NCBI RefSeq assembly: GCF_900129775.1
Contig: NZ_FQWV01000012.1
Span: forward strand, 1-53,601
Origin: Halobaculum gomorrense
Lineage (GTDB): Archaea; Halobacteriota; Halobacteria; Halobacteriales; Haloferacaceae
DNA length: 53,601 nucleotides
Direction of reading: 5' to 3'
Shown here: positions 1 through 53,601 of the stretch, piece by piece
How positions within the stretch are numbered: position 1 is the stretch's first letter
Layout of the letters: the number at the start of each line of letters is the position of its first letter
Notes under the pieces: generated by a model
Told to the model about the DNA's origin: nothing
Seen by the model: only the letters and a program-made list of their open reading frames with translations
The model's database searches: none
Position numbers and translations under genes: made by a program

Positions 1-134
1 GTCCGTTCGACCCCTGTCCGGTGGTTGTACGTCTCGTCTAAGACTGACTGCTTGAGCTGAACGTCCTCGCTGTGTTCGTCGATGCGGTCTTCGACTCTGT
101 ACTCGATATCTTTCGGGTCGTCAGTGTTTCGCGG
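1..134. repeat. Terminal redundancy, left copy
   Basis: These 134 bases are identical to the last 134 bases of the window (53468-53601). The repeat lies inside a transposase gene. That gene becomes one uninterrupted 333-codon frame when the two ends are joined, so the repeat is best read as the overlap of a circular contig rather than a biological repeat. Confidence 0.93.
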
Positions 135-848
135 ATTGTATGGAGCGATTGGCACGACCCCTGCGGCCAGCAGGTGGTCGTGCCAATCGAGGATGTCGTA
201 GGCGCTGTCTCCAAGCATCCAGATGGGTGTGTCGACGGCGAGCGCGTCACGCGTGACGCGCATCGCCGTCTCCTGATTCGCTTGTTTGGCTTGTGTGAAC
301 TCCGCTGCGATCGGGATCTTTGCGCCGGTCGAGACGATCGTACAGCCGAAACCGTAGTAGTACTCTTCGGCCGTTGGGTCGTAGTTCCATGACGCCGCGT
401 CGTTGTACTGAATCGCCTCGATGTGCGTCGAATCGATGGAGTATGTGGAGTCGAGCAGGCCGCGGACGGCGGCCTGCTCGACGAGTCTGTCGAAGACATC
501 GTCAATAACGTGTTCAAGGTCGGTGAGAAAGCGATCAACCGTGTCTCTGGATGGCGGTTTGTCGAGTCCGCAGTAGTACCAGACAAGGCCGTTCTGAAGT
601 TCTCGTGTCACCGGACGCGTCCCGTAGACATCCTCGTAGTAACAGTGCAGAAAGCCGCGAAAGAGGTCTGGTGGCTGATGAACTCGTGTTCGCCCCCGCT
701 TCGAGGGGGCGAACACGTCGTACTCCAGCAGAAACTCGAACTCAAGATGGTCGAACAGCGGTACTGTCTCGGTAGCCGCCGCATTCAAGAAGTCGTCTAC
801 CGAAGCTACGTCTTGCAGGGCGTTGGTACTGCTGGACACAGTTTCCAT
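1..848 (-). CDS. IS transposase, DDE type (N-terminal 282 codons; completed across the contig junction)
   Basis: Reading from an ATG at 848 gives METVSSSTNALQDVASVDDF and stays open to base 1. Through the 134-bp overlap it continues at 53467 and stops at 53314, a 333-residue protein in total. The catalytic core is visible: the first Asp in IDSTHIEAIQYND, the second in MLGDSAYDILDW, and a C-terminal VERTNDAVKDCGLGHVRARG segment that carries the Glu of DDE_Tnp_1 transposases (IS4/IS5 superfamily). It should cut and paste its own IS. A 16-bp palindrome (GCCTCCC-TT-GGGAGGC) lies just before the start and may be part of the IS end. Terminal inverted repeats were not identified. The gene appears intact in the circle, so the element may still be active. 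The exact IS family is uncertain. Confidence 0.85.
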   Translation of the reverse strand, partial: METVSSSTNALQDVASVDDFLNAAATETVPLFDHLEFEFLLEYDVFAPSKRGRTRVHQPPDLFRGFLHCYYEDVYGTRPVTRELQNGLVWYYCGLDKPPSRDTVDRFLTDLEHVIDDVFDRLVEQAAVRGLLDSTYSIDSTHIEAIQYNDAASWNYDPTAEEYYYGFGCTIVSTGAKIPIAAEFTQAKQANQETAMRVTRDALAVDTPIWMLGDSAYDILDWHDHLLAAGVVPIAPYNPRNTDDPKDIEYRVEDRIDEHSEDVQLKQSVLDETYNHRTGVER

Positions 849-870
849 ATCCTGCGGCCTCCCTTGGGAG

Positions 871-1122
871 GCTTTCTATGACACGCTCGTGGGGGTATTA
901 GATGATGGCTTTTACATTGAAGATGATGGCCCTGGTATTCCCGAGAACAAACGAGAAGATGTGTTCGACGCCGGTTACTCTACCGCTGAGGATGGGGCTG
1001 GATTCGGTTTGAGTATCGTCAAACATGTGGCTGAAGCTCACGGTTGGGAGATTCAGGTAACCGATGGGTCCGAAGGCGGCGCACGCTTCGAAATAACGGG
1101 AATTGAGTTCGCTGCTGAATAG
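871..1122 (+). pseudogene. Histidine kinase remnant (C-terminal ATPase domain)
   Basis: The frame reads GVLDDGFYIEDDGPGIP (G1 box), then a VFDAGYST F-box and GAGFGLSIVKHVAEAHGW (G2 box), then a normal end at TAG 1120-1122. This is the HATPase_c half of a haloarchaeal sensor histidine kinase. The sensor, PAS, phospho-acceptor His and N-box parts are absent, because sequence upstream of about 880 belongs to the IS. The IS has therefore replaced the front of the gene and the remnant cannot signal on its own. The exact junction between IS and kinase sequence is uncertain by about 15 bases. Confidence 0.8.
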
Positions 1123-1130
1123 ATCCTCTG

Positions 1131-1270
1131 AGCCTTGTTTAGCCGCTCCTGAAGCCGTCGGTTAGTGGCATATCGAATGAGCAGAATCGGTCTGGGAGTG
1201 ACTCCCGCTCCGAGTTCGTTGTTTGGCCAAAGGCCATAGAGGACGATTTGCACCGCGTCTAAACAAAGCC
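1131..1270. mobile_element. MITE-like 140-bp element with 9-bp target duplication
   Basis: The element starts AGCCTTGTTTAGCC and ends GTCTAAACAAAGCC, an imperfect 14-bp terminal inverted repeat. It is flanked on both sides by GATCCTCTG (1122-1130 and 1271-1279), a perfect 9-bp direct repeat as left by transposition. It is too short for a transposase, so it needed one in trans. The left duplication overlaps the stop region of the kinase remnant. The parent IS family was not identified. Confidence 0.75.
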
Positions 1271-1279
1271 GATCCTCTG

Positions 1280-1528
1280 TATTTCGCACACCGGTTCTAT
1301 CAGTTCCAGAGAGCTTCAACAGAGCCCAATAGCTGTGTCTGAAGACCAAATTGATTGTATTATTATGTGTTTGGGTGGCGGCATTTCTCTTGCTCTGAGC
1401 CCTTCTGATACCGACTAGAGCTTGGAAGCACTACTGAATAGAATAGGCGTGTTTTCAACTACTGTTAACCAGCCGGGCACCACCGCGTGTGGTCGCCGAT
1501 CGTCGTCTGGGTTCCCGACTCTGTAGGA
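1280..1528. other. No gene seen; isolated IS6-like end
   Basis: No convincing gene is visible. Bases around 1311-1328 read (minus strand) GGGCTCTGTTGAAGCTCTC, which resembles the terminal repeat of the 125-bp IS6-like MITE at 8377. This is probably the surviving end of a decayed element; no partner end or target duplication was found nearby. Confidence 0.4.
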
Positions 1529-1783
1529 TTACGAGTTCCGGTCGATCCAGTCACAAAACTCGGCGAAATCCCGCGCGCCTGCTTGCTCAGCGATCGCGCG
1601 GAGTGTCCCAGTGTCGAGTTCATCGTGTAGTGGGACGGGGACAGTCCGGGCGTCGGCATCGTGGTCGGCTGGCGGCTCCCAGCGGAGTATCGCGTGGTCG
1701 CCGTTTGTTCGAACCCACTCGTAGATGCCGCTATTGACCATCACCTTCACGACCTCGCGCCCGGAGAACAGCCGGCGTGTCAC
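1529..1783 (-). CDS. hicA: HicA-like toxin
   Basis: An 84-residue protein that starts at GTG and overlaps the stop of the upstream gene (GTGA). It begins MTRRLFSGREVVKVMVNSG and continues with GDHAILRWEP and TVPVPLHDELDTGTLRAIAEQAG. This is the pattern of the YcfA/HicA family: a dsRNA-binding-like fold in which the conserved H of G-x-H (here GDHAILR) supports ribonuclease activity, followed by the V-P-x-H strand. HicA toxins cleave mRNA and are held in check by HicB. Order here is antitoxin first, toxin second. The family call is by motif; activity is inferred. Confidence 0.82.
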   Translation of the reverse strand: MTRRLFSGREVVKVMVNSGIYEWVRTNGDHAILRWEPPADHDADARTVPVPLHDELDTGTLRAIAEQAGARDFAEFCDWIDRNS

Positions 1784-2058
1784 TCGAAGATATCTGAGTC
1801 GCTGAGCGAACCGCTCGTATTCGCGTCGGGGTCGATGCCAAGTTCAGCGAGATCTTCCGGCGTTGGCTCACTCCCTTCGCCGTAGAACCCAGCGACTGCC
1901 TCATCGAGGTTCTCAAGCGCAACTGCTCGGGTCGGCCCTTGTGAGGCAACACCCGTATCCTCGTCGCGGGCGACCCAGCCGTCACCGTCTTCGGCCGGCG
2001 TGAGCGAAATTCGCTTCGGCAACGGCGGGTCGCCATTCCCGGCGGTGTCGGTGCTCAT
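1780..2058 (-). CDS. hicB: HicB-like antitoxin
   Basis: A 92-residue acidic protein. The partial RNase H-like HicB fold is visible: RISLTPAEDGDGWVARDEDTG, then GVASQGPTRAVALENLDEAVAGFYGEG, the usual signature in which a strand pair is followed by the A-L-x-N-L-x-E-A helix. The start at 2058 (MSTDTAGNG) is preferred; an in-frame start at 2085 would add nine residues. It is translationally coupled to the downstream HicA. It should neutralise HicA and may autoregulate the pair, although no clear DNA-binding tail is visible. Confidence 0.8.
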   Translation of the reverse strand: MSTDTAGNGDPPLPKRISLTPAEDGDGWVARDEDTGVASQGPTRAVALENLDEAVAGFYGEGSEPTPEDLAELGIDPDANTSGSLSDSDIFE

Positions 2059-2261
2059 ACGTAGCTCTCCCATCCACATCCGCAAAAGCGTTCGGCTGGC
2101 TATGTTTCACTAATCTGACCTCTGCCGATACCGTCGAGGTGGATATCGCCCACAACCCCCTGTGTAGACCTGCTCGGTGACGCGTAACGCCGGCTGACGC
2201 TATCGTCGTTCTCTCTGTTTGCGCTCGGCATTAGGAACTGCCCCGCCTACCGCCGCTTGTC

Positions 2262-4184
2262 GTGTGTAATTGGTGGTATCAATTGTGCTTGCTAAACCAG
2301 TGGATTGAGTTCGACGGGATCGGTCCCGGCGAGCGCGGGGCACTCAAGACCGCGAAGATGCTGGACGACAACGGCATCGGCGCGATCCTCATCGAGATCC
2401 CCCGGATTGCCGGTCGGAAGGTCGACCTCGACGACTACCTCACCGACGAACTCTACGAGGTCGCCCCGCCACTGCCGCACCTGTCGGCGCTGTTGGAGAT
2501 GTGGCGCCGCGAGGACGTCGAGGCGACGCTGCGAGAGACAGTTGGGTCCGCGGAGGTCCCACGCGTCTCGCCGCGAGCAAGCACGTACACGGACGGGTTG
2601 TCGTCCACAGAAATCGACCTACTGGATACCATCACGCTTCGGCGGGCGTTCACGAACGAGGTGGGCCAACAGATCAACGCGTATCTCGAGGAACACCACG
2701 GGGTCGGTCTGGACGAAGAAGACGAGGACATCACCGTCCGCGGGCTCTCGGCCGCCGAGGACGACGATCCCACAGCCGACCAGATCCCACAGCGGTTCGA
2801 GGAGTTCCCCCACATGGACTACGCGGGCGCTGGGCTGGATGAAGCCGAGCTCATGGAGATTCTCGAGTGGGACACCGAGTACGGCATCCCGCGGGTGCCC
2901 ATCGACGAGTACATCGACTTCGCGGAGGCAAAGACGGCGATCGTCACTGCCGACGGTGCCGGCTGGGAAGATGTCGTTGTCACCGCCGCGGGCGGCGGGC
3001 CGGAGGACATCTTCAGCGAAGACGCCGGCGAGGAGTTCCGGCCGTCGTCGCTCGCGAAGAGCGGGCTTGGCGCGTACCTCACGCTCGGCCGGCACGTGAC
3101 GGCGCGTACAGAGACGAGCATCCACCGCGACTTCACGTCCTTCGGGACGGTGGAGTCCGACAGCGACGACGAGAACGGGCCTGACAGCCTGCTCGTGGAG
3201 CCGCTGTTCGAGGGCCACACGATTACCCATCCGACGGACCACGACGCCTACGACGAGTTCTCAAAGCACCGTGCGGTGGAGCAACTGGACGACAACCAGT
3301 CCGACTCCGAACGGCCCGACCTGAAGAGCGGATCCAACAGCAACCGGAACGAGTTCTACGAGCAGACGATCACCGCACTCACCGGACACGACGTGGGTGA
3401 GCGTGGTCCGAACCCACTGGCCCACATCGGGGACTCGGAGAACTACTTCCTCCCGCTCAATCGAGATATCGCATACGACCACAAGCGGCAGGTCACCTAC
3501 ACCCCGTTATCGTACATGGCCTGCATGGTCAAGGTCCGCCGGGTCGACAACCCCGGAGGAGAGTTCACCGACGAAGAAGAGCTCCACACGTGGGTCCGGA
3601 TCAAGGATCGGACATCCATCCTCAGCGACGATGCCAAGATCCCCTGGAAGTTGCTGAACGAGGCTGGCCTCGAACTGGGAACGCTCGAACCGGAGGACAT
3701 CCAAGAGAGAGAAGTGCCTACAGGAGACAAGACTGTCACCGTCGACATGATCGTCGACGAGCAGAAGTTCAACGCGACCATCGACGCCTTCCGCGAGGAG
3801 TACGGTGTCGACCCCGGCAGAAGTAAGAAGATCAGCAAGGAGGATTTCGTCGTCGATGGCCTCACTCAGGAGGAGTCGATGGAGCGGTTCGCGGACTATC
3901 ACATTACTGATAGTGCGGAGGTTGATCCCGAACTGGAGATCGACTACCTGCAAGTCCCATCGAGGACTGCGTACCATGCCTACGAAATGTTCTGTGAGAA
4001 GAACGGGGTAGAGCCGAAGCATATGCAGGCGATGAAAGACATGGTCGGTTACCTCGGCTGTGAGAAGAAACGTTCCCAGGTCGACGGTGTTCAGGCTACC
4101 CGACTACTTGGAGTAACACTGACCCAGACCGGAGAGGAGTTAGCAGACATGCACCCGGACTCAGAGGAGCAACCAAAGGTCTGA
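2262..4184 (+). CDS. Primase-like plasmid replication protein, probably 5'-truncated
   Basis: A 640-residue acidic frame opening at GTG. Near the front, GALKTAKMLDDNGIGAILIEIP followed by KVDLDDYLTDE resembles the end of a Toprim-type primase domain (the D-x-D-x-A-G-x-x-A segment that should precede it is missing). The first 20 residues (MCNWWYQLCLLNQWIEF) are unlike the rest and look like a fortuitous start after loss of the true 5' end. The remainder is rich in Asp/Glu and has a probable C-terminal helical domain (MERFADYHITDS, HAYEMFCEKNGVE). It sits upstream of the TTGCAGGGG iteron cluster, so it may be the old initiator or primase of a former replicon. The function is inferred. Confidence 0.5.
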   Translation: MCNWWYQLCLLNQWIEFDGIGPGERGALKTAKMLDDNGIGAILIEIPRIAGRKVDLDDYLTDELYEVAPPLPHLSALLEMWRREDVEATLRETVGSAEVPRVSPRASTYTDGLSSTEIDLLDTITLRRAFTNEVGQQINAYLEEHHGVGLDEEDEDITVRGLSAAEDDDPTADQIPQRFEEFPHMDYAGAGLDEAELMEILEWDTEYGIPRVPIDEYIDFAEAKTAIVTADGAGWEDVVVTAAGGGPEDIFSEDAGEEFRPSSLAKSGLGAYLTLGRHVTARTETSIHRDFTSFGTVESDSDDENGPDSLLVEPLFEGHTITHPTDHDAYDEFSKHRAVEQLDDNQSDSERPDLKSGSNSNRNEFYEQTITALTGHDVGERGPNPLAHIGDSENYFLPLNRDIAYDHKRQVTYTPLSYMACMVKVRRVDNPGGEFTDEEELHTWVRIKDRTSILSDDAKIPWKLLNEAGLELGTLEPEDIQEREVPTGDKTVTVDMIVDEQKFNATIDAFREEYGVDPGRSKKISKEDFVVDGLTQEESMERFADYHITDSAEVDPELEIDYLQVPSRTAYHAYEMFCEKNGVEPKHMQAMKDMVGYLGCEKKRSQVDGVQATRLLGVTLTQTGEELADMHPDSEEQPKV

Positions 4185-4921
4185 ACAAGCAACTTGGTCG
4201 TCCTAATTATCTCGTTTCTGATATAGAGTCCGAACGGTCAAGACACGGCCCCATTACCATCCTCCCCCGGATGGATCTTGTTTCTGCTATCGCTGATCTG
4301 CTCGTGCCCTATCGGTAGAGCCATGGCCAATTCACACGCTTTCTTATCTCGCCTGTCCGGGTGGAAGTGAGTATGATCTCCCCGGAAGGTTCCGTTGGGG
4401 CCAGCTCGATCCTTGGCCACTATAGTGGGCCATCCCAGATTACGTTCCACCTGTCATCGCCTGTAAATAGGCTATTGATTTCAGCGTCATAGTATGGTTC
4501 ATCAGAATATATTGGCCCTGTATCTAACAGCCCAAGTGAACCACATTAGGATGTAGTTGTAGCGATGCCAGTTGACATTCAGTCTCGGAAGCGGACTATC
4601 AGATGAATCTATTGGAACTGATATATTGTAACACTCACATTACGATAGAACTATTCTGGGCCAACACATCGGTCCCAACTCAGTTCGTTATCAGGGGCCG
4701 TGATGGGTCAGGAATGGTCAAGACCAGTCCCAAATGAATCTCCTTGACCCGTAGGTACTGAGCGCGATCTCAACAACCAGTTCCAGAGAACACTCTGTGA
4801 ATTCTCGTTCGGAGATAGCGGGTTAACCCACGTTTCTAAATTCGCTGTGCAGCAACTTCGTCGACCAAGCGAGAGAATGGCCGTCCCGGGAGAAGGATGC
4901 TACTATCATACTTCGTATGTC
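4185..4921. other. Long non-coding stretch
   Basis: About 740 bases without a believable gene. A 70-codon minus-strand frame at 4238-4450 exists but has ordinary composition and no recognisable motif. The stretch is more AT-rich than its surroundings and leads into the iteron cluster, consistent with an origin-proximal or decayed region. Confidence 0.4.
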
Positions 4922-5291
4922 TTGCAGGGGGTGGGGATTACCGGGGTTGCAGGGGTGGTTGCAGGGGTGGTTGCAGGGGTCGGATATCGCCGATATCCTG
5001 AAAATAACCAGACGGCGTCGGGATCCCATTGAATTTGCCCCCCTGCAAGCGACTCATATTGGAGAGTAATTATTAACTGAAGCACTCGAGGGGTGCTATT
5101 TCGTGCAAAATCGCCATACGGGCACTATCTTGCATGGGGGTGTTGCAGGGGGTGGTTGCAGGGGGTTGCAGGGGGTGAAACAGTGCCAGATGCCGCCGTA
5201 GAGTGATTTCCATTAATATACCCGATATACTACCGTGAGAACTGCTGTGGTTCGCAATATCTCGGCTCAGAGGATCAACTTGCAGGGGGTG
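4922..5291. repeat. TTGCAGGGG iteron cluster
   Basis: TTGCAGGGG or TTGCAGGGGG(T)G occurs at 4922, 4947, 4959, 4971, 5143, 5156, 5166 and 5280. A variant (TTGCATGGGGG) lies at 5130 and an inverted copy at about 5036-5049. Three copies (4947-4982) are a perfect 12-bp tandem. Between the groups lie AT-rich bases and a short hairpin (GAAGCACTC-GAGGGGTGCT). This arrangement is typical of binding sites for a replication initiator or a partition protein. It lies downstream of the truncated primase-like gene and well away from the Orc/ORB origin, so it may be a second, possibly relic, origin. Confidence 0.6.
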
Positions 5292-5502
5292 TTTATTTCA
5301 GGGTTTGCGTCGAAGGGCGGGGTACATAAAGCCCGTATTGAAAAACCCCCTATATGACGTTACGGAGCACAGCTCCTGTCTCCAAGGCCGACAGGCCAAG
5401 CAAAATCGAAGACACCGCCAAGCGGCCAGTGGGGCCTTGGATCTCTCTGGGAGCTGATATAGGAGTGAGAGGGTGGGGGGTTGGCCATGACGACAGCCGA
5501 GG

Positions 5503-6202
5503 ATGGACGACTGGCCGATCGACCAGCAGAGGAGTGGCCCCGCCACAGCGGATCGGCAGTCGCCGATTGCGACTGAAGATGGAGGGTGGAGGATACTGGA
5601 AGTGGTGGGGGGTTGGCCCGAACCGAGCGGTGACCTCGAGGCAGTCGGCGCTGGGTGGAAGGAGATGGACAGACGAGCCATCCGGCTCTTGACCGACCGC
5701 CGGTCAGGGAGGTCCGCAGGCGCTGGAAGCTTTATCAGAATCTCGATACATCCCCGACTCTCAAGCCGAGGGGCAGGCAGACATCCCGTGGGCAGTCGGC
5801 CCAGGAGTCACCATCGACGACGTCGACCGCGACGACTCGAGCCGGGGGGACTACCCGTGGCGATCGTTCCGCACTGGCGGCGCCGCGACACGCCCCGTCG
5901 ACGAGGTCGTCACCCCAGCGCAAGCCGAGGCGATCCGCGCGGCTATCGACCATCCCAGTAGACGGGGGACTACACGGGAGCAGTCCGCCCGTGTGATCGA
6001 CGAGTGTCCGTGGGAGGCCCATGGGGACGGACGGACAGTGGGGAGTGACCAGTGGGGGTCCAGTCGGCAGGAGCCCCATGGGGACAGACAGAGATCGCAC
6101 CGGTGGAACAGCACCTACATCGAACACCGACCTACCACATACTTGATACAGGACCACGACCGCGACAGCGACCGCCGACTCGATCGTGGTGCCCCAGCCT
6201 GA
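5503..6202 (+). pseudogene. Possible frameshifted remnant, unknown
   Basis: Two adjacent frames look protein-like. The first begins at ATG 5503 (MDDWPIDQQRSGP, then WRILEVVGGWPEPSGDLEAV). From about 5693 a different frame reads ESRYIPDSQAEGQADIPWAV, GVTIDDVDRDDSSRGDYPWR and VVTPAQAEAIRAAIDHP to a stop at 6202. The second frame has no usable start. Joining them needs one frameshift near 5690. The acidic composition supports past coding. No family was recognised, and the region could also be non-coding. Confidence 0.25.
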
Positions 6203-6395
6203 GCCGGGAGTCGGCATGGTCGACCCGCCGCGCCTCGCTGCGCGCCTCGGCTCACGAAGTTCGCCTTCTGTGCTTGCGTCGGCGGGGCGGGATCGACCGC
6301 ACCTCTCCCGGCTTCGAACCGCGACCGCGACGGCGCCGCACCAGCTCCGCGACCGCCACCGCACTCGTTTGGCCCGCCTTTGCTTGCAGGGGACC

Positions 6396-6827
6396 ATGCC
6401 AACGGATCAGAACCGTAGTGCAGATATCGACAAACAATTCGGAAAACCTGATATGAACCACCCCAAGACACCAATCGACGACAGCCACCAGACCCAGTCT
6501 GAGACGAGTCAGAACACCGGGGCAAGCGGGGGGAGATTTCGACGGGGAACCAGCCCGACCATTTGTCTTCAGTCGACGGGCGAGATGGCTTCGAAGACCT
6601 CAGAGAGTCAGCGGAGAACCGAACGAGTCGTGACCGTCTCGCAAACAACTACGACGGGGAGACCGGCTGGGTTCGAACTCGCGATCGACGGAGAGTGTGC
6701 CGCGCCGGGGTGTGGGGAAGCGCCCCAGAAGGGGAACCTCGACCTACTGTTGGGAGCGCGGGTCGGTGGGATGGCCGCAGACTATCTTTCTTCGAGGAGA
6801 GAATCCCGCCGTTTACGGCGGGAGTGA
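6396..6827 (+). CDS. Hypothetical protein, doubtful
   Basis: A 143-codon frame beginning MPTDQNRSADIDKQFGKP. Its first 45 residues are hydrophilic and plausible. The later part (TVSQTTTTGRPAGFELAIDG) looks less protein-like than the overlapping +1 frame, which reads GRDGFEDLRESAENRTSRD. The region may therefore be a frameshifted relic of a replication or integrase accessory gene. No domain was recognised. Confidence 0.25.
   Translation: MPTDQNRSADIDKQFGKPDMNHPKTPIDDSHQTQSETSQNTGASGGRFRRGTSPTICLQSTGEMASKTSESQRRTERVVTVSQTTTTGRPAGFELAIDGECAAPGCGEAPQKGNLDLLLGARVGGMAADYLSSRRESRRLRRE
6805..6822 (+). other. Hairpin resembling an IS200/IS605-type right end
   Basis: CCCGCCG-TTTA-CGGCGGG forms a perfect 7-bp stem with a 4-base loop, preceded by GAGAAT. 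Haloarchaeal IS200/IS605 (IS1341) elements carry this kind of subterminal hairpin at the right end, just after tnpB. Here it lies upstream of a tnpB stub instead, so it is probably the tail of an earlier, deleted element. It could also act as an intrinsic hairpin for another gene. Confidence 0.45.
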
Positions 6828-6922
6828 ATCCGACAACTCCTACACCGACCACCGTCGATAGCAAGCCCGGATATTCACCGTTAATCCGTACCATTAAGTA
6901 GGTTTGTCTACATAGGCTATGT

Positions 6923-7092
6923 ATGGCGATTGAGGTCACGCGTACCTACGTTGGTTCCATCCAGAACCACCAACAGGTGCGTGATGGCCTTGACTCGCTC
7001 GGAGACTCAGCCTCCAAAATCTGGAACATCGCACGATGGACAGCCGACCGCATCTGGGACGCAACCGGCGAAATCCCAGATGAGGGCGTGCT
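6923..7092 (+). pseudogene. tnpB: tnpB (IS200/IS605 family) 5' stub
   Basis: From ATG 6923 the frame reads MAIEVTRTYVGSIQNHQQVR, then SASKIWNIARWTADRIWDATGEIPDEGVL. This is the N-terminus of haloarchaeal TnpB/OrfB proteins (RNA-guided nucleases of IS200/IS605 elements, normally about 400 residues). Homology ends abruptly at a 24-bp palindrome at 7093. No RuvC or zinc-finger part follows. The stub is inactive. Confidence 0.75.
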
Positions 7093-7116
7093 GACGATAG
7101 ACGTACGTCTATCGTC
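7093..7116. repeat. Perfect 24-bp palindrome at the tnpB breakpoint
   Basis: GACGATAGACGT is followed directly by its exact reverse complement, with no spacer. It starts exactly where tnpB similarity stops, so it may mark the recombination junction that deleted the rest of tnpB, or be a protein-binding site. Confidence 0.7.
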
Positions 7117-7264
7117 GGTCCATACCTCGTTGCAGTCATGCGGTTTTGCTAGGGGTAGGATATTCCGCTCTCTATCACGCCACCACCAACCGCAAGACGG
7201 CGTGGGGATCAAATTCAATTATCGTCCACAACTCACGCCACCAACATCTCAATAGCCGGGGTAA

Positions 7265-9152
7265 GTGGGAGGCGAATTCCGGATTCAAATTCTCATAACA
7301 AATTGCGCCACCAGTATCGATTTAGTACCGACTTCGGTTACCCCGAGTATCGTGCGAACACGTTGGACCAATGAATACGTCACGGAGCGGTTCCCTGACG
7401 AAGTCCGCGCCCTCCGTCGCGAGCAAGGACAGCCTGAGAATCTGAAGCCAACACACCAGTGGTTGGTTGACAACGGTTTCTCGGGAATCCAGGGATACGT
7501 CGACGGCGAAGACTACACTGTCGACGACGTGCTGCTCGACGTCTGTGAATTCGACCCGAAGCCACCGAAGCCACTTCCAGGCAGCCACCCTGAGACAAAG
7601 CGACTCATTCGTGCGTATCTCAAGATGGAAGCTGAGGATTTCAACAGGTTGGCTGACTCAACAATCGCCAGTCTTCGCTCCCGGTTCCGACGGCTCATAG
7701 AAATCTCTATGCAGTATCTGGGTACGAGCAATCTCCTCCGCCCGGTACGAGTCTCGAAGGCTGAGGGATTCCATCAGATCATGGATTTGTATGGTGGCCT
7801 AGATGAAGAACTGGAATCTGAGGGGTCACGTATCAATTATGCACTCGCCCTCGTACAGTTGTATAATCACCTCGACGATCTCGGGCATGCAGACCATAAT
7901 CCTGCAAAGAAGGTTCTGGAGCGGAAAGACTGGAGCTACAACCGACAGGGACCAGAGGTTGTGTTTTCTGTCGATCAGATCTGTGACTGTTGGATCGCAA
8001 CCGATCGCAAGTGGAGCGGCGACGAGGCTCACACCCGACGGATGATCGTCTTGATGTTTGCTGGGTACGGCCTCCGGTACAGTGACGTCGAAAAATTCGA
8101 TGCACGCAATGGGGTCCATCTGGATCGCGACGACCCAGTCATTGAATTCGAGGAGCGCAAAAACGGCCCCGGAACAGTAAGCGCACTCGTCGGTACAGAT
8201 CTGCTCAAGTACCATATCAAGAAACTTAAACGAGACCCAGATTGGAACGGGAAACTCTTCCCGAACGATGAGGCAGACAGTGGGTCTCGATCTCCAGGGT
8301 GGTTCAAAAAACGCATAGTCGAGCTCTGCGAAGCCGCTGATGTCACCCCGCCAAGTGGGGACAGTCCGGTTCTTGGGGCTCTGTTGAAATCCTCTTCACG
8401 TCTTGCGATTTGTTGAGAGACTAGTTTCCAACCGTACCGACGAAAACCGGTGGGGAGAGTAGCTCTTCTCAATGTCAACTCTGAAGGATTTCAACAGAGC
8501 CGTTCTTGGAGATTTCCGAAACTTCTGGTACAACGAGTTCGCAAGTGCGGCCTCTGAGTTCCTCAATATCACAGACCTCGCAGCCAATGCACAGGGTAGC
8601 TCAGTAGCCAGTATCGTCTCCAAACACTACTTGACCGCGAAGAAAAGTCGAAAACACTTCCTCCAGCATTCAGGAGAGCGTTTCGGCCGCGCATTCAATG
8701 GCGATCTCGCCGTCACAAGTGCTGGCGCCGAGGAAAATGAGACAGATGCAGGAAACGGGGACACGCAGTACTCGTTAGTGAGGGGGCAACAGTCCGCGCT
8801 TGACGAGTACATCAACGGGCTGCTCCCTGGCGTGGCCGTGACGGTGATGGCCTCTCTCCTCGTGTATGGGCGCGCGTGCCGTGAGCAGGCTGCTCTCGAA
8901 TACGATTCCCGAACAGAACAGCTGACGCCACGAAAAACCGTACTCATGATGGGACTCATGTCCTTCGCAGGGCTTGGGTTCGGGCTCGTTCTGGCCATGC
9001 GTGGGATCAACCTCAACCCGCTTGCTGGACCAGTCGACGCTCCGCCGCCGTTCATCTCACTCGGCGTCCTGCTTGGCGCGCTCCGAGCGCTCTACGAGTT
9101 CCGCGACCTCGAGGAGCCGTCGGCAGAGCCAGTGTCTCGTGGGCAGGCGTAG
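7265..9152 (+). pseudogene. Tyrosine recombinase with C-terminal membrane segments, disrupted by a MITE
   Basis: A frame from GTG 7265 runs into a 125-bp MITE at 8377 and stops at 8416. Removing the MITE and one copy of its 8-bp target duplication restores one 584-residue frame to 9152. The catalytic parts then line up: box I Arg271 in GYGLRYSDVEKFD, box II Arg374 in GDFRNFWYNEF, and the nucleophile Tyr411 in SKHYLTAKK. The usual box II His (H-x-x-R) is Asp here. After the catalytic domain come two hydrophobic stretches (VAVTVMASLLVYG and TVLMMGLMSFAGLGFGLVLAM), an unusual membrane tail for an integrase. As it stands the insertion separates box I from box II and Tyr, so the recombinase should be dead. 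The start codon is uncertain. Confidence 0.8.
8377..8501. mobile_element. 125-bp IS6-like MITE with perfect 8-bp target duplication
   Basis: The element has a perfect 17-bp terminal inverted repeat, GGCTCTGTTGAAATCCT, at both ends. GTTCTTGG flanks it on both sides (8369-8376 and 8502-8509). The TIR sequence and 8-bp duplication match the habits of IS6-family elements. It has no coding capacity, so it is non-autonomous. The insertion looks recent because both the duplication and the TIRs are perfect. Confidence 0.92.
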
Positions 9153-10024
9153 CGTGTATTTGTCGTTCTGTGTGTCATACCGGATGCTCAGGTGAGGTTC
9201 TACTCGATATTCGTGCTCGCGGTGGCTTGATTACGTGCGGCAGGGCGGGGGCGATCGGGGTCACCGTCAGCTCCACACTGATTGGAATCCCGACACCAGT
9301 TACGCGCGCGCATTCAGAGTCGGATCCTACCACCCCCCACGTGAGGAGCGGCCGTAAGCCGCCAGTGTCGAACGCATGGAGCCGTCGATGAGTGGGTCTG
9401 CTAAGATGGCCGCTGAGGGGAACGGCTGCTGTTCGTGAGCCTCCGTAGCGCAATGACCAACCAACAAGAAATCGGCTGGAGCGCGTAGTCTGGTTTCTGA
9501 TATGTGTTCTAATCGTGGTCCAGTTGGATACGGTCTTCTCGTCGACGGGCCTTGAGGTCCCGCCGTCGCGCCGCCGGCCGGGTGATGTCCATATAGTGGC
9601 CAGTGCGTGGCTGAGGTGACAGTGAGCCGGTATCAGGTACACGCGCGTTTCAGGAGACGAGGGTATGGTAGGGGGGAGGGAGTTCTGACTAGATCACCGG
9701 CAAGTGAGGGGCGGGAGCAAGTAGGCCGGGGCCGTCGCGAATGAGTCGGTTGCCGGACGCCTCTCAGGAGGGTCGTGGACTGGCGGACTCACCGCATCGC
9801 TGTTGGCCTGTTCCTCGCGTCCGGTTGGGTACAGTCGCCTCGATGCCGTTCACTTCCGGTCGCTACCGACGGCACCAGGGATAAACGCCCTCACATGCCC
9901 AACCGGTGTATACGGTCGCGAACAGGCCTTACGGGCACCGTTCGGACGCGCTGGTCCGTTCACGTTCACTTCCACTCCACACGCATGGCTGAGCCCCTTA
10001 TGGACGCACTCCGTGCGTTCTGGT
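9153..10024. other. Non-coding or decayed stretch
   Basis: About 870 bases without a convincing gene. Frames on both strands (for example 9175-9642 minus) have arginine/serine-rich translations typical of shadow frames. The likely promoter of the downstream RecA-like gene lies at the end: CTTATGG about 28 bases before ATG 10025 suits a haloarchaeal TATA box for a leaderless message. Confidence 0.4.
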
Positions 10025-10777
10025 ATGCATCGCGACCAGCCGCACGATGGTGTCGAACTGCCCACGCTCGAGGCGGGCGTGACGCTCTTGGAGATCGACG
10101 CCGAGCTCGGCGCCGAGCCGTTGTGCGCGCTCGTCCTCGACCAGCTCCTGTCTTCGGGTGACCATGCGTTCTGGGTCGACGCCGGTGGGAATGTCCAGAC
10201 ATCGACGCTCGCGACGCTTGCCCCGCACCCCCAGTACCTCGAACGGATCTCCGTCGCTCGCGGCTTTACGGCCTACCAACACGCCTCGCTGCTCGATCGC
10301 CTCCCGCGGGTGGTTTCGAACGCAGCCCTCGAGCACACCGACCCGGCGCTCGTGGTCGTTCCCGCGATGGATCTGCTCTACCGTGAGGACGATATCCCCC
10401 GTGAGCAGGCACAGGAGTTGCTCGTCCAGCGGCTCGCGACGCTCGCCGGGATCGCTCGCGAGCGAGACCTTCCGGTCATCGTCACCCGCGCTCGCGACGA
10501 CGAGCTGTCGGCGCCGATCGAGGCCGCCGCTGGGGAGACGCTCACCTGTCAGGCGACGCCCTTTGGACCACGGTTCACCAGCGACGACACCGAATCTGAC
10601 GCAGAGACGCTCGTCTATCACACCGGCGACGGGTGGCTCCAGACGACGCTCGCGTTCTGGCGGGAGATCCTCCAGCACCGCGCTCGCGCCGTCGACGCGC
10701 CGGTCGACACCGCTGGTGAGTCACCCACGGCTTCGTCGACGTCGACGACGTCGCCGGTCACCCCCGAGGGGTGGTGA
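10025..10777 (+). CDS. RecA/RadA-like protein without a Walker A motif
   Basis: A 250-residue protein. The RecA fold can be followed: VTLLEIDAELGAEPLCALVL stands where the Walker A loop should be, but G-x-x-x-x-G-K-T is replaced by IDAELGAEPL. Then HAFWVDAGGNVQTSTLATLA, the helix FTAYQHASLLDRL, a Walker B-like strand ALVVVPAMDLLY without the acidic residue, and LPVIVTRARDDE. It should bind a partner or DNA rather than hydrolyse ATP. The tail is Ser/Thr-rich. It is coupled by GTGA to the next gene and lies near a family B polymerase. The set resembles the bacterial ImuA plus polymerase arrangement of mutagenic repair. That role is inference. Confidence 0.6.
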   Translation: MHRDQPHDGVELPTLEAGVTLLEIDAELGAEPLCALVLDQLLSSGDHAFWVDAGGNVQTSTLATLAPHPQYLERISVARGFTAYQHASLLDRLPRVVSNAALEHTDPALVVVPAMDLLYREDDIPREQAQELLVQRLATLAGIARERDLPVIVTRARDDELSAPIEAAAGETLTCQATPFGPRFTSDDTESDAETLVYHTGDGWLQTTLAFWREILQHRARAVDAPVDTAGESPTASSTSTTSPVTPEGW

Positions 10778-11094
10778 ACGTGGGGCGGACCAACCCGACG
10801 TTCCGCGATGTACTCGGGCGGATGGAAGACGAGTGGAGTGACTTCCGGCGAGCGCTGCGGCGGCGCCACCAGCCGCTGCTCGACCGGCTGTTCACCTACG
10901 CTCGCGAGCACGCCGACGCCGCGAGTCATCTGAACCATCCCGACCGGCTCGCGCCCGTCCTGGTGAGTATCGACCTCGAGCAAGAGGATCGAATCGACGA
11001 ACTCGAGGAGCGCGTTGCGGAGTTGGAGGACCGCCTCGAAGACACGTCCGACCGCAATGAAGACGGCTCCGATGTGGAGCGAACCGCTCTGTGA
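10774..11094 (+). CDS. Small coiled-coil protein coupled to the RecA-like gene
   Basis: 106 residues from GTG 10774, which overlaps the previous stop (GTGA); GTG 10771 is an alternative. The N-terminal half is basic (FRRALRRRHQPLLDRLFTYA). The C-terminal half is an acidic coiled coil (QEDRIDELEERVAELEDRLE). No known family was recognised. The tight coupling suggests a subunit of the RecA-like/polymerase complex. Confidence 0.65.
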   Translation: MNVGRTNPTFRDVLGRMEDEWSDFRRALRRRHQPLLDRLFTYAREHADAASHLNHPDRLAPVLVSIDLEQEDRIDELEERVAELEDRLEDTSDRNEDGSDVERTAL

Positions 11095-11154
11095 CGTTAT
11101 TATCCAACATCAATATCTCAAACAGCTATTTTCAAACAGCACCAACACAGGCCT

Positions 11155-11514
11155 ATGTCGAGCGGCACGATCGATATCGACGGGTTCGAGAACGCCGACC
11201 CCGACAAGTTCGAGGAGCGGACCGACACGGAACGGATCGTTCAGTTCCTCGACGAGCACGACGACCGGGCGTGGAAGGCGGCGACGATCGCAGCGGAACT
11301 TGAACTGGATACCGACGCCGTCAGTGCGATACTCTCACGACTCAAAGAGCGCGGGCTCGTCCGACACAAGCGTCCGTACTGGGCGATCACAGACGATGAG
11401 GAGCGACTCCAAGCCGCCTATCGGTTGCACCAGCACCATGAGGCTGCAGCCGAGCAGTACGGTGAGGAGCAACTTGCGGAGCTCCAGACTGACGACATGG
11501 AAGAGACAGTGTGA
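11155..11514 (+). CDS. Winged-helix regulator, possible antitoxin
   Basis: 119 residues with a MarR-like winged helix: ERIVQFLDEHDDRAWKAATI, then AAELELDTDAVSAILSRLKERGLVRHKRPYWAITDDEERL. A helical tail is rich in Gln, Glu and Ala. It lies 39 bases upstream of a Doc-type toxin on the same strand, so it is probably the DNA-binding antitoxin and repressor of that operon. The promoter region before 11155 is AT-rich (TTATTATCCAAC). Confidence 0.7.
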   Translation: MSSGTIDIDGFENADPDKFEERTDTERIVQFLDEHDDRAWKAATIAAELELDTDAVSAILSRLKERGLVRHKRPYWAITDDEERLQAAYRLHQHHEAAAEQYGEEQLAELQTDDMEETV

Positions 11515-11553
11515 GTGAGAAACCGATAAGAAGAACGTGGGCAACTCAAGCGT

Positions 11554-11952
11554 GTGGCTGACGATATCGCATATCCTTCTGTCGACCTCATTGTTGATCT
11601 CCACGAGCAGATTGTAGCAGAAGGCGACAACACAGAGCCAGGAATTCGATCCGAGGACGCGATCGCATCTGCACTACAGTACATCTCTGAAGGGTTCTTC
11701 GGCGAGGTTCCTGCAACGATTCACGAGAAAGCGGTCCATCTGATGCGGTTGCTTGTTGCCGAACACGCGTTTGTTGACGGGAACAAGCGGACGGCACTGC
11801 GAACGGTCGTTGTCTTCTACATGCTGAACGGGTACGTGTTCGACTATGGAAATGAGGTTCGAGCGTTGTTACGCCGGTTCGCTACCGATGAAGCCGCCGT
11901 CGACATCGATACTGCAGTCATCTATTTCCGGGCGTGTGCCCGCCGGAATTGA
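11554..11952 (+). CDS. doc: Fic/Doc-family toxin
   Basis: 132 residues from GTG 11554. The Fic motif H-A-F-V-D-G-N-K-R is complete at residues 71-79, preceded by the helix IHEKAVHLMRLLVAE and the N-terminal YPSVDLIVDLHEQI typical of Doc. Doc toxins phosphorylate and inactivate the translation factor EF-Tu (aEF-1A in archaea). All catalytic residues are present, so it should be active if expressed. It lies between a winged-helix gene and a 66-residue gene that could also be the antitoxin. Confidence 0.88.
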   Translation: MADDIAYPSVDLIVDLHEQIVAEGDNTEPGIRSEDAIASALQYISEGFFGEVPATIHEKAVHLMRLLVAEHAFVDGNKRTALRTVVVFYMLNGYVFDYGNEVRALLRRFATDEAAVDIDTAVIYFRACARRN

Positions 11953-11955
11953 TAA

Positions 11956-12156
11956 ATGGATACACCGAGAATCTCTGACTACGCAATGGCGTCCAGTACC
12001 GATTCTTCGACGACCAGCGATGAGGAGGTTCGGCAGTTGTACGAGCGGTACCAAGCAGCCGAAACCGAGGCCGAACGACGTGAAATCGCTCTTGAAATGG
12101 GGGAACTGGATGGACGCCGCCACGCGGAGATCTACGCAGCCCTCGAGAACGAGTAA
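11956..12156 (+). CDS. Small acidic protein downstream of Doc
   Basis: 66 residues with an amphipathic helix (EVRQLYERYQAAETEAERRE). It begins three bases after the doc stop; an inner ATG (MASSTDSST) is an alternative start. No family was recognised. The spacing suggests co-expression with doc and a possible antitoxin or chaperone role. Confidence 0.5.
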   Translation: MDTPRISDYAMASSTDSSTTSDEEVRQLYERYQAAETEAERREIALEMGELDGRRHAEIYAALENE

Positions 12157-12442
12157 GCGTCTTCTCAGCTGCTTCAGGGATGAGAGACCTACCCAGTGGA
12201 TAGCGTGCAGACTCAGATAAAGCGCATAGACACCGCCTTCTCTGACTTGCTGCCTGCGCTTCGGCCGTGGATCACTTTCACTCTGGATGGCTGAGGCATA
12301 TCCCCTCGTGCAGTCTTTCACTATCTGTGATCACCGATACGGGACCGCGGGGTGAATCGTCGCCGAGGTCCGAACCACGGGGCGGCTGGCTCGGGAGGAC
12401 CGCTACGACCGCCGAGATGCCAGTCGAGTATGAGCGATAGCG

Positions 12443-14650
12443 ATGGTGCTCGCGATCGACTACGACGGCACCACGGTCGTCGAGTGGCGGCTCATGGCCG
12501 ACGGTGTCGAACGCACCCGCGTCGACGACTACCGACCCACGATGTACGTGGGAGCACCTGTCTCGGAGTTGTACGGCGAACACGGCGGGCAGTCACCGCG
12601 AGTGCAGCTACCGGCGCGAGGAGCGCTCACTGAGGCGCTTCAAGACCTCCGGACGTTCCTTGCGGGGCAGGCGGCCGTCGAGTCGCTCTCAGTGGGCGTG
12701 TGGCGCCAGACGTTCCGCGCTGACGCCCGGCCCGTCCTCAAGATCGAGTGTCGCGAGATCGACGACGTCCGCTCGGTCGCGCGGCGTGTCCAGCAGTTCG
12801 GCGCGGCGGACGCCTACACCTGCTACAACGTCGATGTGACGCGCCAGCTACGGTACACGCTCGAAACCGAGACCGATCCGGCGCCCGACACGGATGTTCG
12901 CGAGCTTCGCACGCTTGAACTGGGGTTTCCGGCCCACGAGTCCGGGGTGGAGGCGCTGCCGAAGCTCACCGTCGACGGTGAGTCAGTGGGATCGACGCCG
13001 AGGGAGGTGGTAGAGGCGGTTGGCGAGCGCGTCGCGAGCGTCGACCCGGACGTGCTGATCGTCGATACCGCCGAAGTCGTCCCCCTGCTGTTCGAGGCGG
13101 CGGGGGAGTACGGGCTTCGACCGTTCGAGCTTGGGCGTGAACCGGGGTATACACAGCTGGCGTCGGCCTCGACGTACACGAGCTACGGGAACATCGGCCA
13201 CTCGCCGGCGCGGTACTCGGTGCCGGGGAGAGTGCTGCTCGACCGCTCGAACTCGTTCTTTGTCCACGAGGCAGGCCTCGAGGGCTGTCTCGATCTCGTT
13301 GAGCGCGCTGGACTGCCGTTGCAGGAGCTCGGGTGGGCGTCGATCGGGCGGGTGCTGACGGCGATGCAGATTCGCGAGGCGCGTTCGCGGGGCGTGTTGG
13401 TGCCGTGGCAGGCGTGGCGCCCGGAGTTCTTCCGCTCGGCGGCGACGCTCGATACCGCCGACCGCGGCGGGACGACGCTCGCGCCGGAGGTCGGCGTCCA
13501 CGAGGACGTCCACGAGCTCGATTTTTCGTCGTTGTATCCGAACATCATCCGCGAGTACAACATCTCACCCGAGACGGTGCGGTGTGGCTGCTGTGATACC
13601 CCACAGGTTCCAAATGTGGGGTATAGTATCTGTGAGCGCGACGGGTACCTTCCCGCTGTGCTTGGCCCGTTGATCGACGGGCGGGATGCGATCAAACAGC
13701 GGATTCGTGAGTCCGAAGATTCGGCGGAGATCGCGGCGTTGGAGTCGCGCTCGGCCGCGATCAAGTGGATTCTGGTGTCGTGTTTCGGCTATCAGGGGTT
13801 CTCGAACGCGAAGTACGGCCGCATCGAGTGCCACGAAGCAATCAACGCGTTTGCCCGGGAGATTCTACTGGATGCGAAGGAAGCGCTCGAGGCCGGCGGG
13901 TGGCGCGTGTTGCACGGGATCGTCGATTCGATCTGGGTGACGCCCGCGTCTGATGTGGACGAAGAAGAGCGGCAGGAGTTGGATGTGATTGCTCGGGAAG
14001 TGAGCGCGGAGGTGGGCATCGAGTTGGAATATGAGGGAGCCTTCGAGTGGGTCGCCTTCTGCCCACGTCGCGGTGGCGATGGCGGGGCGCTCACGCGATA
14101 CTTCGGGCGGCGTCGTGGCGAGTCGTACCCGGAGGAGGGTGTGGGTGAGGCGGTGAAGACGCGAGGGATAGAGTGCCGGCAAGATGATACGCCGGCGTGG
14201 ATTTCGCGGTTGCAGGCGGCGTTGATCCGGACGCTGGACCGGACGCATGATGTGGAGGCTGTCGTCGGGGAGCTGCGACGGTGGCTCACTCGGTTAGAAG
14301 AGGGTGAGGTTGACCCGGTGGAGTTGCTGGTGACGCAGCGGGTGTCGAAGCGCGCTGAGCAGTACCGGTATGAGACGGTGACCGTGGCGGCGTTGAAGCG
14401 CTCGAAGTGGAAGGACTGTGCGCTCGAGCCCGGCCAGCGCGTCGAGTACTTGGTGGTAGATGATGATGCGACGGGGTTGGGGCGGGTACGACTGGGGCAT
14501 GAGTCGTTAGGGCGGTACGATGTCGAGTGGTACCGGCGTGAGGCGATCCGGGCTGCCGAGAGTGTGGTGTCGCCGTTGGGATGGGATCGCGAGCGGATTC
14601 AGCGGACAGTGTCGGGTGTTGTGGAGCCGTCGCTGGGGGAGTTTGGGTAG
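12443..14650 (+). CDS. polB: Family B DNA polymerase, divergent plasmid type
   Basis: A 735-residue PolB-like protein. Motif A is intact (ELDFSSLYPNII, Asp360), and so is motif B (AIKWILVSCFGYQGFSNAKYG). Motif C reads HGIVDSIWV: only the second Asp (Asp495) of the usual D-T-D remains. The N-terminal exonuclease domain is degenerate: MVLAIDYDGTTVVEW stands where Exo I D-x-E should be, and VLIVDTAEVV where Exo II should be, so proofreading is unlikely. Zinc-like cysteines sit near CGCCDTPQVPN and YSICERDGYLP. It is shorter than replicative PolB1. Neighbouring RecA-like and coiled-coil genes suggest error-prone repair rather than replication. The start could instead be an earlier codon near 12430. 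Confidence 0.85.
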   Translation: MVLAIDYDGTTVVEWRLMADGVERTRVDDYRPTMYVGAPVSELYGEHGGQSPRVQLPARGALTEALQDLRTFLAGQAAVESLSVGVWRQTFRADARPVLKIECREIDDVRSVARRVQQFGAADAYTCYNVDVTRQLRYTLETETDPAPDTDVRELRTLELGFPAHESGVEALPKLTVDGESVGSTPREVVEAVGERVASVDPDVLIVDTAEVVPLLFEAAGEYGLRPFELGREPGYTQLASASTYTSYGNIGHSPARYSVPGRVLLDRSNSFFVHEAGLEGCLDLVERAGLPLQELGWASIGRVLTAMQIREARSRGVLVPWQAWRPEFFRSAATLDTADRGGTTLAPEVGVHEDVHELDFSSLYPNIIREYNISPETVRCGCCDTPQVPNVGYSICERDGYLPAVLGPLIDGRDAIKQRIRESEDSAEIAALESRSAAIKWILVSCFGYQGFSNAKYGRIECHEAINAFAREILLDAKEALEAGGWRVLHGIVDSIWVTPASDVDEEERQELDVIAREVSAEVGIELEYEGAFEWVAFCPRRGGDGGALTRYFGRRRGESYPEEGVGEAVKTRGIECRQDDTPAWISRLQAALIRTLDRTHDVEAVVGELRRWLTRLEEGEVDPVELLVTQRVSKRAEQYRYETVTVAALKRSKWKDCALEPGQRVEYLVVDDDATGLGRVRLGHESLGRYDVEWYRREAIRAAESVVSPLGWDRERIQRTVSGVVEPSLGEFG
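13597..13623. repeat. TACCCCACA palindrome, copy 1 (inside polB)
   Basis: TACCCCACA, nine bases ending TTCCAAA, then TGTGGGGTA. The same inverted repeat recurs at 36556-36581 and 51050-51075. Here it encodes part of a cysteine-rich segment of the polymerase. Confidence 0.6.
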
Positions 14651-14742
14651 TGGGACAGGCTCCACCATTAGGACCGAATTCCAAGTCGTGAACCATCGCA
14701 CGGTCGCAGTACTCTCGTGAGTTTCTCTTCAGCTACACAAGA

Positions 14743-14768
14743 TGTATATGCTTTTGCTCCGTAGCAAA
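14743..14768 (+). promoter_or_regulatory. Promoter and operator-like palindrome of the helicase gene
   Basis: A TATA-like TGTATATGC (14743-14751) is followed at once by TTTGCTCCGTAGCAAA. A perfect palindromic version, TTGCTCCGGAGCAA, recurs inside the coding sequence at 15013-15026, and TGCTCCGGAGCA at 15056-15067. The placement over the expected transcription start suggests a repressor site, perhaps for the helicase's own winged-helix domain. Confidence 0.5.
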
Positions 14769-14795
14769 TTCAACAAACGGAGCCCCGATATCACG

Positions 14796-16679
14796 ATGCC
14801 AAAGAACACACAGTATCCATTAGAAGATGTCCGAGAATCTGTCTTTGAACTTCTCTCTGAACAGCCGTTCGTGACGACGGGTGGTGTCGCTAAAGCCCAT
14901 GGAATGGACTCAGAAACCGCTCGACTCAAGCTCAACAAGTTGGTTGAGCAAGATACTTTGAAAACACGTCAGATTGGTGCTAGTGCCCGTGTCTGGTTTT
15001 CTGACGCTAATATTGCTCCGGAGCAAATACTTCAGAAGACAGCCGCAGAAGGATCTGCTCCGGAGCAAATGTCTGAGCGTACACTCTTTTTCCCCAGTCG
15101 CCGAGAGATTGTGGTTGACTCACCTCAAGACGAGACACGCGACATACTGTCACGAGTCGCACATCTAGTTGACTCAACTGGTAGTGGCTTCCTCTACAAA
15201 ATTGACCAAGAAGACATCTGGACAGCGGCATACGACACTTTCGACACTCTCCGTTCTGATCTCCAAGCTGTCGTCGGCGATGAGTGGACAGCGAGTTTTG
15301 AGAGTCGAATTCGAGACGATTGGGACCGTGCACATCAGTTCCGTTTGCGGACGCGAGTTGCAGACTCCAACCAGTACAGCGTACTGGAAGCCGATGATCA
15401 GGACCTCTTCGAGAGCGTTGCGAAGGCAAATCTCGACTACAACACACATTACACGGAATTTCTCTCTGAGACGGCGATGCGGATCAAGAACGGTGCAGAG
15501 GCGAGCGTCAAAGAAGTCCTTTACGAGGAGGGATATCCGGTCCTTGATGAGCGCCGACTCAAGGACGGTGCTTCACTTGAGGTCCAGCTGGGCGACGAAT
15601 TTGATCTCCGTGAGTATCAGCAACGATGGGTCGATCAGTTCGCCGAGCGACGTGCGGGTGTGTTCGTTGGCCCATCTGGCTCGGGCAAAACCGTCGCAGC
15701 GATCGGAGCGATGGAGGCAATTGGTGGGGAGACACTCATTATCGTCCCATCGCGAGAGCTCGCCCAGCAGTGGGTTACAGAGCTAACTGAGAAGACGAAC
15801 CTTGATCAGTCGCAGATCGGGCAGTACCACGGGGGCCAGAAGGAAGTTCGCCCGGTGACGATCGCGACATACGATATTGCCGCGATGAAGCGTCACCGAG
15901 AGTTATTCAACGAGCGAGACTGGGGGCTCGTGATCGCGGATGAATGCCACCATGCTGTCGCCAGCACATGGAAGCGTTTCCGTGAGATTCAATCGACAGC
16001 TCGACTCGGGCTGAGTGCGACACCCGTTCGGGAGAGTGGCGACGCGAAAGAGATCTACACTCTAATTGGACCACCAATCGGTTCAGACTGGCGGGAACTG
16101 TTCGAGGCGGGCTGGGTATCGCAGCCAGAAGTCGAGATGCGGTTGGTAGGCTGGGAATCCGAAAGCGCTCGAGACCAGTACAAACAGGCCGATGGGACCC
16201 AGAAACTCATCGAGGCAGCCCGTAACCCAGCGAAGCAGAGCGCGATCTCTGACCTGCTGGAGCGCCACAGTGGCGAGAAGGCCCTTATTTTCGCAGACTG
16301 GATTGAACAAGGGAAAGACCTCTCCAACGCGCTGAACTTGCCGTTCATCTACGGGGAAACGAGCCACGAGAGACGGGAGTCGATATACCAGCAATTCCGA
16401 GATGGAGACATAGAGGCACTCATCGTCTCTCGGGTCGGCGACGAGGGAATCGATCTACCAGATGCAGAGGTAGCGATACTTGCGTCGACGATGGGATCGT
16501 CACGGTCACAGACTGGTCAGCGAGCTGGTCGAACGATGCGCCCATTCGGCGATGCGGCTGTGTACCTCTTGTTGACGAAAGGAACTGGAGAAGAAGAGTG
16601 GGGCCGCGAGTCGACGCAGTATCTCGCTGAGAAGGGTGTTAGTGTGCAGAAGACAGGGAATAGCGATTCTGTTCCATAG
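14796..16679 (+). CDS. Winged-helix SF2 helicase (XPB/Rad25-like), candidate defence gene
   Basis: 627 residues from ATG 14796. Residues 8-70 form a winged helix (DVRESVFELLSEQPFVTTGG, ETARLKLNKLVEQ). Residues 100-260 are helical and unassigned. The helicase core has Walker A GPSGSGKT (292-299), motif Ia IIVPSRELAQQW, DEAH-box variant DECH (382-385), SAT (407-409) and a C-terminal RecA domain with ALIFADWIEQ, SRVGDEGIDLP and motif VI QRAGRTMRP. This is the XPB-like DNA translocase type common in archaeal restriction and defence loci. It is followed by two genes of the same orientation and a convergent paralogue, forming a compact module next to the CRISPR island. The defence role is inferred from company and domain types. 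Confidence 0.82.
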   Translation: MPKNTQYPLEDVRESVFELLSEQPFVTTGGVAKAHGMDSETARLKLNKLVEQDTLKTRQIGASARVWFSDANIAPEQILQKTAAEGSAPEQMSERTLFFPSRREIVVDSPQDETRDILSRVAHLVDSTGSGFLYKIDQEDIWTAAYDTFDTLRSDLQAVVGDEWTASFESRIRDDWDRAHQFRLRTRVADSNQYSVLEADDQDLFESVAKANLDYNTHYTEFLSETAMRIKNGAEASVKEVLYEEGYPVLDERRLKDGASLEVQLGDEFDLREYQQRWVDQFAERRAGVFVGPSGSGKTVAAIGAMEAIGGETLIIVPSRELAQQWVTELTEKTNLDQSQIGQYHGGQKEVRPVTIATYDIAAMKRHRELFNERDWGLVIADECHHAVASTWKRFREIQSTARLGLSATPVRESGDAKEIYTLIGPPIGSDWRELFEAGWVSQPEVEMRLVGWESESARDQYKQADGTQKLIEAARNPAKQSAISDLLERHSGEKALIFADWIEQGKDLSNALNLPFIYGETSHERRESIYQQFRDGDIEALIVSRVGDEGIDLPDAEVAILASTMGSSRSQTGQRAGRTMRPFGDAAVYLLLTKGTGEEEWGRESTQYLAEKGVSVQKTGNSDSVP

Positions 16680-16738
16680 TACAGGACTGACGACAGTCTG
16701 AGAAGAGCTTATGTGCATTCCAATAACTATCCAAATAT

Positions 16739-17461
16739 ATGCCAGATTACCCGATTCCGAAGCGGACTACCGATGAGCAACTTCTCAAGGTTGTTCAAGG
16801 ATACTATAGTACCGGGGGACACAACAATCCGGTTTCAAGCACGGAGGTCGACGACATTATTGGTACGTCCGATGTTACTGGGAGGCAGACTTCGTTCCTC
16901 GAGGAGATAGGAATCGTTGGAAAGGATGGACGACAGCGAATGCTAACCGATTCTGGGAGCGATATCGGCGAGGCCCTTATGGGCAACAATGAGGATTTAG
17001 CCCGAGAGAAGTTCCGAACCCTCCTCAACGATTGGGAGTTCACCGAGAAGATAACCGGATTTGTGGAGATGGGTGACGAACCCACTGATGAGGCACTCAC
17101 CCAGTACATCAAATCGAACGCGTCTTCTGACGACGCTAGAGGAATAAGCGCACTTGTCGATCTACTCGTTTGGTCAGATATCCTTGAGAAAAACGACTCT
17201 GGGGATTACATTACTGCAAATGACCCAGTGACTGCATCAGATCCAGATCACGAGTCAGGTCAGACACCTAGTAATCCTCGACAGGGTGATCAAGACACCA
17301 AGAAGGATAGTAGTGCACAAGAGCAATCTCAATTCCAATCGAACGGATCTGACCAGTTTAACATCAGCTTTGAGTTCTCTGCCGATGATGATCCTCAGGA
17401 CATCGAGGAGACTATCACGGCAGCTCGCCGCGCGATTGAGTTGGATTTGAGTGATGACTGA
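16739..17461 (+). CDS. DUF5343-like protein (paralogue 1)
   Basis: 240 residues. The N-terminal two thirds are helical with a winged-helix look: EQLLKVVQGYYSTGGHNNPV, ITGFVEMGDEPTDEALTQYI and ALVDLLVWSDILEKN. A Gln/Ser/Asp-rich linker follows, then a C-terminal strand-helix unit (QFNISFEFSADDD, then a helix ETITAARRAIELDL). The layout resembles DUF5343 proteins; that match is tentative. A paralogue with the same layout lies convergently at 18437-19276. The gene overlaps the next one by 8 bp, so the two are co-translated. A TATA-like CTTATGT lies about 27 bases before the ATG. Confidence 0.65.
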   Translation: MPDYPIPKRTTDEQLLKVVQGYYSTGGHNNPVSSTEVDDIIGTSDVTGRQTSFLEEIGIVGKDGRQRMLTDSGSDIGEALMGNNEDLAREKFRTLLNDWEFTEKITGFVEMGDEPTDEALTQYIKSNASSDDARGISALVDLLVWSDILEKNDSGDYITANDPVTASDPDHESGQTPSNPRQGDQDTKKDSSAQEQSQFQSNGSDQFNISFEFSADDDPQDIEETITAARRAIELDLSDD

Positions 17462-18440
17462 TGAGGATGAATACTCGCTCTACGCGCGAGTTGTAAAACC
17501 AGATTTAGTTTTAGAGGCTGTTTTCGGGATTGCTGAGTCACCGGCACCGATGGATCCTGATAGCCTCCAGGAGTTCATCGACCGCGAAGAGCGATATACA
17601 GATGCAGTCATCCACCTCGCGAAGGAACTCAACATGGCTCGTGAAGCCCCTGCTGGGCTTGTTGTCGATCCTGAGATTGAGGACGAGATCAAAAGAGCGT
17701 CTCCGGATCAACGCTTTGTCATTCTCAATCGCTATGTCCAGCGGTACGAGCCGTTCACCACCTTCTCATCATTTATCAACAAGGGCTACTCTGCCGAGGC
17801 AGCTGCGCGGAAGGTAAATTCGCTCTATCAGATGAACATTGCAGACTCCAAGCTGAAATCACAGTTACTCAACCTTGGGGAGTATGCCGAGATCATCTCA
17901 GTTGGCGATGAGCCGCGCGTTACGGGCATTGGCGAAGACCCGCTGAGCGAGAAATACGTTGAGGACCTACTGACAGCGCTTCAGTCAGAAATGAGCGCGC
18001 GTCTATTCTTAGAAGACCGGCTTGGTGAGGACCTTGTGAGGTACCTCGACCATGGATCGTTCGAGGAACTTATCGCCGCACTACGCCTCTTCGAGGATGA
18101 ACCACGGAGTGCAATCGCAGCTGCTGGACGGGCCGTTGAGGATTTTCAACGTGACTTGGCTGCGGACTACGGAAGTGAGGACCGAGATTACCAGTCTGCC
18201 TCTGGGATTGGACAACTGACGATGCACCTGAACGGTGATGATCTAATGATGAAACGTCACCTCCATGGTGGTAACTACCTCGGCGGGATGCGCAATCCCA
18301 GCGGTGGACACGGTAAGGACACAGAGACATTGGAGCGCTGGGATGTCTCTTCAGAAGTCGCACTCGAGTATGTTCTGGCGGCAACTCACTACATCCGGAG
18401 CCAGTATCGCTACACTACGGAGCTCAAGCAGATTCTCTAA
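17454..18440 (+). CDS. Abi_C-like (abortive-infection C-terminal) protein
   Basis: 328 residues from ATG 17454. The N-terminal part is helical (VLEAVFGIAESPAPMDPDSL, VILNRYVQRYEPFTTFSSFI). The C-terminal part contains GGMRNPSGGHGKDTETLERW and then SEVALEYVLAATHYIRSQY. The R-N-x-x-G-x-H-G-K-D pattern followed by a long helix is what Abi_C/HEPN-like C-terminal domains show, where the conserved Arg/His serve RNA cleavage. It is coupled to the upstream DUF5343-like gene, and its end overlaps that of the convergent paralogue by 4 bp. Likely the toxic effector of the module. The family call is moderate. Confidence 0.55.
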   Translation: MTDEDEYSLYARVVKPDLVLEAVFGIAESPAPMDPDSLQEFIDREERYTDAVIHLAKELNMAREAPAGLVVDPEIEDEIKRASPDQRFVILNRYVQRYEPFTTFSSFINKGYSAEAAARKVNSLYQMNIADSKLKSQLLNLGEYAEIISVGDEPRVTGIGEDPLSEKYVEDLLTALQSEMSARLFLEDRLGEDLVRYLDHGSFEELIAALRLFEDEPRSAIAAAGRAVEDFQRDLAADYGSEDRDYQSASGIGQLTMHLNGDDLMMKRHLHGGNYLGGMRNPSGGHGKDTETLERWDVSSEVALEYVLAATHYIRSQYRYTTELKQIL

Positions 18441-19276
18441 TCGAAGTCGTCAAGCCCGATCTGCCCTTCGTCTTCCTCAGATTCCGAATCGCGTTTTGGA
18501 TCTGTTTCACTTAGGCTATCAGAGACTGCCCTCATTGTCTGTTCAATAGCTTCTTCAGAATCGCCTGTAGCGATCTCCACGTTGATGTTTACTGAATAGT
18601 CGATAGAACGCTCAATACCCCGAGATGGACTGGCTTGAGGCTTATTGAGCTGATCTACTTCTGGACTGGGTTGTTCAGTCTCATCAGGTTGATCTGATTT
18701 CCCATTTGTACCTTGGTCTATGCTAGAATTCTGATGAGAGGTGTCTGTGTGGTCCTCGATTTCGTCCTCACTTCTAGCAGAGAATGCTTCGCCGTTTTTG
18801 TACAGGATCTGTGCGTCAATTAGGAGATCAACAAATGCGTGGGTAGACGAGGCACTCTTATTTTCAGTCTCTGTCAGCGTTTCTACTTGCTCAATAAGTT
18901 CTTCCTCAGAAGGGTTCTTGATCGCTGCAAAATCTACTATGTCCTGCGTGACAGAGAAGTCGAATAATCCGTTGACGATCGCTTTCGCAGGGTTCGATTG
19001 GTCGCTTCTAATCGCTTCCGCGTAAGCGATGCCTTGGTCTGTCAATTGTTTTGACTGCCCATCTTCGGTCAGCACATCGACTGCCAAGAGGAACTTGTTA
19101 TTCCGGGAAACGATAGAGGAGTCGATACCCAGTTTTCTAGCAGCATCACCGTTTGAGCATGCTTCGTCGGCAGCTCCGGCTGAATACCATGCGAAGACAA
19201 TCTGCTCAAGTGATTCAAGAGAGACTTTTTCGGGTAAGGGTTCGGGCATAACATGTCTACCAAACTCAAAGGACAT
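18437..19276 (-). CDS. DUF5343-like protein (paralogue 2), convergent
   Basis: 279 residues from ATG 19276. A TATA box (TATTTAAA, 19299-19306) sits about 27 bases upstream, right for a leaderless message starting at this ATG. An inner ATG at 19249 (MPEPLPEKVS) aligns better with paralogue 1. Domain order is the same: N-terminal helical/winged region (SLESLEQIVFAWYSAGAADE, KQLTDQGIAYAEAIR), STHAFVDLLIDAQIL, a polar linker, and the strand-helix end (IDYSVNINVEIATGDSEEAI). The opposite orientation gives independent control, possibly as sensor or antitoxin to the other strand's operon. Confidence 0.65.
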   Translation of the reverse strand: MSFEFGRHVMPEPLPEKVSLESLEQIVFAWYSAGAADEACSNGDAARKLGIDSSIVSRNNKFLLAVDVLTEDGQSKQLTDQGIAYAEAIRSDQSNPAKAIVNGLFDFSVTQDIVDFAAIKNPSEEELIEQVETLTETENKSASSTHAFVDLLIDAQILYKNGEAFSARSEDEIEDHTDTSHQNSSIDQGTNGKSDQPDETEQPSPEVDQLNKPQASPSRGIERSIDYSVNINVEIATGDSEEAIEQTMRAVSDSLSETDPKRDSESEEDEGQIGLDDFD

Positions 19277-19298
19277 ACAATTATCTAATTTTAGTTAG

Positions 19299-19306
19299 TA
19301 TTTAAA
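19299..19306 (-). promoter_or_regulatory. TATA box of paralogue 2
   Basis: TTTAAATA on the minus strand, centred about 27 bases before ATG 19276, inside an AT-rich stretch. This is the standard spacing for a leaderless haloarchaeal transcript. Confidence 0.6.
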
Positions 19307-19445
19307 CGTCTTATATCGGGGGACGTAGGAGTGTAGTTCAGGAGGGGGCTGTTAGAGGTGTTCTCCTACTCAGCAGTCCTGTGACAATTTCGTTTCGCAG
19401 ACCCCCTGCCTTCTTGACGATTCGGTTGCGGCTAGGCGGTATCGA

Positions 19446-19759
19446 ATGAGCCAGGCCACGCTCGGGGCCACGCCCTACCGCAATTCGGACCTCTTCTCGG
19501 GATACTATCTCGACGAGCGCGTCGACGATCTCGACGCCTGGGACTGCGACCAGGAAGCCCAAGCCGCCCTCGAGGAACTCCAACATCTGTGGGAACTGGA
19601 AGGCGAACTCGTCGCCTCCTACAAAGAGGACGAGCTGCTCGACTCGTGGATCGACGAAGTGCTGGACGTCCTCGGGTTCGGATCCCTCTCGTAGACCACC
19701 CTCCCGGACAGCGAGGGGTAGAACGGCCGGCTGTTGTTCGAACCTGACGAGGTACAGTA
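19446..19759 (+). pseudogene. Eco57I-type restriction-modification gene, N-terminal remnant
   Basis: Begins MSQATLGATPYRNSDLFSGY, continues YLDERVDDLDAWDCDQEAQA and DELLDSWIDEVLDVLGFGSL, then hits TAG at 19692. The same frame continues TTLPDSEG-stop-NGRLLFEPDEVQ. As I recall, this matches the start of very large haloarchaeal Eco57I-like restriction/methylase proteins (over 1,000 residues). Two in-frame stops and loss of everything after about 105 residues make it dead. It ends within 22 bases of the distal CRISPR repeat, suggesting that a recombination joined the two. Confidence 0.7.
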
Positions 19760-19780
19760 GGTCACGTTCGTCTCCTATAA

Positions 19781-22036
19781 GCTTCAACCCCTCATAGGTA
19801 CATCTGGAACTCCTTCCCGCCTGAGATATGCAGGCACGGCGAGTCGCTTCAACCCCTCATAGGTACATCTGGAACCGAATCAGGCGTGTCGGATAACGAG
19901 TTCGTGAGGCTTCAACCCCTCATAGGTACATCTGGAACACGCACTACGCCGGCCGGGTGACGGTCGACCTCGATGGGCTTCAACCCCTCATAGGTACATC
20001 TGGAACGACACCGACCCCGACGACATGGCTACCGACGAGGAGCTTCAACCCCTCATAGGTACATCTGGAACAACTCGCACATCGGAATTGCTGTTGATGG
20101 TGGTGATGCTTCAACCCCTCATAGGTACATCTGGAACTCGCTTGAGAGCGCCGAGGCCAACGCCACGACCAACAGCTTCAACCCCTCATAGGTACATCTG
20201 GAACCGAGTTGATCCCGTTCTGGAGTGCCTCCGAGGAGTTGCTTCAACCCCTCATAGGTACATCTGGAACTAGGCACTCAATTGACTGTTCTGGGTAAAA
20301 CGGTGTGCTTCAACCCCTCATAGGTACATCTGGAACACCGGCGGGATGCGGTCCTCGCGTAATAGTGAGTCGCTTCAACCCCTCATAGGTACATCTGGAA
20401 CACGTCTTGCGTTATCTGGATGTCCTCATAGGTCCAGCTTCAACCCCTCATAGGTACATCTGGAACGCGCTGTTGCAAGAGGCGTTGCAGCACGCGGAGA
20501 CGCTTCAACCCCTCATAGGTACATCTGGAACTTTCCTCAACAGTTACCGTATCGCCGCCGATCCCGTGCTTCAACCCCTCATAGGTACATCTGGAACAGC
20601 GTCGTGGACCGAACGAACCGCCGCACCCGGCGCTTCAACCCCTCATAGGTACATCTGGAACCGCGTTCGCGGTCGCACGCCGATGTCGAGTCCCGCTTCA
20701 ACCCCTCATAGGTACATCTGGAACCAACCCAAATTCGCCTTGGGCGACTGGCGATGGCTCGCTTCAACCCCTCATAGGTACATCTGGAACTCGCCTTCGC
20801 CCCCGAGCACGATCACGATCCGGTCGCTTCAACCCCTCATAGGTACATCTGGAACACCGACGGCGAGGGGACCACGACGACGGTGGACGGGCTTCAACCC
20901 CTCATAGGTACATTTGGAACACTCCTCGTTCTGCTGCTCCTGGATCGTCAGCCGGTTGCTTCAACCCCTCATAGGTACATCTGGAACGTCGTGCAGGCCA
21001 AGCGGGGCAACACGGACGGGGTGCTTCAACCCCTCATAGGTACATCTGGAACCCCGCCGTTATTCTGTGCCTCTACCGTCGCCCGTTCGCTTCAACCCCT
21101 CATAGGTACATCTGGAACCGTGCGTGCGCTGCTCGAAGAGCGCACGCAGGAGAGCTTCAACCCCTCATAGGTACATCTGGAACAGCGTCGACGACAGCTA
21201 TCACATCGCCGGCAATCTGCTTCAACCCCTCATAGGTACATCTGGAACTCGTGGGGATAGCGCGCTCGCTTCTTCATCAGGACGGCTTCAACCCCTCATA
21301 GGTACATCTGGAACGCGTGTAGCGCGCGCATGGTGTGGATGGGTTATTAGCTTCAACCCCTCATAGGTACATCTGGAACGTACAAGCCCGGCGGAGCCGC
21401 AGCCGACAAGACCGTGCTTCAACCCCTCATAGGTACATCTGGAACTCGTGGGGATAGCGCGCTCGCTTCTTCATCAGGACGGCTTCAACCCCTCATAGGT
21501 ACATCTGGAACGCGTGTAGCGCGCGCATGGTGTGGATGGGTTATTAGCTTCAACCCCTCATAGGTACATCTGGAACGTACAAGCCCGGCGGAGCCGCAGC
21601 CGACAAGACCGTGCTTCAACCCCTCATAGGTACATCTGGAACACCACTGGACCGGAGGTCTGGAGACACTCCTACGAATGCTTCAACCCCTCATAGGTAC
21701 ATCTGGAACCCATCATGGAGGCGTCGATCCCGGCGTTTGACTACGCTTCAACCCCTCATAGGTACATCTGGAACGGTCGTGCAGGCCAAGCGGGGCAACA
21801 CGGACGGGGTGCTTCAACCCCTCATAGGTACATCTGGAACGCGCCCAGTTTTCCCCGGCATACAAACATGAAATGAGCTTCAACCCCTCATAGGTACATC
21901 TGGAACTCGTTATCCACGAAACGGTAGGGCATCTCGATGGGGCTTCAACCCCTCATAGGTACATCTGGAACTTCGCGTTCTCACCCGTGGCGTCGACGAG
22001 TGCGCTGCTTCAACCCCTCATAGGTACATCTGGAAC
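19781..22036 (-). CRISPR. CRISPR array 1 (35 repeats, 34 spacers)
   Basis: Thirty-five 30-bp repeats, on the plus strand GCTTCAACCCCTCATAGGTA followed by CATCTGGAAC; one (20891) has CATTTGGAAC. The transcribed strand is minus: the repeat there ends GGGGTTGAAGC, giving the usual 8-nt 5' handle, and a leader homologous to that of array 2 lies at 22037-22138. Spacers are about 34-37 nt. A three-spacer block is duplicated in tandem (21249-21445 and 21446-21642), and one spacer occurs twice with a 1-nt length difference (20988-21022, 21775-21810). Unusually, the distal repeat is perfect, so the old end was probably cut off. The repeat differs from array 2 by one base. Confidence 0.98.
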
Positions 22037-22138
22037 CATCCGGTATCTCACGGACACAGCCCTCCTATAGCCCCATCTCACACAAGTGTTTCCGTCGACC
22101 CGTAATTCCCCGCTATCCCCCGGGGGGTCGACGGAACT
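22037..22138 (-). promoter_or_regulatory. Leader of CRISPR array 1
   Basis: The 102 bases between the cas2 stop and the first repeat. Read on the minus strand they match the array 2 leader over most of their length, including CCCCCCGGGGGATAGC, GGGAATT and ACACTTGT. An 11-bp perfect inverted repeat, TCCGTCGACCC/GGGTCGACGGA (22091-22101 and 22125-22135), can form a hairpin or bind a protein. The leader is the expected site of promoter activity and spacer integration. Confidence 0.8.
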
Positions 22139-22399
22139 TCACGTGAACCGACTCCCTGGTTCGTCTGCATTACCGAACGTAGTGTACTCGACAGCTGCCG
22201 CCTGCTCCGCTTCAAATACAACAACAGAGTCGTCGGGTTCCAGCTCCGTCTCGATCTCATTTTTCAAGCCAGTCAACTGTCCCTTGGTCAGTTCACCGAC
22301 GAACACAGAATACTGGAGATGCTCAAGCTGCCGTCGGAGCAACTTCCGGTAGATCCGAGTCCGCTCAGCTGGGACGTCGTAAATAACGATGACGAACAT
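22139..22399 (-). CDS. cas2: Cas2
   Basis: 86 residues from ATG 22399 (MFVIVIYDVPAERTRIYRKL). The start overlaps the cas1 stop (TGATG). Asp8 in VIYDVP is the conserved acidic residue of the ferredoxin-like Cas2 fold; the middle reads LEHLQYSVFVGELTKGQLTG. Cas2 dimers bridge Cas1 dimers in the spacer integration complex. It ends GSRFT-stop, and leader 1 begins at once, so the array may be read through from the adaptation operon. Length is normal for the family. Confidence 0.97.
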   Translation of the reverse strand: MFVIVIYDVPAERTRIYRKLLRRQLEHLQYSVFVGELTKGQLTGLKNEIETELEPDDSVVVFEAEQAAAVEYTTFGNADEPGSRFT

Positions 22400-23394
22400 C
22401 ACCACCACCGCTCGGTCGGCCGGTACGGCTCCCCAGTTAACACGTGCTTTTTGAGACTGTACACGTCCGTCTGGACTAACGTCTTGTAGCTCACTTTCCG
22501 TTTCAACCGTGGATGCTCGACCGTTTCATCGAGCGTTTGCTCAAACTCCTCAAGCACTGTCTTGCGTCCAGATTCCGTGAGGAGACACCCATCAAGCTCG
22601 GATTCGAACTCATCAACGCCCAGCTGCTGTCGGTTGATTACACGGAATGCAACGCGGTCGGCGAGGATCGGTTTGAAAATGTCCGCGATATCGAGGGAAA
22701 GTGTGTAGCGGCGCTCACCGGGTTCGTGAACGTAGCCAATAGTCGGATCGAGCGCAGTCTTTCTGATCGCAGACACGCATGTGGCATACACCATCCCGTT
22801 CAAGAACGAAATAAGCGCGTTCGCCTCGTTTGTCGGCGGGTTGTACTCCCGTCGCGTCAGTTCGAACGGATCGCGAAGGATTTCATCGAAACACCGGTAG
22901 TATACTTTCCGGGCTGTGGCTTCCGTCCCACGGAGTTCCTGAATGTCGTCGATTTCAGCGACCTGCTCTTTCAGATCTGCGAGTCGATCGACAGCTCCCC
23001 CGAACGATCCTTGTCGACCGTCGTAGTACCGAACGTTGACCCGCATATTGTGGATACTCGCCGAGATGATATCTCGAGCAATCGGCATCCGTCGGGCATG
23101 ATCATCGTATGCCAATACTTGTTCGACGACAGTGTTACCCGAGGTTTGCGAGCGCTTGGGAAGGTAGGACCCGTTATAATAGTCGTTCCATCCGAATACA
23201 TGGATAGGAACACCGTGGTCGTTGAGCAATCCTAATGCACGCGTATTGAATTCGATTTGGCCGTGCAGATATAGCGTATCGATGCTCTCAACTGGGAGGT
23301 GCTTCTTGCCTCCATCCAGCAAATCAATTCGGAGCGTATCCTCGTGCCGCTCTAATCGGCCGTCCGCGAAGATGTGGTGGTTCGGTTTCGTCAT
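22399..23394 (-). CDS. cas1: Cas1 integrase, type I-B
   Basis: 331 residues. The metal-binding triad is present: Glu158 in LRGTEATARKVYY, His223 in GYVHEPGERR, and Asp235/Asp238 in LSLDIADIFKP. The N-terminal beta domain includes LPVESIDTLYLHGQIEFNTR. Cas1 with Cas2 cuts and joins new spacers at the leader end of the arrays. It is spaced four bases from cas4 and overlaps cas2, the standard adaptation order cas4-cas1-cas2. It appears full length and intact. Confidence 0.98.
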   Translation of the reverse strand: MTKPNHHIFADGRLERHEDTLRIDLLDGGKKHLPVESIDTLYLHGQIEFNTRALGLLNDHGVPIHVFGWNDYYNGSYLPKRSQTSGNTVVEQVLAYDDHARRMPIARDIISASIHNMRVNVRYYDGRQGSFGGAVDRLADLKEQVAEIDDIQELRGTEATARKVYYRCFDEILRDPFELTRREYNPPTNEANALISFLNGMVYATCVSAIRKTALDPTIGYVHEPGERRYTLSLDIADIFKPILADRVAFRVINRQQLGVDEFESELDGCLLTESGRKTVLEEFEQTLDETVEHPRLKRKVSYKTLVQTDVYSLKKHVLTGEPYRPTERWW

Positions 23395-23398
23395 CGTC

Positions 23399-23941
23399 TC
23401 ACACCCAGCAGAGATCCTGGTACAGACAGGCGTCGCAGTACGGTTTCTTTTCTAGTGCCGGCGGGGAATCCTGCTCGACGGTCTCGATGATTCCCAGAAT
23501 TGTGGCCTCAACTTCCTCACGGCCCTCTGCGTCGAGCTCGACTTGTTCGCGCTTTCGCTCTCGTGGGTACGCGAGGACTCCGTCACGTTCGATATCGAGT
23601 ACTTCCTCAAGATACCACAGGTAGTAGAGCAGTTGCATTCGCGCCGGTTTCTCGAGTGCAGATGAGACCTTGACCTCCATCACGTCACCCGAGTCAAGTA
23701 AATCGAGTTGGAGCCGATCGTTAATTTGGTAGGAGCGGCGGCGCCCCTCGTAGCTCGTCTCATCAACGTGTGTTCCTCGCTGGATATTCGTCGCCTCTCG
23801 GTCGATATCGACGCCGCGAGACATGAACCAGAGCTCGCGTCGGCAGACGTGATAATACTGAACCATCAGCCCAGTAATCCGATTCTCCGGTTCTCGATGT
23901 GGATCGCGTTCGTCCGCGATATATTCTGGTATAGATGACAT
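23399..23941 (-). CDS. cas4: Cas4 nuclease
   Basis: 180 residues from ATG 23941 (MSSIPEYIADERDPHREPEN); upstream in-frame codons to 24001 do not look conserved. RecB-like nuclease motifs: an Asp in LQLDLLDSGD and the E-V-K of VMEVKVSSALEKP, then the helix ARMQLLYYLWYLEE. The iron-sulphur cysteines are in YYHVCRRELWF and C-terminal YCDACLYQDLCWV. Cas4 trims pre-spacers next to the PAM. It is first in the minus-strand adaptation operon, whose promoter should lie in the divergent region after 23942. Confidence 0.95.
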   Translation of the reverse strand: MSSIPEYIADERDPHREPENRITGLMVQYYHVCRRELWFMSRGVDIDREATNIQRGTHVDETSYEGRRRSYQINDRLQLDLLDSGDVMEVKVSSALEKPARMQLLYYLWYLEEVLDIERDGVLAYPRERKREQVELDAEGREEVEATILGIIETVEQDSPPALEKKPYCDACLYQDLCWV

Positions 23942-24120
23942 GATTCGGGTAACCATTTGTTCCCGGCTAGAAATAATTACGCACCGTACAATCGAGTTCA
24001 AAACGCAACCCGATATCTTAGCAGATTTCTAATTTCACTCTACAGCAAACATTCATGTAGTGGCCAGAACTGGTTCGATATTGAAGTGATCCTCAAAAAA
24101 CCACCAACTCGGGTCACATC
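23942..24120. promoter_or_regulatory. Divergent cas promoter region
   Basis: The 179 bases between cas4 (minus) and cas6 (plus) are AT-rich compared with the surroundings (for example TAGCAGATTTCTAATTTCAC). Both cas operons must start here. I did not find a single clear TATA box for either direction or an obvious palindrome. Confidence 0.55.
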
Positions 24121-24933
24121 ATGCGCCTGTTAATCCGACTGGAGGCACAGGCGGACGCCGCCTATCAGTCAGCGTACCACCACAAGCTTCGTGGGCGGAT
24201 TTGGCGAGGACTCGATGGAACAGAGTTCGATGGCTTACACGACGCAGACCATCCGATCGGCTTGTGTTTCTCGAACGTCTTTCCGTGGGGTCCGATCGAG
24301 GAAGGCGACGAGCGCACAGTCCTCGTGTCGGCAACTGACCGTGACCTCTTAGGGGCCGTTGCTGAGGGGATAGTCAACGATCGGGAATTTAATGTCGGTG
24401 AGATGCCGTTCTGGGTGACAGAGGTCACCACAGTCACACCTGACGTTGGCGAGCCTGGCACTCGGGGAACGATCGAATCCGGCACAGGGCTACTCGTGCG
24501 AATCCCTCCGTGGAAGACTGACGAGTACGGCATCGACCACGATGGGAATGAGTCCGTTTTCTGGCGCCCGGAGCACTCGATGAAGCCGCTTAAGACCCAA
24601 TTAGAGAACAACCTCGATAAGAAACATGGTCTGCTCTGTCCAGACCACCTCCCTAGTCCAAGCGAACGGGAGGGCGATCTCTTTGAGGATCTTGAGTTGA
24701 TCAAGACGTTTTCCATCCCAGTTGAGGTGACACAGGGGGTTGAGCGAACGATGGTCCTGTCGAAGTGGCGCTTCGGCTATCGCGTGCGCGATGAGCACCA
24801 TCGGCGTCACCTCAATCTCGCACTCGACGCTGGCCTCGGTGAACGGAACGCGCTTGGACTCGGGTTCGTGAACATCGTGAATGGGTCGAAAGAACGGCCC
24901 GGCGTGACCGCTGGATCTGTGGAGGGGCGATAA
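24121..24933 (+). CDS. cas6: Cas6 crRNA-processing endoribonuclease
   Basis: 270 residues. N-terminal MRLLIRLEAQADAAYQSAYH, then LHD (His40), and SNVFPWG match the Cas6 pattern. The C-terminus carries the glycine-rich loop GLGERNALGLGFVN that grips the repeat RNA. Cas6 cuts the pre-crRNA within each repeat, leaving an 8-nt handle (here expected GTTGAAGC). It is first in the interference operon, with the next start overlapping its stop (TAATG). Confidence 0.95.
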   Translation: MRLLIRLEAQADAAYQSAYHHKLRGRIWRGLDGTEFDGLHDADHPIGLCFSNVFPWGPIEEGDERTVLVSATDRDLLGAVAEGIVNDREFNVGEMPFWVTEVTTVTPDVGEPGTRGTIESGTGLLVRIPPWKTDEYGIDHDGNESVFWRPEHSMKPLKTQLENNLDKKHGLLCPDHLPSPSEREGDLFEDLELIKTFSIPVEVTQGVERTMVLSKWRFGYRVRDEHHRRHLNLALDAGLGERNALGLGFVNIVNGSKERPGVTAGSVEGR

Positions 24934-27152
24934 TGTTCCTCGACGAATCGACCCTTCAGTCATACCTCCCTGACGGAGCGATCTCGTCACTACGGCGGAT
25001 CGAGGCGCTCTATGGAGCGCTCGCCGAAGCCCGGGAGGCCTCGGACCGCGGTGGCGAGCCAGGTAAGTTCGGACTGTATCTCACCCCAAGTGAACTCGAC
25101 GAGTTCGTCTCCTCGGGAGAGGAAGATCGCGTACTCGTGACTGTCCGGGTCGACCTCACAGAAGACTCGCCCGTCCTTGAGAACGTGGACATCGAGCCGC
25201 TTCGTGAGGACTACGTCCCCAAACTCGGGTTCTCGCGATACCCATGGGGTCGAGGAATCGATAACAGCATCACCCGCCGCGGTGCCAAAGGTGGCTCCGA
25301 TGCCGGGACTGCGCAACGATACTGTCTCGAATGTCTCCAACGCTGGACCAATGGGACAGAGAAGGAGCCGGCTGTGGGTGCCCTCGCCGATGAGCACCCC
25401 GATGGCTGGGTGATCGATGGACTCCGAGAACTCGGGCTCCAGGAAGACACCGATGAGCGACTCGGCGAGCTCATCGACCCGAAATTCCCTACTGACTCGC
25501 CGCGTGTCGTCGCGACGGTCGCAGTTCGTCTCCCAGAGGAACGTCTAGACCACCCACCCGATGGTGACCCGGATGCAGAGGGCTACTACTACCCCGGGCA
25601 GCTGCACGTGCTCAACGCTGGGATGCGCGCGCGTAAAGAGGAGAAGCTCGCACGGAAGAACCTCCCAGATAGCGCAGATCCCTCTCGGGGAGATGCCGCC
25701 TGTATGGTTACTGGAGAGAAAACTCGCGTGTTCGGAACAACGGAGGATCCGCTCGCGTTCTTCACCGTCCAACACGCGGAGAAATTTCCCAGACTATCTA
25801 AGTCCAATTCCTGGCGCACACATCCAGTCTCCTCGGAGGCGGCGCTCCTGATGCAGTCTGGAGCTTCCCTGCTTGAGGGGTGTAGTGACACGCGAAACGG
25901 GCTTCGCGTGTACACAATCCCATACTTTCGGGAGATGAACACCCAACGGGCCGAGCTCCTCTATGAGGCAGTCAGGGGAGACTCGGTTTCAATGAGCCAG
26001 GTGTATGAGGATATCACCGAGGGAGACGTAGGTGAGTTCGTCTCTGAAGAACTCCGATTTTACGTCATTGGCGTTCGTGATGACAGCGGCGATATCAACG
26101 TCTTATTCGAGGTTCCGAACGCCGATATCTACTGGCCGACAGTCGTTGCAAAGGCTCACGGGGCAGTCCTTGACGTCAAGCGTTCAACAACGTTCTCTCT
26201 GGTTGCTGGGCTCGCTCCGGACGAGAACTGGTACGGGCTCTCGCCGAGTGCAGACCAGAACCAGTACGTTGAATCGATCACTGACGGCCTGTACGCCTTC
26301 GGGACCATGCCCGATCCGGGGACCGATTCCCCTACGACAGATGATCCACGCGAGTGGCTGACGCAGTCGCTTCTCACCGGGACACCGGTAGATGTTGATC
26401 GGCTCCTTGCTGCGTTCGTCGACCGGCTTGTGCAGGAACGTCGGGATGAGCAGCCGATCGGCCGTCATGTTAAAACACAGTATGCACAGTTCGAGGCGCT
26501 CTCCCGTGCGGGTCTCCTCGAGGCACCGGCTGACCGACCAGAGTTCGACCATGCAACAGTACCTATGACAAATCACGAGACGACGACCGAGGAAACAGCA
26601 GCCGACGGTGGCGTGTTGACGCCAGAGTCGGTCGAACCAACCGATATCGCTCCCGACGGTGACCCGTCAGCAACACAGATCCGAAAATTCCGCCTCAAGA
26701 ACTTCCTCCGCGATCGGGCAACACTCCAAAATAACCCCGAGCGGCGTGGGGCGTTCCTAATCGGCGTGCTCGTCGGACAGCTGAGTGACCATCAGTCAAC
26801 GGCAGAGTCGAACGGGGGGCGGGGTATGAATCGAACCATCCGTGATCGCCACCCACCCGAACAGTTGACCGCTGATCGGATTGAGAGATTGTATACCGGA
26901 GATCTCGAACGACTTCCACGGGTGTACGGCCGCGACAGAGGAACCGGACCACTGTTCCCGGAGACGAGAAACCTGCTTCGGGATACGCTAGCGGACGCGA
27001 AGCCAGACGACTGGGAGCTTCCTGTCCATGACCTCCGGTTCTTCTACGCACTCGGCGTCGAGTTCGGGGAGAGCGCCGGATACCAGGCGTATGAGCTTGC
27101 CCAACAGCTCGATATCGAAACCAACGACGCGCCTGAGGAAGAGCCCGCATAA
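24933..27152 (+). CDS. cas8b: Cas8b (Csh1), Cascade large subunit
   Basis: 739 residues, starting MFLDESTLQSYLPDGAISSL. Putative zinc cysteines appear in YCLECLQRWTNGTEK and ACMVTGEKTRVFG. The C-terminal region (NFLRDRATLQNNPERRGAFLIGVLVGQLSDHQ) is the helical bundle of the Csh1 type, which acts as the fused small subunit. Cas8b recognises the PAM and anchors the crRNA 5' end. Position between cas6 and cas7 and its length fit haloarchaeal type I-B. Confidence 0.93.
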   Translation: MFLDESTLQSYLPDGAISSLRRIEALYGALAEAREASDRGGEPGKFGLYLTPSELDEFVSSGEEDRVLVTVRVDLTEDSPVLENVDIEPLREDYVPKLGFSRYPWGRGIDNSITRRGAKGGSDAGTAQRYCLECLQRWTNGTEKEPAVGALADEHPDGWVIDGLRELGLQEDTDERLGELIDPKFPTDSPRVVATVAVRLPEERLDHPPDGDPDAEGYYYPGQLHVLNAGMRARKEEKLARKNLPDSADPSRGDAACMVTGEKTRVFGTTEDPLAFFTVQHAEKFPRLSKSNSWRTHPVSSEAALLMQSGASLLEGCSDTRNGLRVYTIPYFREMNTQRAELLYEAVRGDSVSMSQVYEDITEGDVGEFVSEELRFYVIGVRDDSGDINVLFEVPNADIYWPTVVAKAHGAVLDVKRSTTFSLVAGLAPDENWYGLSPSADQNQYVESITDGLYAFGTMPDPGTDSPTTDDPREWLTQSLLTGTPVDVDRLLAAFVDRLVQERRDEQPIGRHVKTQYAQFEALSRAGLLEAPADRPEFDHATVPMTNHETTTEETAADGGVLTPESVEPTDIAPDGDPSATQIRKFRLKNFLRDRATLQNNPERRGAFLIGVLVGQLSDHQSTAESNGGRGMNRTIRDRHPPEQLTADRIERLYTGDLERLPRVYGRDRGTGPLFPETRNLLRDTLADAKPDDWELPVHDLRFFYALGVEFGESAGYQAYELAQQLDIETNDAPEEEPA

Positions 27153-27177
27153 TTACCATCCACAACACCACCACACC

Positions 27178-28245
27178 ATGTCTGAATCCACCACCACAGT
27201 CGAGAATCGCTCCGAAATCGTGTTCCTGACCGACGCTCAGGACTGCAACCCGAACGGCAACCCGCTGGGAGAAAATCGCCCCCGCGTCGATCAAGAAACA
27301 GGCCAAGGGATCGTAACCGACGTCCGGCTGAAGCGTTACCTCCGTGACCAACTGGTCGACGATGGCCACTCGGTGTTCGTGCGCAAGACAGAGGAAGGTA
27401 AGAGTACCTCCCGCGCGCAGCTAGCACTGAACGCACTCGGCGATATCGACGATCCAGAAGAAGTGGAGGCGATCGAAAATGTCCGTGATGAGTTCCTTGA
27501 CAGCGCTGTCGACGTGCGCTATTTCGGCGCAACCCTGAGTTTCAATGCAGATGAGGAAGGGCTCGAGGAAGCGGTACGATCGGCGTTCGGAGAAGGGAAC
27601 TACACCGGTCCTGTCCAGTTCTCACCCGCTCGGTCGTTAAACGCCGTCCAACTGAACGAGGAATCGAATACACTCACGAGCGTCATCGCGACCGGTACGG
27701 AGCAGGAAGTCGGTGGCTTCGGGCTCGATGATCACCGAATCAAGTACGGCCTGTTCCCGTTCCACGGTGTCGTCAACGAACACGGTGCACACGATACGCA
27801 CCTGTCCGCGGCCGACGTGAAGCGACTGGACACGCTATGCTGGCGTGCCATGAAGAATCAGACCATTTCGAGAAGTAAGGTCGGACAGGAACCTCGCCTG
27901 TACCTTCGTGCAGAGTTCCAGACGGACGGCTACCACGTAGGTGATCTCCACAACGGTATCCAGCTGGATACGGACAATTCAAAGCCCGACCGGGAACTCC
28001 GCAATGTCACGGATGTCGCCGTAGACGTAACCGCACTCGTTGATCGGCTCGCCTCTGTCGCCGACCACATTGAGACGGTCCACGTCATCGGTGATGAGTT
28101 CCTGGATATCACATACGACGGAGACACACACTCAGCTGCAGCGTTCGGCGAGTTGCTTGAGGAACATAATGTTCCGGTCCACGAAATCGACGTCTACGAC
28201 GAATTCAAAACGACGCTTCCGCCGGAGACGGACGCCCAGCACTGA
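27178..28245 (+). CDS. cas7: Cas7 (Csh2), Cascade backbone
   Basis: 355 residues from ATG 27178 (MSESTTTVENRSEIVFLTDA). The Csh2 opening SEIVFLTDAQDCNPNGNPLG is typical, followed by VTDVRLKRYLRDQL, VRYFGATLSF and the RNA-binding region GPVQFSPARSLNAVQLNEES. Cas7 polymerises along the crRNA spacer. The gap to cas8b is 25 bases and to cas5 three bases. It appears intact. Confidence 0.96.
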   Translation: MSESTTTVENRSEIVFLTDAQDCNPNGNPLGENRPRVDQETGQGIVTDVRLKRYLRDQLVDDGHSVFVRKTEEGKSTSRAQLALNALGDIDDPEEVEAIENVRDEFLDSAVDVRYFGATLSFNADEEGLEEAVRSAFGEGNYTGPVQFSPARSLNAVQLNEESNTLTSVIATGTEQEVGGFGLDDHRIKYGLFPFHGVVNEHGAHDTHLSAADVKRLDTLCWRAMKNQTISRSKVGQEPRLYLRAEFQTDGYHVGDLHNGIQLDTDNSKPDRELRNVTDVAVDVTALVDRLASVADHIETVHVIGDEFLDITYDGDTHSAAAFGELLEEHNVPVHEIDVYDEFKTTLPPETDAQH

Positions 28246-28248
28246 CTC

Positions 28249-29112
28249 ATGGCCGCTGAACAGACAGCCGAGAGCGGGTATACGGCAGGCGAATCCGTGC
28301 CGACGATCACGGACGGGCTCCCTGATCGCTGCCTCGTCTGTACGATTAGCGGCGACTGGGGTCATTTCAGGCGGGTCGACCGCACGGTGACGAAACAGAC
28401 CTATCGACTTCCCCCGCGAACGACTATCGCCGGTTTACTCGCAGCGATCGTTGGCGTCGGTCGCGACGAGTACTACGAGACGTTTAATTCAGACCAGTCA
28501 GCGATCGGGATCGAACCGATCGGGGATCTGCGAACGACGACTCAGCCGACCCTAGGGCTAGGGACCAACCCAAGCGAGACGTACGACCGGGCAGGGGGGA
28601 CTGGCCAGACAACGGTCCAAGTTGAATTTCCGGACAGCACCGATAATCGTCAGATCCACAGCTACGAGTACGTCGTGGATCCGACGTACCGGGTCTACAT
28701 CGCTACAGAGGACGAAGAATTTTATCGGGACCTCCGAACACACCTCGAACGAGGCACCAGCCACTACACGCCGACACTCGGCCTCTCCGAGTTACTCGCG
28801 ACTGTCTCGGTTCCCGAGTGGACCACTGGAGGTGAGACTACTGTCGAGCCGGTCAACCCAGCCGAACTCGGTTCAACAGCTGTGATCGATTCAGCATTGC
28901 CAGTCGCGGTCGACAGTGTCGTCCCTAAGCCGGGTACGTCACATCACGTAGAACGACTGCCAGCGTTCATGGAAGCTGACGGCGGGTATCGACGAACGAC
29001 CGGATTCGCCGATTATGCGTTCACGACGGGCGAGGAACTCGAAGTCAGGGCTGCTGGACTCAAGGACGTCGCTCTCGGACGCCTCGATGGGCGAACGATC
29101 GCGTTCTACTGA
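28249..29112 (+). CDS. cas5: Cas5 (Cas5h), Cascade subunit
   Basis: 287 residues. The Cas5 signature is clear: RCLVCTISGDWGHFRRVDRT, then TYRLPPRTTIAGLLAAIVGVGRDEYYE. Cas5 caps the 5' handle end of the crRNA. Its stop overlaps the cas3 start (TGATG), so the two are co-translated. The N-terminal 20 residues are polar and probably disordered. Confidence 0.95.
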   Translation: MAAEQTAESGYTAGESVPTITDGLPDRCLVCTISGDWGHFRRVDRTVTKQTYRLPPRTTIAGLLAAIVGVGRDEYYETFNSDQSAIGIEPIGDLRTTTQPTLGLGTNPSETYDRAGGTGQTTVQVEFPDSTDNRQIHSYEYVVDPTYRVYIATEDEEFYRDLRTHLERGTSHYTPTLGLSELLATVSVPEWTTGGETTVEPVNPAELGSTAVIDSALPVAVDSVVPKPGTSHHVERLPAFMEADGGYRRTTGFADYAFTTGEELEVRAAGLKDVALGRLDGRTIAFY

Positions 29113-31931
29113 TGAGCGCTGAGATCGACCCGGATGCGATCGTCGCCCGAGTCGACGAAAACAGCATCCCGACTGAGACGCTGACTGCCCATGGACAGCA
29201 TGTTGCAACCCGAGCATGCTGGCTCGCCGGCCTCGATGACTCAGTCAATACACAGGAATCGGTAGTCTTCGATACCGTCGCGAGGCTTCATGACGTTGGG
29301 AAAGCGGTTCCGGCATTTCAGGCGTATATCAGAGGTGAGCCGTACGCGGGCCAACAGAAGCATACTTACCACGCTCGACTCGGAGCCTTCGCAGTCGCAC
29401 ACACCCTTGCTCAGACAGGCGCTGCAGACAAAGACATCCTCGCCGGGTGGGCAGCTGTTCTCCGGCACCATGGGGCACTACCAGATCTTGTCGAGGAGAC
29501 GATCAGGGTCATCAGGGCTGAATGGCGCGAACAGAACAACGCATGGGTCACCACCCAAATAGAAGCGATCGATGAGGTCGATCGGTCCCGATCCGTGTTT
29601 GATAGCTTCCTTCGAGATGCATCCGACGGAACAACCGGATGGGATGCCTTCCGGGAGGCAATTGCCAGTGAGTCCGTTCATAAAGCGCTTCTCTCGGCAC
29701 TCGGACTCCCGGCCCGCTGTCCTCGAAAAGAGTGGGCGACAGAGGCAGAGATTCCTGCCCAAACCTATGACCGCGCGCTCCGTCTGTGGAGTTCGCTCAC
29801 TCTCGCCGACAAGACCGTCGCGTCCGGAAGCGTCGAACGAGAACACCTCACACCGGAATCGCTGTCGCTGAGCCCGCTAGAGTCGTACATCGATGACGCG
29901 CTATCCGACTCGGACGTCGGTGAAGAGCAAATCCAACAGGCGTCATCAGGCATTGCTCAGCCGGACGATGAAACGTCGCTCAACGCGCTACGTGAATCCG
30001 CTCGCAGAAGGGTCAAGGATGCGGCTCCAGAATTGCTCGATCATGAGGTCGGTCTCCTCACCCTCCCGACTGGCCTGGGAAAGACATTTAGCGGATTGAC
30101 CGGGGCGTTCACCCTTCGGGACGAAGTTCAATTTCAACGTGATCTTGAGACGCCGCCACTCGTCGTGTACGCGCTTCCGTATACGTCAATCATCGAGCAG
30201 ACCAGAGAAGTGTTTGAAACGGAGGTATTTGACACCGACCCGACCGGACGGGCATTCACGACGCATCACTACTTGACCGAGACCGTCACGTACACTGACG
30301 ACGAACGGGGTGATGAGGGAAGCGCCAACAAGGATCAAGACGAATCGCGGGCGAAGCTGCTCGGCGAAAGTTGGCGTTCAGGTGTCGTATTGACGACGTT
30401 CGTCCAGCTAATCGAGAGCCTGGCGGGCCCGTCAAACGCGGCAGGGCTCAAATTGCCAGCGTTGCATGACGCAGTCATTATTCTCGACGAACCTCAGGCA
30501 CTTCCGAAGCCGTGGTGGGACGCTGTGCGGCGTCTGTCACGGACACTCATCGATGAATTCGACGCGCGGATCGTGTCGATGACCGCGACACAGCCGACGC
30601 TGTTCACCGCCAGTGACATTGACACCATGTCGCTGCTCTCCTCATCCGAGGACGATGCGTTCGAACGCCGGGCCTACGACTCTGTTTCTCGCGTCCAGTA
30701 TCGAGTAGATGATTCGATCGCGACGCTGACTGACTCCAATACGGATAACCCAGTAAGCCATACAGAGGCGGCCGGCCGTCTGATCGAAGCCGCACTCCCG
30801 TCGGAGCAGATGGATGACCCAGCATCAGTATTATCGGTCTGTTCAACAGTCGCGAGTTCACGGACGCTCACTGACCGCGTTACTGAGCAGGCTCCGCTCT
30901 TTGGCGTTGACACGACCCATATCGGTTCTGAGTACGAGGCGGCGCTCTCGGAACTCGATACTGCCGGGAACAACTCTACGCCAGAGTCTCCACCGGACGC
31001 AGAGGCGGTAGCTCACGCAACACTGTCTCGACTCGGGTTCACCGAGAACAAAGACGGAGAGTGGGAGTGCACAGACGATTGGGGAGATCGACTGCTCGTC
31101 GGGACATTCAATGCTCGCTATCGTCCACTCGATCGTCGGGCACTCATTCGAATCGCCGACATCATCTCAACGACAGGGATTCCGTTTGTGTTCGTTTCGA
31201 CCCAAGCGATCGAAGCCGGTGTGGATATCAGTTTCACAAACGTGTTCCGGGATATTGCTCCGCTCGACAGCGTCGTCCAAACAGCAGGCCGCTGTAACCG
31301 GTCGTTCGAGTGGGGCGTTGACGGCGGGACGGCGACTGTGTGGTGTCTTGATGCAGCCGACGGCGAGGACTCAACGCTGCCGGCAGAATATATCTACCCC
31401 GAGAGCGAGCATCTAAATCAGATTGCGACACTCCTCTGGGATGCTGCCATGGAAGCCGATGAGGAGTTAATTCCCGCGTCCACATTCGAACGGGACGTCG
31501 TGCCGGCGTATTTCGAGTTCGTTGAGGACCGTAGCTTCCTCAACGACGATCTGAAGCTGTGGATCGACGAGTGCGAAGCGGACCAGCTCGGTCACGAGTC
31601 ACTCCTCGGCGACGAGTACGAGACGGTCGATGTGCTTATCGCGGCAACGGATGCGGACACTGCCCGGATCAACCAGCTCCGGGAGCTGTTCGCGGAGTAC
31701 GAGGGACGCGGGTACGAGCGGCTCCGTGAACTCAGTTGGATGCGTGTTTCAGTCTCTGTACGGACGATTGAGGAGCTTCAAATGCACTCGCGAGTCGATG
31801 GCTCTGGGCGACAGTCGTCGTCTGGTGTCGATGTCTTCGGTCATCCCGTCGGCCACGGCAACGGGTCATATGATCTGGCTGGCGGCGGGTTCTTTGTCAC
31901 CAAAACCGATGTCGTGAACCGATTTACGTGA
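29112..31931 (+). CDS. cas3: Cas3 HD nuclease-helicase
   Basis: 939 residues. HD nuclease: His60-Asp61 in ARLHDVGKAVPAF, further metal ligands in KHTYHARLGAF and RHHGALPD (His119-His120). Helicase: Walker A LPTGLGKT (318-325), DEAH-type motif DEPQ (459-462), motif III SMTATQP, then VFVSTQAIEAGVDISF and motif VI TAGRCNR. Cas3 is recruited by Cascade after R-loop formation and degrades the target DNA strand. It ends NRFT-stop and leader 2 follows directly. The HD and helicase parts are fused, as usual in type I-B. Confidence 0.97.
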   Translation: MSAEIDPDAIVARVDENSIPTETLTAHGQHVATRACWLAGLDDSVNTQESVVFDTVARLHDVGKAVPAFQAYIRGEPYAGQQKHTYHARLGAFAVAHTLAQTGAADKDILAGWAAVLRHHGALPDLVEETIRVIRAEWREQNNAWVTTQIEAIDEVDRSRSVFDSFLRDASDGTTGWDAFREAIASESVHKALLSALGLPARCPRKEWATEAEIPAQTYDRALRLWSSLTLADKTVASGSVEREHLTPESLSLSPLESYIDDALSDSDVGEEQIQQASSGIAQPDDETSLNALRESARRRVKDAAPELLDHEVGLLTLPTGLGKTFSGLTGAFTLRDEVQFQRDLETPPLVVYALPYTSIIEQTREVFETEVFDTDPTGRAFTTHHYLTETVTYTDDERGDEGSANKDQDESRAKLLGESWRSGVVLTTFVQLIESLAGPSNAAGLKLPALHDAVIILDEPQALPKPWWDAVRRLSRTLIDEFDARIVSMTATQPTLFTASDIDTMSLLSSSEDDAFERRAYDSVSRVQYRVDDSIATLTDSNTDNPVSHTEAAGRLIEAALPSEQMDDPASVLSVCSTVASSRTLTDRVTEQAPLFGVDTTHIGSEYEAALSELDTAGNNSTPESPPDAEAVAHATLSRLGFTENKDGEWECTDDWGDRLLVGTFNARYRPLDRRALIRIADIISTTGIPFVFVSTQAIEAGVDISFTNVFRDIAPLDSVVQTAGRCNRSFEWGVDGGTATVWCLDAADGEDSTLPAEYIYPESEHLNQIATLLWDAAMEADEELIPASTFERDVVPAYFEFVEDRSFLNDDLKLWIDECEADQLGHESLLGDEYETVDVLIAATDADTARINQLRELFAEYEGRGYERLRELSWMRVSVSVRTIEELQMHSRVDGSGRQSSSGVDVFGHPVGHGNGSYDLAGGGFFVTKTDVVNRFT

Positions 31932-32033
31932 GAGTTCGTCGACCCCCCGGGGGATAGCCGGGAATTGGGGGTCGACCAAAACACTTGTCTGAATCGCACC
32001 AGTAGCGGGCCTGTGTCGGTGTAATACCGCATG
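31932..32033 (+). promoter_or_regulatory. Leader of CRISPR array 2
   Basis: The 102 bases between the cas3 stop and the first repeat, homologous to leader 1. Shared blocks include CGTCGACCCCCCGGGGGATA, GGGAATT, GTCGACC, ACACTTGT and a final ATACCG-ATG. A 10-bp inverted repeat GTCGACCCCC/GGGGGTCGAC lies at 31938-31947 and 31967-31976. The two leaders have equal length. Confidence 0.8.
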
Positions 32034-33434
32034 GTTCCAGACGTACCTATGAGGGGTTGAAGCAGTCCTTGCGGGCGGCCTCCGGCGAGAGCCCGGAGTT
32101 GTTCCAGACGTACCTATGAGGGGTTGAAGCGTTGCCTATGCACGCCAGAATGTCCAGCCGACGTTGTTCCAGACGTACCTATGAGGGGTTGAAGCAGATA
32201 CTGCAACACAGACGCCTGCACTCTCGCTTTCGTTCCAGACGTACCTATGAGGGGTTGAAGCACTCGACTGACGCCAGCCGAGCACATCCGCGTCGCGCGT
32301 TCCAGACGTACCTATGAGGGGTTGAAGCACTGTGCGATCACTACGTGAGTGATAGCAGATTCGTTCCAGACGTACCTATGAGGGGTTGAAGCGTGACAGA
32401 CGACGGCGACGTTCGCATTGAAGACGAAGTTCCAGACGTACCTATGAGGGGTTGAAGCGAGTCCGAGAACATCGCGGTGGACGAAGAAGGGGTTCCAGAC
32501 GTACCTATGAGGGGTTGAAGCGGTGTGAATAGCCTCTCGCAAAGCGTTCCGATCAACGTTCCAGACGTACCTATGAGGGGTTGAAGCAGGACTGTGACAC
32601 GCCCTGGCCCCAAGAGAAAAGTGTTCCAGACGTACCTATGAGGGGTTGAAGCTCAATGAGTGACCCACGCGACCGAAAGCGTGCCGTGTTCCAGACGTAC
32701 CTATGAGGGGTTGAAGCAAGCGGATCGGGGACGAATATTGAGACAGACCAGAGTTCCAGACGTACCTATGAGGGGTTGAAGCAACGTCAGTCACCGGGCG
32801 CTCCAGGAGTTCTCGGAGGTTCCAGACGTACCTATGAGGGGTTGAAGCAGCGCGACCTCCCACGCGTCAGTGTCGGGGGTGTCGGTTCCAGACGTACCTA
32901 TGAGAGGTTGAAGCACGGGAGATGTGGGGGGTTTCATCGGCGTGACGGTTCCAGACGTACCTATGAGGGGTTGAAGCGCTCCGAGAGTGCAAAGCGTGTG
33001 CTCAAAGCCAACGTTCCAGACGTACCTATGAGGGGTTGAAGCTGCCCGCCGAACTCGAGCCGCTCGGCTCGTCGCTGCGTTCCAGACGTACCTATGAGGG
33101 GTTGAAGCGTCCATGGTCTCGGCTGCCCGAGGGACGCGGCCGCGGTTCCAGACGTACCTATGAGGGGTTGAAGCGTGGTGTTCTTCTCATGAACGCCCGA
33201 CGCTACCTCGTTCCAGACGTACCTATGAGGGGTTGAAGCGTCCATGGTCTCGGCTGCCCGAGGGACGCGGCCGCGGTTCCAGACGTACCTATGAGGGGTT
33301 GAAGCGTCGCGACGGACGACGGGCTCGCCGTGATCGAAGAGTTCCAGATGCACATCTGAGTGATTGAAGCACCGAGCATCTGAGCAATGGCGACGGCGGC
33401 GACCAGTTCAAGACGCACCCATGAGGCGTTAAGC
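32034..33434 (+). CRISPR. CRISPR array 2 (20 good + 2 degenerate repeats)
   Basis: Thirty-bp repeats on the plus strand, GTTCCAGACGTACCTATGAG followed by GGGTTGAAGC, from 32034 to 33305, then two decayed repeats at 33341-33370 and 33406-33434. Repeat 14 (32885) has one change (GAGAGGTTG). Decay at the far end is normal for the oldest part. One 36-nt spacer occurs twice (33109-33144 and 33240-33275), separated by a single other spacer. The repeat differs from that of array 1 by one base (C for T at position 9). Transcription runs away from cas3. Confidence 0.98.
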
Positions 33435-33739
33435 ACCCGCTCATCAGTAATTTCTTGAACGTCTACCTAATTCCTAGATCACACATTCGTAGCCGAAATT
33501 AGCAGAATCGAACCAGCGGCGAGTTATTCTACCAATCCCAGATTATCCCACAATTCAAACACGAGGTAAATTGCATACTTAGTTCCGACACCCTTCCATC
33601 CAATCCACCACACGAACAGGCGCCTCACAGGCTCCGGAACTTGTCGGAACCCTCCGCGCCGGATACATCCTAGTCACACTCGCACCCACAGTTGTGCCAC
33701 CACTGGTGCCCCAACCCCCACTCGAAAAACGCGACCGAC
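33435..33739. other. Non-coding stretch after array 2
   Basis: About 300 AT-richer bases with no believable gene. It may contain the end of the array transcript; no clear terminator hairpin was seen. Confidence 0.4.
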
Positions 33740-33994
33740 TCAGATCGTCGCGGTCACGATCATATTCGCCGGCCCCTGCGGACTCGCATCCACCACGATC
33801 GCGCCGCCAGCTGCCAACGTCCGCAACACAGCGGTCGGGATCGACGCCCGATCCAACGTCGCCTCGACGACCCAGCCGTCGCGACCGCCGACACCCGGAG
33901 CGAGCACGTCGACGGCGACGACCGACTGATTCATCGCGAGCGTGTCAGCGAGCCGGTCAGCTTGGCGGCGCTGCTCAACGCGGCAGTTGCTCAT
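33740..33994 (-). CDS. Small conserved-looking haloarchaeal protein
   Basis: 84 residues with an alternating strand pattern: VVAVDVLAPGVGGRDGWVVE, then ATLDRASIPTAVLRTLAAGG and GPANMIVTATI. No known domain was recognised. The start (ATG 33994) overlaps the stop of the zinc-finger gene upstream (ATGA), placing it last in a three-gene mini-operon. Confidence 0.6.
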   Translation of the reverse strand: MSNCRVEQRRQADRLADTLAMNQSVVAVDVLAPGVGGRDGWVVEATLDRASIPTAVLRTLAAGGAIVVDASPQGPANMIVTATI

Positions 33995-34113
33995 CCGTCT
34001 ATAGGAACCGCGAGGTTGGCTTCACACCGCGAGCAGATGCGAGCGTCGCCCTCACCACGGAGCATCGAGGAGCCGCAGCCCACGCAGGTGACGCCGTAGA
34101 CACGAGCGCTCAC
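33991..34113 (-). CDS. 40-residue zinc-finger micro-protein
   Basis: Starts at GTG 34113 and reads MSARVYGVTCVGCGSSMLRG, then EGDARICSRCEANLAVPIDG. Two C-x-x-C knuckles (CVGC and CSRC) make a rubredoxin-like zinc ribbon. The start overlaps the previous stop (GTGA) and its stop overlaps the next start (ATGA), which supports real translation of this very short gene. Confidence 0.65.
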   Translation of the reverse strand: MSARVYGVTCVGCGSSMLRGEGDARICSRCEANLAVPIDG

Positions 34114-34205
34114 TCGATCCACCTCGTTGGCGCTGGGATGTGGTTGTCGTCGATATCCTTATTCGTCGAGTCGCCGTTAGCAGGCGACGGGCTTGTCTTG
34201 GACAT
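34110..34205 (-). CDS. 31-residue leader gene of the mini-operon
   Basis: ATG 34205 gives MSKTSPSPANGDSTNKDIDD and stops inside the GTGA that starts the zinc-finger gene. It is too short to classify. The overlap chain is the only support for it being coding. Confidence 0.4.
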   Translation of the reverse strand: MSKTSPSPANGDSTNKDIDDNHIPAPTRWIE

Positions 34206-34359
34206 AGGTCGTTCTGACACAGCCCGGCTCCGGTGCTCCAACACCGGGGCAATTCATCGACAGAATTCCCTTCAGAGAGCCGTCTGTGTCTGATTCACAC
34301 TTGTACACCTCGCCACATAATACTTTTGCCACGCGGAAACTAATTCGAATACTGAGAGC

Positions 34360-34575
34360 ATGAGTTCGGCGCATGGAAACCAGAAGGTCAGCGACACCGA
34401 GATCATCGCCGCTATTAGAGCAGCTGACGGGCCTGTAGCCTCAGCGAGCGATATCGCAACGCAGTTCTCGATGACAAGGACAGGCGTCAACGAGCGGCTA
34501 CAGGACCTCTGCCGCCAAGGTCGTGTCAACAAGAAGGACGTCGGGAACGGTTACGTTTGGTGGGTTTGCGACTAA
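34360..34575 (+). CDS. Helix-turn-helix regulator
   Basis: 71 residues containing a winged helix: VSDTEIIAAIRAADGPVASA, SDIATQFSMTRTGVNERLQD and a wing GNGYVWWVCD. It converges on, and overlaps by 4 bp, a paralogous regulator on the other strand that shares the VSDTEI opening and the fold. It probably controls neighbouring plasmid genes. Confidence 0.7.
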   Translation: MSSAHGNQKVSDTEIIAAIRAADGPVASASDIATQFSMTRTGVNERLQDLCRQGRVNKKDVGNGYVWWVCD

Positions 34576-34814
34576 TCGGACGAATCCACGAGGTGACGCT
34601 TGCCTGCGGAAGTGATCCACCACACTCGCGCAGACGCTTTCATCGCGCTCTCCACGTATCCTTCCTCCTCAAGCTGCTGCAGTCGGTCAAAAATACCCTG
34701 CCGGCTCATATCGAATTCTTCAGCCAGCTCGGATGCAACGAGCACAGGCTCGGCAGAAAGAGCAAACTGACGGAGAATCTCAGTATCGCTCACCTGCCGT
34801 TTTCGACCGGCCAT
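34572..34814 (-). CDS. Helix-turn-helix regulator (convergent paralogue)
   Basis: 80 residues from ATG 34814 (MAGRKRQVSDTEILRQFALS); a longer start at 34874 is possible. A winged helix follows: ASELAEEFDMSRQGIFDRLQ and a wing ASARVWWITSAGKRH. It is similar in layout and sequence to the 71-residue regulator it faces. Confidence 0.7.
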   Translation of the reverse strand: MAGRKRQVSDTEILRQFALSAEPVLVASELAEEFDMSRQGIFDRLQQLEEEGYVESAMKASARVWWITSAGKRHLVDSSD

Positions 34815-35040
34815 GTTCCCGAATCCTTCTGGTATAGGAAAACTGTACCTCTCTAAAAATGCTCTATGCGACAACTAACTTCCGCGTGGAAACTACTAAG
34901 TCACCCCGGTGATAGACGAGAGACAAGCGACGCTACGCGGCGAACCCGCCCACGCATAACGGCGGCCGGTGTACCAGCACCGAACCGCCGCGTGGGGTCG
35001 CAACCTACTCGGAGCGGTCAATTCCGCTCCAGCAAGCGAC

Positions 35041-35349
35041 ATGAGCACAACACGCCCCACCCGGCTTCAACGTGCCGGACACGACGACGAACAACCAGCA
35101 CACTACCTCGTCGGCGCGCGCCGCGACGCCCGAGCCCACCACCCCGATCCGAACGACCCGGACACCCCACACTGCCGCGTCGGGCTCCAGCACACCGACA
35201 CCGACTGGACGCCCGTCGAGGCCGACGACCACGACGGCCCCATTTGTCAGTGGTGCGCGCCCGACCCCGACCCCCACGCGTACGACAGCATCAACACACA
35301 GGTGCGCCACGCCACCCCTGACGCACTGAACACGGAGGCGACCCGATGA
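35041..35349 (+). CDS. Hypothetical protein with a C-x-x-C-like knuckle
   Basis: 102 residues from ATG 35041 (MSTTRPTRLQRAGHDDEQPA). It is His/Asp-rich, with HCRVGLQHTDTDW and ICQWCAPDPD near the end, so it may bind zinc. Function unknown. It opens a long chain of overlapping genes (ATGA at 35346) that runs to 40835. Confidence 0.6.
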   Translation: MSTTRPTRLQRAGHDDEQPAHYLVGARRDARAHHPDPNDPDTPHCRVGLQHTDTDWTPVEADDHDGPICQWCAPDPDPHAYDSINTQVRHATPDALNTEATR

Positions 35350-35600
35350 ACCGCCTCACCACCCACCGCCCCGAGTGCCTCCACTGCGGCGGCCACGTCT
35401 CCGAGCGGTTCGCGCGCGTCTTCGGCGATGACGACGATCGCGTCCACCGCTGTCAGGCCTGCGACTCGATGCCCCGCATCACGAGAGGCAGCGCCGCCGG
35501 CAAGCCCATCCCGGACCGCATCGACCCCGAAGACGAACCGGGCCGCCAACGCGGTGCCAGAACGCGCGCGAACCCCGCCACTGGAGGTGACGACTCGTGA
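35346..35600 (+). CDS. Small zinc-finger protein (DUF7563-like)
   Basis: 84 residues. CLHCGGHVSERFARVFGDDD and VHRCQACDSMPRITRG give two zinc knuckles around an aromatic segment, as in small haloarchaeal DUF7563 proteins. The basic/acidic tail looks disordered. It overlaps its neighbours on both sides. Confidence 0.65.
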   Translation: MNRLTTHRPECLHCGGHVSERFARVFGDDDDRVHRCQACDSMPRITRGSAAGKPIPDRIDPEDEPGRQRGARTRANPATGGDDS

Positions 35601-36193
35601 GCACCCACCAGAACACCCTCCTCCATGGCGGCACGTTCCTCAAACTCCCCGCCGACATCGACCTCAGCGAAGGCCTGGTCATCCGTGCGCGCGGCGTCAC
35701 GATCGACCACAAGCCCGGCAGTACGGGCGACCGCGCGGACTACCCACTCTCCAGAGAGCACCTCGACGCCACCGAGCACGTCGAAAACGACCATCTCGAC
35801 GCCTTCGAGGTGAGCCTCACCCCCTACGGCGGCACCGAACAACGGTACGAGGTCGATCTCGTCGCCACCGACGGCGGCACGCTCACCCACGCACGGTGGA
35901 CCGATCTCAACGCGTTCGAGGGGAACGTCCTGTACGCCATCGCGAAACTCGACGATGAGCCCGGCCTCGTGTACGGGCTCGCCATCCGGGACGTGCTCGA
36001 AGACGTCTACGACGCCACGATCAACCACGGCCGGCTGTACCCCGCGCTCGACGCGCTCGCCGAACAACAGCTCATCGAGAAGACGAGCCACGACGACCGA
36101 ACCAACGAGTACGCGCTCACCGACGCCGGCACCACGCTCCTGCGGCGCCGGCGCGACCAGCTCACGAGCGTCCTCGATGAGGGTGAGCGATGA
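35597..36193 (+). CDS. PadR-like winged-helix regulator with an N-terminal extension
   Basis: 198 residues from GTG 35597. Residues 1-100 are beta-rich and unassigned (TFLKLPADIDLSEGLVIRAR). Residues 110-198 are a PadR-type winged helix: NVLYAIAKLDDEPGLVYGLA, then GRLYPALDALAEQQLIEKTS and NEYALTDAGTTLLRRR. It probably represses genes of this block. Confidence 0.72.
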   Translation: MSTHQNTLLHGGTFLKLPADIDLSEGLVIRARGVTIDHKPGSTGDRADYPLSREHLDATEHVENDHLDAFEVSLTPYGGTEQRYEVDLVATDGGTLTHARWTDLNAFEGNVLYAIAKLDDEPGLVYGLAIRDVLEDVYDATINHGRLYPALDALAEQQLIEKTSHDDRTNEYALTDAGTTLLRRRRDQLTSVLDEGER

Positions 36194-36519
36194 GCGCCCA
36201 GGCACAGCCGACCTCGCCCGAAGACACTGACCCCCGCCGCCGGATCGTCGAGTACCTCGCCAGCGAGATCCCGCCGGGTGAACACCGGTACATCCGCGCG
36301 AGCCACGTCGCTCGCGACACCGGGATCAACGGCTGGCTCGCTGGCGAGTGGCTCTCACGACTTGCGGGCCGGTGGGAACAGGCCGGCGCGAGCTACGAGG
36401 TAAGTCCCTGTTTCGACTTTGCCGTCCATAGCGAGGGCTCACGTGGCATCCTGTGGCGTATCGAACGGCCCGAACGGTACCGCGCTACAGACCGCCTCCT
36501 GGAGGTGAAGGATGCGTAA
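36190..36519 (+). CDS. DUF7123-like haloarchaeal protein
   Basis: 109 residues: RRRIVEYLASEIPPGEHRYI, RASHVARDTGINGWLAGEWL and GILWRIERPERY. The helix-turn-helix-like middle suggests a DNA-binding protein. The DUF7123 assignment is from memory of the motif and tentative. Confidence 0.55.
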   Translation: MSAQAQPTSPEDTDPRRRIVEYLASEIPPGEHRYIRASHVARDTGINGWLAGEWLSRLAGRWEQAGASYEVSPCFDFAVHSEGSRGILWRIERPERYRATDRLLEVKDA

Positions 36520-36607
36520 CCGGCGAGCGGCACCCATCGCGACCGGCTGCAACTGTACCCCACAATTCCAAACGTGGGGTAAAGTCGCCGGAGGTGCCGG
36601 GCAGTGA
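36512..36607 (+). CDS. 31-residue micro-gene carrying a palindrome
   Basis: ATG 36512 gives MRNRRAAPIATGCNCTPQFQ and stops inside the GTGA of the next start. It overlaps both neighbours, which supports translation, but its middle is the TACCCCACA palindrome (36556-36581). It may therefore be a leader rather than a real protein. Confidence 0.35.
   Translation: MRNRRAAPIATGCNCTPQFQTWGKVAGGAGQ
36556..36581. repeat. TACCCCACA palindrome, copy 2
   Basis: TACCCCACA, ATTCCAAA, CGTGGGGTA: 26 bp, the same layout as the copies at 13597 and 51050. It lies about 23 bases before the start of the CopG-like gene, where an operator would be expected. Confidence 0.6.
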
Positions 36608-36816
36608 GCCGCTCATCCCCAGATGCTGTTCCGGCGGATCAGGCGGCACTCGCAGCGCAGTTCGACGCGAGCGGCACCGCGAGGCGCGACACCGTCCGTA
36701 TCCCGCCGGAACTGGACGCCGGCATCGAGCAGCTCGTCAAAGAGGACGCGTTCGAATCGCGCTCGGCGCTGTACCGAGCGGCCATCCGCCAACTGTTGGT
36801 GAGTTACGATGGGTGA
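36604..36816 (+). CDS. CopG/ribbon-helix-helix protein
   Basis: 70 residues from GTG 36604. RRDTVRIPPELDAGIEQLVK is the ribbon and first helix; SRSALYRAAIRQLLVSY is the second helix. Such proteins are small DNA-binding repressors. It may bind the palindrome just upstream and control the methyltransferase operon. Confidence 0.75.
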   Translation: MSRSSPDAVPADQAALAAQFDASGTARRDTVRIPPELDAGIEQLVKEDAFESRSALYRAAIRQLLVSYDG

Positions 36817-37375
36817 GTCGCTTCCCCACCGTGTCCGCGGTTCCGACGGGGCGAGCGACGAGCTACCAGCGACGTTCGATCGCTTCGCTCGCGACGAGTG
36901 TCGGAAGTGTGGCGACACCGTCCAGGTGCGGTATCTCGACGGTGGCGTCTGTGTCGGCTGTCGCGAGCGGCCACCGACTCAGCGGGTCACCACCGATGAG
37001 ATCCGCACCGACGGCGGTCCAGACGTCCCACAGCAGCGGTCCCACCGACCGGATGCGACGCCGACAAAGACGGGCCGCCGGCTCCACGAGCACGTCGTCA
37101 TCATCCACGTGACCGAGACGACCGCCCCGAACGACCGCGTCGCGATTCACGTCGAGCACCCGGCACACGACGGCGGTGTGCGCTGCTTCTACCGGCATCG
37201 CGACGGCGATGTGACGCGGTCGCTGCGGTCACACCTCCGAAGTGAACTTCCGCATGAGGAACTCGCGCGGGTCATCGTCGAGGACGTCGCCGACGTCGGC
37301 ATCGACCAGACGGCCGTGCTGCCGCGGGCGCTTGCTCACAGCCCCACGCCCGCCCCGGAGGTGATGGTCTCGTGA
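36809..37375 (+). CDS. Zinc-finger protein upstream of the methyltransferase
   Basis: 188 residues. ECRKCGDTVQVRYLDGGVCVGC forms a zinc ribbon near residue 30; the C-terminal half (HVVIIHVTETTAPNDRVAIH, LRSELPHEELARVIVEDVAD) is alpha/beta and unassigned. The stop overlaps the methyltransferase start (GTGA), suggesting a joint function or shared regulation. Confidence 0.6.
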   Translation: MGESLPHRVRGSDGASDELPATFDRFARDECRKCGDTVQVRYLDGGVCVGCRERPPTQRVTTDEIRTDGGPDVPQQRSHRPDATPTKTGRRLHEHVVIIHVTETTAPNDRVAIHVEHPAHDGGVRCFYRHRDGDVTRSLRSHLRSELPHEELARVIVEDVADVGIDQTAVLPRALAHSPTPAPEVMVS

Positions 37376-38850
37376 GCGCCGACGAGCATCTCACCGCCAT
37401 CGACCTGTTCTGTGGCGCGGGTGGCTTCAGCCACGGCCTCGCACTCGAATGCGAGCACCTCGGGTACGACATCCGCCTGATCGCCGTCAACCACGACGAC
37501 GACGCGATCGCGACCCACCGGCTGAACCACCCGTGGGCCGAACATCACAACGCGAACGTCGAGGACCTGCATATCCCGGCGGTCGTCGGCGACGACGACG
37601 TCGACCTGCTCGTCGCCGGCCCCGAATGCACCCACTTCTCGCGCGCTCGCGGCACGAAACCCGTGTCCGACCAGCGTCGAGCGAGCCCGTGGCACGTCGT
37701 CGACTGGGTGCAGAAGACGCGGCCCGATACCGTCCTCATCGAGAACGTCCCCGAACTCCGCAGCTGGGGCCCGATCGACGACGATGGTCAGCCGACGCGC
37801 AACGGCGAGACGTTCGACGCATGGATCGACGTGATCCACTCGCTCGGCTACTCCGTCGATCACGAGGTGTTGAACGCCGCCGACTACGGTGATGCGACCT
37901 CCCGGCGGCGGCTGTTCGTCGTCGCGCGTCGTGATGGTCGGGCGACTCATCCCGCGCCGACCCACGCCGAGGTGCCCGACGAGGACCGCGAGCCGTGGCG
38001 GTCGGCCGCCGAAGTCATCGACTGGAGCGACCGCGGCTCCTCGATCTGGACGCGCTCACGGCCGCTCTCGAACAACACGATGCAGCGGATCGCACAGGGT
38101 CTCCGTGACCACTGTGGCGAGGAACTCGATGCTTACGCGGACGTGGTCGCCGGCCTCGAACCCGCCGACATCGAACGGCTACAGGAGGATGTCGTCCCCG
38201 CCGCCGAGCTCGAGGACGCCCTCGACGAGCGTGCCGAGCCGTTCCTCGTCTCCACGACTGTGAGCACGGCGGCCGACACCGGTACGCGGATGATCATGGG
38301 CCAGCAGTCCAACGCCCGCGCGCTGGACGCCGACAGCGAGCCCGTGCCGACGGTCGCGACCCGTGGTGCCGTGCACTTCATCGAGGCGCAACCGTTCATC
38401 AAGCCGCGGAACCTGCCACGTGGCGATCTGTACACGAACGCGACGTACGAGGCCACCGACCGGCCGCTGCATACGGTGACGGCGCGCAACCACGACGGGC
38501 ACCTCGTCTCGCCGTTCCTCGTTGAGTACTACGGGAACTCCGACACGGCGGCAGTCGACGACCCCCTGCCGACGGTCACAACGAACGACCGGCACGCCCT
38601 GTGCGTGCCGGACTGCTCGCCGCTTGGGCTCGGACTCCGTTACCGGATGCTCCAACCGCGTGAACTCGCAGCGGCGCAAGGGTTCCCAGACGACTACGAG
38701 TTCACCGGCGAGACGAAGGCGTCGCGAACGGCACAGATTGGGAACGCGGTCCCCGTGAACCTCGCGCGGGCCCTCGTGAACGAGGCGCTCACGTCGACGG
38801 TCCCGAGTCTCACCAGCTACGGTCCCGAGGAGGTGCCAGCTGATGACTGA
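37372..38850 (+). CDS. DNA cytosine-5 methyltransferase, orphan
   Basis: 492 residues. Motif I DLFCGAGGFS (11-20), motif IV GPECTHFS with catalytic Cys86, motif VI IENVPE, motif VIII SRRRLFVVARR and motif X IGNAVPVNLARAL are all present. It transfers methyl groups from SAM to C5 of cytosine in a specific site. Glu replaces the usual second Pro before the Cys. No restriction partner is adjacent, so it is probably an orphan enzyme for host mimicry or protection. It sits in the middle of a long overlapped operon. Confidence 0.92.
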   Translation: MSADEHLTAIDLFCGAGGFSHGLALECEHLGYDIRLIAVNHDDDAIATHRLNHPWAEHHNANVEDLHIPAVVGDDDVDLLVAGPECTHFSRARGTKPVSDQRRASPWHVVDWVQKTRPDTVLIENVPELRSWGPIDDDGQPTRNGETFDAWIDVIHSLGYSVDHEVLNAADYGDATSRRRLFVVARRDGRATHPAPTHAEVPDEDREPWRSAAEVIDWSDRGSSIWTRSRPLSNNTMQRIAQGLRDHCGEELDAYADVVAGLEPADIERLQEDVVPAAELEDALDERAEPFLVSTTVSTAADTGTRMIMGQQSNARALDADSEPVPTVATRGAVHFIEAQPFIKPRNLPRGDLYTNATYEATDRPLHTVTARNHDGHLVSPFLVEYYGNSDTAAVDDPLPTVTTNDRHALCVPDCSPLGLGLRYRMLQPRELAAAQGFPDDYEFTGETKASRTAQIGNAVPVNLARALVNEALTSTVPSLTSYGPEEVPADD

Positions 38851-39091
38851 CGAGTTCGACCGCGTCCCCGACGAACTGGTCTCGGAGACGCTGGCGATTC
38901 GCTGTGTGATCGCCGAATACGAACCGAATCTGTGTGACGGCTACATCGAGACCGTCGCGATCGACCCCGCGACGGTGACCGTCAACGGGTACGGCCGCGT
39001 GTCCTTCCCGGAGCACGTTCCAACCGAGTGTCCGTGTTGTGGCGACCGTGTCCTCGCGTACAACGGCGTTGAGGTGACGTTCCATGCCTGA
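38843..39091 (+). CDS. Small zinc-knuckle protein
   Basis: 82 residues: LAIRCVIAEYEPNLCDGYIE, then TECPCCGDRVLAYNGVEVTF. Cys pairs suggest a zinc ribbon. Overlaps neighbours by 8 bp each; function unknown. Confidence 0.6.
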   Translation: MTDEFDRVPDELVSETLAIRCVIAEYEPNLCDGYIETVAIDPATVTVNGYGRVSFPEHVPTECPCCGDRVLAYNGVEVTFHA

Positions 39092-39473
39092 GGACGACTC
39101 TAGCCCTACGGCCGCCCGTCGTCGCGAGGAACGCCGTCGCATCGGCGAACACCCGCACGTCGACGGCATCACCCGCGGGACCGTCCTCGAGTACGACGGC
39201 TGGCAGTGGGCGGTCGTCACCGAGATCGCCGCCGACCACGAGCCGCCCCAGATTGGGTTCGTCCTCGTCGACGAGCTCGGCGATGAGATCGTCGCTGTTC
39301 TCGAATCGGCGTGGGGCTGTGCCGAGCACTACGACGCCATGCAGCCGTATCGAGACAGCGAGTACGAGTACTGGGCCGACATCGAGTTCGTCCGTACGGA
39401 CGATAGCTGGACAGCGCTCGGGCCGATCCATCCCGATGCACGGACCACTACGGAGGTGACTGACGGTGTGTGA
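39084..39473 (+). CDS. Hypothetical acidic protein
   Basis: 129 residues: TRGTVLEYDGWQWAVVTEIA, PPQIGFVLVDELGDEIVAVL and EYEYWADIEFVRTDDSWTAL. A small beta-barrel seems likely. No family was recognised. Overlapped with its neighbours in the operon. Confidence 0.55.
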   Translation: MPEDDSSPTAARRREERRRIGEHPHVDGITRGTVLEYDGWQWAVVTEIAADHEPPQIGFVLVDELGDEIVAVLESAWGCAEHYDAMQPYRDSEYEYWADIEFVRTDDSWTALGPIHPDARTTTEVTDGV

Positions 39474-39651
39474 CTGCGACGGCCCTCTCGGCGCTGTTGT
39501 AGAATTAACACGGGCGTACGGGCCCTATAAGTACCCGCGTCAAATCCACACGTTTTGTGCAACAGTCGCGGTGGCCACTGATGTCCTCGGCGCGCTCGAG
39601 GAACCCACCAGCGACGCAACTGCCACGTGGCCACGTGAGGTGGGTCGATGA
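39466..39651 (+). CDS. Hypothetical small protein
   Basis: 61 residues starting at GTG (MCDCDGPLGAVVELTRAYGP). No domain seen. Support comes from the overlaps on both sides (8 bp before, ATGA after). Confidence 0.45.
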   Translation: MCDCDGPLGAVVELTRAYGPYKYPRQIHTFCATVAVATDVLGALEEPTSDATATWPREVGR

Positions 39652-40835
39652 GCGCTGACATCGATGGCTCGGCACCCGATCCAGTCAGCCCCGCCGTTGA
39701 CTGGCCGACGTTCTTCGCCGAGCATGATCTTCACGGCAGCGGGATCGGCCAGGTGGTAATGTGGCTCGATGGCCTCGGGAAGGCGAGTTCGGAGGCGCAC
39801 GCCGAGACGCTCGTCACCGACGCCGTCTCCAACGGCGAGCTTGTCGCCAACAACACGGGGTACTACCCTGCAGGGGCGGCGCCGACAGAGCCAACTTCGG
39901 CTTCCAGCGACCAGTCGGACGTCTCAAGCAAGCCGGAGTCGCCGGAGTACGACACTGACACCGAGGCAGTTGATCCACCAGACGCTCAGCCGGGGACGCC
40001 GGCGGTGAGTGAACCTGCTACCGAACTCGTTAGCAGTATCGAATCAATGGACTCGAGCGACTTGGACGGTGAGACAGTTCTCGGGCTTCTCGGGGAGTGT
40101 GCCTCAGTGATCGAACAGCAGGCGCGCGAACTCGAGCAGAAAGACGAGCAGATCGCCGCGCTAGAATCGGAAGTCGAAGCGATGACCGCGCTCAACGAGG
40201 CGGTCGGCCGCCGCGCCAAACGGAACAACCACGCCGTCTTCCAACTCCAAGTGCGGGAACTACAGTCCGGGGCGACGCTGCCGGCCGATCAAGTGGACGT
40301 GGACGCGCTTCGCGACGATCTCGGCCTCGATGTCGAGTTTGTCGGAGAAGACGAACAGTACGTCCGGCTGGACGACCCGGAGGCCGTGGGCGACGGGAAG
40401 AATCGTGGTGCGGAGATGCCCGACTCCGATGAGTTGTGTCAGGCCGAACAGTGGCGACAGATGTACCGCCGGTCGTTCATCACGCAAGACGACCTGACCA
40501 ACAGTGAGTACCGCGCGATGCGGCTGTGGGACGACCTCGCGAAACTCGCGGTCGATGGCGGCACGTACCACTTCGTCACGTCTGCGAAGGCGAAAGCGGC
40601 GCTCGTCGACGGTGGCGCCGGCCCACTGGCTGGGATGACGCCCGACTCGAAGAACACCGCGACGAATCGGACGATGAAAGCGCTGGCGAACGACCACGCA
40701 GCTGGCGTCGTCGAGACGGTGAAGCGCGACGGGTCACTCAGACTGCGGTTCGACCTCGAGGAACTGAAGGACGCACAGAAGCCGCTGTACCAGTCGGCTG
40801 AGTCAGACACTGGTGACGTGTTGGTGGGGACGTGA
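39648..40835 (+). CDS. Coiled-coil plasmid/virus protein, unknown
   Basis: 395 residues. An N-terminal globular part (PTFFAEHDLHGSGIGQVVMW), an acidic linker (85-125), a coiled coil (VIEQQARELEQKDEQIAALE) and a C-terminal winged-helix-like part (NSEYRAMRLWDDLAKLAVDG, ATNRTMKALANDHAAGVVET). The last gene of the long overlapped chain. It probably binds DNA; the CGTTAG repeat cluster just downstream is a candidate target. Confidence 0.6.
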   Translation: MSADIDGSAPDPVSPAVDWPTFFAEHDLHGSGIGQVVMWLDGLGKASSEAHAETLVTDAVSNGELVANNTGYYPAGAAPTEPTSASSDQSDVSSKPESPEYDTDTEAVDPPDAQPGTPAVSEPATELVSSIESMDSSDLDGETVLGLLGECASVIEQQARELEQKDEQIAALESEVEAMTALNEAVGRRAKRNNHAVFQLQVRELQSGATLPADQVDVDALRDDLGLDVEFVGEDEQYVRLDDPEAVGDGKNRGAEMPDSDELCQAEQWRQMYRRSFITQDDLTNSEYRAMRLWDDLAKLAVDGGTYHFVTSAKAKAALVDGGAGPLAGMTPDSKNTATNRTMKALANDHAAGVVETVKRDGSLRLRFDLEELKDAQKPLYQSAESDTGDVLVGT

Positions 40836-40861
40836 TGATGGCCGTCCGATCTGCTACCGTC

Positions 40862-41131
40862 GTCGTTAGCAGCTTCCACGGGGGTGTGGTTAGACCAGGC
40901 GGCCACGCGGTCCGCACGGTGCCGCCACCGCCCTAATCCCACCACCACCGCCACCGCAATTTAGTTCTCTTTTCGCGTCGTTAGAGGTGAGGCCGCTTTC
41001 TTCCCGCTTTCTTCCCGTTAGGAAGCGGGAGAAACGAAGCGCTACGTCCTAACGAGAGGGGTGGTTGACTGCTAACGACGACGTTAGAGTAGGCGGCCAA
41101 CGAGTAGAGGTCTAACAAGTGTCGTTAGACG
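40862..41131. repeat. CGTTAG repeat cluster
   Basis: Short CGTTAG or CTAACG units occur at about 40864, 40979, 41014, 41049, 41072, 41082 and 41123, with near matches (GTTAG at 40889, CTAAC at 41112), in both orientations. A hairpin formed by CTTCCCG and its complement lies at about 41010-41030. There is no gene in this stretch. It looks like a set of protein-binding sites at the edge of the replication region. Confidence 0.6.
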
Positions 41132-41181
41132 GGAGTGGTCCAACAGCCTGTATCACCGACAGGTCTACTATCTAGTCTATT

Positions 41182-41673
41182 GTGAGGAATCGTGTGTCCG
41201 ATACAAGCGAGACTCCCTCCGAGTTACTCGACGCTGCTGACGATCACGACGAGCGTGCTGAGTCACTTCGCCGTGAAGCTCGTCGCAATGTCGAGACGGC
41301 AATCAGGGATCAACTCGATTTTGAGGCGACGGTCACTGCCGAACACAGCGGCGATGGCTTCGTTGTCGAGGTCAAGCCTGACGCACTCTCCACGGTCGAA
41401 TTGGATGACGATGATTTGAACGTGTCCGTACGGGCTGCGACGCTTGCTATCGGTGCTATTGAGGTCGATCCCGAGACTGTCCGCAACATCAGAGAACTAA
41501 TCGACGAGATTGGTGAGCTCCACAGTGACCAGCCGGGTGCTCCAAGAGATGTCATCGTGCGAAACGCAGCAGCGGTGGGACTTACCTCCGATGAGGCAGA
41601 GCGTGAACTCGACAAACTTCGTACTCGTGGAGAGATCTACGAACCGCAGTCGGACTATCTCCGGACGACGTAA
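41182..41673 (+). CDS. Winged-helix protein next to the origin
   Basis: 163 residues from GTG 41182 (GTG 41194 is an alternative). N-terminal coiled coil (DDHDERAESLRREARRNVET), then a beta region (FEATVTAEHSGDGFVVEVKP) and a C-terminal winged helix (RDVIVRNAAAVGLTSDEAER, ELDKLRTRGEIYEPQSDYLR) like the one at the end of MCM proteins. Probably a replication or regulatory accessory of this replicon. Confidence 0.65.
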   Translation: MRNRVSDTSETPSELLDAADDHDERAESLRREARRNVETAIRDQLDFEATVTAEHSGDGFVVEVKPDALSTVELDDDDLNVSVRAATLAIGAIEVDPETVRNIRELIDEIGELHSDQPGAPRDVIVRNAAAVGLTSDEAERELDKLRTRGEIYEPQSDYLRTT

Positions 41674-41721
41674 GTACTCGATATTGTTGTTCAAGTAGGG
41701 TTTTCACAGACTGACTCCCCA

Positions 41722-41992
41722 CGGGGAGGGGGGTGCGACCAATGTAAGCCTCAAGAAGGAGGGCGGGGCTGCAGATCAACCTCCCACGTTACCACTTCAC
41801 TGCACAGCACTAGTCTGGTACGGTCCGTATACTAACCAATGGATTATAAAACTAGGCCACAGTCAGCACCGACACAACCGCCTCAGCGCTTCTCCGGCCC
41901 CTCTCTCGTGAGTTTACATTGGACGAACCCCCCTCTCCCCCTTCGACACACCAAAAGCTCAACTACGAGGTTTACATCGGACATACCCCCCG
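41722..41992. repeat. Origin recognition boxes, upstream set
   Basis: Three boxes: an inverted copy GGGGGGTGCGACCAATGTAA (about 41728-41747), and two direct copies, GTTTACATTGGACGAACCCC (41912-41931) and GTTTACATCGGACATACCCC (about 41970-41989). They share GTTTACAT-GGAC-ACCCC. The G/C run next to a conserved core is the shape of haloarchaeal ORBs. Together with the copies after orc1 they define the plasmid origin. Confidence 0.82.
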
Positions 41993-42056
41993 CTACCGGA
42001 CGGCCACCCACCACGCGGACGGAAGGGTTAACTCGTCCCCGTTAGAGCCACGAGGC

Positions 42057-43322
42057 ATGCGCTCGTTCGGCGGCGACGACACCATCTTCGCCGACATGGA
42101 TCGGTTAAATCCGAACACACAGACCTACCAACCCGAGACGCTCCCCGAGCGTGAGGCTGAACTCAACGACCTCCACTCAACGCTCGAACCCGCTGCTCAG
42201 GGATACGACCCGATCAACGCGTTCGTCTACGGTCCCACTGGGCAAGGCAAAACCGTCGGGATCGGCCTGAAGACGACCCAACTCCAGCAGTACGCTGACA
42301 AGCACGACAAGGATGTCTGCGTGGTCCACGTCCGGTGTAAGGGGATGGAAAAGTCGTACCACGTGATGACGCACCTGATCAAGGCGCTTCGCGAGAAGCA
42401 GTACGGACCAGGTGAAGAACTCCCGAGCGGCCATCCGAAAAAGACGCTCTTCGAGATGATCATCTCGGAGCTCGAGGCGATCGGCGGCACCGTGATCGTC
42501 ATACTCGACGAGATCGACGCGATTGGTAACGACGACTACGTTCTGTATGAACTCTCTCGAGCGAACCCTGAGGACGTGCGCCTCTCGTTGATCGGTATCA
42601 CGAACGACTACCGATTCCGCGACAATCTCAACGCCGACGTCCGCTCCTCACTCGGCGAGGACGAAATCGAGTTCGCTCCCTACGACGCGAATCAGCTCCG
42701 GAACATCCTCGCCCGGCGTGCCGCTGGCGGCCTTCGCGATACGTCGTTCTCCGACCCTGACAATCCGTTTGAAACCCTCGAAAGCGATGTCCTCGCTGAA
42801 GATGCGATCCCACTGGCATCGGCATACGCCGCGCAAGACTCCGGCGACGCTCGCGAGGCGATCAAGCTCATGTTCCGGGCATGCCGGTTTGCTGACGATG
42901 CCGGCGAGGCCGCGGTCACGGCCGAGCACGTACAAGAGGCACACGAGTACTTGGAGCGCGCCGCCGTCGAGCGCGGGATTCGGTCGCTCCCGATGCAGCG
43001 CGCACTTGCGCTGCTCACCGTGACACAGGCGACGATCACCGGCACGAAGGCGGCAGAGACGAAGGACCTCCACGACATCTATGAAGTGTTCTGCAACGAC
43101 GTCGACGCCGACGCGATCTCCGAGCGCCGGTTCCGCGACAAGCTCAACGACCTCGCCGACAGCGGGATCCTCACGAAAGAGACCCGGGGCCGCGGACAGG
43201 GGCTTGGGAAGACGAATCGCTACGAACTCGACGTGAAAATCCAGACGGTCCTCGATAACCTCGAACCAGATTCACGACTTGGCGAGTTCGTCGAAGAAAC
43301 GCTTCGTCCTCGCCACAAGTAA
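42057..43322 (+). CDS. orc1/cdc6: Orc1/Cdc6 replication initiator
   Basis: 421 residues from ATG 42057 (MRSFGGDDTIFADMDRLNPN); an upstream in-frame start at 41919 would lie inside an ORB and is unlikely. AAA+ motifs: Walker A GPTGQGKT (59-66), Walker B VILDEID (148-154) and sensor 1 LIGITNDYRF. The C-terminal winged helix (LHDIYEVFCNDVDADAISER, FRDKLNDLADSGILTKETRG) binds origin boxes. It should load MCM at the flanking ORBs. It appears intact and is the likely main replication gene. Confidence 0.95.
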   Translation: MRSFGGDDTIFADMDRLNPNTQTYQPETLPEREAELNDLHSTLEPAAQGYDPINAFVYGPTGQGKTVGIGLKTTQLQQYADKHDKDVCVVHVRCKGMEKSYHVMTHLIKALREKQYGPGEELPSGHPKKTLFEMIISELEAIGGTVIVILDEIDAIGNDDYVLYELSRANPEDVRLSLIGITNDYRFRDNLNADVRSSLGEDEIEFAPYDANQLRNILARRAAGGLRDTSFSDPDNPFETLESDVLAEDAIPLASAYAAQDSGDAREAIKLMFRACRFADDAGEAAVTAEHVQEAHEYLERAAVERGIRSLPMQRALALLTVTQATITGTKAAETKDLHDIYEVFCNDVDADAISERRFRDKLNDLADSGILTKETRGRGQGLGKTNRYELDVKIQTVLDNLEPDSRLGEFVEETLRPRHK

Positions 43323-43340
43323 CAGACTGCACTGCGTCTG

Positions 43341-43404
43341 ACGGGGGTGCGTCCAATGTAAACTAGGGCGGTGTCCATTGGAGGGGGGTGCGTCCGATGT
43401 AAAT
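43341..43404. repeat. Origin recognition boxes, downstream set
   Basis: Two inverted boxes follow orc1: GGGGGTGCGTCCAATGTAAA (about 43343-43362) and GGGGGGTGCGTCCGATGTAA (about 43383-43402). A half-site GTGTCCATTGGAGGGGGG lies between them. Their orientation is opposite to the two direct copies before the gene, so the boxes face inward around orc1. Confidence 0.82.
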
Positions 43405-43485
43405 TTGAGCGGGGTGCTCCACCCGCTGCTACGTCAAATTGGCACGAACGAGAGAAGTCTACTGCAGTGGTGTCACCGCTGTCGT

Positions 43486-43986
43486 CTACTCATCACGAAG
43501 CCGCGCGATCTCTTCTTGCACGACCTTCCGGATCATCTCTTCAGAGTAGCCATCGTTAGCATCCGAGTCTGAATGAGCTGTATCTTCCCCGAGGGCTGTT
43601 GGAGAGAGTGTCTCCCACTCCTGTGCGGCGTCTGTCTGGTTCCCGAGAACAGGGGTGTTGTGACGCGCGTCCTGAGGTGAGGCATCTCCACGGAGGAAGT
43701 TACAGACCTCCAGATACTCGGGACCGGCCTCATCAGCGTACTCTTGCAGCCGACTTTGGAAATCCACGTCACCGTCAATCTCCCCGACTAAACCGTCAAG
43801 GTGACCATGTCGGTCGATCTCCGCGTACACCTCTTTCGCGATGTACATCTCTAGCGCCTCCTCGATCGCACTCCCGAGCGTTCCTCTGGTCTTCCCGTAC
43901 TCAAAACGGACAATTTGCTTAAAATCGTCTGCAACCTTTGCATCGACCCGAGGACCGAGCTGTTTCGTTGAATTCTGCTCCGACAT
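43486..43986 (-). CDS. Plasmid regulator, ribbon-helix-helix-like
   Basis: 166 residues. LGPRVDAKVADDFKQIVRFE, then TRGTLGSAIEEALEMYIAKE is a ribbon-helix-helix-like N-terminus. The C-terminal part is acidic with a final helix (SEEMIRKVVQEEIARLRDE). Convergent to orc1 across the downstream ORBs, which suggests copy-number or partition control. No family was recognised with certainty. Confidence 0.55.
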   Translation of the reverse strand: MSEQNSTKQLGPRVDAKVADDFKQIVRFEYGKTRGTLGSAIEEALEMYIAKEVYAEIDRHGHLDGLVGEIDGDVDFQSRLQEYADEAGPEYLEVCNFLRGDASPQDARHNTPVLGNQTDAAQEWETLSPTALGEDTAHSDSDANDGYSEEMIRKVVQEEIARLRDE

Positions 43987-44338
43987 GATCTACAGGCCTG
44001 CAGGAACGGAGTTACTACTCGCCCAAGTCGTGAAACGTGGCTCGATAGCTAGTTGCGTCTCTCCAAGCATAGGCGATGTTGGTTTAGCAGCGGTTAAGCA
44101 GGGGAACATCCAGCGGATGGCAGCTGGTTGGATACTACTGGAGTGACGCTGGCTAGAGTCTGTGAATAGGCTGAATTGGATCATGGCTAGTAGCTCACCC
44201 GCACATCACCCACTGTTCTTTGCAGACACATAAAGGTGTCACTTCAACAGGCGTCAGACTCTCTTATCACACACATTTGTCTCAGGATAACAGGCTAGCG
44301 ACAGCTTAATGTTGCTGCGTGGTATTAGTTAACACCGT

Positions 44339-45037
44339 ATGGCTCCCGGGCACCAGCTCCAGCGGATGCAGGATGCGAGCGAATACCCCGCCCCCGTCGT
44401 GAGAGATGTACTCGTATTGGCGTGCACGCGGGATGCGGCGGTGAAGATCGCACACGAGGAACGGGGCCATGATCTCGAGTCGATTCACCCTACGTCAGTC
44501 GTGAATGCTCTGGGGGAGCACCTCAGTAGAGTGATGTGCCTTGTCGATTCAGCAAAGTCCGAAGATAAAGACAAGCTCAGCACGAATACCGCACGACTCT
44601 GGGCTGGCCACGACGGAATCGCACAATACATCGAGGAGTGTGAAGCACATGTCCACACTTCGAGAGAACGAGATCTCTCTTGGAGAGACAGTGTCTGTGA
44701 GCACATTTACGCCCGCCCTGGACCCAGCTTTGAAGATGAGTTCACATGCATTTGGGATGAGTCAATGACTCAGCCCCGACAGATCATGCTGAACTCGGCT
44801 GTCGATCACGAAGTGGAGTTGGTTGACCACCTGTGGGGTGTCGCTAAGCGGCAAATCGAGGCCTCCGCAGACAGAGTTGAAAGCACTCTACAGAGATTTT
44901 TCATTTGGGGAGCATACCTCGGACCCGTCGACCGGAATGTAGCTGGACAAGGAGGTTGGGCTAATAGACGTGTTGAGCGGGCCGCTGACCATGCAAAATC
45001 GTTCCTTGACGATCGGCTGCGCGACGAGCTGTTGTAA
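44339..45037 (+). CDS. Unknown helical protein
   Basis: 232 residues, largely helical: SEYPAPVVRDVLVLACTRDA, NALGEHLSRVMCLVDSAKSE and LVDHLWGVAKRQIEASADRV. No motif was recognised. The region before it has TTAGTTAAC, a weak TATA-like sequence. It stands alone between AT-rich spacers. Confidence 0.55.
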   Translation: MAPGHQLQRMQDASEYPAPVVRDVLVLACTRDAAVKIAHEERGHDLESIHPTSVVNALGEHLSRVMCLVDSAKSEDKDKLSTNTARLWAGHDGIAQYIEECEAHVHTSRERDLSWRDSVCEHIYARPGPSFEDEFTCIWDESMTQPRQIMLNSAVDHEVELVDHLWGVAKRQIEASADRVESTLQRFFIWGAYLGPVDRNVAGQGGWANRRVERAADHAKSFLDDRLRDELL

Positions 45038-45248
45038 CACCCCGCTACCTTCTTCGCGCTATGTGTGCTGAGTAGTGCCGTAGCAGCTGGAAATCCGACT
45101 GATTTCTCCGATTTAGCCATCTTTGCGTGATCTGTGGCTATAATAGCCTTGGATCAGTTAAGAGACAGCTATCGATATACGTTATGACTCATTAAACGTA
45201 GCTAGCAGACACCTTTATGTGTCATTGGTGTGTGCCATTGAGTGGAGA

Positions 45249-45506
45249 ATGTGTGGAGCAACCCAAGAGGAACGAACCCCGCTGTTCGAGGTCGATATCG
45301 TGATCGGGAGCCACCGGATCATCCTGGTCCCCAACGTCCACGCGATCCTCGCTGTCTCGGCTATCCTGTTGATGGGGATACTCATCTACAGTGAAATCGT
45401 CGCCCACGGGGAAGCGACCCCTCTGATCGTTGCGGAGATTCTCCACTTCGCCGGGTGGGCGTACTTGGAACTCCCGGAGGCGATGATGATCGAGGAGGAA
45501 CTGTAA
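45249..45506 (+). CDS. Small membrane protein
   Basis: 85 residues from ATG 45249; an upstream in-frame GTG at 45219 would give 95. One clear membrane helix: VHAILAVSAILLMGILIYSE, and a second, weaker hydrophobic region (PLIVAEILHFAGWAYLELPE). No family was recognised. Confidence 0.5.
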   Translation: MCGATQEERTPLFEVDIVIGSHRIILVPNVHAILAVSAILLMGILIYSEIVAHGEATPLIVAEILHFAGWAYLELPEAMMIEEEL

Positions 45507-45531
45507 GCTCCAGAATCCTACTTTTGAGGTA

Positions 45532-46038
45532 TCACTCGAGCAGTGACCGCGCCCGCTGCACGTAGCTGTTCGCGTCCCAACTGCGAGCAGAACTGATTGC
45601 ATCCAACACTGTCTGTGCCTCCGTAGACGACGTCCATCCGTTCCGAACGAACACCGAGAGCAACGTTGGGCTCGTCACTAGTCGCGTATCGACGAGCGAC
45701 GCATGGATCAGTCCGAGCCGGTTGAACTCGTCACACAGTAGTAGGTCAGCATCTTCCTCGTTCGCAAGCGTCACCGCTGCATTCTCACCGTCGTCGAGCG
45801 GGAACTCAGCATCAAGCTCGACTGACCGCGTCGAGAACGCTTCCATTCGGTCAAGCACTCGGCCTGCAGCACGCCCGTGATCGTCGTCGTAGGAAGCGAC
45901 TTCTTCTAGTTCGTCGACGACAACGGTTGGGACGAGAACCGTGTATTTGTCGAGTGCAATTGCCAGTGGGTCAACGTCGAGATCGGCGGCGATGCCGAGA
46001 CTCACGAGTGCAGACGTGTCCGCGACCACTTGCGCCAT
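45532..46038 (-). CDS. PIN-domain toxin (VapC-like)
   Basis: 168 residues. The PIN acidic residues are in VADTSALVSLGIA (Asp near 7), VVDELEEVASY (Glu), DDGENAAVTLANEEDADLLL (Glu/Asp) and CDEFNRLG (Asp). The protein should be a ribonuclease. It begins directly after the stop of a ribbon-helix-helix antitoxin gene, the usual antitoxin-toxin order. Longer than most VapC because of a C-terminal helical extension. Confidence 0.8.
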   Translation of the reverse strand: MAQVVADTSALVSLGIAADLDVDPLAIALDKYTVLVPTVVVDELEEVASYDDDHGRAAGRVLDRMEAFSTRSVELDAEFPLDDGENAAVTLANEEDADLLLCDEFNRLGLIHASLVDTRLVTSPTLLSVFVRNGWTSSTEAQTVLDAISSARSWDANSYVQRARSLLE

Positions 46039-46341
46039 CTATGCGTCCGCGACCTCGTCGATGAAGTCCTCGCTGAGCTGCTGTTTCAACACGCGGAGAT
46101 TCGCCGCCTTTTCGGCACCGACGAGAGACTTGAGCTGTTCGAACGAGATCTCGTCGTCGTAGTACGCATCGGCGATCTCTTGGAGAAGCGCATCATCGTG
46201 GGTCGCGTCTTGGAGGTACTCACGAAGCGCGGTCACCAAGATATCCGTTCGATCTTCACCTAAGACCGTCGCGAGCGCGTCTGTCCGGTCGATGAGCCGG
46301 TCGGGGGCCCGGAATTGGACGCGCTTCTTCTCGGTGCTCAT
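46039..46341 (-). CDS. Antitoxin of the PIN toxin
   Basis: 100 residues from ATG 46341 (MSTEKKRVQFRAPDRLIDRT). A ribbon-helix-helix motif (KKRVQFRAPDRLIDRTDALA, DRTDILVTALREYL) is followed by a tail that should bind the toxin (ISFEQLKSLVGAEKAANLRV). The AT-rich region at 46400-46480 upstream is shared with the divergent EVE-NucS gene. Confidence 0.78.
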   Translation of the reverse strand: MSTEKKRVQFRAPDRLIDRTDALATVLGEDRTDILVTALREYLQDATHDDALLQEIADAYYDDEISFEQLKSLVGAEKAANLRVLKQQLSEDFIDEVADA

Positions 46342-46482
46342 GATGTGTACGTTGTGAGCCACCGCACTTAGCGGTTGTCGTGTGTACATTGTGAGTCTCA
46401 CCGAGATATTCCATCACAAGATAACTTAATTTGATAGCTAATTAAATATCTATTTGACCCGTCAGCTTGTGTAGCTATATCT

Positions 46483-47412
46483 ATGGATTTGGATGTTGCT
46501 GAGGAGCAAATGTGGTGGCGGCTGAAGGCTGGTCGCGGCGGTGTTCTTGAAGACGATTGGCTCGAGCAAAAGATCGTCACGACTGGTTGGGGTGGTGCAG
46601 CAGGAGACTACCGAGAGCAGTCTCCCGAAGAATTCCGTAACGGCGATCCCAGCGATCTCCAAGCGTCGAAATTTGTCGGGCATCACGACGATGGAATGCG
46701 CGCTGGCGATGTTGTTGTGGCGTATGCTCCAGGAAAGGGTCACATCTCCGGTATTGGAACAGTTGGGGAGATTCAATATAATGAGGATAGGGTTTGGCGT
46801 CATCTGTCGGAATCCGAAGCAGCTGACGCGATGGTTCAGGACCATTACTATTGGCGGCCAGTCACGTGGTTTGATCTTGGCACCCCTGTTCGTGTTCCTG
46901 ATCTTTCAGAGCGCTTCCGAGTGAACGGTGCAGATCAGATCCCGACTCCAGGGACGCTCAGCCAGTTCGGTACTCTTTCCAGTGATCGAGACCGAATCGT
47001 GTCTCTCGTCGAGGAAGTTCGCAATGCAGAGACTGTAACGCCATCTGGCCCCGGATTCGGGCCGGATCAAGAAGCTGAGATGCAGGAATGGCTTGCAGCA
47101 AACATTCAGACCCTGGGACTCCAGAATGCTCGTAGAGAGTTCAGGACCGACGTAGGTCGTATCGATATCCTCGCAGAGGACGACAATTCCGAGACGGTGA
47201 TCGAAGTCAAACGCGGGCGAGCGGGGGACCGTGCTCTTGGACAACTCCTTGGGTATATGGGAGCACGAACTGATGAAGTCAATCGCCAAATCACCGGAAT
47301 TCTGGTAGCGGAAGATTTCACGTCTCGTATCGAGCGTGCCGTTACTGCGTTGGATAGGGTCTCGCTCTATCGATTCAATGTCGATGTGTCGATTGAACCG
47401 ATGAACACATAA
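46483..47412 (+). CDS. EVE-NucS nuclease, likely modification-dependent restriction enzyme
   Basis: 309 residues. The N-terminal ~150 residues look like an EVE/PUA-type domain (MWWRLKAGRGGVLEDDWLEQ, GDVVVAYAPGKGHISGIGTV) that would flip out and read a modified base. The C-terminal domain (195-309) is NucS/DUF91-like nuclease: EFRTDVGRIDILAEDDN with Asp228, VIEVKRGRAGDRALGQLLGY with Glu242-Val-Lys244. This architecture suits a type IV, modification-dependent restriction enzyme. It is a single gene, divergent from the VapBC-type pair. Catalytic residues are intact. Confidence 0.78.
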   Translation: MDLDVAEEQMWWRLKAGRGGVLEDDWLEQKIVTTGWGGAAGDYREQSPEEFRNGDPSDLQASKFVGHHDDGMRAGDVVVAYAPGKGHISGIGTVGEIQYNEDRVWRHLSESEAADAMVQDHYYWRPVTWFDLGTPVRVPDLSERFRVNGADQIPTPGTLSQFGTLSSDRDRIVSLVEEVRNAETVTPSGPGFGPDQEAEMQEWLAANIQTLGLQNARREFRTDVGRIDILAEDDNSETVIEVKRGRAGDRALGQLLGYMGARTDEVNRQITGILVAEDFTSRIERAVTALDRVSLYRFNVDVSIEPMNT

Positions 47413-47484
47413 TAAGAGTAGAATCCAGGATGCAGTGATGTTCTCCAAGCTGTCATCATAGGGTTTCCCAGCTTTTCTGCTCTC

Positions 47485-47913
47485 TCAGATATCGTAGCCC
47501 CACTCCCGGAGCACACCGACGATCTCGCGATCCTCGACCCCAGCGAGGAACGCCGCCTCACGCCAGTCAGTCAGATAGATATCGACCTCGTGTTCCTCCT
47601 CAAACTCGGCCTTCCGAGCTGCAGACCGCCGCTCTGTCGAGTCCTGGACATACAGCTGGACCATATCGCGCTCGTCTTTCACGGAGTCCCGGCGCAGTTT
47701 GTACGGATACTGGTCGAGTCTCGACCCGCTGCTGGTGTCGCGCTCGTCGACGACGTCGTCTTGGGTCTCGGGCGATTCACTCACGGGTTCGGCAACCTCC
47801 GCGACGTCGTCGTCGATCGCCTCGGTGGGCTCGTCCTCGTGCTGTTCGTCCTGGTCGTCGTCGCTGAATGGGTCGTTGGATGATCCGGCTTTCATAGTAG
47901 GTCCCTCACTCAT
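47485..47913 (-). CDS. ParA partner protein
   Basis: 142 residues from ATG 47913, overlapping the ParA stop (ATGA). An acidic disordered N-terminus precedes YPYKLRRDSVKDERDMVQLY, STERRSAARKAEFEEEHEVD and LAGVEDREIVGVLREWGYDI. This is the usual small partner of haloarchaeal plasmid ParA proteins and probably binds the centromere repeats upstream. The role is inferred from the coupling. Confidence 0.65.
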   Translation of the reverse strand: MSEGPTMKAGSSNDPFSDDDQDEQHEDEPTEAIDDDVAEVAEPVSESPETQDDVVDERDTSSGSRLDQYPYKLRRDSVKDERDMVQLYVQDSTERRSAARKAEFEEEHEVDIYLTDWREAAFLAGVEDREIVGVLREWGYDI

Positions 47914-48737
47914 GCGTTCTCGATGAAAGTCGCGAGCTCACGCAGTTGCTCGAGCGTCTCTTGTTCGTAGTCGCGCTTTCGCGATCGGTGCTCCTCGACG
48001 AGGTGGAACGGCGTACACTGTTGCCGCCAACAGCCTTCGAACAGCGAGGACCGTTCGCCGATGATGACCGGCACGTCGTACCCGAGCGCCTCGATCTCCT
48101 CGCGATAGTGCTGTTGGTCGGTCGTGTGTTTGATGCCGTTCGGAACGACCGCGATGACACCGATCTCGGTGTCAATCTCCTGCTCAAATCCGGTCACAAG
48201 ACTCGACAGTCCCTCGATGGCGGCCATGCCCTTCCCGGACAGCTCTGTCGGGACAACGAGATTCCGCGTCGCCGCGAGCGCGTTGTACAGGTGTGGCCCT
48301 TCTGTCGCTGGCGGGTCGACGATCAACACGTCGTACTCGCTCACGAGGCCACTGTCCCGCAGGACCTCGAACAGACGCTCGTGACGGTGGAACTCTTCTC
48401 CCATGTCGTCGGCCAGGGCTTCGGCCTTATCGAGCCAATCAGCAAGTCGTGAGAGCGTATTGTGGGCTGGCAGGATGTCGAACCCCTCTCCGCTTCCTCG
48501 GACGAGGTCCTCGAGCGCACCCTGCGGTCGGTCTACGAGGTGGTGCGAGAGCGTGTCGACACGATCTCGCTCACGATCCTCGTCGACGCCGAGCAACCGG
48601 CTCACGTCACCATTCTGCGGGTCCATGTCCACGATAAGGACATCAAACCCGTTGTCGGAGTGCGCTCTCGCGAGCGCCGCAGACAGGGAGGTCTTCCCGA
48701 TCCCTCCCGACTCGGAGTAGGTCGCATAGGTTAGCAC
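47910..48737 (-). CDS. parA: ParA-family partition ATPase
   Basis: 275 residues from GTG 48737. Walker A ESGGIGKTS (9-17); the deviant Walker signature Lys is Ser here. Motif A' VLIVDMDPQNGDVSRLLGVD and Walker B VLIVDPPATEGPHLYNAL follow. ParA forms ATP-dependent gradients that separate plasmid copies. It lies directly downstream of a TAACTA repeat cluster and is coupled to its partner gene. Confidence 0.92.
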   Translation of the reverse strand: MLTYATYSESGGIGKTSLSAALARAHSDNGFDVLIVDMDPQNGDVSRLLGVDEDRERDRVDTLSHHLVDRPQGALEDLVRGSGEGFDILPAHNTLSRLADWLDKAEALADDMGEEFHRHERLFEVLRDSGLVSEYDVLIVDPPATEGPHLYNALAATRNLVVPTELSGKGMAAIEGLSSLVTGFEQEIDTEIGVIAVVPNGIKHTTDQQHYREEIEALGYDVPVIIGERSSLFEGCWRQQCTPFHLVEEHRSRKRDYEQETLEQLRELATFIENA

Positions 48738-48779
48738 AGCTTGGTGATCTATTCCATGAGTCTTAATTGTTATCTCGTC

Positions 48780-48935
48780 TAGTTAGGATAGCTAGTTAGG
48801 CTAACTAGCATAACCACAATACGAATCGGCAATTGGGCGAGGTGAGATGGGTTGTGAGGAAGTCTGTCTGACTAACATAACTAACTAGCCTAACTAAATA
48901 GCCTAACTACTTGGAGTAACTATCTGGGATAACTG
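48780..48935. repeat. Centromere-like TAACTA/TAGTTA repeats
   Basis: Units such as TAGTTAGG (48780, 48793), CTAACTAG (48801), ACTAACTA (about 48879), GCCTAACTA (48887, 48901), AGTAACTA (48915) and GGATAACT (48927) occur in both orientations just upstream of parA, at about 13-bp steps. This is how plasmid parC/parS sites are built. It also covers the parA promoter, so the same protein may autoregulate the operon. Confidence 0.72.
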
Positions 48936-49171
48936 GGGGGAGTCGTCCTTCTAGCCGCCACTGAATCCAGATTCGACCGCACACAGATTCCGGCGTGACT
49001 CAGCATAGGTATCGCAATATGTGGTTTATAGAGTGGCTATGTCCGCTGTATGGGCTGATTTGTGGGTTTAGAGGGCTCAATACGCCAAGAAAAGATTCTA
49101 TACATCCCACTATGGCTTAGGCTGGTAAGCCCAAGTGGTTTCTAGTACCCTCGCGCCCTCGGGTGAGTCAC

Positions 49172-50332
49172 ATGGATACCGGAGACGAACAACAGGGGTT
49201 CACGGGCCGCGTTCGCCCCTCTACATCGCTGCCTGACGCCTTGGCGGCGTTCACCGCCAACGTAAGCAAGGGTGATTCCGGACGCCACCGGGGGGAGGTC
49301 GAGCGTGTGGTCGGCGACTTCGTCGACAGAGTCCAGGAACGCGGCGCCGAGAGCGTCGCCGATCTCACTGTCCGCCAGCTCGAACAGTTCGGCGACCACC
49401 TCGCTCGGCGGGCGTGGGCACGCGAGGACGACCCCACCGCCGGGATCACCGGCCGCACGGCCCACCAGTACTACGCGCTGGTCCGCTCGTTTTGCACGTT
49501 CCTCGTCGAACGCGACGCCCTGGAGTCGAACCCAGCGAAGTCGGCGGTCGCGAGCGACGCGCTCCCCGACCGCTCGGTCGGCGTTCGCGACGATGATCGC
49601 CGGCAGTTCTGGAGTCCGTCGACGCGCGACGATATCGTCCGGTGGCTGGACTGGCGCACCGAGGACGCGCTCGATCACGATTGGCTCGAAGCAGATCGGG
49701 CGACTCGGGACCGTGCGCTCGTCGCCGTTCTCGCGTACTCCGGCGCTCGCGGTGCCGAACTGTTCCGGGATCCCCAGAACGACCGTCGCAACGGTCTCCG
49801 GTGGCGCGACGTCGACCTCGAGGACGGCATCCTGCGCGTCTACGGGAAGACCCAGGAGTGGCAGCAGTCGCCCTTGCTCGAGCCCGGCGTCGAACGGCTC
49901 CGCGCGCATCGTCGACGACAGGATCCACCGACTGAGGAGTGGCCCGTGTTCCCGACGGCGCACCTACCGAGTCTGTACGATGTCGTTCGCGACGCCGACA
50001 TCGTCGACGAGGAACCGACCAAAGAGACTGTCTGGTCGCTGTTGCGAGCGTATGAATTGGCCCCGCCAGCGCTGTCGACAGCGGGCGCTCGCTCGCTCCT
50101 GAAGCGGCTCTCAGCCGAGAGTGGGATCACGCAAGATGGCGAGGCGTTGCTACCACACGGTGCCCGGCGTGGACTCGGTGACGAACTGTACGACACGAGC
50201 GCCGAGCTCGCCCAAGAGGTGCTGCGGCACCAGTCAGTCGAGACAACCCACGCGAGCTATCGCGACGACGATATCGAGCGTCTTCGAGAAGCTGCTGAAG
50301 ATGCGCTTCGTGACACACCACATAGTGAATAA
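49172..50332 (+). CDS. Tyrosine recombinase (XerC/D-like integrase), intact
   Basis: 386 residues from ATG 49172 (a GTG at 49163 would add three). Catalytic residues, counted from the GTG start: Arg196 in YSGARGAELF, His332-x-x-Arg335 in LPHGARRGLGDEL, His356 in LRHQSVETTH and Tyr366 in HASYRDDD. The N-terminal SAM-like domain reads LTVRQLEQFGDHLARRAWAR. It may resolve plasmid dimers or integrate the plasmid. Unlike the recombinase at 7265 it is complete. Confidence 0.9.
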   Translation: MDTGDEQQGFTGRVRPSTSLPDALAAFTANVSKGDSGRHRGEVERVVGDFVDRVQERGAESVADLTVRQLEQFGDHLARRAWAREDDPTAGITGRTAHQYYALVRSFCTFLVERDALESNPAKSAVASDALPDRSVGVRDDDRRQFWSPSTRDDIVRWLDWRTEDALDHDWLEADRATRDRALVAVLAYSGARGAELFRDPQNDRRNGLRWRDVDLEDGILRVYGKTQEWQQSPLLEPGVERLRAHRRRQDPPTEEWPVFPTAHLPSLYDVVRDADIVDEEPTKETVWSLLRAYELAPPALSTAGARSLLKRLSAESGITQDGEALLPHGARRGLGDELYDTSAELAQEVLRHQSVETTHASYRDDDIERLREAAEDALRDTPHSE

Positions 50333-50538
50333 TCAAAATGACTTGCTGAATCGAGCGTCTCTCAAAGCGCCTTTGACCTTCTCATCTATCTGCTGAAACG
50401 CAACTATACGTGTCTCAACAGTACATTTCTAACAATTGATTTTCGCGACATCACATATTTCAATACGCCATACTGAGGTACTTGATAGACTATGGGAGCA
50501 ACTGGAAAGAACCCTCATAACACTCTACACCCGGAAAA

Positions 50539-50916
50539 ATGTCATACAAGAAACCTGTGTCGACGGCAGCTGACAAGATCATCGATTTTGAAGAAGCTAC
50601 TCCAAGAGTTGTCGCTGATTTGTACAACCTGGACTACGAAATACGTCATGTTCGAGATGACGTGATAGACTGCTATACAGAAGCCGAGTTTGAAAATGCG
50701 TATAAAATCATTATCGGACAGATGGTTGGGGGTGATAATTTTAGGTCAATCGTCGGAGGGCAACAGTTGGGCGTCCAAACACTGATCTATGAGGATATTA
50801 TCGCATTTATCATCCCCTCTGAACGCTACGAAGCTATTTTCGCCACTTTTGACTACAACGGAAACTTTCCTGTGAACCAATTCATCCAGCATGTGGATGC
50901 TGCAGGGTTTGATTAG
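50539..50916 (+). CDS. Hypothetical conserved-looking protein
   Basis: 125 residues: RVVADLYNLDYEIRHVRDDV, FENAYKIIIGQMVGGDNFRS and EDIIAFIIPSERYEAIFATF. Alpha/beta, no known family recognised. It has lower GC than its neighbours, suggesting separate acquisition. Confidence 0.6.
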   Translation: MSYKKPVSTAADKIIDFEEATPRVVADLYNLDYEIRHVRDDVIDCYTEAEFENAYKIIIGQMVGGDNFRSIVGGQQLGVQTLIYEDIIAFIIPSERYEAIFATFDYNGNFPVNQFIQHVDAAGFD

Positions 50917-50944
50917 CCTCTTGGTCGAGTCAAATTACTATGCG

Positions 50945-51035
50945 TTGTCTCTATTGGAATCCTCTTCACGTCTGTCGATTTGCTGAGAGGCAAGTTTCTG
51001 CAAATTCGACAACCTCGTTTGGATTCACCAGACCG
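50945..51035. mobile_element. Degenerate relative of the IS6-like MITE
   Basis: CTCTATTGGAATCCTCTTCA and CGATTTGCTGAGAGGCAAGT match the left half of the 125-bp MITE at 8377 with several changes. A weak right end GGATTCACCAGACC (about 51021-51034) matches its terminal repeat with errors. No target duplication remains. It is an old, internally deleted copy. Confidence 0.55.
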
Positions 51036-51049
51036 ACCGATACTCACTA

Positions 51050-51075
51050 TACCCCACAGTTCAAATTGTGGGATA
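51050..51075. repeat. TACCCCACA palindrome, copy 3
   Basis: TACCCCACA, GTTCAAAT, TGTGGGATA: 26 bp, ending three bases before ATG 51079. Same layout as the copies at 13597 and 36556. The position suits an operator of the downstream gene. Confidence 0.6.
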
Positions 51076-51078
51076 ACA

Positions 51079-51435
51079 ATGACTGATGCATCCCCACCTG
51101 CGCCGCCCGAGGGTGCCCCTGCGTACGTCGTTGATCCACTCGAACGGCAACCGGCGAACCGCCTCCGCGAGATCGCGGCGTGGGCGGCCGACCTCGCGGA
51201 CTACAAAGCGACCACTGGCCCCGACCGTGCCCACCAGGAACAGTTCCGGCGACTCGTCGAGGCAGCAGGGTACTCGACTGACCCGACGGACTACGAGGGC
51301 GTTCCCGACCGAGCGTACATCTCGATCAAAGAGCCTCAAGACGGCTACGAGTACGCCTATTGGCAATGGCGCTCCGAGCCCGACGTCGACGCGCCCGATA
51401 TGAATCAGGCGATCGGATCTCTCGACGAGTCGTAG
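51079..51435 (+). CDS. Hypothetical conserved-looking haloarchaeal protein
   Basis: 118 residues: YVVDPLERQPANRLREIAAW, EQFRRLVEAAGYSTDPTDYE and YISIKEPQDGYEYAYWQWRS. The last part forms a likely beta-sheet. The family is unknown to me, but the layout is familiar from haloarchaeal plasmids. The palindrome at 51050-51075 directly precedes it. Confidence 0.6.
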   Translation: MTDASPPAPPEGAPAYVVDPLERQPANRLREIAAWAADLADYKATTGPDRAHQEQFRRLVEAAGYSTDPTDYEGVPDRAYISIKEPQDGYEYAYWQWRSEPDVDAPDMNQAIGSLDES

Positions 51436-51469
51436 GCACTGCTGCAGTACACGCTGTCTCGGATCAACC

Positions 51470-52120
51470 TCACATCGCCTCGAGGACAGCTTCCAGCTCG
51501 TCGCGGCGTGTGTACGTCGTCATGAGTGTTGTCCCCGCGATCGAGGCGATCGCCTCGTGCGTTGGCGATGACGCGAGATCAACGAGATCGTACGCGTAGA
51601 CGAGACACGCGGCGGCGATTCCCGCTTGCGAGCGATTGATCGTCTTGCCCGCATCGTCGAGTGCTTCGAGACAGGCGAACGCCTCTGTCGCCACAGCGTC
51701 CGGTGGATTTGCTTCGAAGCAAAGCTGCAGGAGTACCGTCTCGACATCTGTGAGTACGAGCGGGACCTCACCTGTGCCCTGTAGTTGCTTGACCGCTTCT
51801 CGAGCAGCGAGTTCCTCGACATCCAGCGCGGCGGCAATCCGGCACAACGGCCGCGGGAGTCCAGCCGCGATGCTCTCGATCCGGAGGGCGGCGGCAGCGA
51901 AGGGCCGAACACCACGGCCACGGAGTAGATCGTGCTCGTTTGCGACGACGAGCTGGTCACTTGCCGCGTTGCCGACTCGGTCGGAGAGTCGGAGCTCTTG
52001 GACTGCGGTCGCGGCCGCGCTTTTGCCGCGGTTCCAGGGCGCCTTCGTCCCTGCCTGATTCTCGTTACGAGTGCGGTGCCGAGCGCGCCACTGCGAGAAA
52101 AAGAAGCTGAGAACCGTGCG
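51470..52120 (-). pseudogene. TFB-like (TFIIB) transcription factor, start lost
   Basis: An open frame without ATG or GTG runs from the stop codon at 52121 to TGA 51470. It reads FSQWRARHRTRNENQAGTKA, then AVQELRLSDRVGNAASDQLV, RPFAAAALRIESIAAGLPRP and the second cyclin repeat NRSQAGIAAACLVYAYDL, PTHEAIASIAGTTLMTTYTR. These are the two cyclin folds of a divergent TFB. The zinc ribbon is missing and the only start is an internal TTG. It is probably a truncated remnant, or a TFB read through from the upstream frame. Confidence 0.55.
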
Positions 52121-52459
52121 CTACATCAACCGGCGCGCTGCCGGCTCTTCCTCAGATTCCGCCGTCGACTCGTGCCCGAGCGCGCCGCCCTGCAGCAGGT
52201 GCTGGGCGGCGATTCGCTGGATCGCTTCGGCTTCCTCGACGTCCGGGATCGACCCGTCGTCGGTGAGCCGAACGAGGTACACACGTCGGTCCAGGCGATC
52301 GACGACGAGGTTCTGCTCGTCCGGGAACTCGCCGTCGTCGATCACATCGTCTCGCTCGAGGAAGTCATGCGGAATCGTTGCGAGGCCGCTGCCGCTGCGT
52401 TCTTGTAACGTCTGCACACCTGCTGTGACCTGTCGGTCGCTCTTAAGACGCCGGACCAC
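52121..52459 (-). CDS. AbrB-like small protein
   Basis: 112 residues from GTG 52459. GSGLATIPHDFLERDDVIDD and NLVVDRLDRRVYLVRLTDDG resemble an AbrB/SpoVT-type DNA-binding fold, with a helical tail (AEAIQRIAAQHLLQGG). It lies in the same frame as, and immediately upstream of, the TFB remnant, separated by a single TAG. The family is tentative. Confidence 0.5.
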   Translation of the reverse strand: MVRRLKSDRQVTAGVQTLQERSGSGLATIPHDFLERDDVIDDGEFPDEQNLVVDRLDRRVYLVRLTDDGSIPDVEEAEAIQRIAAQHLLQGGALGHESTAESEEEPAARRLM

Positions 52460-52986
52460 ACCGACGCGATGGGCCCGCGCTGGCCATCTCCCAGAGGTTC
52501 ACTACAGGAGTTCATGAGGTTCGGATGTCGGCCAGACTGGAGGGCTGGCTGGCGACTGCGAGACAGGGGGTATCGGGCTGGATCGAATCGGACTGGCGCG
52601 GATTGCAGCTGGTCACTGCGCGGCTTTTCACCGGACTGGGGCGTTGTTTTTCACGACCGACGTTGGGGCACGGGTCGTGCCCCACTCGGGTGGACTCACA
52701 GCGCCTGTCGAGCGCGCTCGTCGAGTTCACAGGGAGGGGTGCACATCATGGACGTCAACGTCGAACTCGCGAGCAGCGCACCCACCGTGACCCTTCATGA
52801 GGCTCTCCCAACCGAGGCCGATCGCCGCTGTCGTGGGTCAACATGTCTGGATGCTGTCGCCAGTCGTACGCGCGCGTCACGAATACGAGTGGGACAACCC
52901 CCCGGGGGCGGGTGCGCGCCGTTGCTGCAGTCGCGAGTAGTCGCAAGCAGCCGCTCCAAGGCGCGTGGGCGAGTGCGCCGTTGGTG
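52460..52986. other. Gap with only weak frames
   Basis: A 91-codon plus frame at 52525 (MSARLEGWLATARQGVSGWI) and a longer overlapping one are the only candidates. Neither shows a known motif. Sequence is GC-rich and probably contains decayed genes next to the IS junction. Confidence 0.35.
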
Positions 52987-53283
52987 CTACTCGCTGCTTG
53001 CCGCGCCGTCGATGCCCTCGAGTGGGACTCGCTCTACGCCGGCGGCGTCGTAGGCGGTATCGGTGGAGAGGATGGGCTCGTCACGGCTGTGGGCGAGCCC
53101 TGCGTGGATCGCGTCGGTCGGTGTCAGCCCGTATTCGTCGATGAACGCAGTTGCGGTGAGGAGCGCCTCTTCATCCGCTTCAGGACGGACTGGGACCCAC
53201 TCCAGCAGGTTCGGGATGAGCTCGGTGACGGGCAGCGTGTACTCGGCGGCCTCAGGGTCGTAGAAGTAGACCAGAAATTCGTT
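52987..53283 (-). pseudogene. PIN-domain toxin remnant
   Basis: The minus frame reads NEFLVYFYDPEAAEYTLPVT, ATAFIDEYGLTPTDAIHAGL, AHSRDEPILSTDTAYDAAGV and ERVPLEGID, stopping at 52987. The D-A-I-H-A and L-S-T-D motifs are those of the PIN C-terminal half. The N-terminal half is lost at the IS junction near 53283. On the other side of the IS there is a kinase fragment, not the missing half. Confidence 0.75.
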
Positions 53284-53313
53284 TAAGTAGTGAGCGAGGT
53301 GTGGACGTCGTAC

Positions 53314-53601
53314 TCATAGTTTCTCACAGCCCGGTTCGTTTCCTCGCTCGTAGTTGGTGATGGCAATGACCAGCCGGAGACACAGCGCGAGGAAAACTTC
53401 TGTTCGTGCGTAGACGCGGCCTCGGGCGCGGACGTGCCCGAGGCCGCAGTCCTTGACCGCATCGTTGGTCCGTTCGACCCCTGTCCGGTGGTTGTACGTC
53501 TCGTCTAAGACTGACTGCTTGAGCTGAACGTCCTCGCTGTGTTCGTCGATGCGGTCTTCGACTCTGTACTCGATATCTTTCGGGTCGTCAGTGTTTCGCG
53601 G
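53314..53601 (-). CDS. IS transposase, C-terminal 95 codons (same gene as 1-848)
   Basis: This part reads into the end of the transposase: VERTNDAVKDCGLGHVRARG, YARTEVFLALCLRLVIAITN and stop at 53314-53316. Bases 53468-53601 duplicate 1-134. Joined through the overlap the gene is 1,002 bp with no frameshift. Confidence 0.85.
   Translation of the reverse strand, partial: PRNTDDPKDIEYRVEDRIDEHSEDVQLKQSVLDETYNHRTGVERTNDAVKDCGLGHVRARGRVYARTEVFLALCLRLVIAITNYERGNEPGCEKL
53468..53601. repeat. Terminal redundancy, right copy
   Basis: Exact copy of 1-134. See the left copy. Confidence 0.93.

What the first reader, a model, noticed from the sequence alone, without database searches (positions are those of the whole stretch)
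14743..19306. Candidate undescribed defence module: winged-helix helicase + two DUF5343-like paralogues + Abi_C-like protein
Four genes fill 4.5 kb with overlaps, sit next to the CRISPR island, and combine an SF2 DNA translocase with an Abi_C/HEPN-like candidate effector. Two paralogous DUF5343-like proteins lie on opposite strands, the second with its own TATA box and convergent 4-bp overlap. I know of no named system with exactly this set. The mechanism could be DNA sensing by the helicase followed by RNA cleavage by the Abi_C protein, with the paralogues as adaptor and brake.
Basis: inference. Interest (0 to 1): 0.85.

Follow-up and report, generated by a model that had tools for sequence, protein, structure and literature searches.

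The report
Haloarchaeal helicase, adaptor and HEPN-ribonuclease cassette
Four adjacent genes in a salt-loving archaeon look like an antiviral cassette, built on a predicted RNA-cutting protein paired with DNA-binding-type adaptor proteins, to which this genome adds a DNA motor related to a repair helicase.

Summary
The four genes are real and intact, but the labels need changing. P0001 (14796-16679) belongs to a distinct, patchy clade of archaeal XPB helicases (8 of 382 genomes; support 100/99); the genome also has an ordinary XPB. P0003 (17454-18440) is a predicted HEPN protein with Rx5H and Ex3R motifs, but it does not match Abi_C. P0002 and P0004 are diverged members of one tailed adaptor family; neither matches DUF5343. 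The conserved core is adaptor + HEPN: an adaptor-family gene is adjacent in 10 of 10 P0003-family loci found, including one Bacillota MAG. The helicase is optional (2 of 10). Yet 5 of 8 XPB-clade loci carry a HEPN (2) or HEPN-like (3, by motif only) protein within about 1.5 kb, against 0 of 22 other XPB loci, and the two XPBs beside P0003-type genes are sisters. Related cassettes use HerA instead. P0004 ends in a haloarchaeal PCNA-binding (PIP) consensus. Best reading: an abortive-infection-like cassette in which adaptors hold a HEPN RNase at DNA, with the XPB motor as an add-on sensor. Activity, antiviral function and complex formation are inferred. New variant of a known kind.

The parts
14796..16679 (+). 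P0001: XPB-clade SF2 helicase with an N-terminal winged helix (annotated ORF starts at 14742; 14796 is the likelier start)
14753..14768 (.). palindrome TTTGCTCCGTAGCAAA in the likely promoter of P0001; candidate operator
15012..15027 (.). second copy of the palindrome, inside P0001 after the winged helix
15054..15069 (.). third copy of the palindrome (one base off the exact 14-mer), 42 bp from the second
16739..17461 (+). P0002: adaptor 1 (possibly winged-helix N-part, low-confidence linker, C-terminal tail)
17454..18440 (+). P0003: N-terminal winged-helix-like part (about residues 1-130) plus C-terminal HEPN domain (about 191-328); annotated ORF from GTG 17451
18291..18311 (+). HEPN active-site motif RNPSGGH (Rx5H) of P0003
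18437..19276 (-). P0004: adaptor 2, convergent with P0003 (alternative start at 19249)
18440..18463 (-). codons for QIGLDDFD, C-terminal PIP-box-like peptide of P0004 (QxxLxxFx)
19299..19306 (-). TATA-like TTTAAATA upstream of P0004

Best explanation
An abortive-infection-like cassette. The core is a HEPN ribonuclease (P0003) and a wHTH-type adaptor encoded just before it (P0002), translated together. The adaptor binds the HEPN protein through their winged-helix-like parts and the tail, keeps it inactive and holds it at DNA. In this genome a second adaptor (P0004) with a PIP-like C-terminus could tie the complex to PCNA at replication forks. An XPB-clade translocase (P0001) is the DNA sensor/motor: when it engages abnormal (viral or plasmid) DNA it remodels the adaptor-HEPN complex, the HEPN domains pair and cut RNA, and growth or virus production stops. 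Shown here: the gene set, the families, the HEPN motifs, the conserved adaptor-HEPN neighbourhood, the XPB clade and its neighbours. Suggested only: the HEPN fold and the winged-helix fold of the adaptors (weak models). Inferred: RNase activity, inhibition by the adaptor, PCNA binding, DNA sensing and antiviral function.
For: HEPN: Ex3R and Rx4-5H kept in 10 of 10 family members; both motifs, and the place of Rx4-6H at the end of helix 3, are as described in PMC3710099 (passages). In the model R280 ends helix 263-280. The top four VIA-align rows for residues about 191-328 are archaeal HEPN-type structures (Z 10.6, 9.5, 9.1, 8.7); rank 5 is a Roquin ROQ domain (8.2) and ranks 6, 7 and 9 are Csm6 (8.0, 7.7, 7.2). 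Core pair: an adaptor-family ORF is adjacent in 10 of 10 P0003-family loci, upstream on the same strand in 8. The two adaptor types are homologous (hhalign E 2.2e-10). XPB link: clade support 100/99, window and L044 sisters 99/98; 5 of 8 clade loci have a HEPN or HEPN-like protein within +-1.5 kb versus 0 of 22 other XPB loci, and 0 of 6 other XPB loci with flanks of up to about 9 kb. The HEPN-like part of type A10 occurs in 7 of 382 genomes, and 3 of the 7 lie beside the rare XPB clade. PIP-like end of P0004 against QxxLxxFx (PMC7776575 passage). Setting: CRISPR-Cas next door (cas names by reading) and a type IIG R-M remnant at 19446.
Against: The structure models are poor (mean pLDDT 51 for both), the Foldseek E-value of the HEPN match is 2.6, and the tool warns that helical bundles reach such Z by chance. 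The A10 proteins are HEPN-like by their Rx6H motif only (kept in 6 of 7, lost in L158): no Pfam match, no PDB sequence match, no similarity to the P0003 family, no Ex3[KR] in most, and one weak PADLOC hit to a CARF-HEPN model (0.0027). Eight of 10 adaptor-HEPN loci have no XPB-clade gene beside them, and the 7 haloarchaeal genomes among these have none at all, so the helicase is not required. The adaptor family is not defence-specific: in 16 of 16 P0002-relative loci outside the HEPN and HerA settings, neither HEPN type was found in the 19-kb stretches read. Three of 8 XPB-clade loci (L106, L107, L109) have no HEPN found. No Pfam, PADLOC or NCBIfam model recognises P0002-P0004 convincingly. 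No expression or virus data.
Confidence: 0.42

Rival explanations
1. P0002-P0003(-P0004) is a simple two-component toxin-antitoxin / plasmid-stability module: HEPN toxin plus wHTH antitoxin that represses its own operon. The helicase is an unrelated mobile neighbour.
For: Antitoxin-first gene order with overlap; the adaptor-HEPN pair stands without XPB in 8 of 10 loci; integrase-like genes nearby in L045, L048, L049 (by reading) and plasmid location in L044.
Against: The two XPB genes beside P0003-type HEPN are sisters in the tree (99/98), and a second, dissimilar HEPN-like family also sits beside the same XPB clade in 3 loci. Coincidental neighbours should not repeat like this.
Confidence: 0.32
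2. P0001 is a stand-alone, self-regulated repair or anti-plasmid helicase; its wHTH binds the palindromes and represses its own gene, and the HEPN operon is a separate defence gene in the same island.
For: Three near-identical palindromes sit in the promoter/5' part of P0001; the exact 14-mer TTGCTCCGNAGCAA has no site elsewhere in 3.2 Mb; there is a 59-bp gap before P0002; the wing of the wHTH is regular in this clade (by reading).
Against: The repeated XPB-HEPN association. A one-mismatch relative of the palindrome lies at 51708 in the same contig, away from P0001.
Confidence: 0.16
3. The HEPN-like domain of P0003 is not an RNase but a structural or substrate-binding helical domain, and the cassette regulates genes rather than cutting RNA.
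For: Low-confidence fold; some HEPN domains are non-catalytic (PMC3710099 passage); one A10 relative has lost the motif.
Against: R and H of the motif and the Ex3R motif are invariant in 10 of 10, across haloarchaea and a Bacillota MAG.
Confidence: 0.1

Closest known systems
HEPN superfamily RNases (Anantharaman et al. 2013, PMC3710099; passages read)
   Same: Rx4-6H, polar residue after R in 8 of 10, Ex3[KR], helical model, adjacent regulator gene
   Different: No match to a Pfam family; N-terminal wHTH-like part; partners are tailed adaptors, not MNT nucleotidyltransferases
Archaeal XPB helicase (NCBIfam NF045503)
   Same: Helicase core and colinear middle domain (E 2.5e-109)
   Different: 366 bits, under the 610-bit cut-off; separate clade with [IV]ADEC, STxGSS(R/K)(S/A)QTGQ and RED changed to RE[SA] in 8 of 8; patchy, often beside HEPN-like and wHTH genes
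DndCDEA-PbeABCD (PMC6459918; passages)
   Same: Haloarchaeal four-gene defence set with an SF2 helicase; P0001 matches PbeA models over the helicase core
   Different: PbeA carries a PLD domain; PbeB is 66 aa, PbeC SMC-like, PbeD 152 aa; the own housekeeping XPB matches PbeA too; no PbeB-D match for P0002-P0004
HEPN-MNT (HepT-MntA) toxin-antitoxin (abstracts)
   Same: Two-gene HEPN RNase module
   Different: No MNT nucleotidyltransferase match among the four proteins
HerA-adaptor cassettes of haloarchaea (L069, L071, L072, L156; found here)
   Same: Same tailed adaptor family; in L156 an A10-type HEPN-like protein lies beside HerA and the adaptor
   Different: Motor is HerA, not XPB

Membership tests
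HEPN superfamily | Rx4-6H motif | tested here: met
   R281..H287 kept in 10 of 10 rows of A4
HEPN superfamily | Ex3[KR] acidic motif upstream (many families) | tested here: met
   E230, R234 invariant in 10 of 10; definition from PMC3710099
HEPN superfamily | HEPN helical-bundle fold | tested here: inconclusive
   Top VIA-align rows are HEPN (Z 10.6-8.7), but model pLDDT is 51 and Foldseek E 2.6
HEPN superfamily | RNase activity | not testable with these tools
   needs enzyme assay
Abi_C (PF14355) | match to the Pfam profile | tested here: not met
   0 matches in the own genome at E<=10; none at E<=1 for P0003 and the L116 homologue
DUF5343 (PF17278) | match to the Pfam profile | tested here: not met
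   0 matches in the own genome at E<=10; no match at E<=1 for P0002, P0004 and 9 homologues (2, 7)
XPB DNA repair helicase (NF045503) | score over the curated cut-off (610 bits) | tested here: not met
   366 bits; family-level homologue, separate clade
XPB DNA repair helicase (NF045503) | helicase motifs I, II, V/VI | tested here: met
PbeABCD | PbeA PLD domain and PbeB, PbeC, PbeD partners | tested here: not met
   no PLD match in P0001; no PbeB-D match in P0002-P0004; description
HEPN-MNT toxin-antitoxin | MNT nucleotidyltransferase partner | tested here: not met
   no nucleotidyltransferase match in P0001, P0002 or P0004
PIP-box (PCNA-binding) proteins of haloarchaea | C-terminal QxxLxxFx | tested here: met
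   P0004 ends QIGLDDFD; consensus from PMC7776575. P0002 has no such end
PIP-box (PCNA-binding) proteins of haloarchaea | binding to PCNA | not testable with these tools
   needs binding assay

The most novel reading that the evidence does not exclude
A combinatorial family of archaeal immune cassettes in which interchangeable DNA motors (a mobile XPB clade or HerA) are coupled, through tailed wHTH-type adaptors that may dock on PCNA, to interchangeable HEPN RNases. DNA-replication sensing would thus trigger RNA cleavage. XPB, known as a repair and transcription helicase, would have been recruited into antiviral immunity.
Probability: 0.25. Interest if true: 0.82.

Novelty: new variant of a known kind. 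Interest (0 to 1): 0.58.

Why it matters
Few haloarchaeal defence systems are worked out. If the reading holds, an XPB-family helicase, whose role in archaea is unsettled, acts in immunity, and a family of small tailed adaptors is the shared connector between different motors and different RNA-cutting effectors. This makes direct tests possible in Haloferax volcanii: does the HEPN protein poison cells, does the adaptor silence it, does the motor trigger it?

Tried and rejected
DUF5343 and Abi_C labels: rejected on profile searches. PF17277 was searched first by mistake; it is DUF5342. PbeABCD: considered because of the PbeA hit, rejected because the own housekeeping XPB hits PbeA too and the partners differ. 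Viral spread: five viral-contig scans and one phage search found no relative of P0003, its family or P0004. Plasmids: one P0003 relative, Haladaptatus sp. QDMS2. Common origin of the two HEPN types: hhalign shows no similarity, so they are treated as two families. PDB sequence searches with the P0003 and A10-type profiles: nothing relevant. Adaptor fold: Foldseek found nothing; VIA-align lists mostly MarR/DtxR-like winged helices at Z 5.6 or less for residues 6-87, too weak to claim. Conservation of the palindrome: not found at the promoters of L044 and L104-L109; half-site-like repeats in L109 were not followed up. Rows dropped before counting P0003-family loci: G274 (a 49-residue fragment) and G296 (a long protein that I read as PEP-synthase-like; taken as a chance match), both. 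Partner genes of L047 (lacks its N-terminal part) and L048 (two ORFs) are fragmentary but counted as adjacent.

The P0003-family search over the phylum found 2 of 246 genomes, both already known. The family-wide search for the XPB clade found only the 4 already known of 170 genomes. The HMMs used were built from the loci under test, so only the zero counts there and the genome-wide counts are independent; A10 itself was noticed because it lies beside the XPB clade. The looser C-terminal motif was defined after seeing the adaptors. A p of about 4e-4 for 5 of 8 against 0 of 22 is a hand calculation from the counts and ignores relatedness. Papers: only search listings, abstracts and passages were seen, no whole paper. 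Passages of PMC12988326 and PMC12839542 showed nothing on this set. The absence of this set from print rests on searches, in an open-access library only.

Full report
WHAT IS THERE. Four open frames fill 14742-19276. P0001 is an SF2 helicase (ERCC3_RAD25_C E 6.7e-24, ResIII 4.4e-23; NCBIfam XPB 2.5e-109, 366 bits against a 610-bit cut-off). Its true start is probably 14796, because MPKNTQYPLEDVRE aligns with the start of its closest relative (MPTKNTQFPIDDVRA). P0002 ends 8 bp inside P0003 when P0003 starts at the ATG 17454. P0003 and P0004 converge with a 4-bp overlap. P0002 and P0004 are related (24% identity, E 1e-13). No Pfam family matches P0002, P0003 or P0004 over its cut-off. The CRISPR array begins near 19780, and the cas genes follow (cas names by reading).

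P0003 HAS THE HEPN MOTIFS BUT IS NOT A MEMBER OF ABI_C AS PFAM DEFINES IT. P0003 matched 11 of 391 class genomes; two rows are a fragment and a likely chance match, which leaves 9 including the own genome. A scan of GTDB genome contigs added one Bacillota MAG locus, L116 (29% identity, E 1e-32). In the alignment of the 10 members (A4) the residues E230, R234, R281 and H287 are invariant. They form the Ex3[KR] and Rx4-6H motifs described for HEPN RNases (PMC3710099, passages). The AlphaFold model from two sequences is poor (pLDDT 51), yet it puts R280 (numbering from the ATG) at the end of a helix, as expected. The four best VIA-align rows are 2hsb, 1wol, 2q00 and 4nqf (Z 10.6, 9.5, 9.1, 8.7), over residues about 191-328; rank 5 is a Roquin ROQ domain (8.2), and Csm6 rows follow at 8.0, 7.7 and 7.2. 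The titles name 2hsb, 1wol and 4nqf as HEPN; that 2q00 and Csm6 hold HEPN domains is recalled. Foldseek itself gave 2hsb only E 2.6. The N-terminal part (profile positions 8-129) is related to a 329-aa winged-helix-type protein in HerA loci. PF14355 does not match.

P0002 AND P0004 ARE TAILED ADAPTORS. Each has a helical, possibly winged-helix N-part (VIA-align residues 6-87, Z at most 5.6, weak), a low-complexity linker and a C-terminal tail that I read as strand-helix. Adaptor-family proteins lie next to all 10 P0003-family genes: upstream on the same strand in 8 (window, L045-L050, L116), convergent in L044, divergent in L051. In L047 and L048 the adaptor gene is fragmentary in my ORF calls. 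The window-type and second-type adaptors are homologous (hhalign E 2.2e-10 over 237 columns; blastp). The 506-aa adaptor of L044 looks like a fusion of a P0002-type half (E 7.8e-5, probability only 34%) and a second-type half (probability 99.9%). So in both XPB-linked P0003 loci there appear to be two adaptor units for one HEPN. P0004 ends in QIGLDDFD. H. volcanii PIP boxes are QxxLxxFx (PMC7776575 passage). A C-terminal Qxx[LIM]xxF occurs in 5 of 850 ORFs of the fetched loci and window; three of the other four are one repeated protein. A looser end motif, defined afterwards, occurs in 9 of those 850, of which 7 are adaptors, three of them near-copies. P0002 itself lacks it. Against a defence-only role: P0002 matched 32 of 391 genomes. 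Three of these are P0003-type loci; four match only through the tail, three of them beside HerA and one at a contig end. Of the other 25, I fetched 16 with wide flanks: in 16 of 16 neither HEPN type was found in the stretch; 13 are long proteins of 367-829 aa and three are about 235 aa.

P0001 BELONGS TO A SPECIAL XPB CLADE. XPB-like genes at E<=1e-100 are in 348 of 382 genomes; the own genome has an ordinary one at C15:24150-25727. Only 8 of 382 carry the P0001 type (E<=2.3e-240). In a tree with 24 other XPBs these 8 form one group (100/99); window and L044 are sisters (99/98), and L104, L105 and L106 another group. The 8 share [IV]ADEC, STxGSS(R/K)(S/A)QTGQ and RE[SA] in place of the RED motif (the RED name is recalled; 4 of the 24 others also depart from RED). 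Their winged helix keeps a regular wing, by reading.

THE XPB-HEPN LINK. In the window the XPB gene is followed by an adaptor and the P0003-type HEPN gene; in L044 directly by the HEPN gene. In L104, L105 and L108 it lies beside another, HEPN-like protein (A10, motif RNxRDSVH), together with small wHTH proteins and, in at least part of these loci, proteins with a beta-beta-alpha element. A10 is called HEPN-like by motif only: Rx6H is kept in 6 of 7 relatives (lost in L158), Ex3[KR] is absent in most, and no Pfam family or PDB sequence matches. A4 and A10 types show no profile similarity. Within +-1.5 kb a HEPN (2) or HEPN-like (3) protein is found in 5 of 8 XPB-clade loci and in 0 of 22 other XPB loci. 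Genome-wide, 19 of 382 genomes match A10, 7 of them in the HEPN-like part and 12 only in the C-terminal wHTH part; 3 of the 7 lie beside the XPB clade. In a fourth (G075, L156) the protein lies beside HerA, a tailed adaptor and a small wHTH protein; L069, L071 and L072 have HerA, adaptor and wHTH with a non-HEPN 329-aa protein instead. On the other hand, 8 of the 10 P0003-family loci have no XPB-clade gene, and three XPB-clade loci (L106, L107, L109) have no HEPN found. The helicase is therefore a recurrent add-on, not a fixed part.

REGULATION. TTTGCTCCGTAGCAAA lies in the likely promoter of P0001 (14753-14768), and two near-copies lie inside the gene after the winged helix (15012, 15054). 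In the window the 16-mer pattern with up to 2 mismatches has 9 strand-matches against 0.09 expected; six are these three sites, and three are at 46495 and 51708. The exact 14-mer pattern has two sites in the 3.2-Mb genome, both here. I read these as operators for P0001's own winged helix (inference). They are not evident in the relatives.

HOW IT WORKS (inference from the above). The adaptor-HEPN pair is the effector unit; the adaptor holds the RNase inactive and near DNA. The XPB-type motor and the second, PIP-ended adaptor would place the unit at replicating or damaged foreign DNA and release it there. The HEPN domains then pair and cut RNA, giving dormancy or death of the infected cell. Rivals are a plain toxin-antitoxin pair with a neighbouring helicase, an independent self-regulated helicase, and a non-catalytic HEPN domain.

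NOVELTY. No PADLOC or NCBIfam family describes P0002-P0004, and the literature searches listed no paper that I recognised as describing an XPB-HEPN cassette; only open-access text was searched. HEPN effectors and helicase-containing defence sets are known, so I call it a new variant of a known kind. Defence function itself is untested.

Noticed in passing
19446-19694 +: 82-aa remnant of the N-terminus of a type IIG (Eco57I/TaqI-like) restriction-modification gene, 94% identical to a Halobaculum roseum plasmid protein, cut off just before the CRISPR array.
   Followed up: partly
14753-15069: Three near-identical palindromes, one in the promoter and two inside the helicase gene; two of them are the only exact TTGCTCCGNAGCAA sites in the genome. 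A related palindrome TTTGCTTCGAAGCAAA lies at 51708.
   Followed up: partly
L069, L071, L072, L156: Haloarchaeal HerA cassettes: small wHTH protein, tailed adaptor, HerA ATPase, and a convergent effector-position gene (an A10-type HEPN-like protein in L156, a 329-aa winged-helix-type protein in the others).
   Followed up: partly
L104-L106, L108: Around the XPB clade: unclassified small wHTH proteins, and proteins with a beta-beta-alpha element such as LRLHVSIGDVTVDVEGP; the five of them scanned have no Pfam match over a cut-off.
   Followed up: partly
21218-21642: A 197-bp block of the CRISPR array (about three repeat-spacer units) is duplicated with 100% match.
   Followed up: no
12443-14650 +: A complete type-B DNA polymerase (NF004418, 912 bits) lies directly upstream of the cassette; the contig also has Orc1/Cdc6-, ParA- and integrase-like genes (by reading), so it is probably a plasmid or island.
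   Followed up: no
L055-L063, L065-L067, L073: The P0002 N-part is fused to long proteins (367-829 aa; those read are Ala/Glu-rich and end in a similar tail) in many haloarchaea; role unknown.
   Followed up: no
L116:8091-14203: The Bacillota adaptor-HEPN pair sits between an Mrr restriction endonuclease and an SF1-type helicase.
   Followed up: partly

Follow-up and report, generated by a model that had tools for sequence, protein, structure and literature searches.

A C-terminal tail common to Cas2 and Cas3 of type I-B CRISPR-Cas loci: a candidate means of tethering Cas3 to Cas1 without fusion

Cas2 and Cas3 are unrelated, non-homologous proteins. In the type I-B CRISPR-Cas locus of Halobaculum gomorrense, and in the intact loci of its haloarchaeal relatives, the two proteins end in the same short tail. 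The explanation that we consider best treats this tail as a conserved feature of both proteins, through which Cas3 would mimic Cas2 and dock on Cas1, and treats the similar leaders behind the two genes as a separate matter; we hold it somewhat likelier to be right than wrong. To our knowledge, how Cas3 hands its fragments over to the Cas1-Cas2 integrase in primed adaptation is an open question outside type I-F. A motif that is carried by both Cas2 and Cas3, and that is usually gone from Cas3 where the adaptation genes are absent, is a candidate interface, short enough to be probed by trimming a few residues in genetically tractable haloarchaea such as Haloarcula hispanica and Haloferax volcanii. 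If the proposal is true, it suggests that the destruction of the invader is linked physically, though not covalently, to the formation of memory, which would make the tail a counterpart of the I-F Cas2/3 fusion.

The window, that is, the whole stretch of 53,601 nt from H. gomorrense that was analysed (NZ_FQWV01000012.1), holds a complete type I-B locus. The genes cas2-cas1-cas4 on the minus strand stand head to head with cas6-cas8b-cas7-cas5-cas3 on the plus strand, and there is one leader with its array behind cas2 and a second leader with its array behind cas3. The features are as follows.

19780..22036, minus strand: CRISPR array 1, repeat GTTCCAGATGTACCTATGAGGGGTTGAAGC, 34 exact repeats and 1 variant
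22037..22138, minus strand: leader 1, 102 nt, directly 3' of the cas2 stop
22139..22150, minus strand: Cas2 C-terminal tail codons R-F-T and stop (CGG TTC ACG TGA), the stop at 22139-22141
22139..22399, minus strand: cas2, 86 aa, TIGR01573
22399..23394, minus strand: cas1, 331 aa, Cas1b/HMARI, TIGR03641
23399..23941, minus strand: cas4, TIGR00372
24121..24933, plus strand: cas6, TIGR01877
24933..27152, plus strand: cas8b (Csh1), TIGR02591
27178..28245, plus strand: cas7 (Csh2), TIGR02590
28249..29112, plus strand: cas5b, TIGR02592
29112..31931, plus strand: cas3, 939 aa, HD nuclease and helicase, TIGR01596 and predicted model
31920..31931, plus strand: Cas3 C-terminal tail codons R-F-T and stop (CGA TTT ACG TGA), the stop at 31929-31931
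31932..32033, plus strand: leader 2, 102 nt, directly 3' of the cas3 stop
32034..33305, plus strand: CRISPR array 2, repeat GTTCCAGACGTACCTATGAGGGGTTGAAGC, about 20 repeats

The type I-B markers TIGR02591 (cas8b/Csh1), TIGR02590 (cas7/Csh2), TIGR02592 (cas5h) and TIGR03641 (Cas1 HMARI) all score above their cut-offs. In the window's Cas3, the cas3_HD model TIGR01596 is above its cut-off and the helicase models match below theirs; homologues of this protein are annotated as Cas3''. A single base distinguishes the repeat of array 1 from that of array 2.

A preliminary description of this DNA had noted that both genes end in R-F-T-stop, as they do, in the codons listed above. It had proposed that a recombination with its edge inside the 3' end of a cas gene left this mark, so that the ending should be unusual in one of the two families. 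The ending is in fact normal for Cas2 and for Cas3, and homologues of both genes carry an R-F-T-type end irrespective of whether a leader follows. In the clade of the window (clade A, Cas1 73-80% identical), Cas2 ends in [RK]FT in all 24 intact loci, while Cas3 ends in RFT in 23 of the 24 and in RFS in the remaining one, followed by 0-2 residues; cas3 in these loci mostly runs into cas4, with no leader between them. Haloarchaeal homologues at large give the same picture, with Cas2 ending in SRFT or [RQ]FL and Cas3 in RFT (plus 0-2 aa), R[FIL]L or QFL, the latter gene again mostly followed by cas4 and by no leader. The DNA of the two ends tells the same. In the window, 7 of the 9 bases of the R-F-T codons are identical, and 7.07 are expected for two independent draws from the locus's own R, F and T codon usage, so that the coding-side DNA similarity is explained by the common amino acids alone. 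No excess matching of synonymous bases within loci was detected in 20 loci (2.25 of 4 against 2.10 by permutation, p = 0.22). On the homologue ends and the synonymous-site test together, R-F-T is rejected as a DNA recombination scar, and the matching gene ends are, judged from these sequences, a conserved protein feature. Protein conservation should be checked before short common gene ends are taken for such scars.

It is possible, if unlikely, that recombination or gene conversion between the leader regions copied the end of cas2 onto cas3, with its edge inside the last codons. The window's Cas3 is the only one among those compared that stops exactly at RFT, with TGA and with an 8-nt spacing from tail to leader core as in cas2, where this spacing is 6-14 nt. 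The leaders are also more alike in their 5' half (46/53) than in their 3' half (40/54). However, R-F-T is normal in both families with the leader present or absent, and the synonymous bases are not common beyond chance. The other leaders behind cas3 have their core 17-101 nt after the tail (it starts 92 nt after the cas3 stop in locus L117 and 44 nt after it in L067), and thus no edge is fixed inside the gene in these relatives. A small deletion from a junction like that of locus L111 (ACGTTCTGAGATCTCGTTTCCGTCGACC) accounts for the cas3-leader geometry of the window equally well. The junction in the window may derive from gene conversion over a short tract that starts with the last codon, or from a small deletion; either fits the geometry.

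To follow the tail as a protein feature, the ends of cas2 and cas3 were read in loci with Cas1, which came from 391 genomes of the class, 101 of them with a match, and in 46 loci from GTDB contigs. Under a motif rule that was written after the tails had been seen, [RQKH][FLIV][LTISF] followed by 0-2 residues stands at the end of Cas3 in 101/101 intact haloarchaeal loci and at the end of Cas2 in 99/101. The ends of Cas1, Cas4, Cas5, Cas6, Cas7 and Cas8b in the same 101 loci bear this motif only 0-1 times. Scored with BLOSUM over four residues, the Cas2 tail reaches 13.1 against the Cas3 tail, whereas internal Cas3 segments give -0.4 and the tails of other Cas proteins give values between -2.6 and 3.2. 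The exact form of the tail follows the clade. In clade A, FT in Cas2 is paired with RFT or RFS in Cas3; in the other large haloarchaeal clade (B, Cas1 about 60% identical), Cas2 ends mostly in [RQ]FL and Cas3 in [RQ][FIL][LIF], with R[FIL][LIF] and QF[LI] as the combinations seen. The Cas3 motif comes after a variable linker; every one of the 24 clade A sequences has the motif's R and F. Most clade A Cas3 proteins have 1-2 residues beyond RFT, and the match to Cas2 is inexact. In the AlphaFold2 models, Cas2 residues 82-86 have a pLDDT below 50 and Cas3 residues 931-939 a mean of 47; the tails of both proteins are thus predicted to be unstructured, as expected of a free peptide. Per-residue co-variation of Q and R between Cas2 and Cas3 was rejected as independent proof, having too few independent changes (2-5); 12 loci combine Q in Cas2 with R in Cas3.

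The comparison of loci has shown that the Cas3 tail is present almost only where the adaptation module is intact. Among 130 haloarchaeal loci, 102 have both the tail and an intact module, 27 have neither, one has the tail only and none has the module only. This table holds two manual corrections (L228 scored as tailless; L254 scored as intact because its contig ends), and the uncorrected counts in the same order are 101, 26, 3 and 0. The Cas3 tree provides 5 independent contrasts, of which 4.8 on average are concordant and 0 opposite, with a median sign-test p of 0.0625; a sign test on five contrasts cannot reach 0.05. A search for cas3 returned effector loci without cas4-cas1-cas2, and in these Cas3 ends in SIE, STEI, DTEV, LREQ, VFGVR and others. 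Where a tailless Cas3 does adjoin adaptation genes, either only a piece of cas1 is left (18-254 aa) or cas4 is absent or cut short, and the Cas2 remnants beside it often keep their tail. A clear nested loss is seen in L245, whose Cas3 ends in SNQSQF while that of its sister L108 ends in SDRFTL; no Cas1 was found by Pfam in the L245 genome. L229/L247 are further nested tail losses, inside clade A. Exceptions occur in both directions: the Cas3 proteins of L231 (THRLL) and of its sister L230 (SHCFL) end in a tail-like manner with no Cas1 in the genome, and in Halorussus aquaticus, which is outside the 130-locus set, Cas3 ends in SSRIHR despite an intact adaptation module in one copy.

Outside haloarchaea, loci having Cas1 of the same family (TIGR03641) were compared, and comparable paired tails have been found in methanococci, Clostridia and Bacteroidota. 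Given as Cas3/Cas2, the pairs include SESNFL/NLSNFL in Bacteroidales, EFEDIL/PIDDII and DDIL/DDII in methanococci, SDWGIL/NIGMIL in Kapaibacterium, DDWNFI/PIEFIL in Lentimicrobiaceae and DDWNII/SIGFII in Bacillota. Permutation of the Cas3 tails among lineages, which were hand-picked, gives p = 5e-5 for all 31 and p = 0.004 for the 23 that are non-haloarchaeal. By this comparison of sequences, the Cas2 and Cas3 tails of one lineage are shown to be more alike than tails paired across lineages. The motif outside haloarchaea is mostly two terminal hydrophobic residues, which is a weak signature, and four Bacillota loci with cas4-cas1-cas2 (L272, L281, L284 and L287) have no recognisable Cas3 tail.

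The C-terminus of Cas2 is a Cas1-binding element in types II-A and I-E (PMC12216489). The structure PDB 7ei1 has chains matching the Cas1 and Cas2 of the window. Adaptation in type I-B needs Cas1, Cas2 and Cas4, and priming needs Cas3 as well (PMC7521656). Cas1-2 interacts with Cas3 when unfused, and type I-F fuses Cas2 and Cas3 (PMC12259127); in the type I-E primed acquisition complex, as PMC12259127 cites it from Dillard et al. 2018, Cas1-2 interacts with an unfused Cas3. With these precedents, the most economical proposal is that the Cas2 tail holds Cas1, and that Cas3 has come to mimic this tail, with which it would bind to one of the Cas1 subunits in the Cas1-Cas2(-Cas4) integrase. During primed adaptation, the nuclease shredding the targeted invader DNA would thereby stay tethered to the integrase, which captures the resulting fragments. 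Cas1 is the inferred binding partner. The chances are about even that the mimicry, with the Cas3 tail plugging into Cas1, holds for type I-B in general and amounts to tethering without fusion across archaea and bacteria.

The proposed coupling of Cas3 to the Cas1-Cas2 integrase would resemble that in type I-F. There the link is a covalent fusion of Cas3 and Cas2, whereas in the window the genes are separate and the proteins have only a C-terminal motif of 3-5 residues in common. The type I-E primed acquisition complex has an unfused interaction of Cas1-2 and Cas3 like the one suggested here. A description of a tail shared by Cas2 and Cas3 was found neither for this complex nor elsewhere in the literature searched, which left out most subscription journals.

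The partner of the tail could be Cas4, or another common adaptation partner, and not Cas1, which we regard as distinctly unlikely. Every tail-bearing intact haloarchaeal locus has cas4, so that Cas1 and Cas4 are inseparable there, but the Bacillota loci L280 and L286 have no cas4 between cas3 and cas1 and their tails still match (EGFI/SDFL and ENFF/DAFL). At the level of the locus, such matching points to Cas1 or Cas2 as the partner and not to Cas4. Docking on Cascade (Cas8b, Cas5 or Cas7), with Cas2 having the tail from visiting Cascade too, would agree with the need of Cas3 to bind Cascade in order to act and with the flexibility of the modelled tail. We think it very improbable, as loci with a complete Cascade and without adaptation genes have a tailless Cas3, and Cas2 retains its kind of tail in loci that yielded no Cas3. 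It is scarcely credible that the tail is a C-terminal degron or other general signal that arose convergently in two Cas proteins: a short hydrophobic C-terminus is common, but the other Cas proteins of the locus are without it, Cas3 is without it where the adaptation genes are gone, and the Cas2 and Cas3 tails co-vary by lineage.

The leaders bear out their first description, both being 102 nt long, inverted in orientation relative to one another, about 80% identical and abutting the stops of cas2 and cas3. In an alignment that starts with the stop codon and runs up to the first repeat, they agree in 86 of 107 columns; their local score is 122, whereas none of 2,230 random segments of the window scores above 36. 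At 146 nt and 81% complementarity, 22005-22150 and 31920-32065 make up the region's longest inverted repeat. This non-coding similarity is real homology. Independently of the tails, the two leaders would be recognition sites of one integrase, kept alike via mutual exchange. Homologous leaders flanking a I-B cassette are already known from Haloferax volcanii, in which the arrays P1 and P2 flank the cas genes and have leaders that are 95% similar (PMC7521656). In its type, its two flanking arrays and its near-identical leaders that locus is like the window, and this part of the arrangement is ordinary.

Leaders of the same locus are usually mutual nearest relatives, the pairs being 81% identical in the window, 89% in L111, 97% in L117 and 77% in L054, which implies that the copies exchange sequence or get re-duplicated. 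In L114 the pair is 88% identical, but the leader behind cas2 is closer still, at 94%, to the one behind cas3 in L113, a near-identical locus. An old duplication bound to position is out as a general rule, since same-locus leaders are usually closer to each other than to same-position leaders elsewhere.

The suggestion that a leader with its array had been duplicated or inverted holds in part: this is seen in relatives around the effector genes, and no edge inside the 3' end of a cas gene is needed for it. In Halorussus caseinilyticus, the arrays lie upstream of cas6 (with an outward-pointing, inverted leader), between cas3 and cas4, and after cas2. Oppositely oriented leaders flank cas6-cas3 in H. 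halobius, and in H. aquaticus cas6-cas3 is inverted and leaders are found at three places: after cas3, after cas2, and in the interval from cas6 to cas4. As read from these gene orders, leaders get copied and inverted together with the effector module, and the edges lie outside the genes.

The canonical loci (Haloarcula hispanica pHH126 and Haloferax alexandrinus) pass directly from cas3 to cas4; the window is unlike them in having a leader behind cas3 and an effector operon turned round with respect to cas4-1-2. The inverted leader copies around the effector genes would offer a route for the inversion that gave this divergent order. Inversion of the effector module between inverted leaders could have led from an arrangement like that of H. 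caseinilyticus to one like that of H. aquaticus, and subsequent loss of the middle array from the latter to the order of the window. The I-B loci of H. caseinilyticus and H. halobius are like the window in having a leader and array directly after cas3, with Cas3 ending in NRFTT or SRFTF, but their effector genes are co-directional with cas4-1-2. In the Cas3 tree, H. halobius adjoins the window.

The Cas3 of Halorussus aquaticus at locus L326 (G731:C4:371373) ends in SSRIHR, where the Cas3 proteins of its congeners end in RFT(F/T). This end is located right at the rearranged leader junction, and the protein is a natural mutant of the tail, the short C-terminal motif common to Cas2 and Cas3. On a plasmid record of Halorussus aquaticus (NZ_CP100402.1), the whole CRISPR locus is present twice (loci L052 and L064), with the copies ~364 kb apart near the two ends of the record and cas1 broken in one of them. 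The contig looks over-circularised.

At seven other loci (L098, L144, L192, L227, L236, L246, and L251), truncated remnants of cas1 or cas4 adjoin effector modules with a tailless Cas3, as if the resident effector genes had been replaced by type I-B modules that lack adaptation genes. Within the adaptation module, a conserved W-W at the end of Cas1 (RWW, MWW, or AWW) has been observed in nearly all haloarchaeal loci and in many others. This is a second conserved C-terminus in the module, whose Cas1 is encoded at 22399-23394 in the window.

The CRISPR locus of the window is flanked by genes for a family B DNA polymerase, an XPB-like helicase, and an Orc1/Cdc6 protein (12443-16676 and 41919-43319), and these neighbours suggest a replicon or an integrated element. 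In array 1, which lies behind cas2, a 197-bp segment containing three repeat-spacer units is tandemly duplicated (21218-21611), and this duplication is a recombination event within the array. In array 2, behind cas3, one spacer is present in duplicate.
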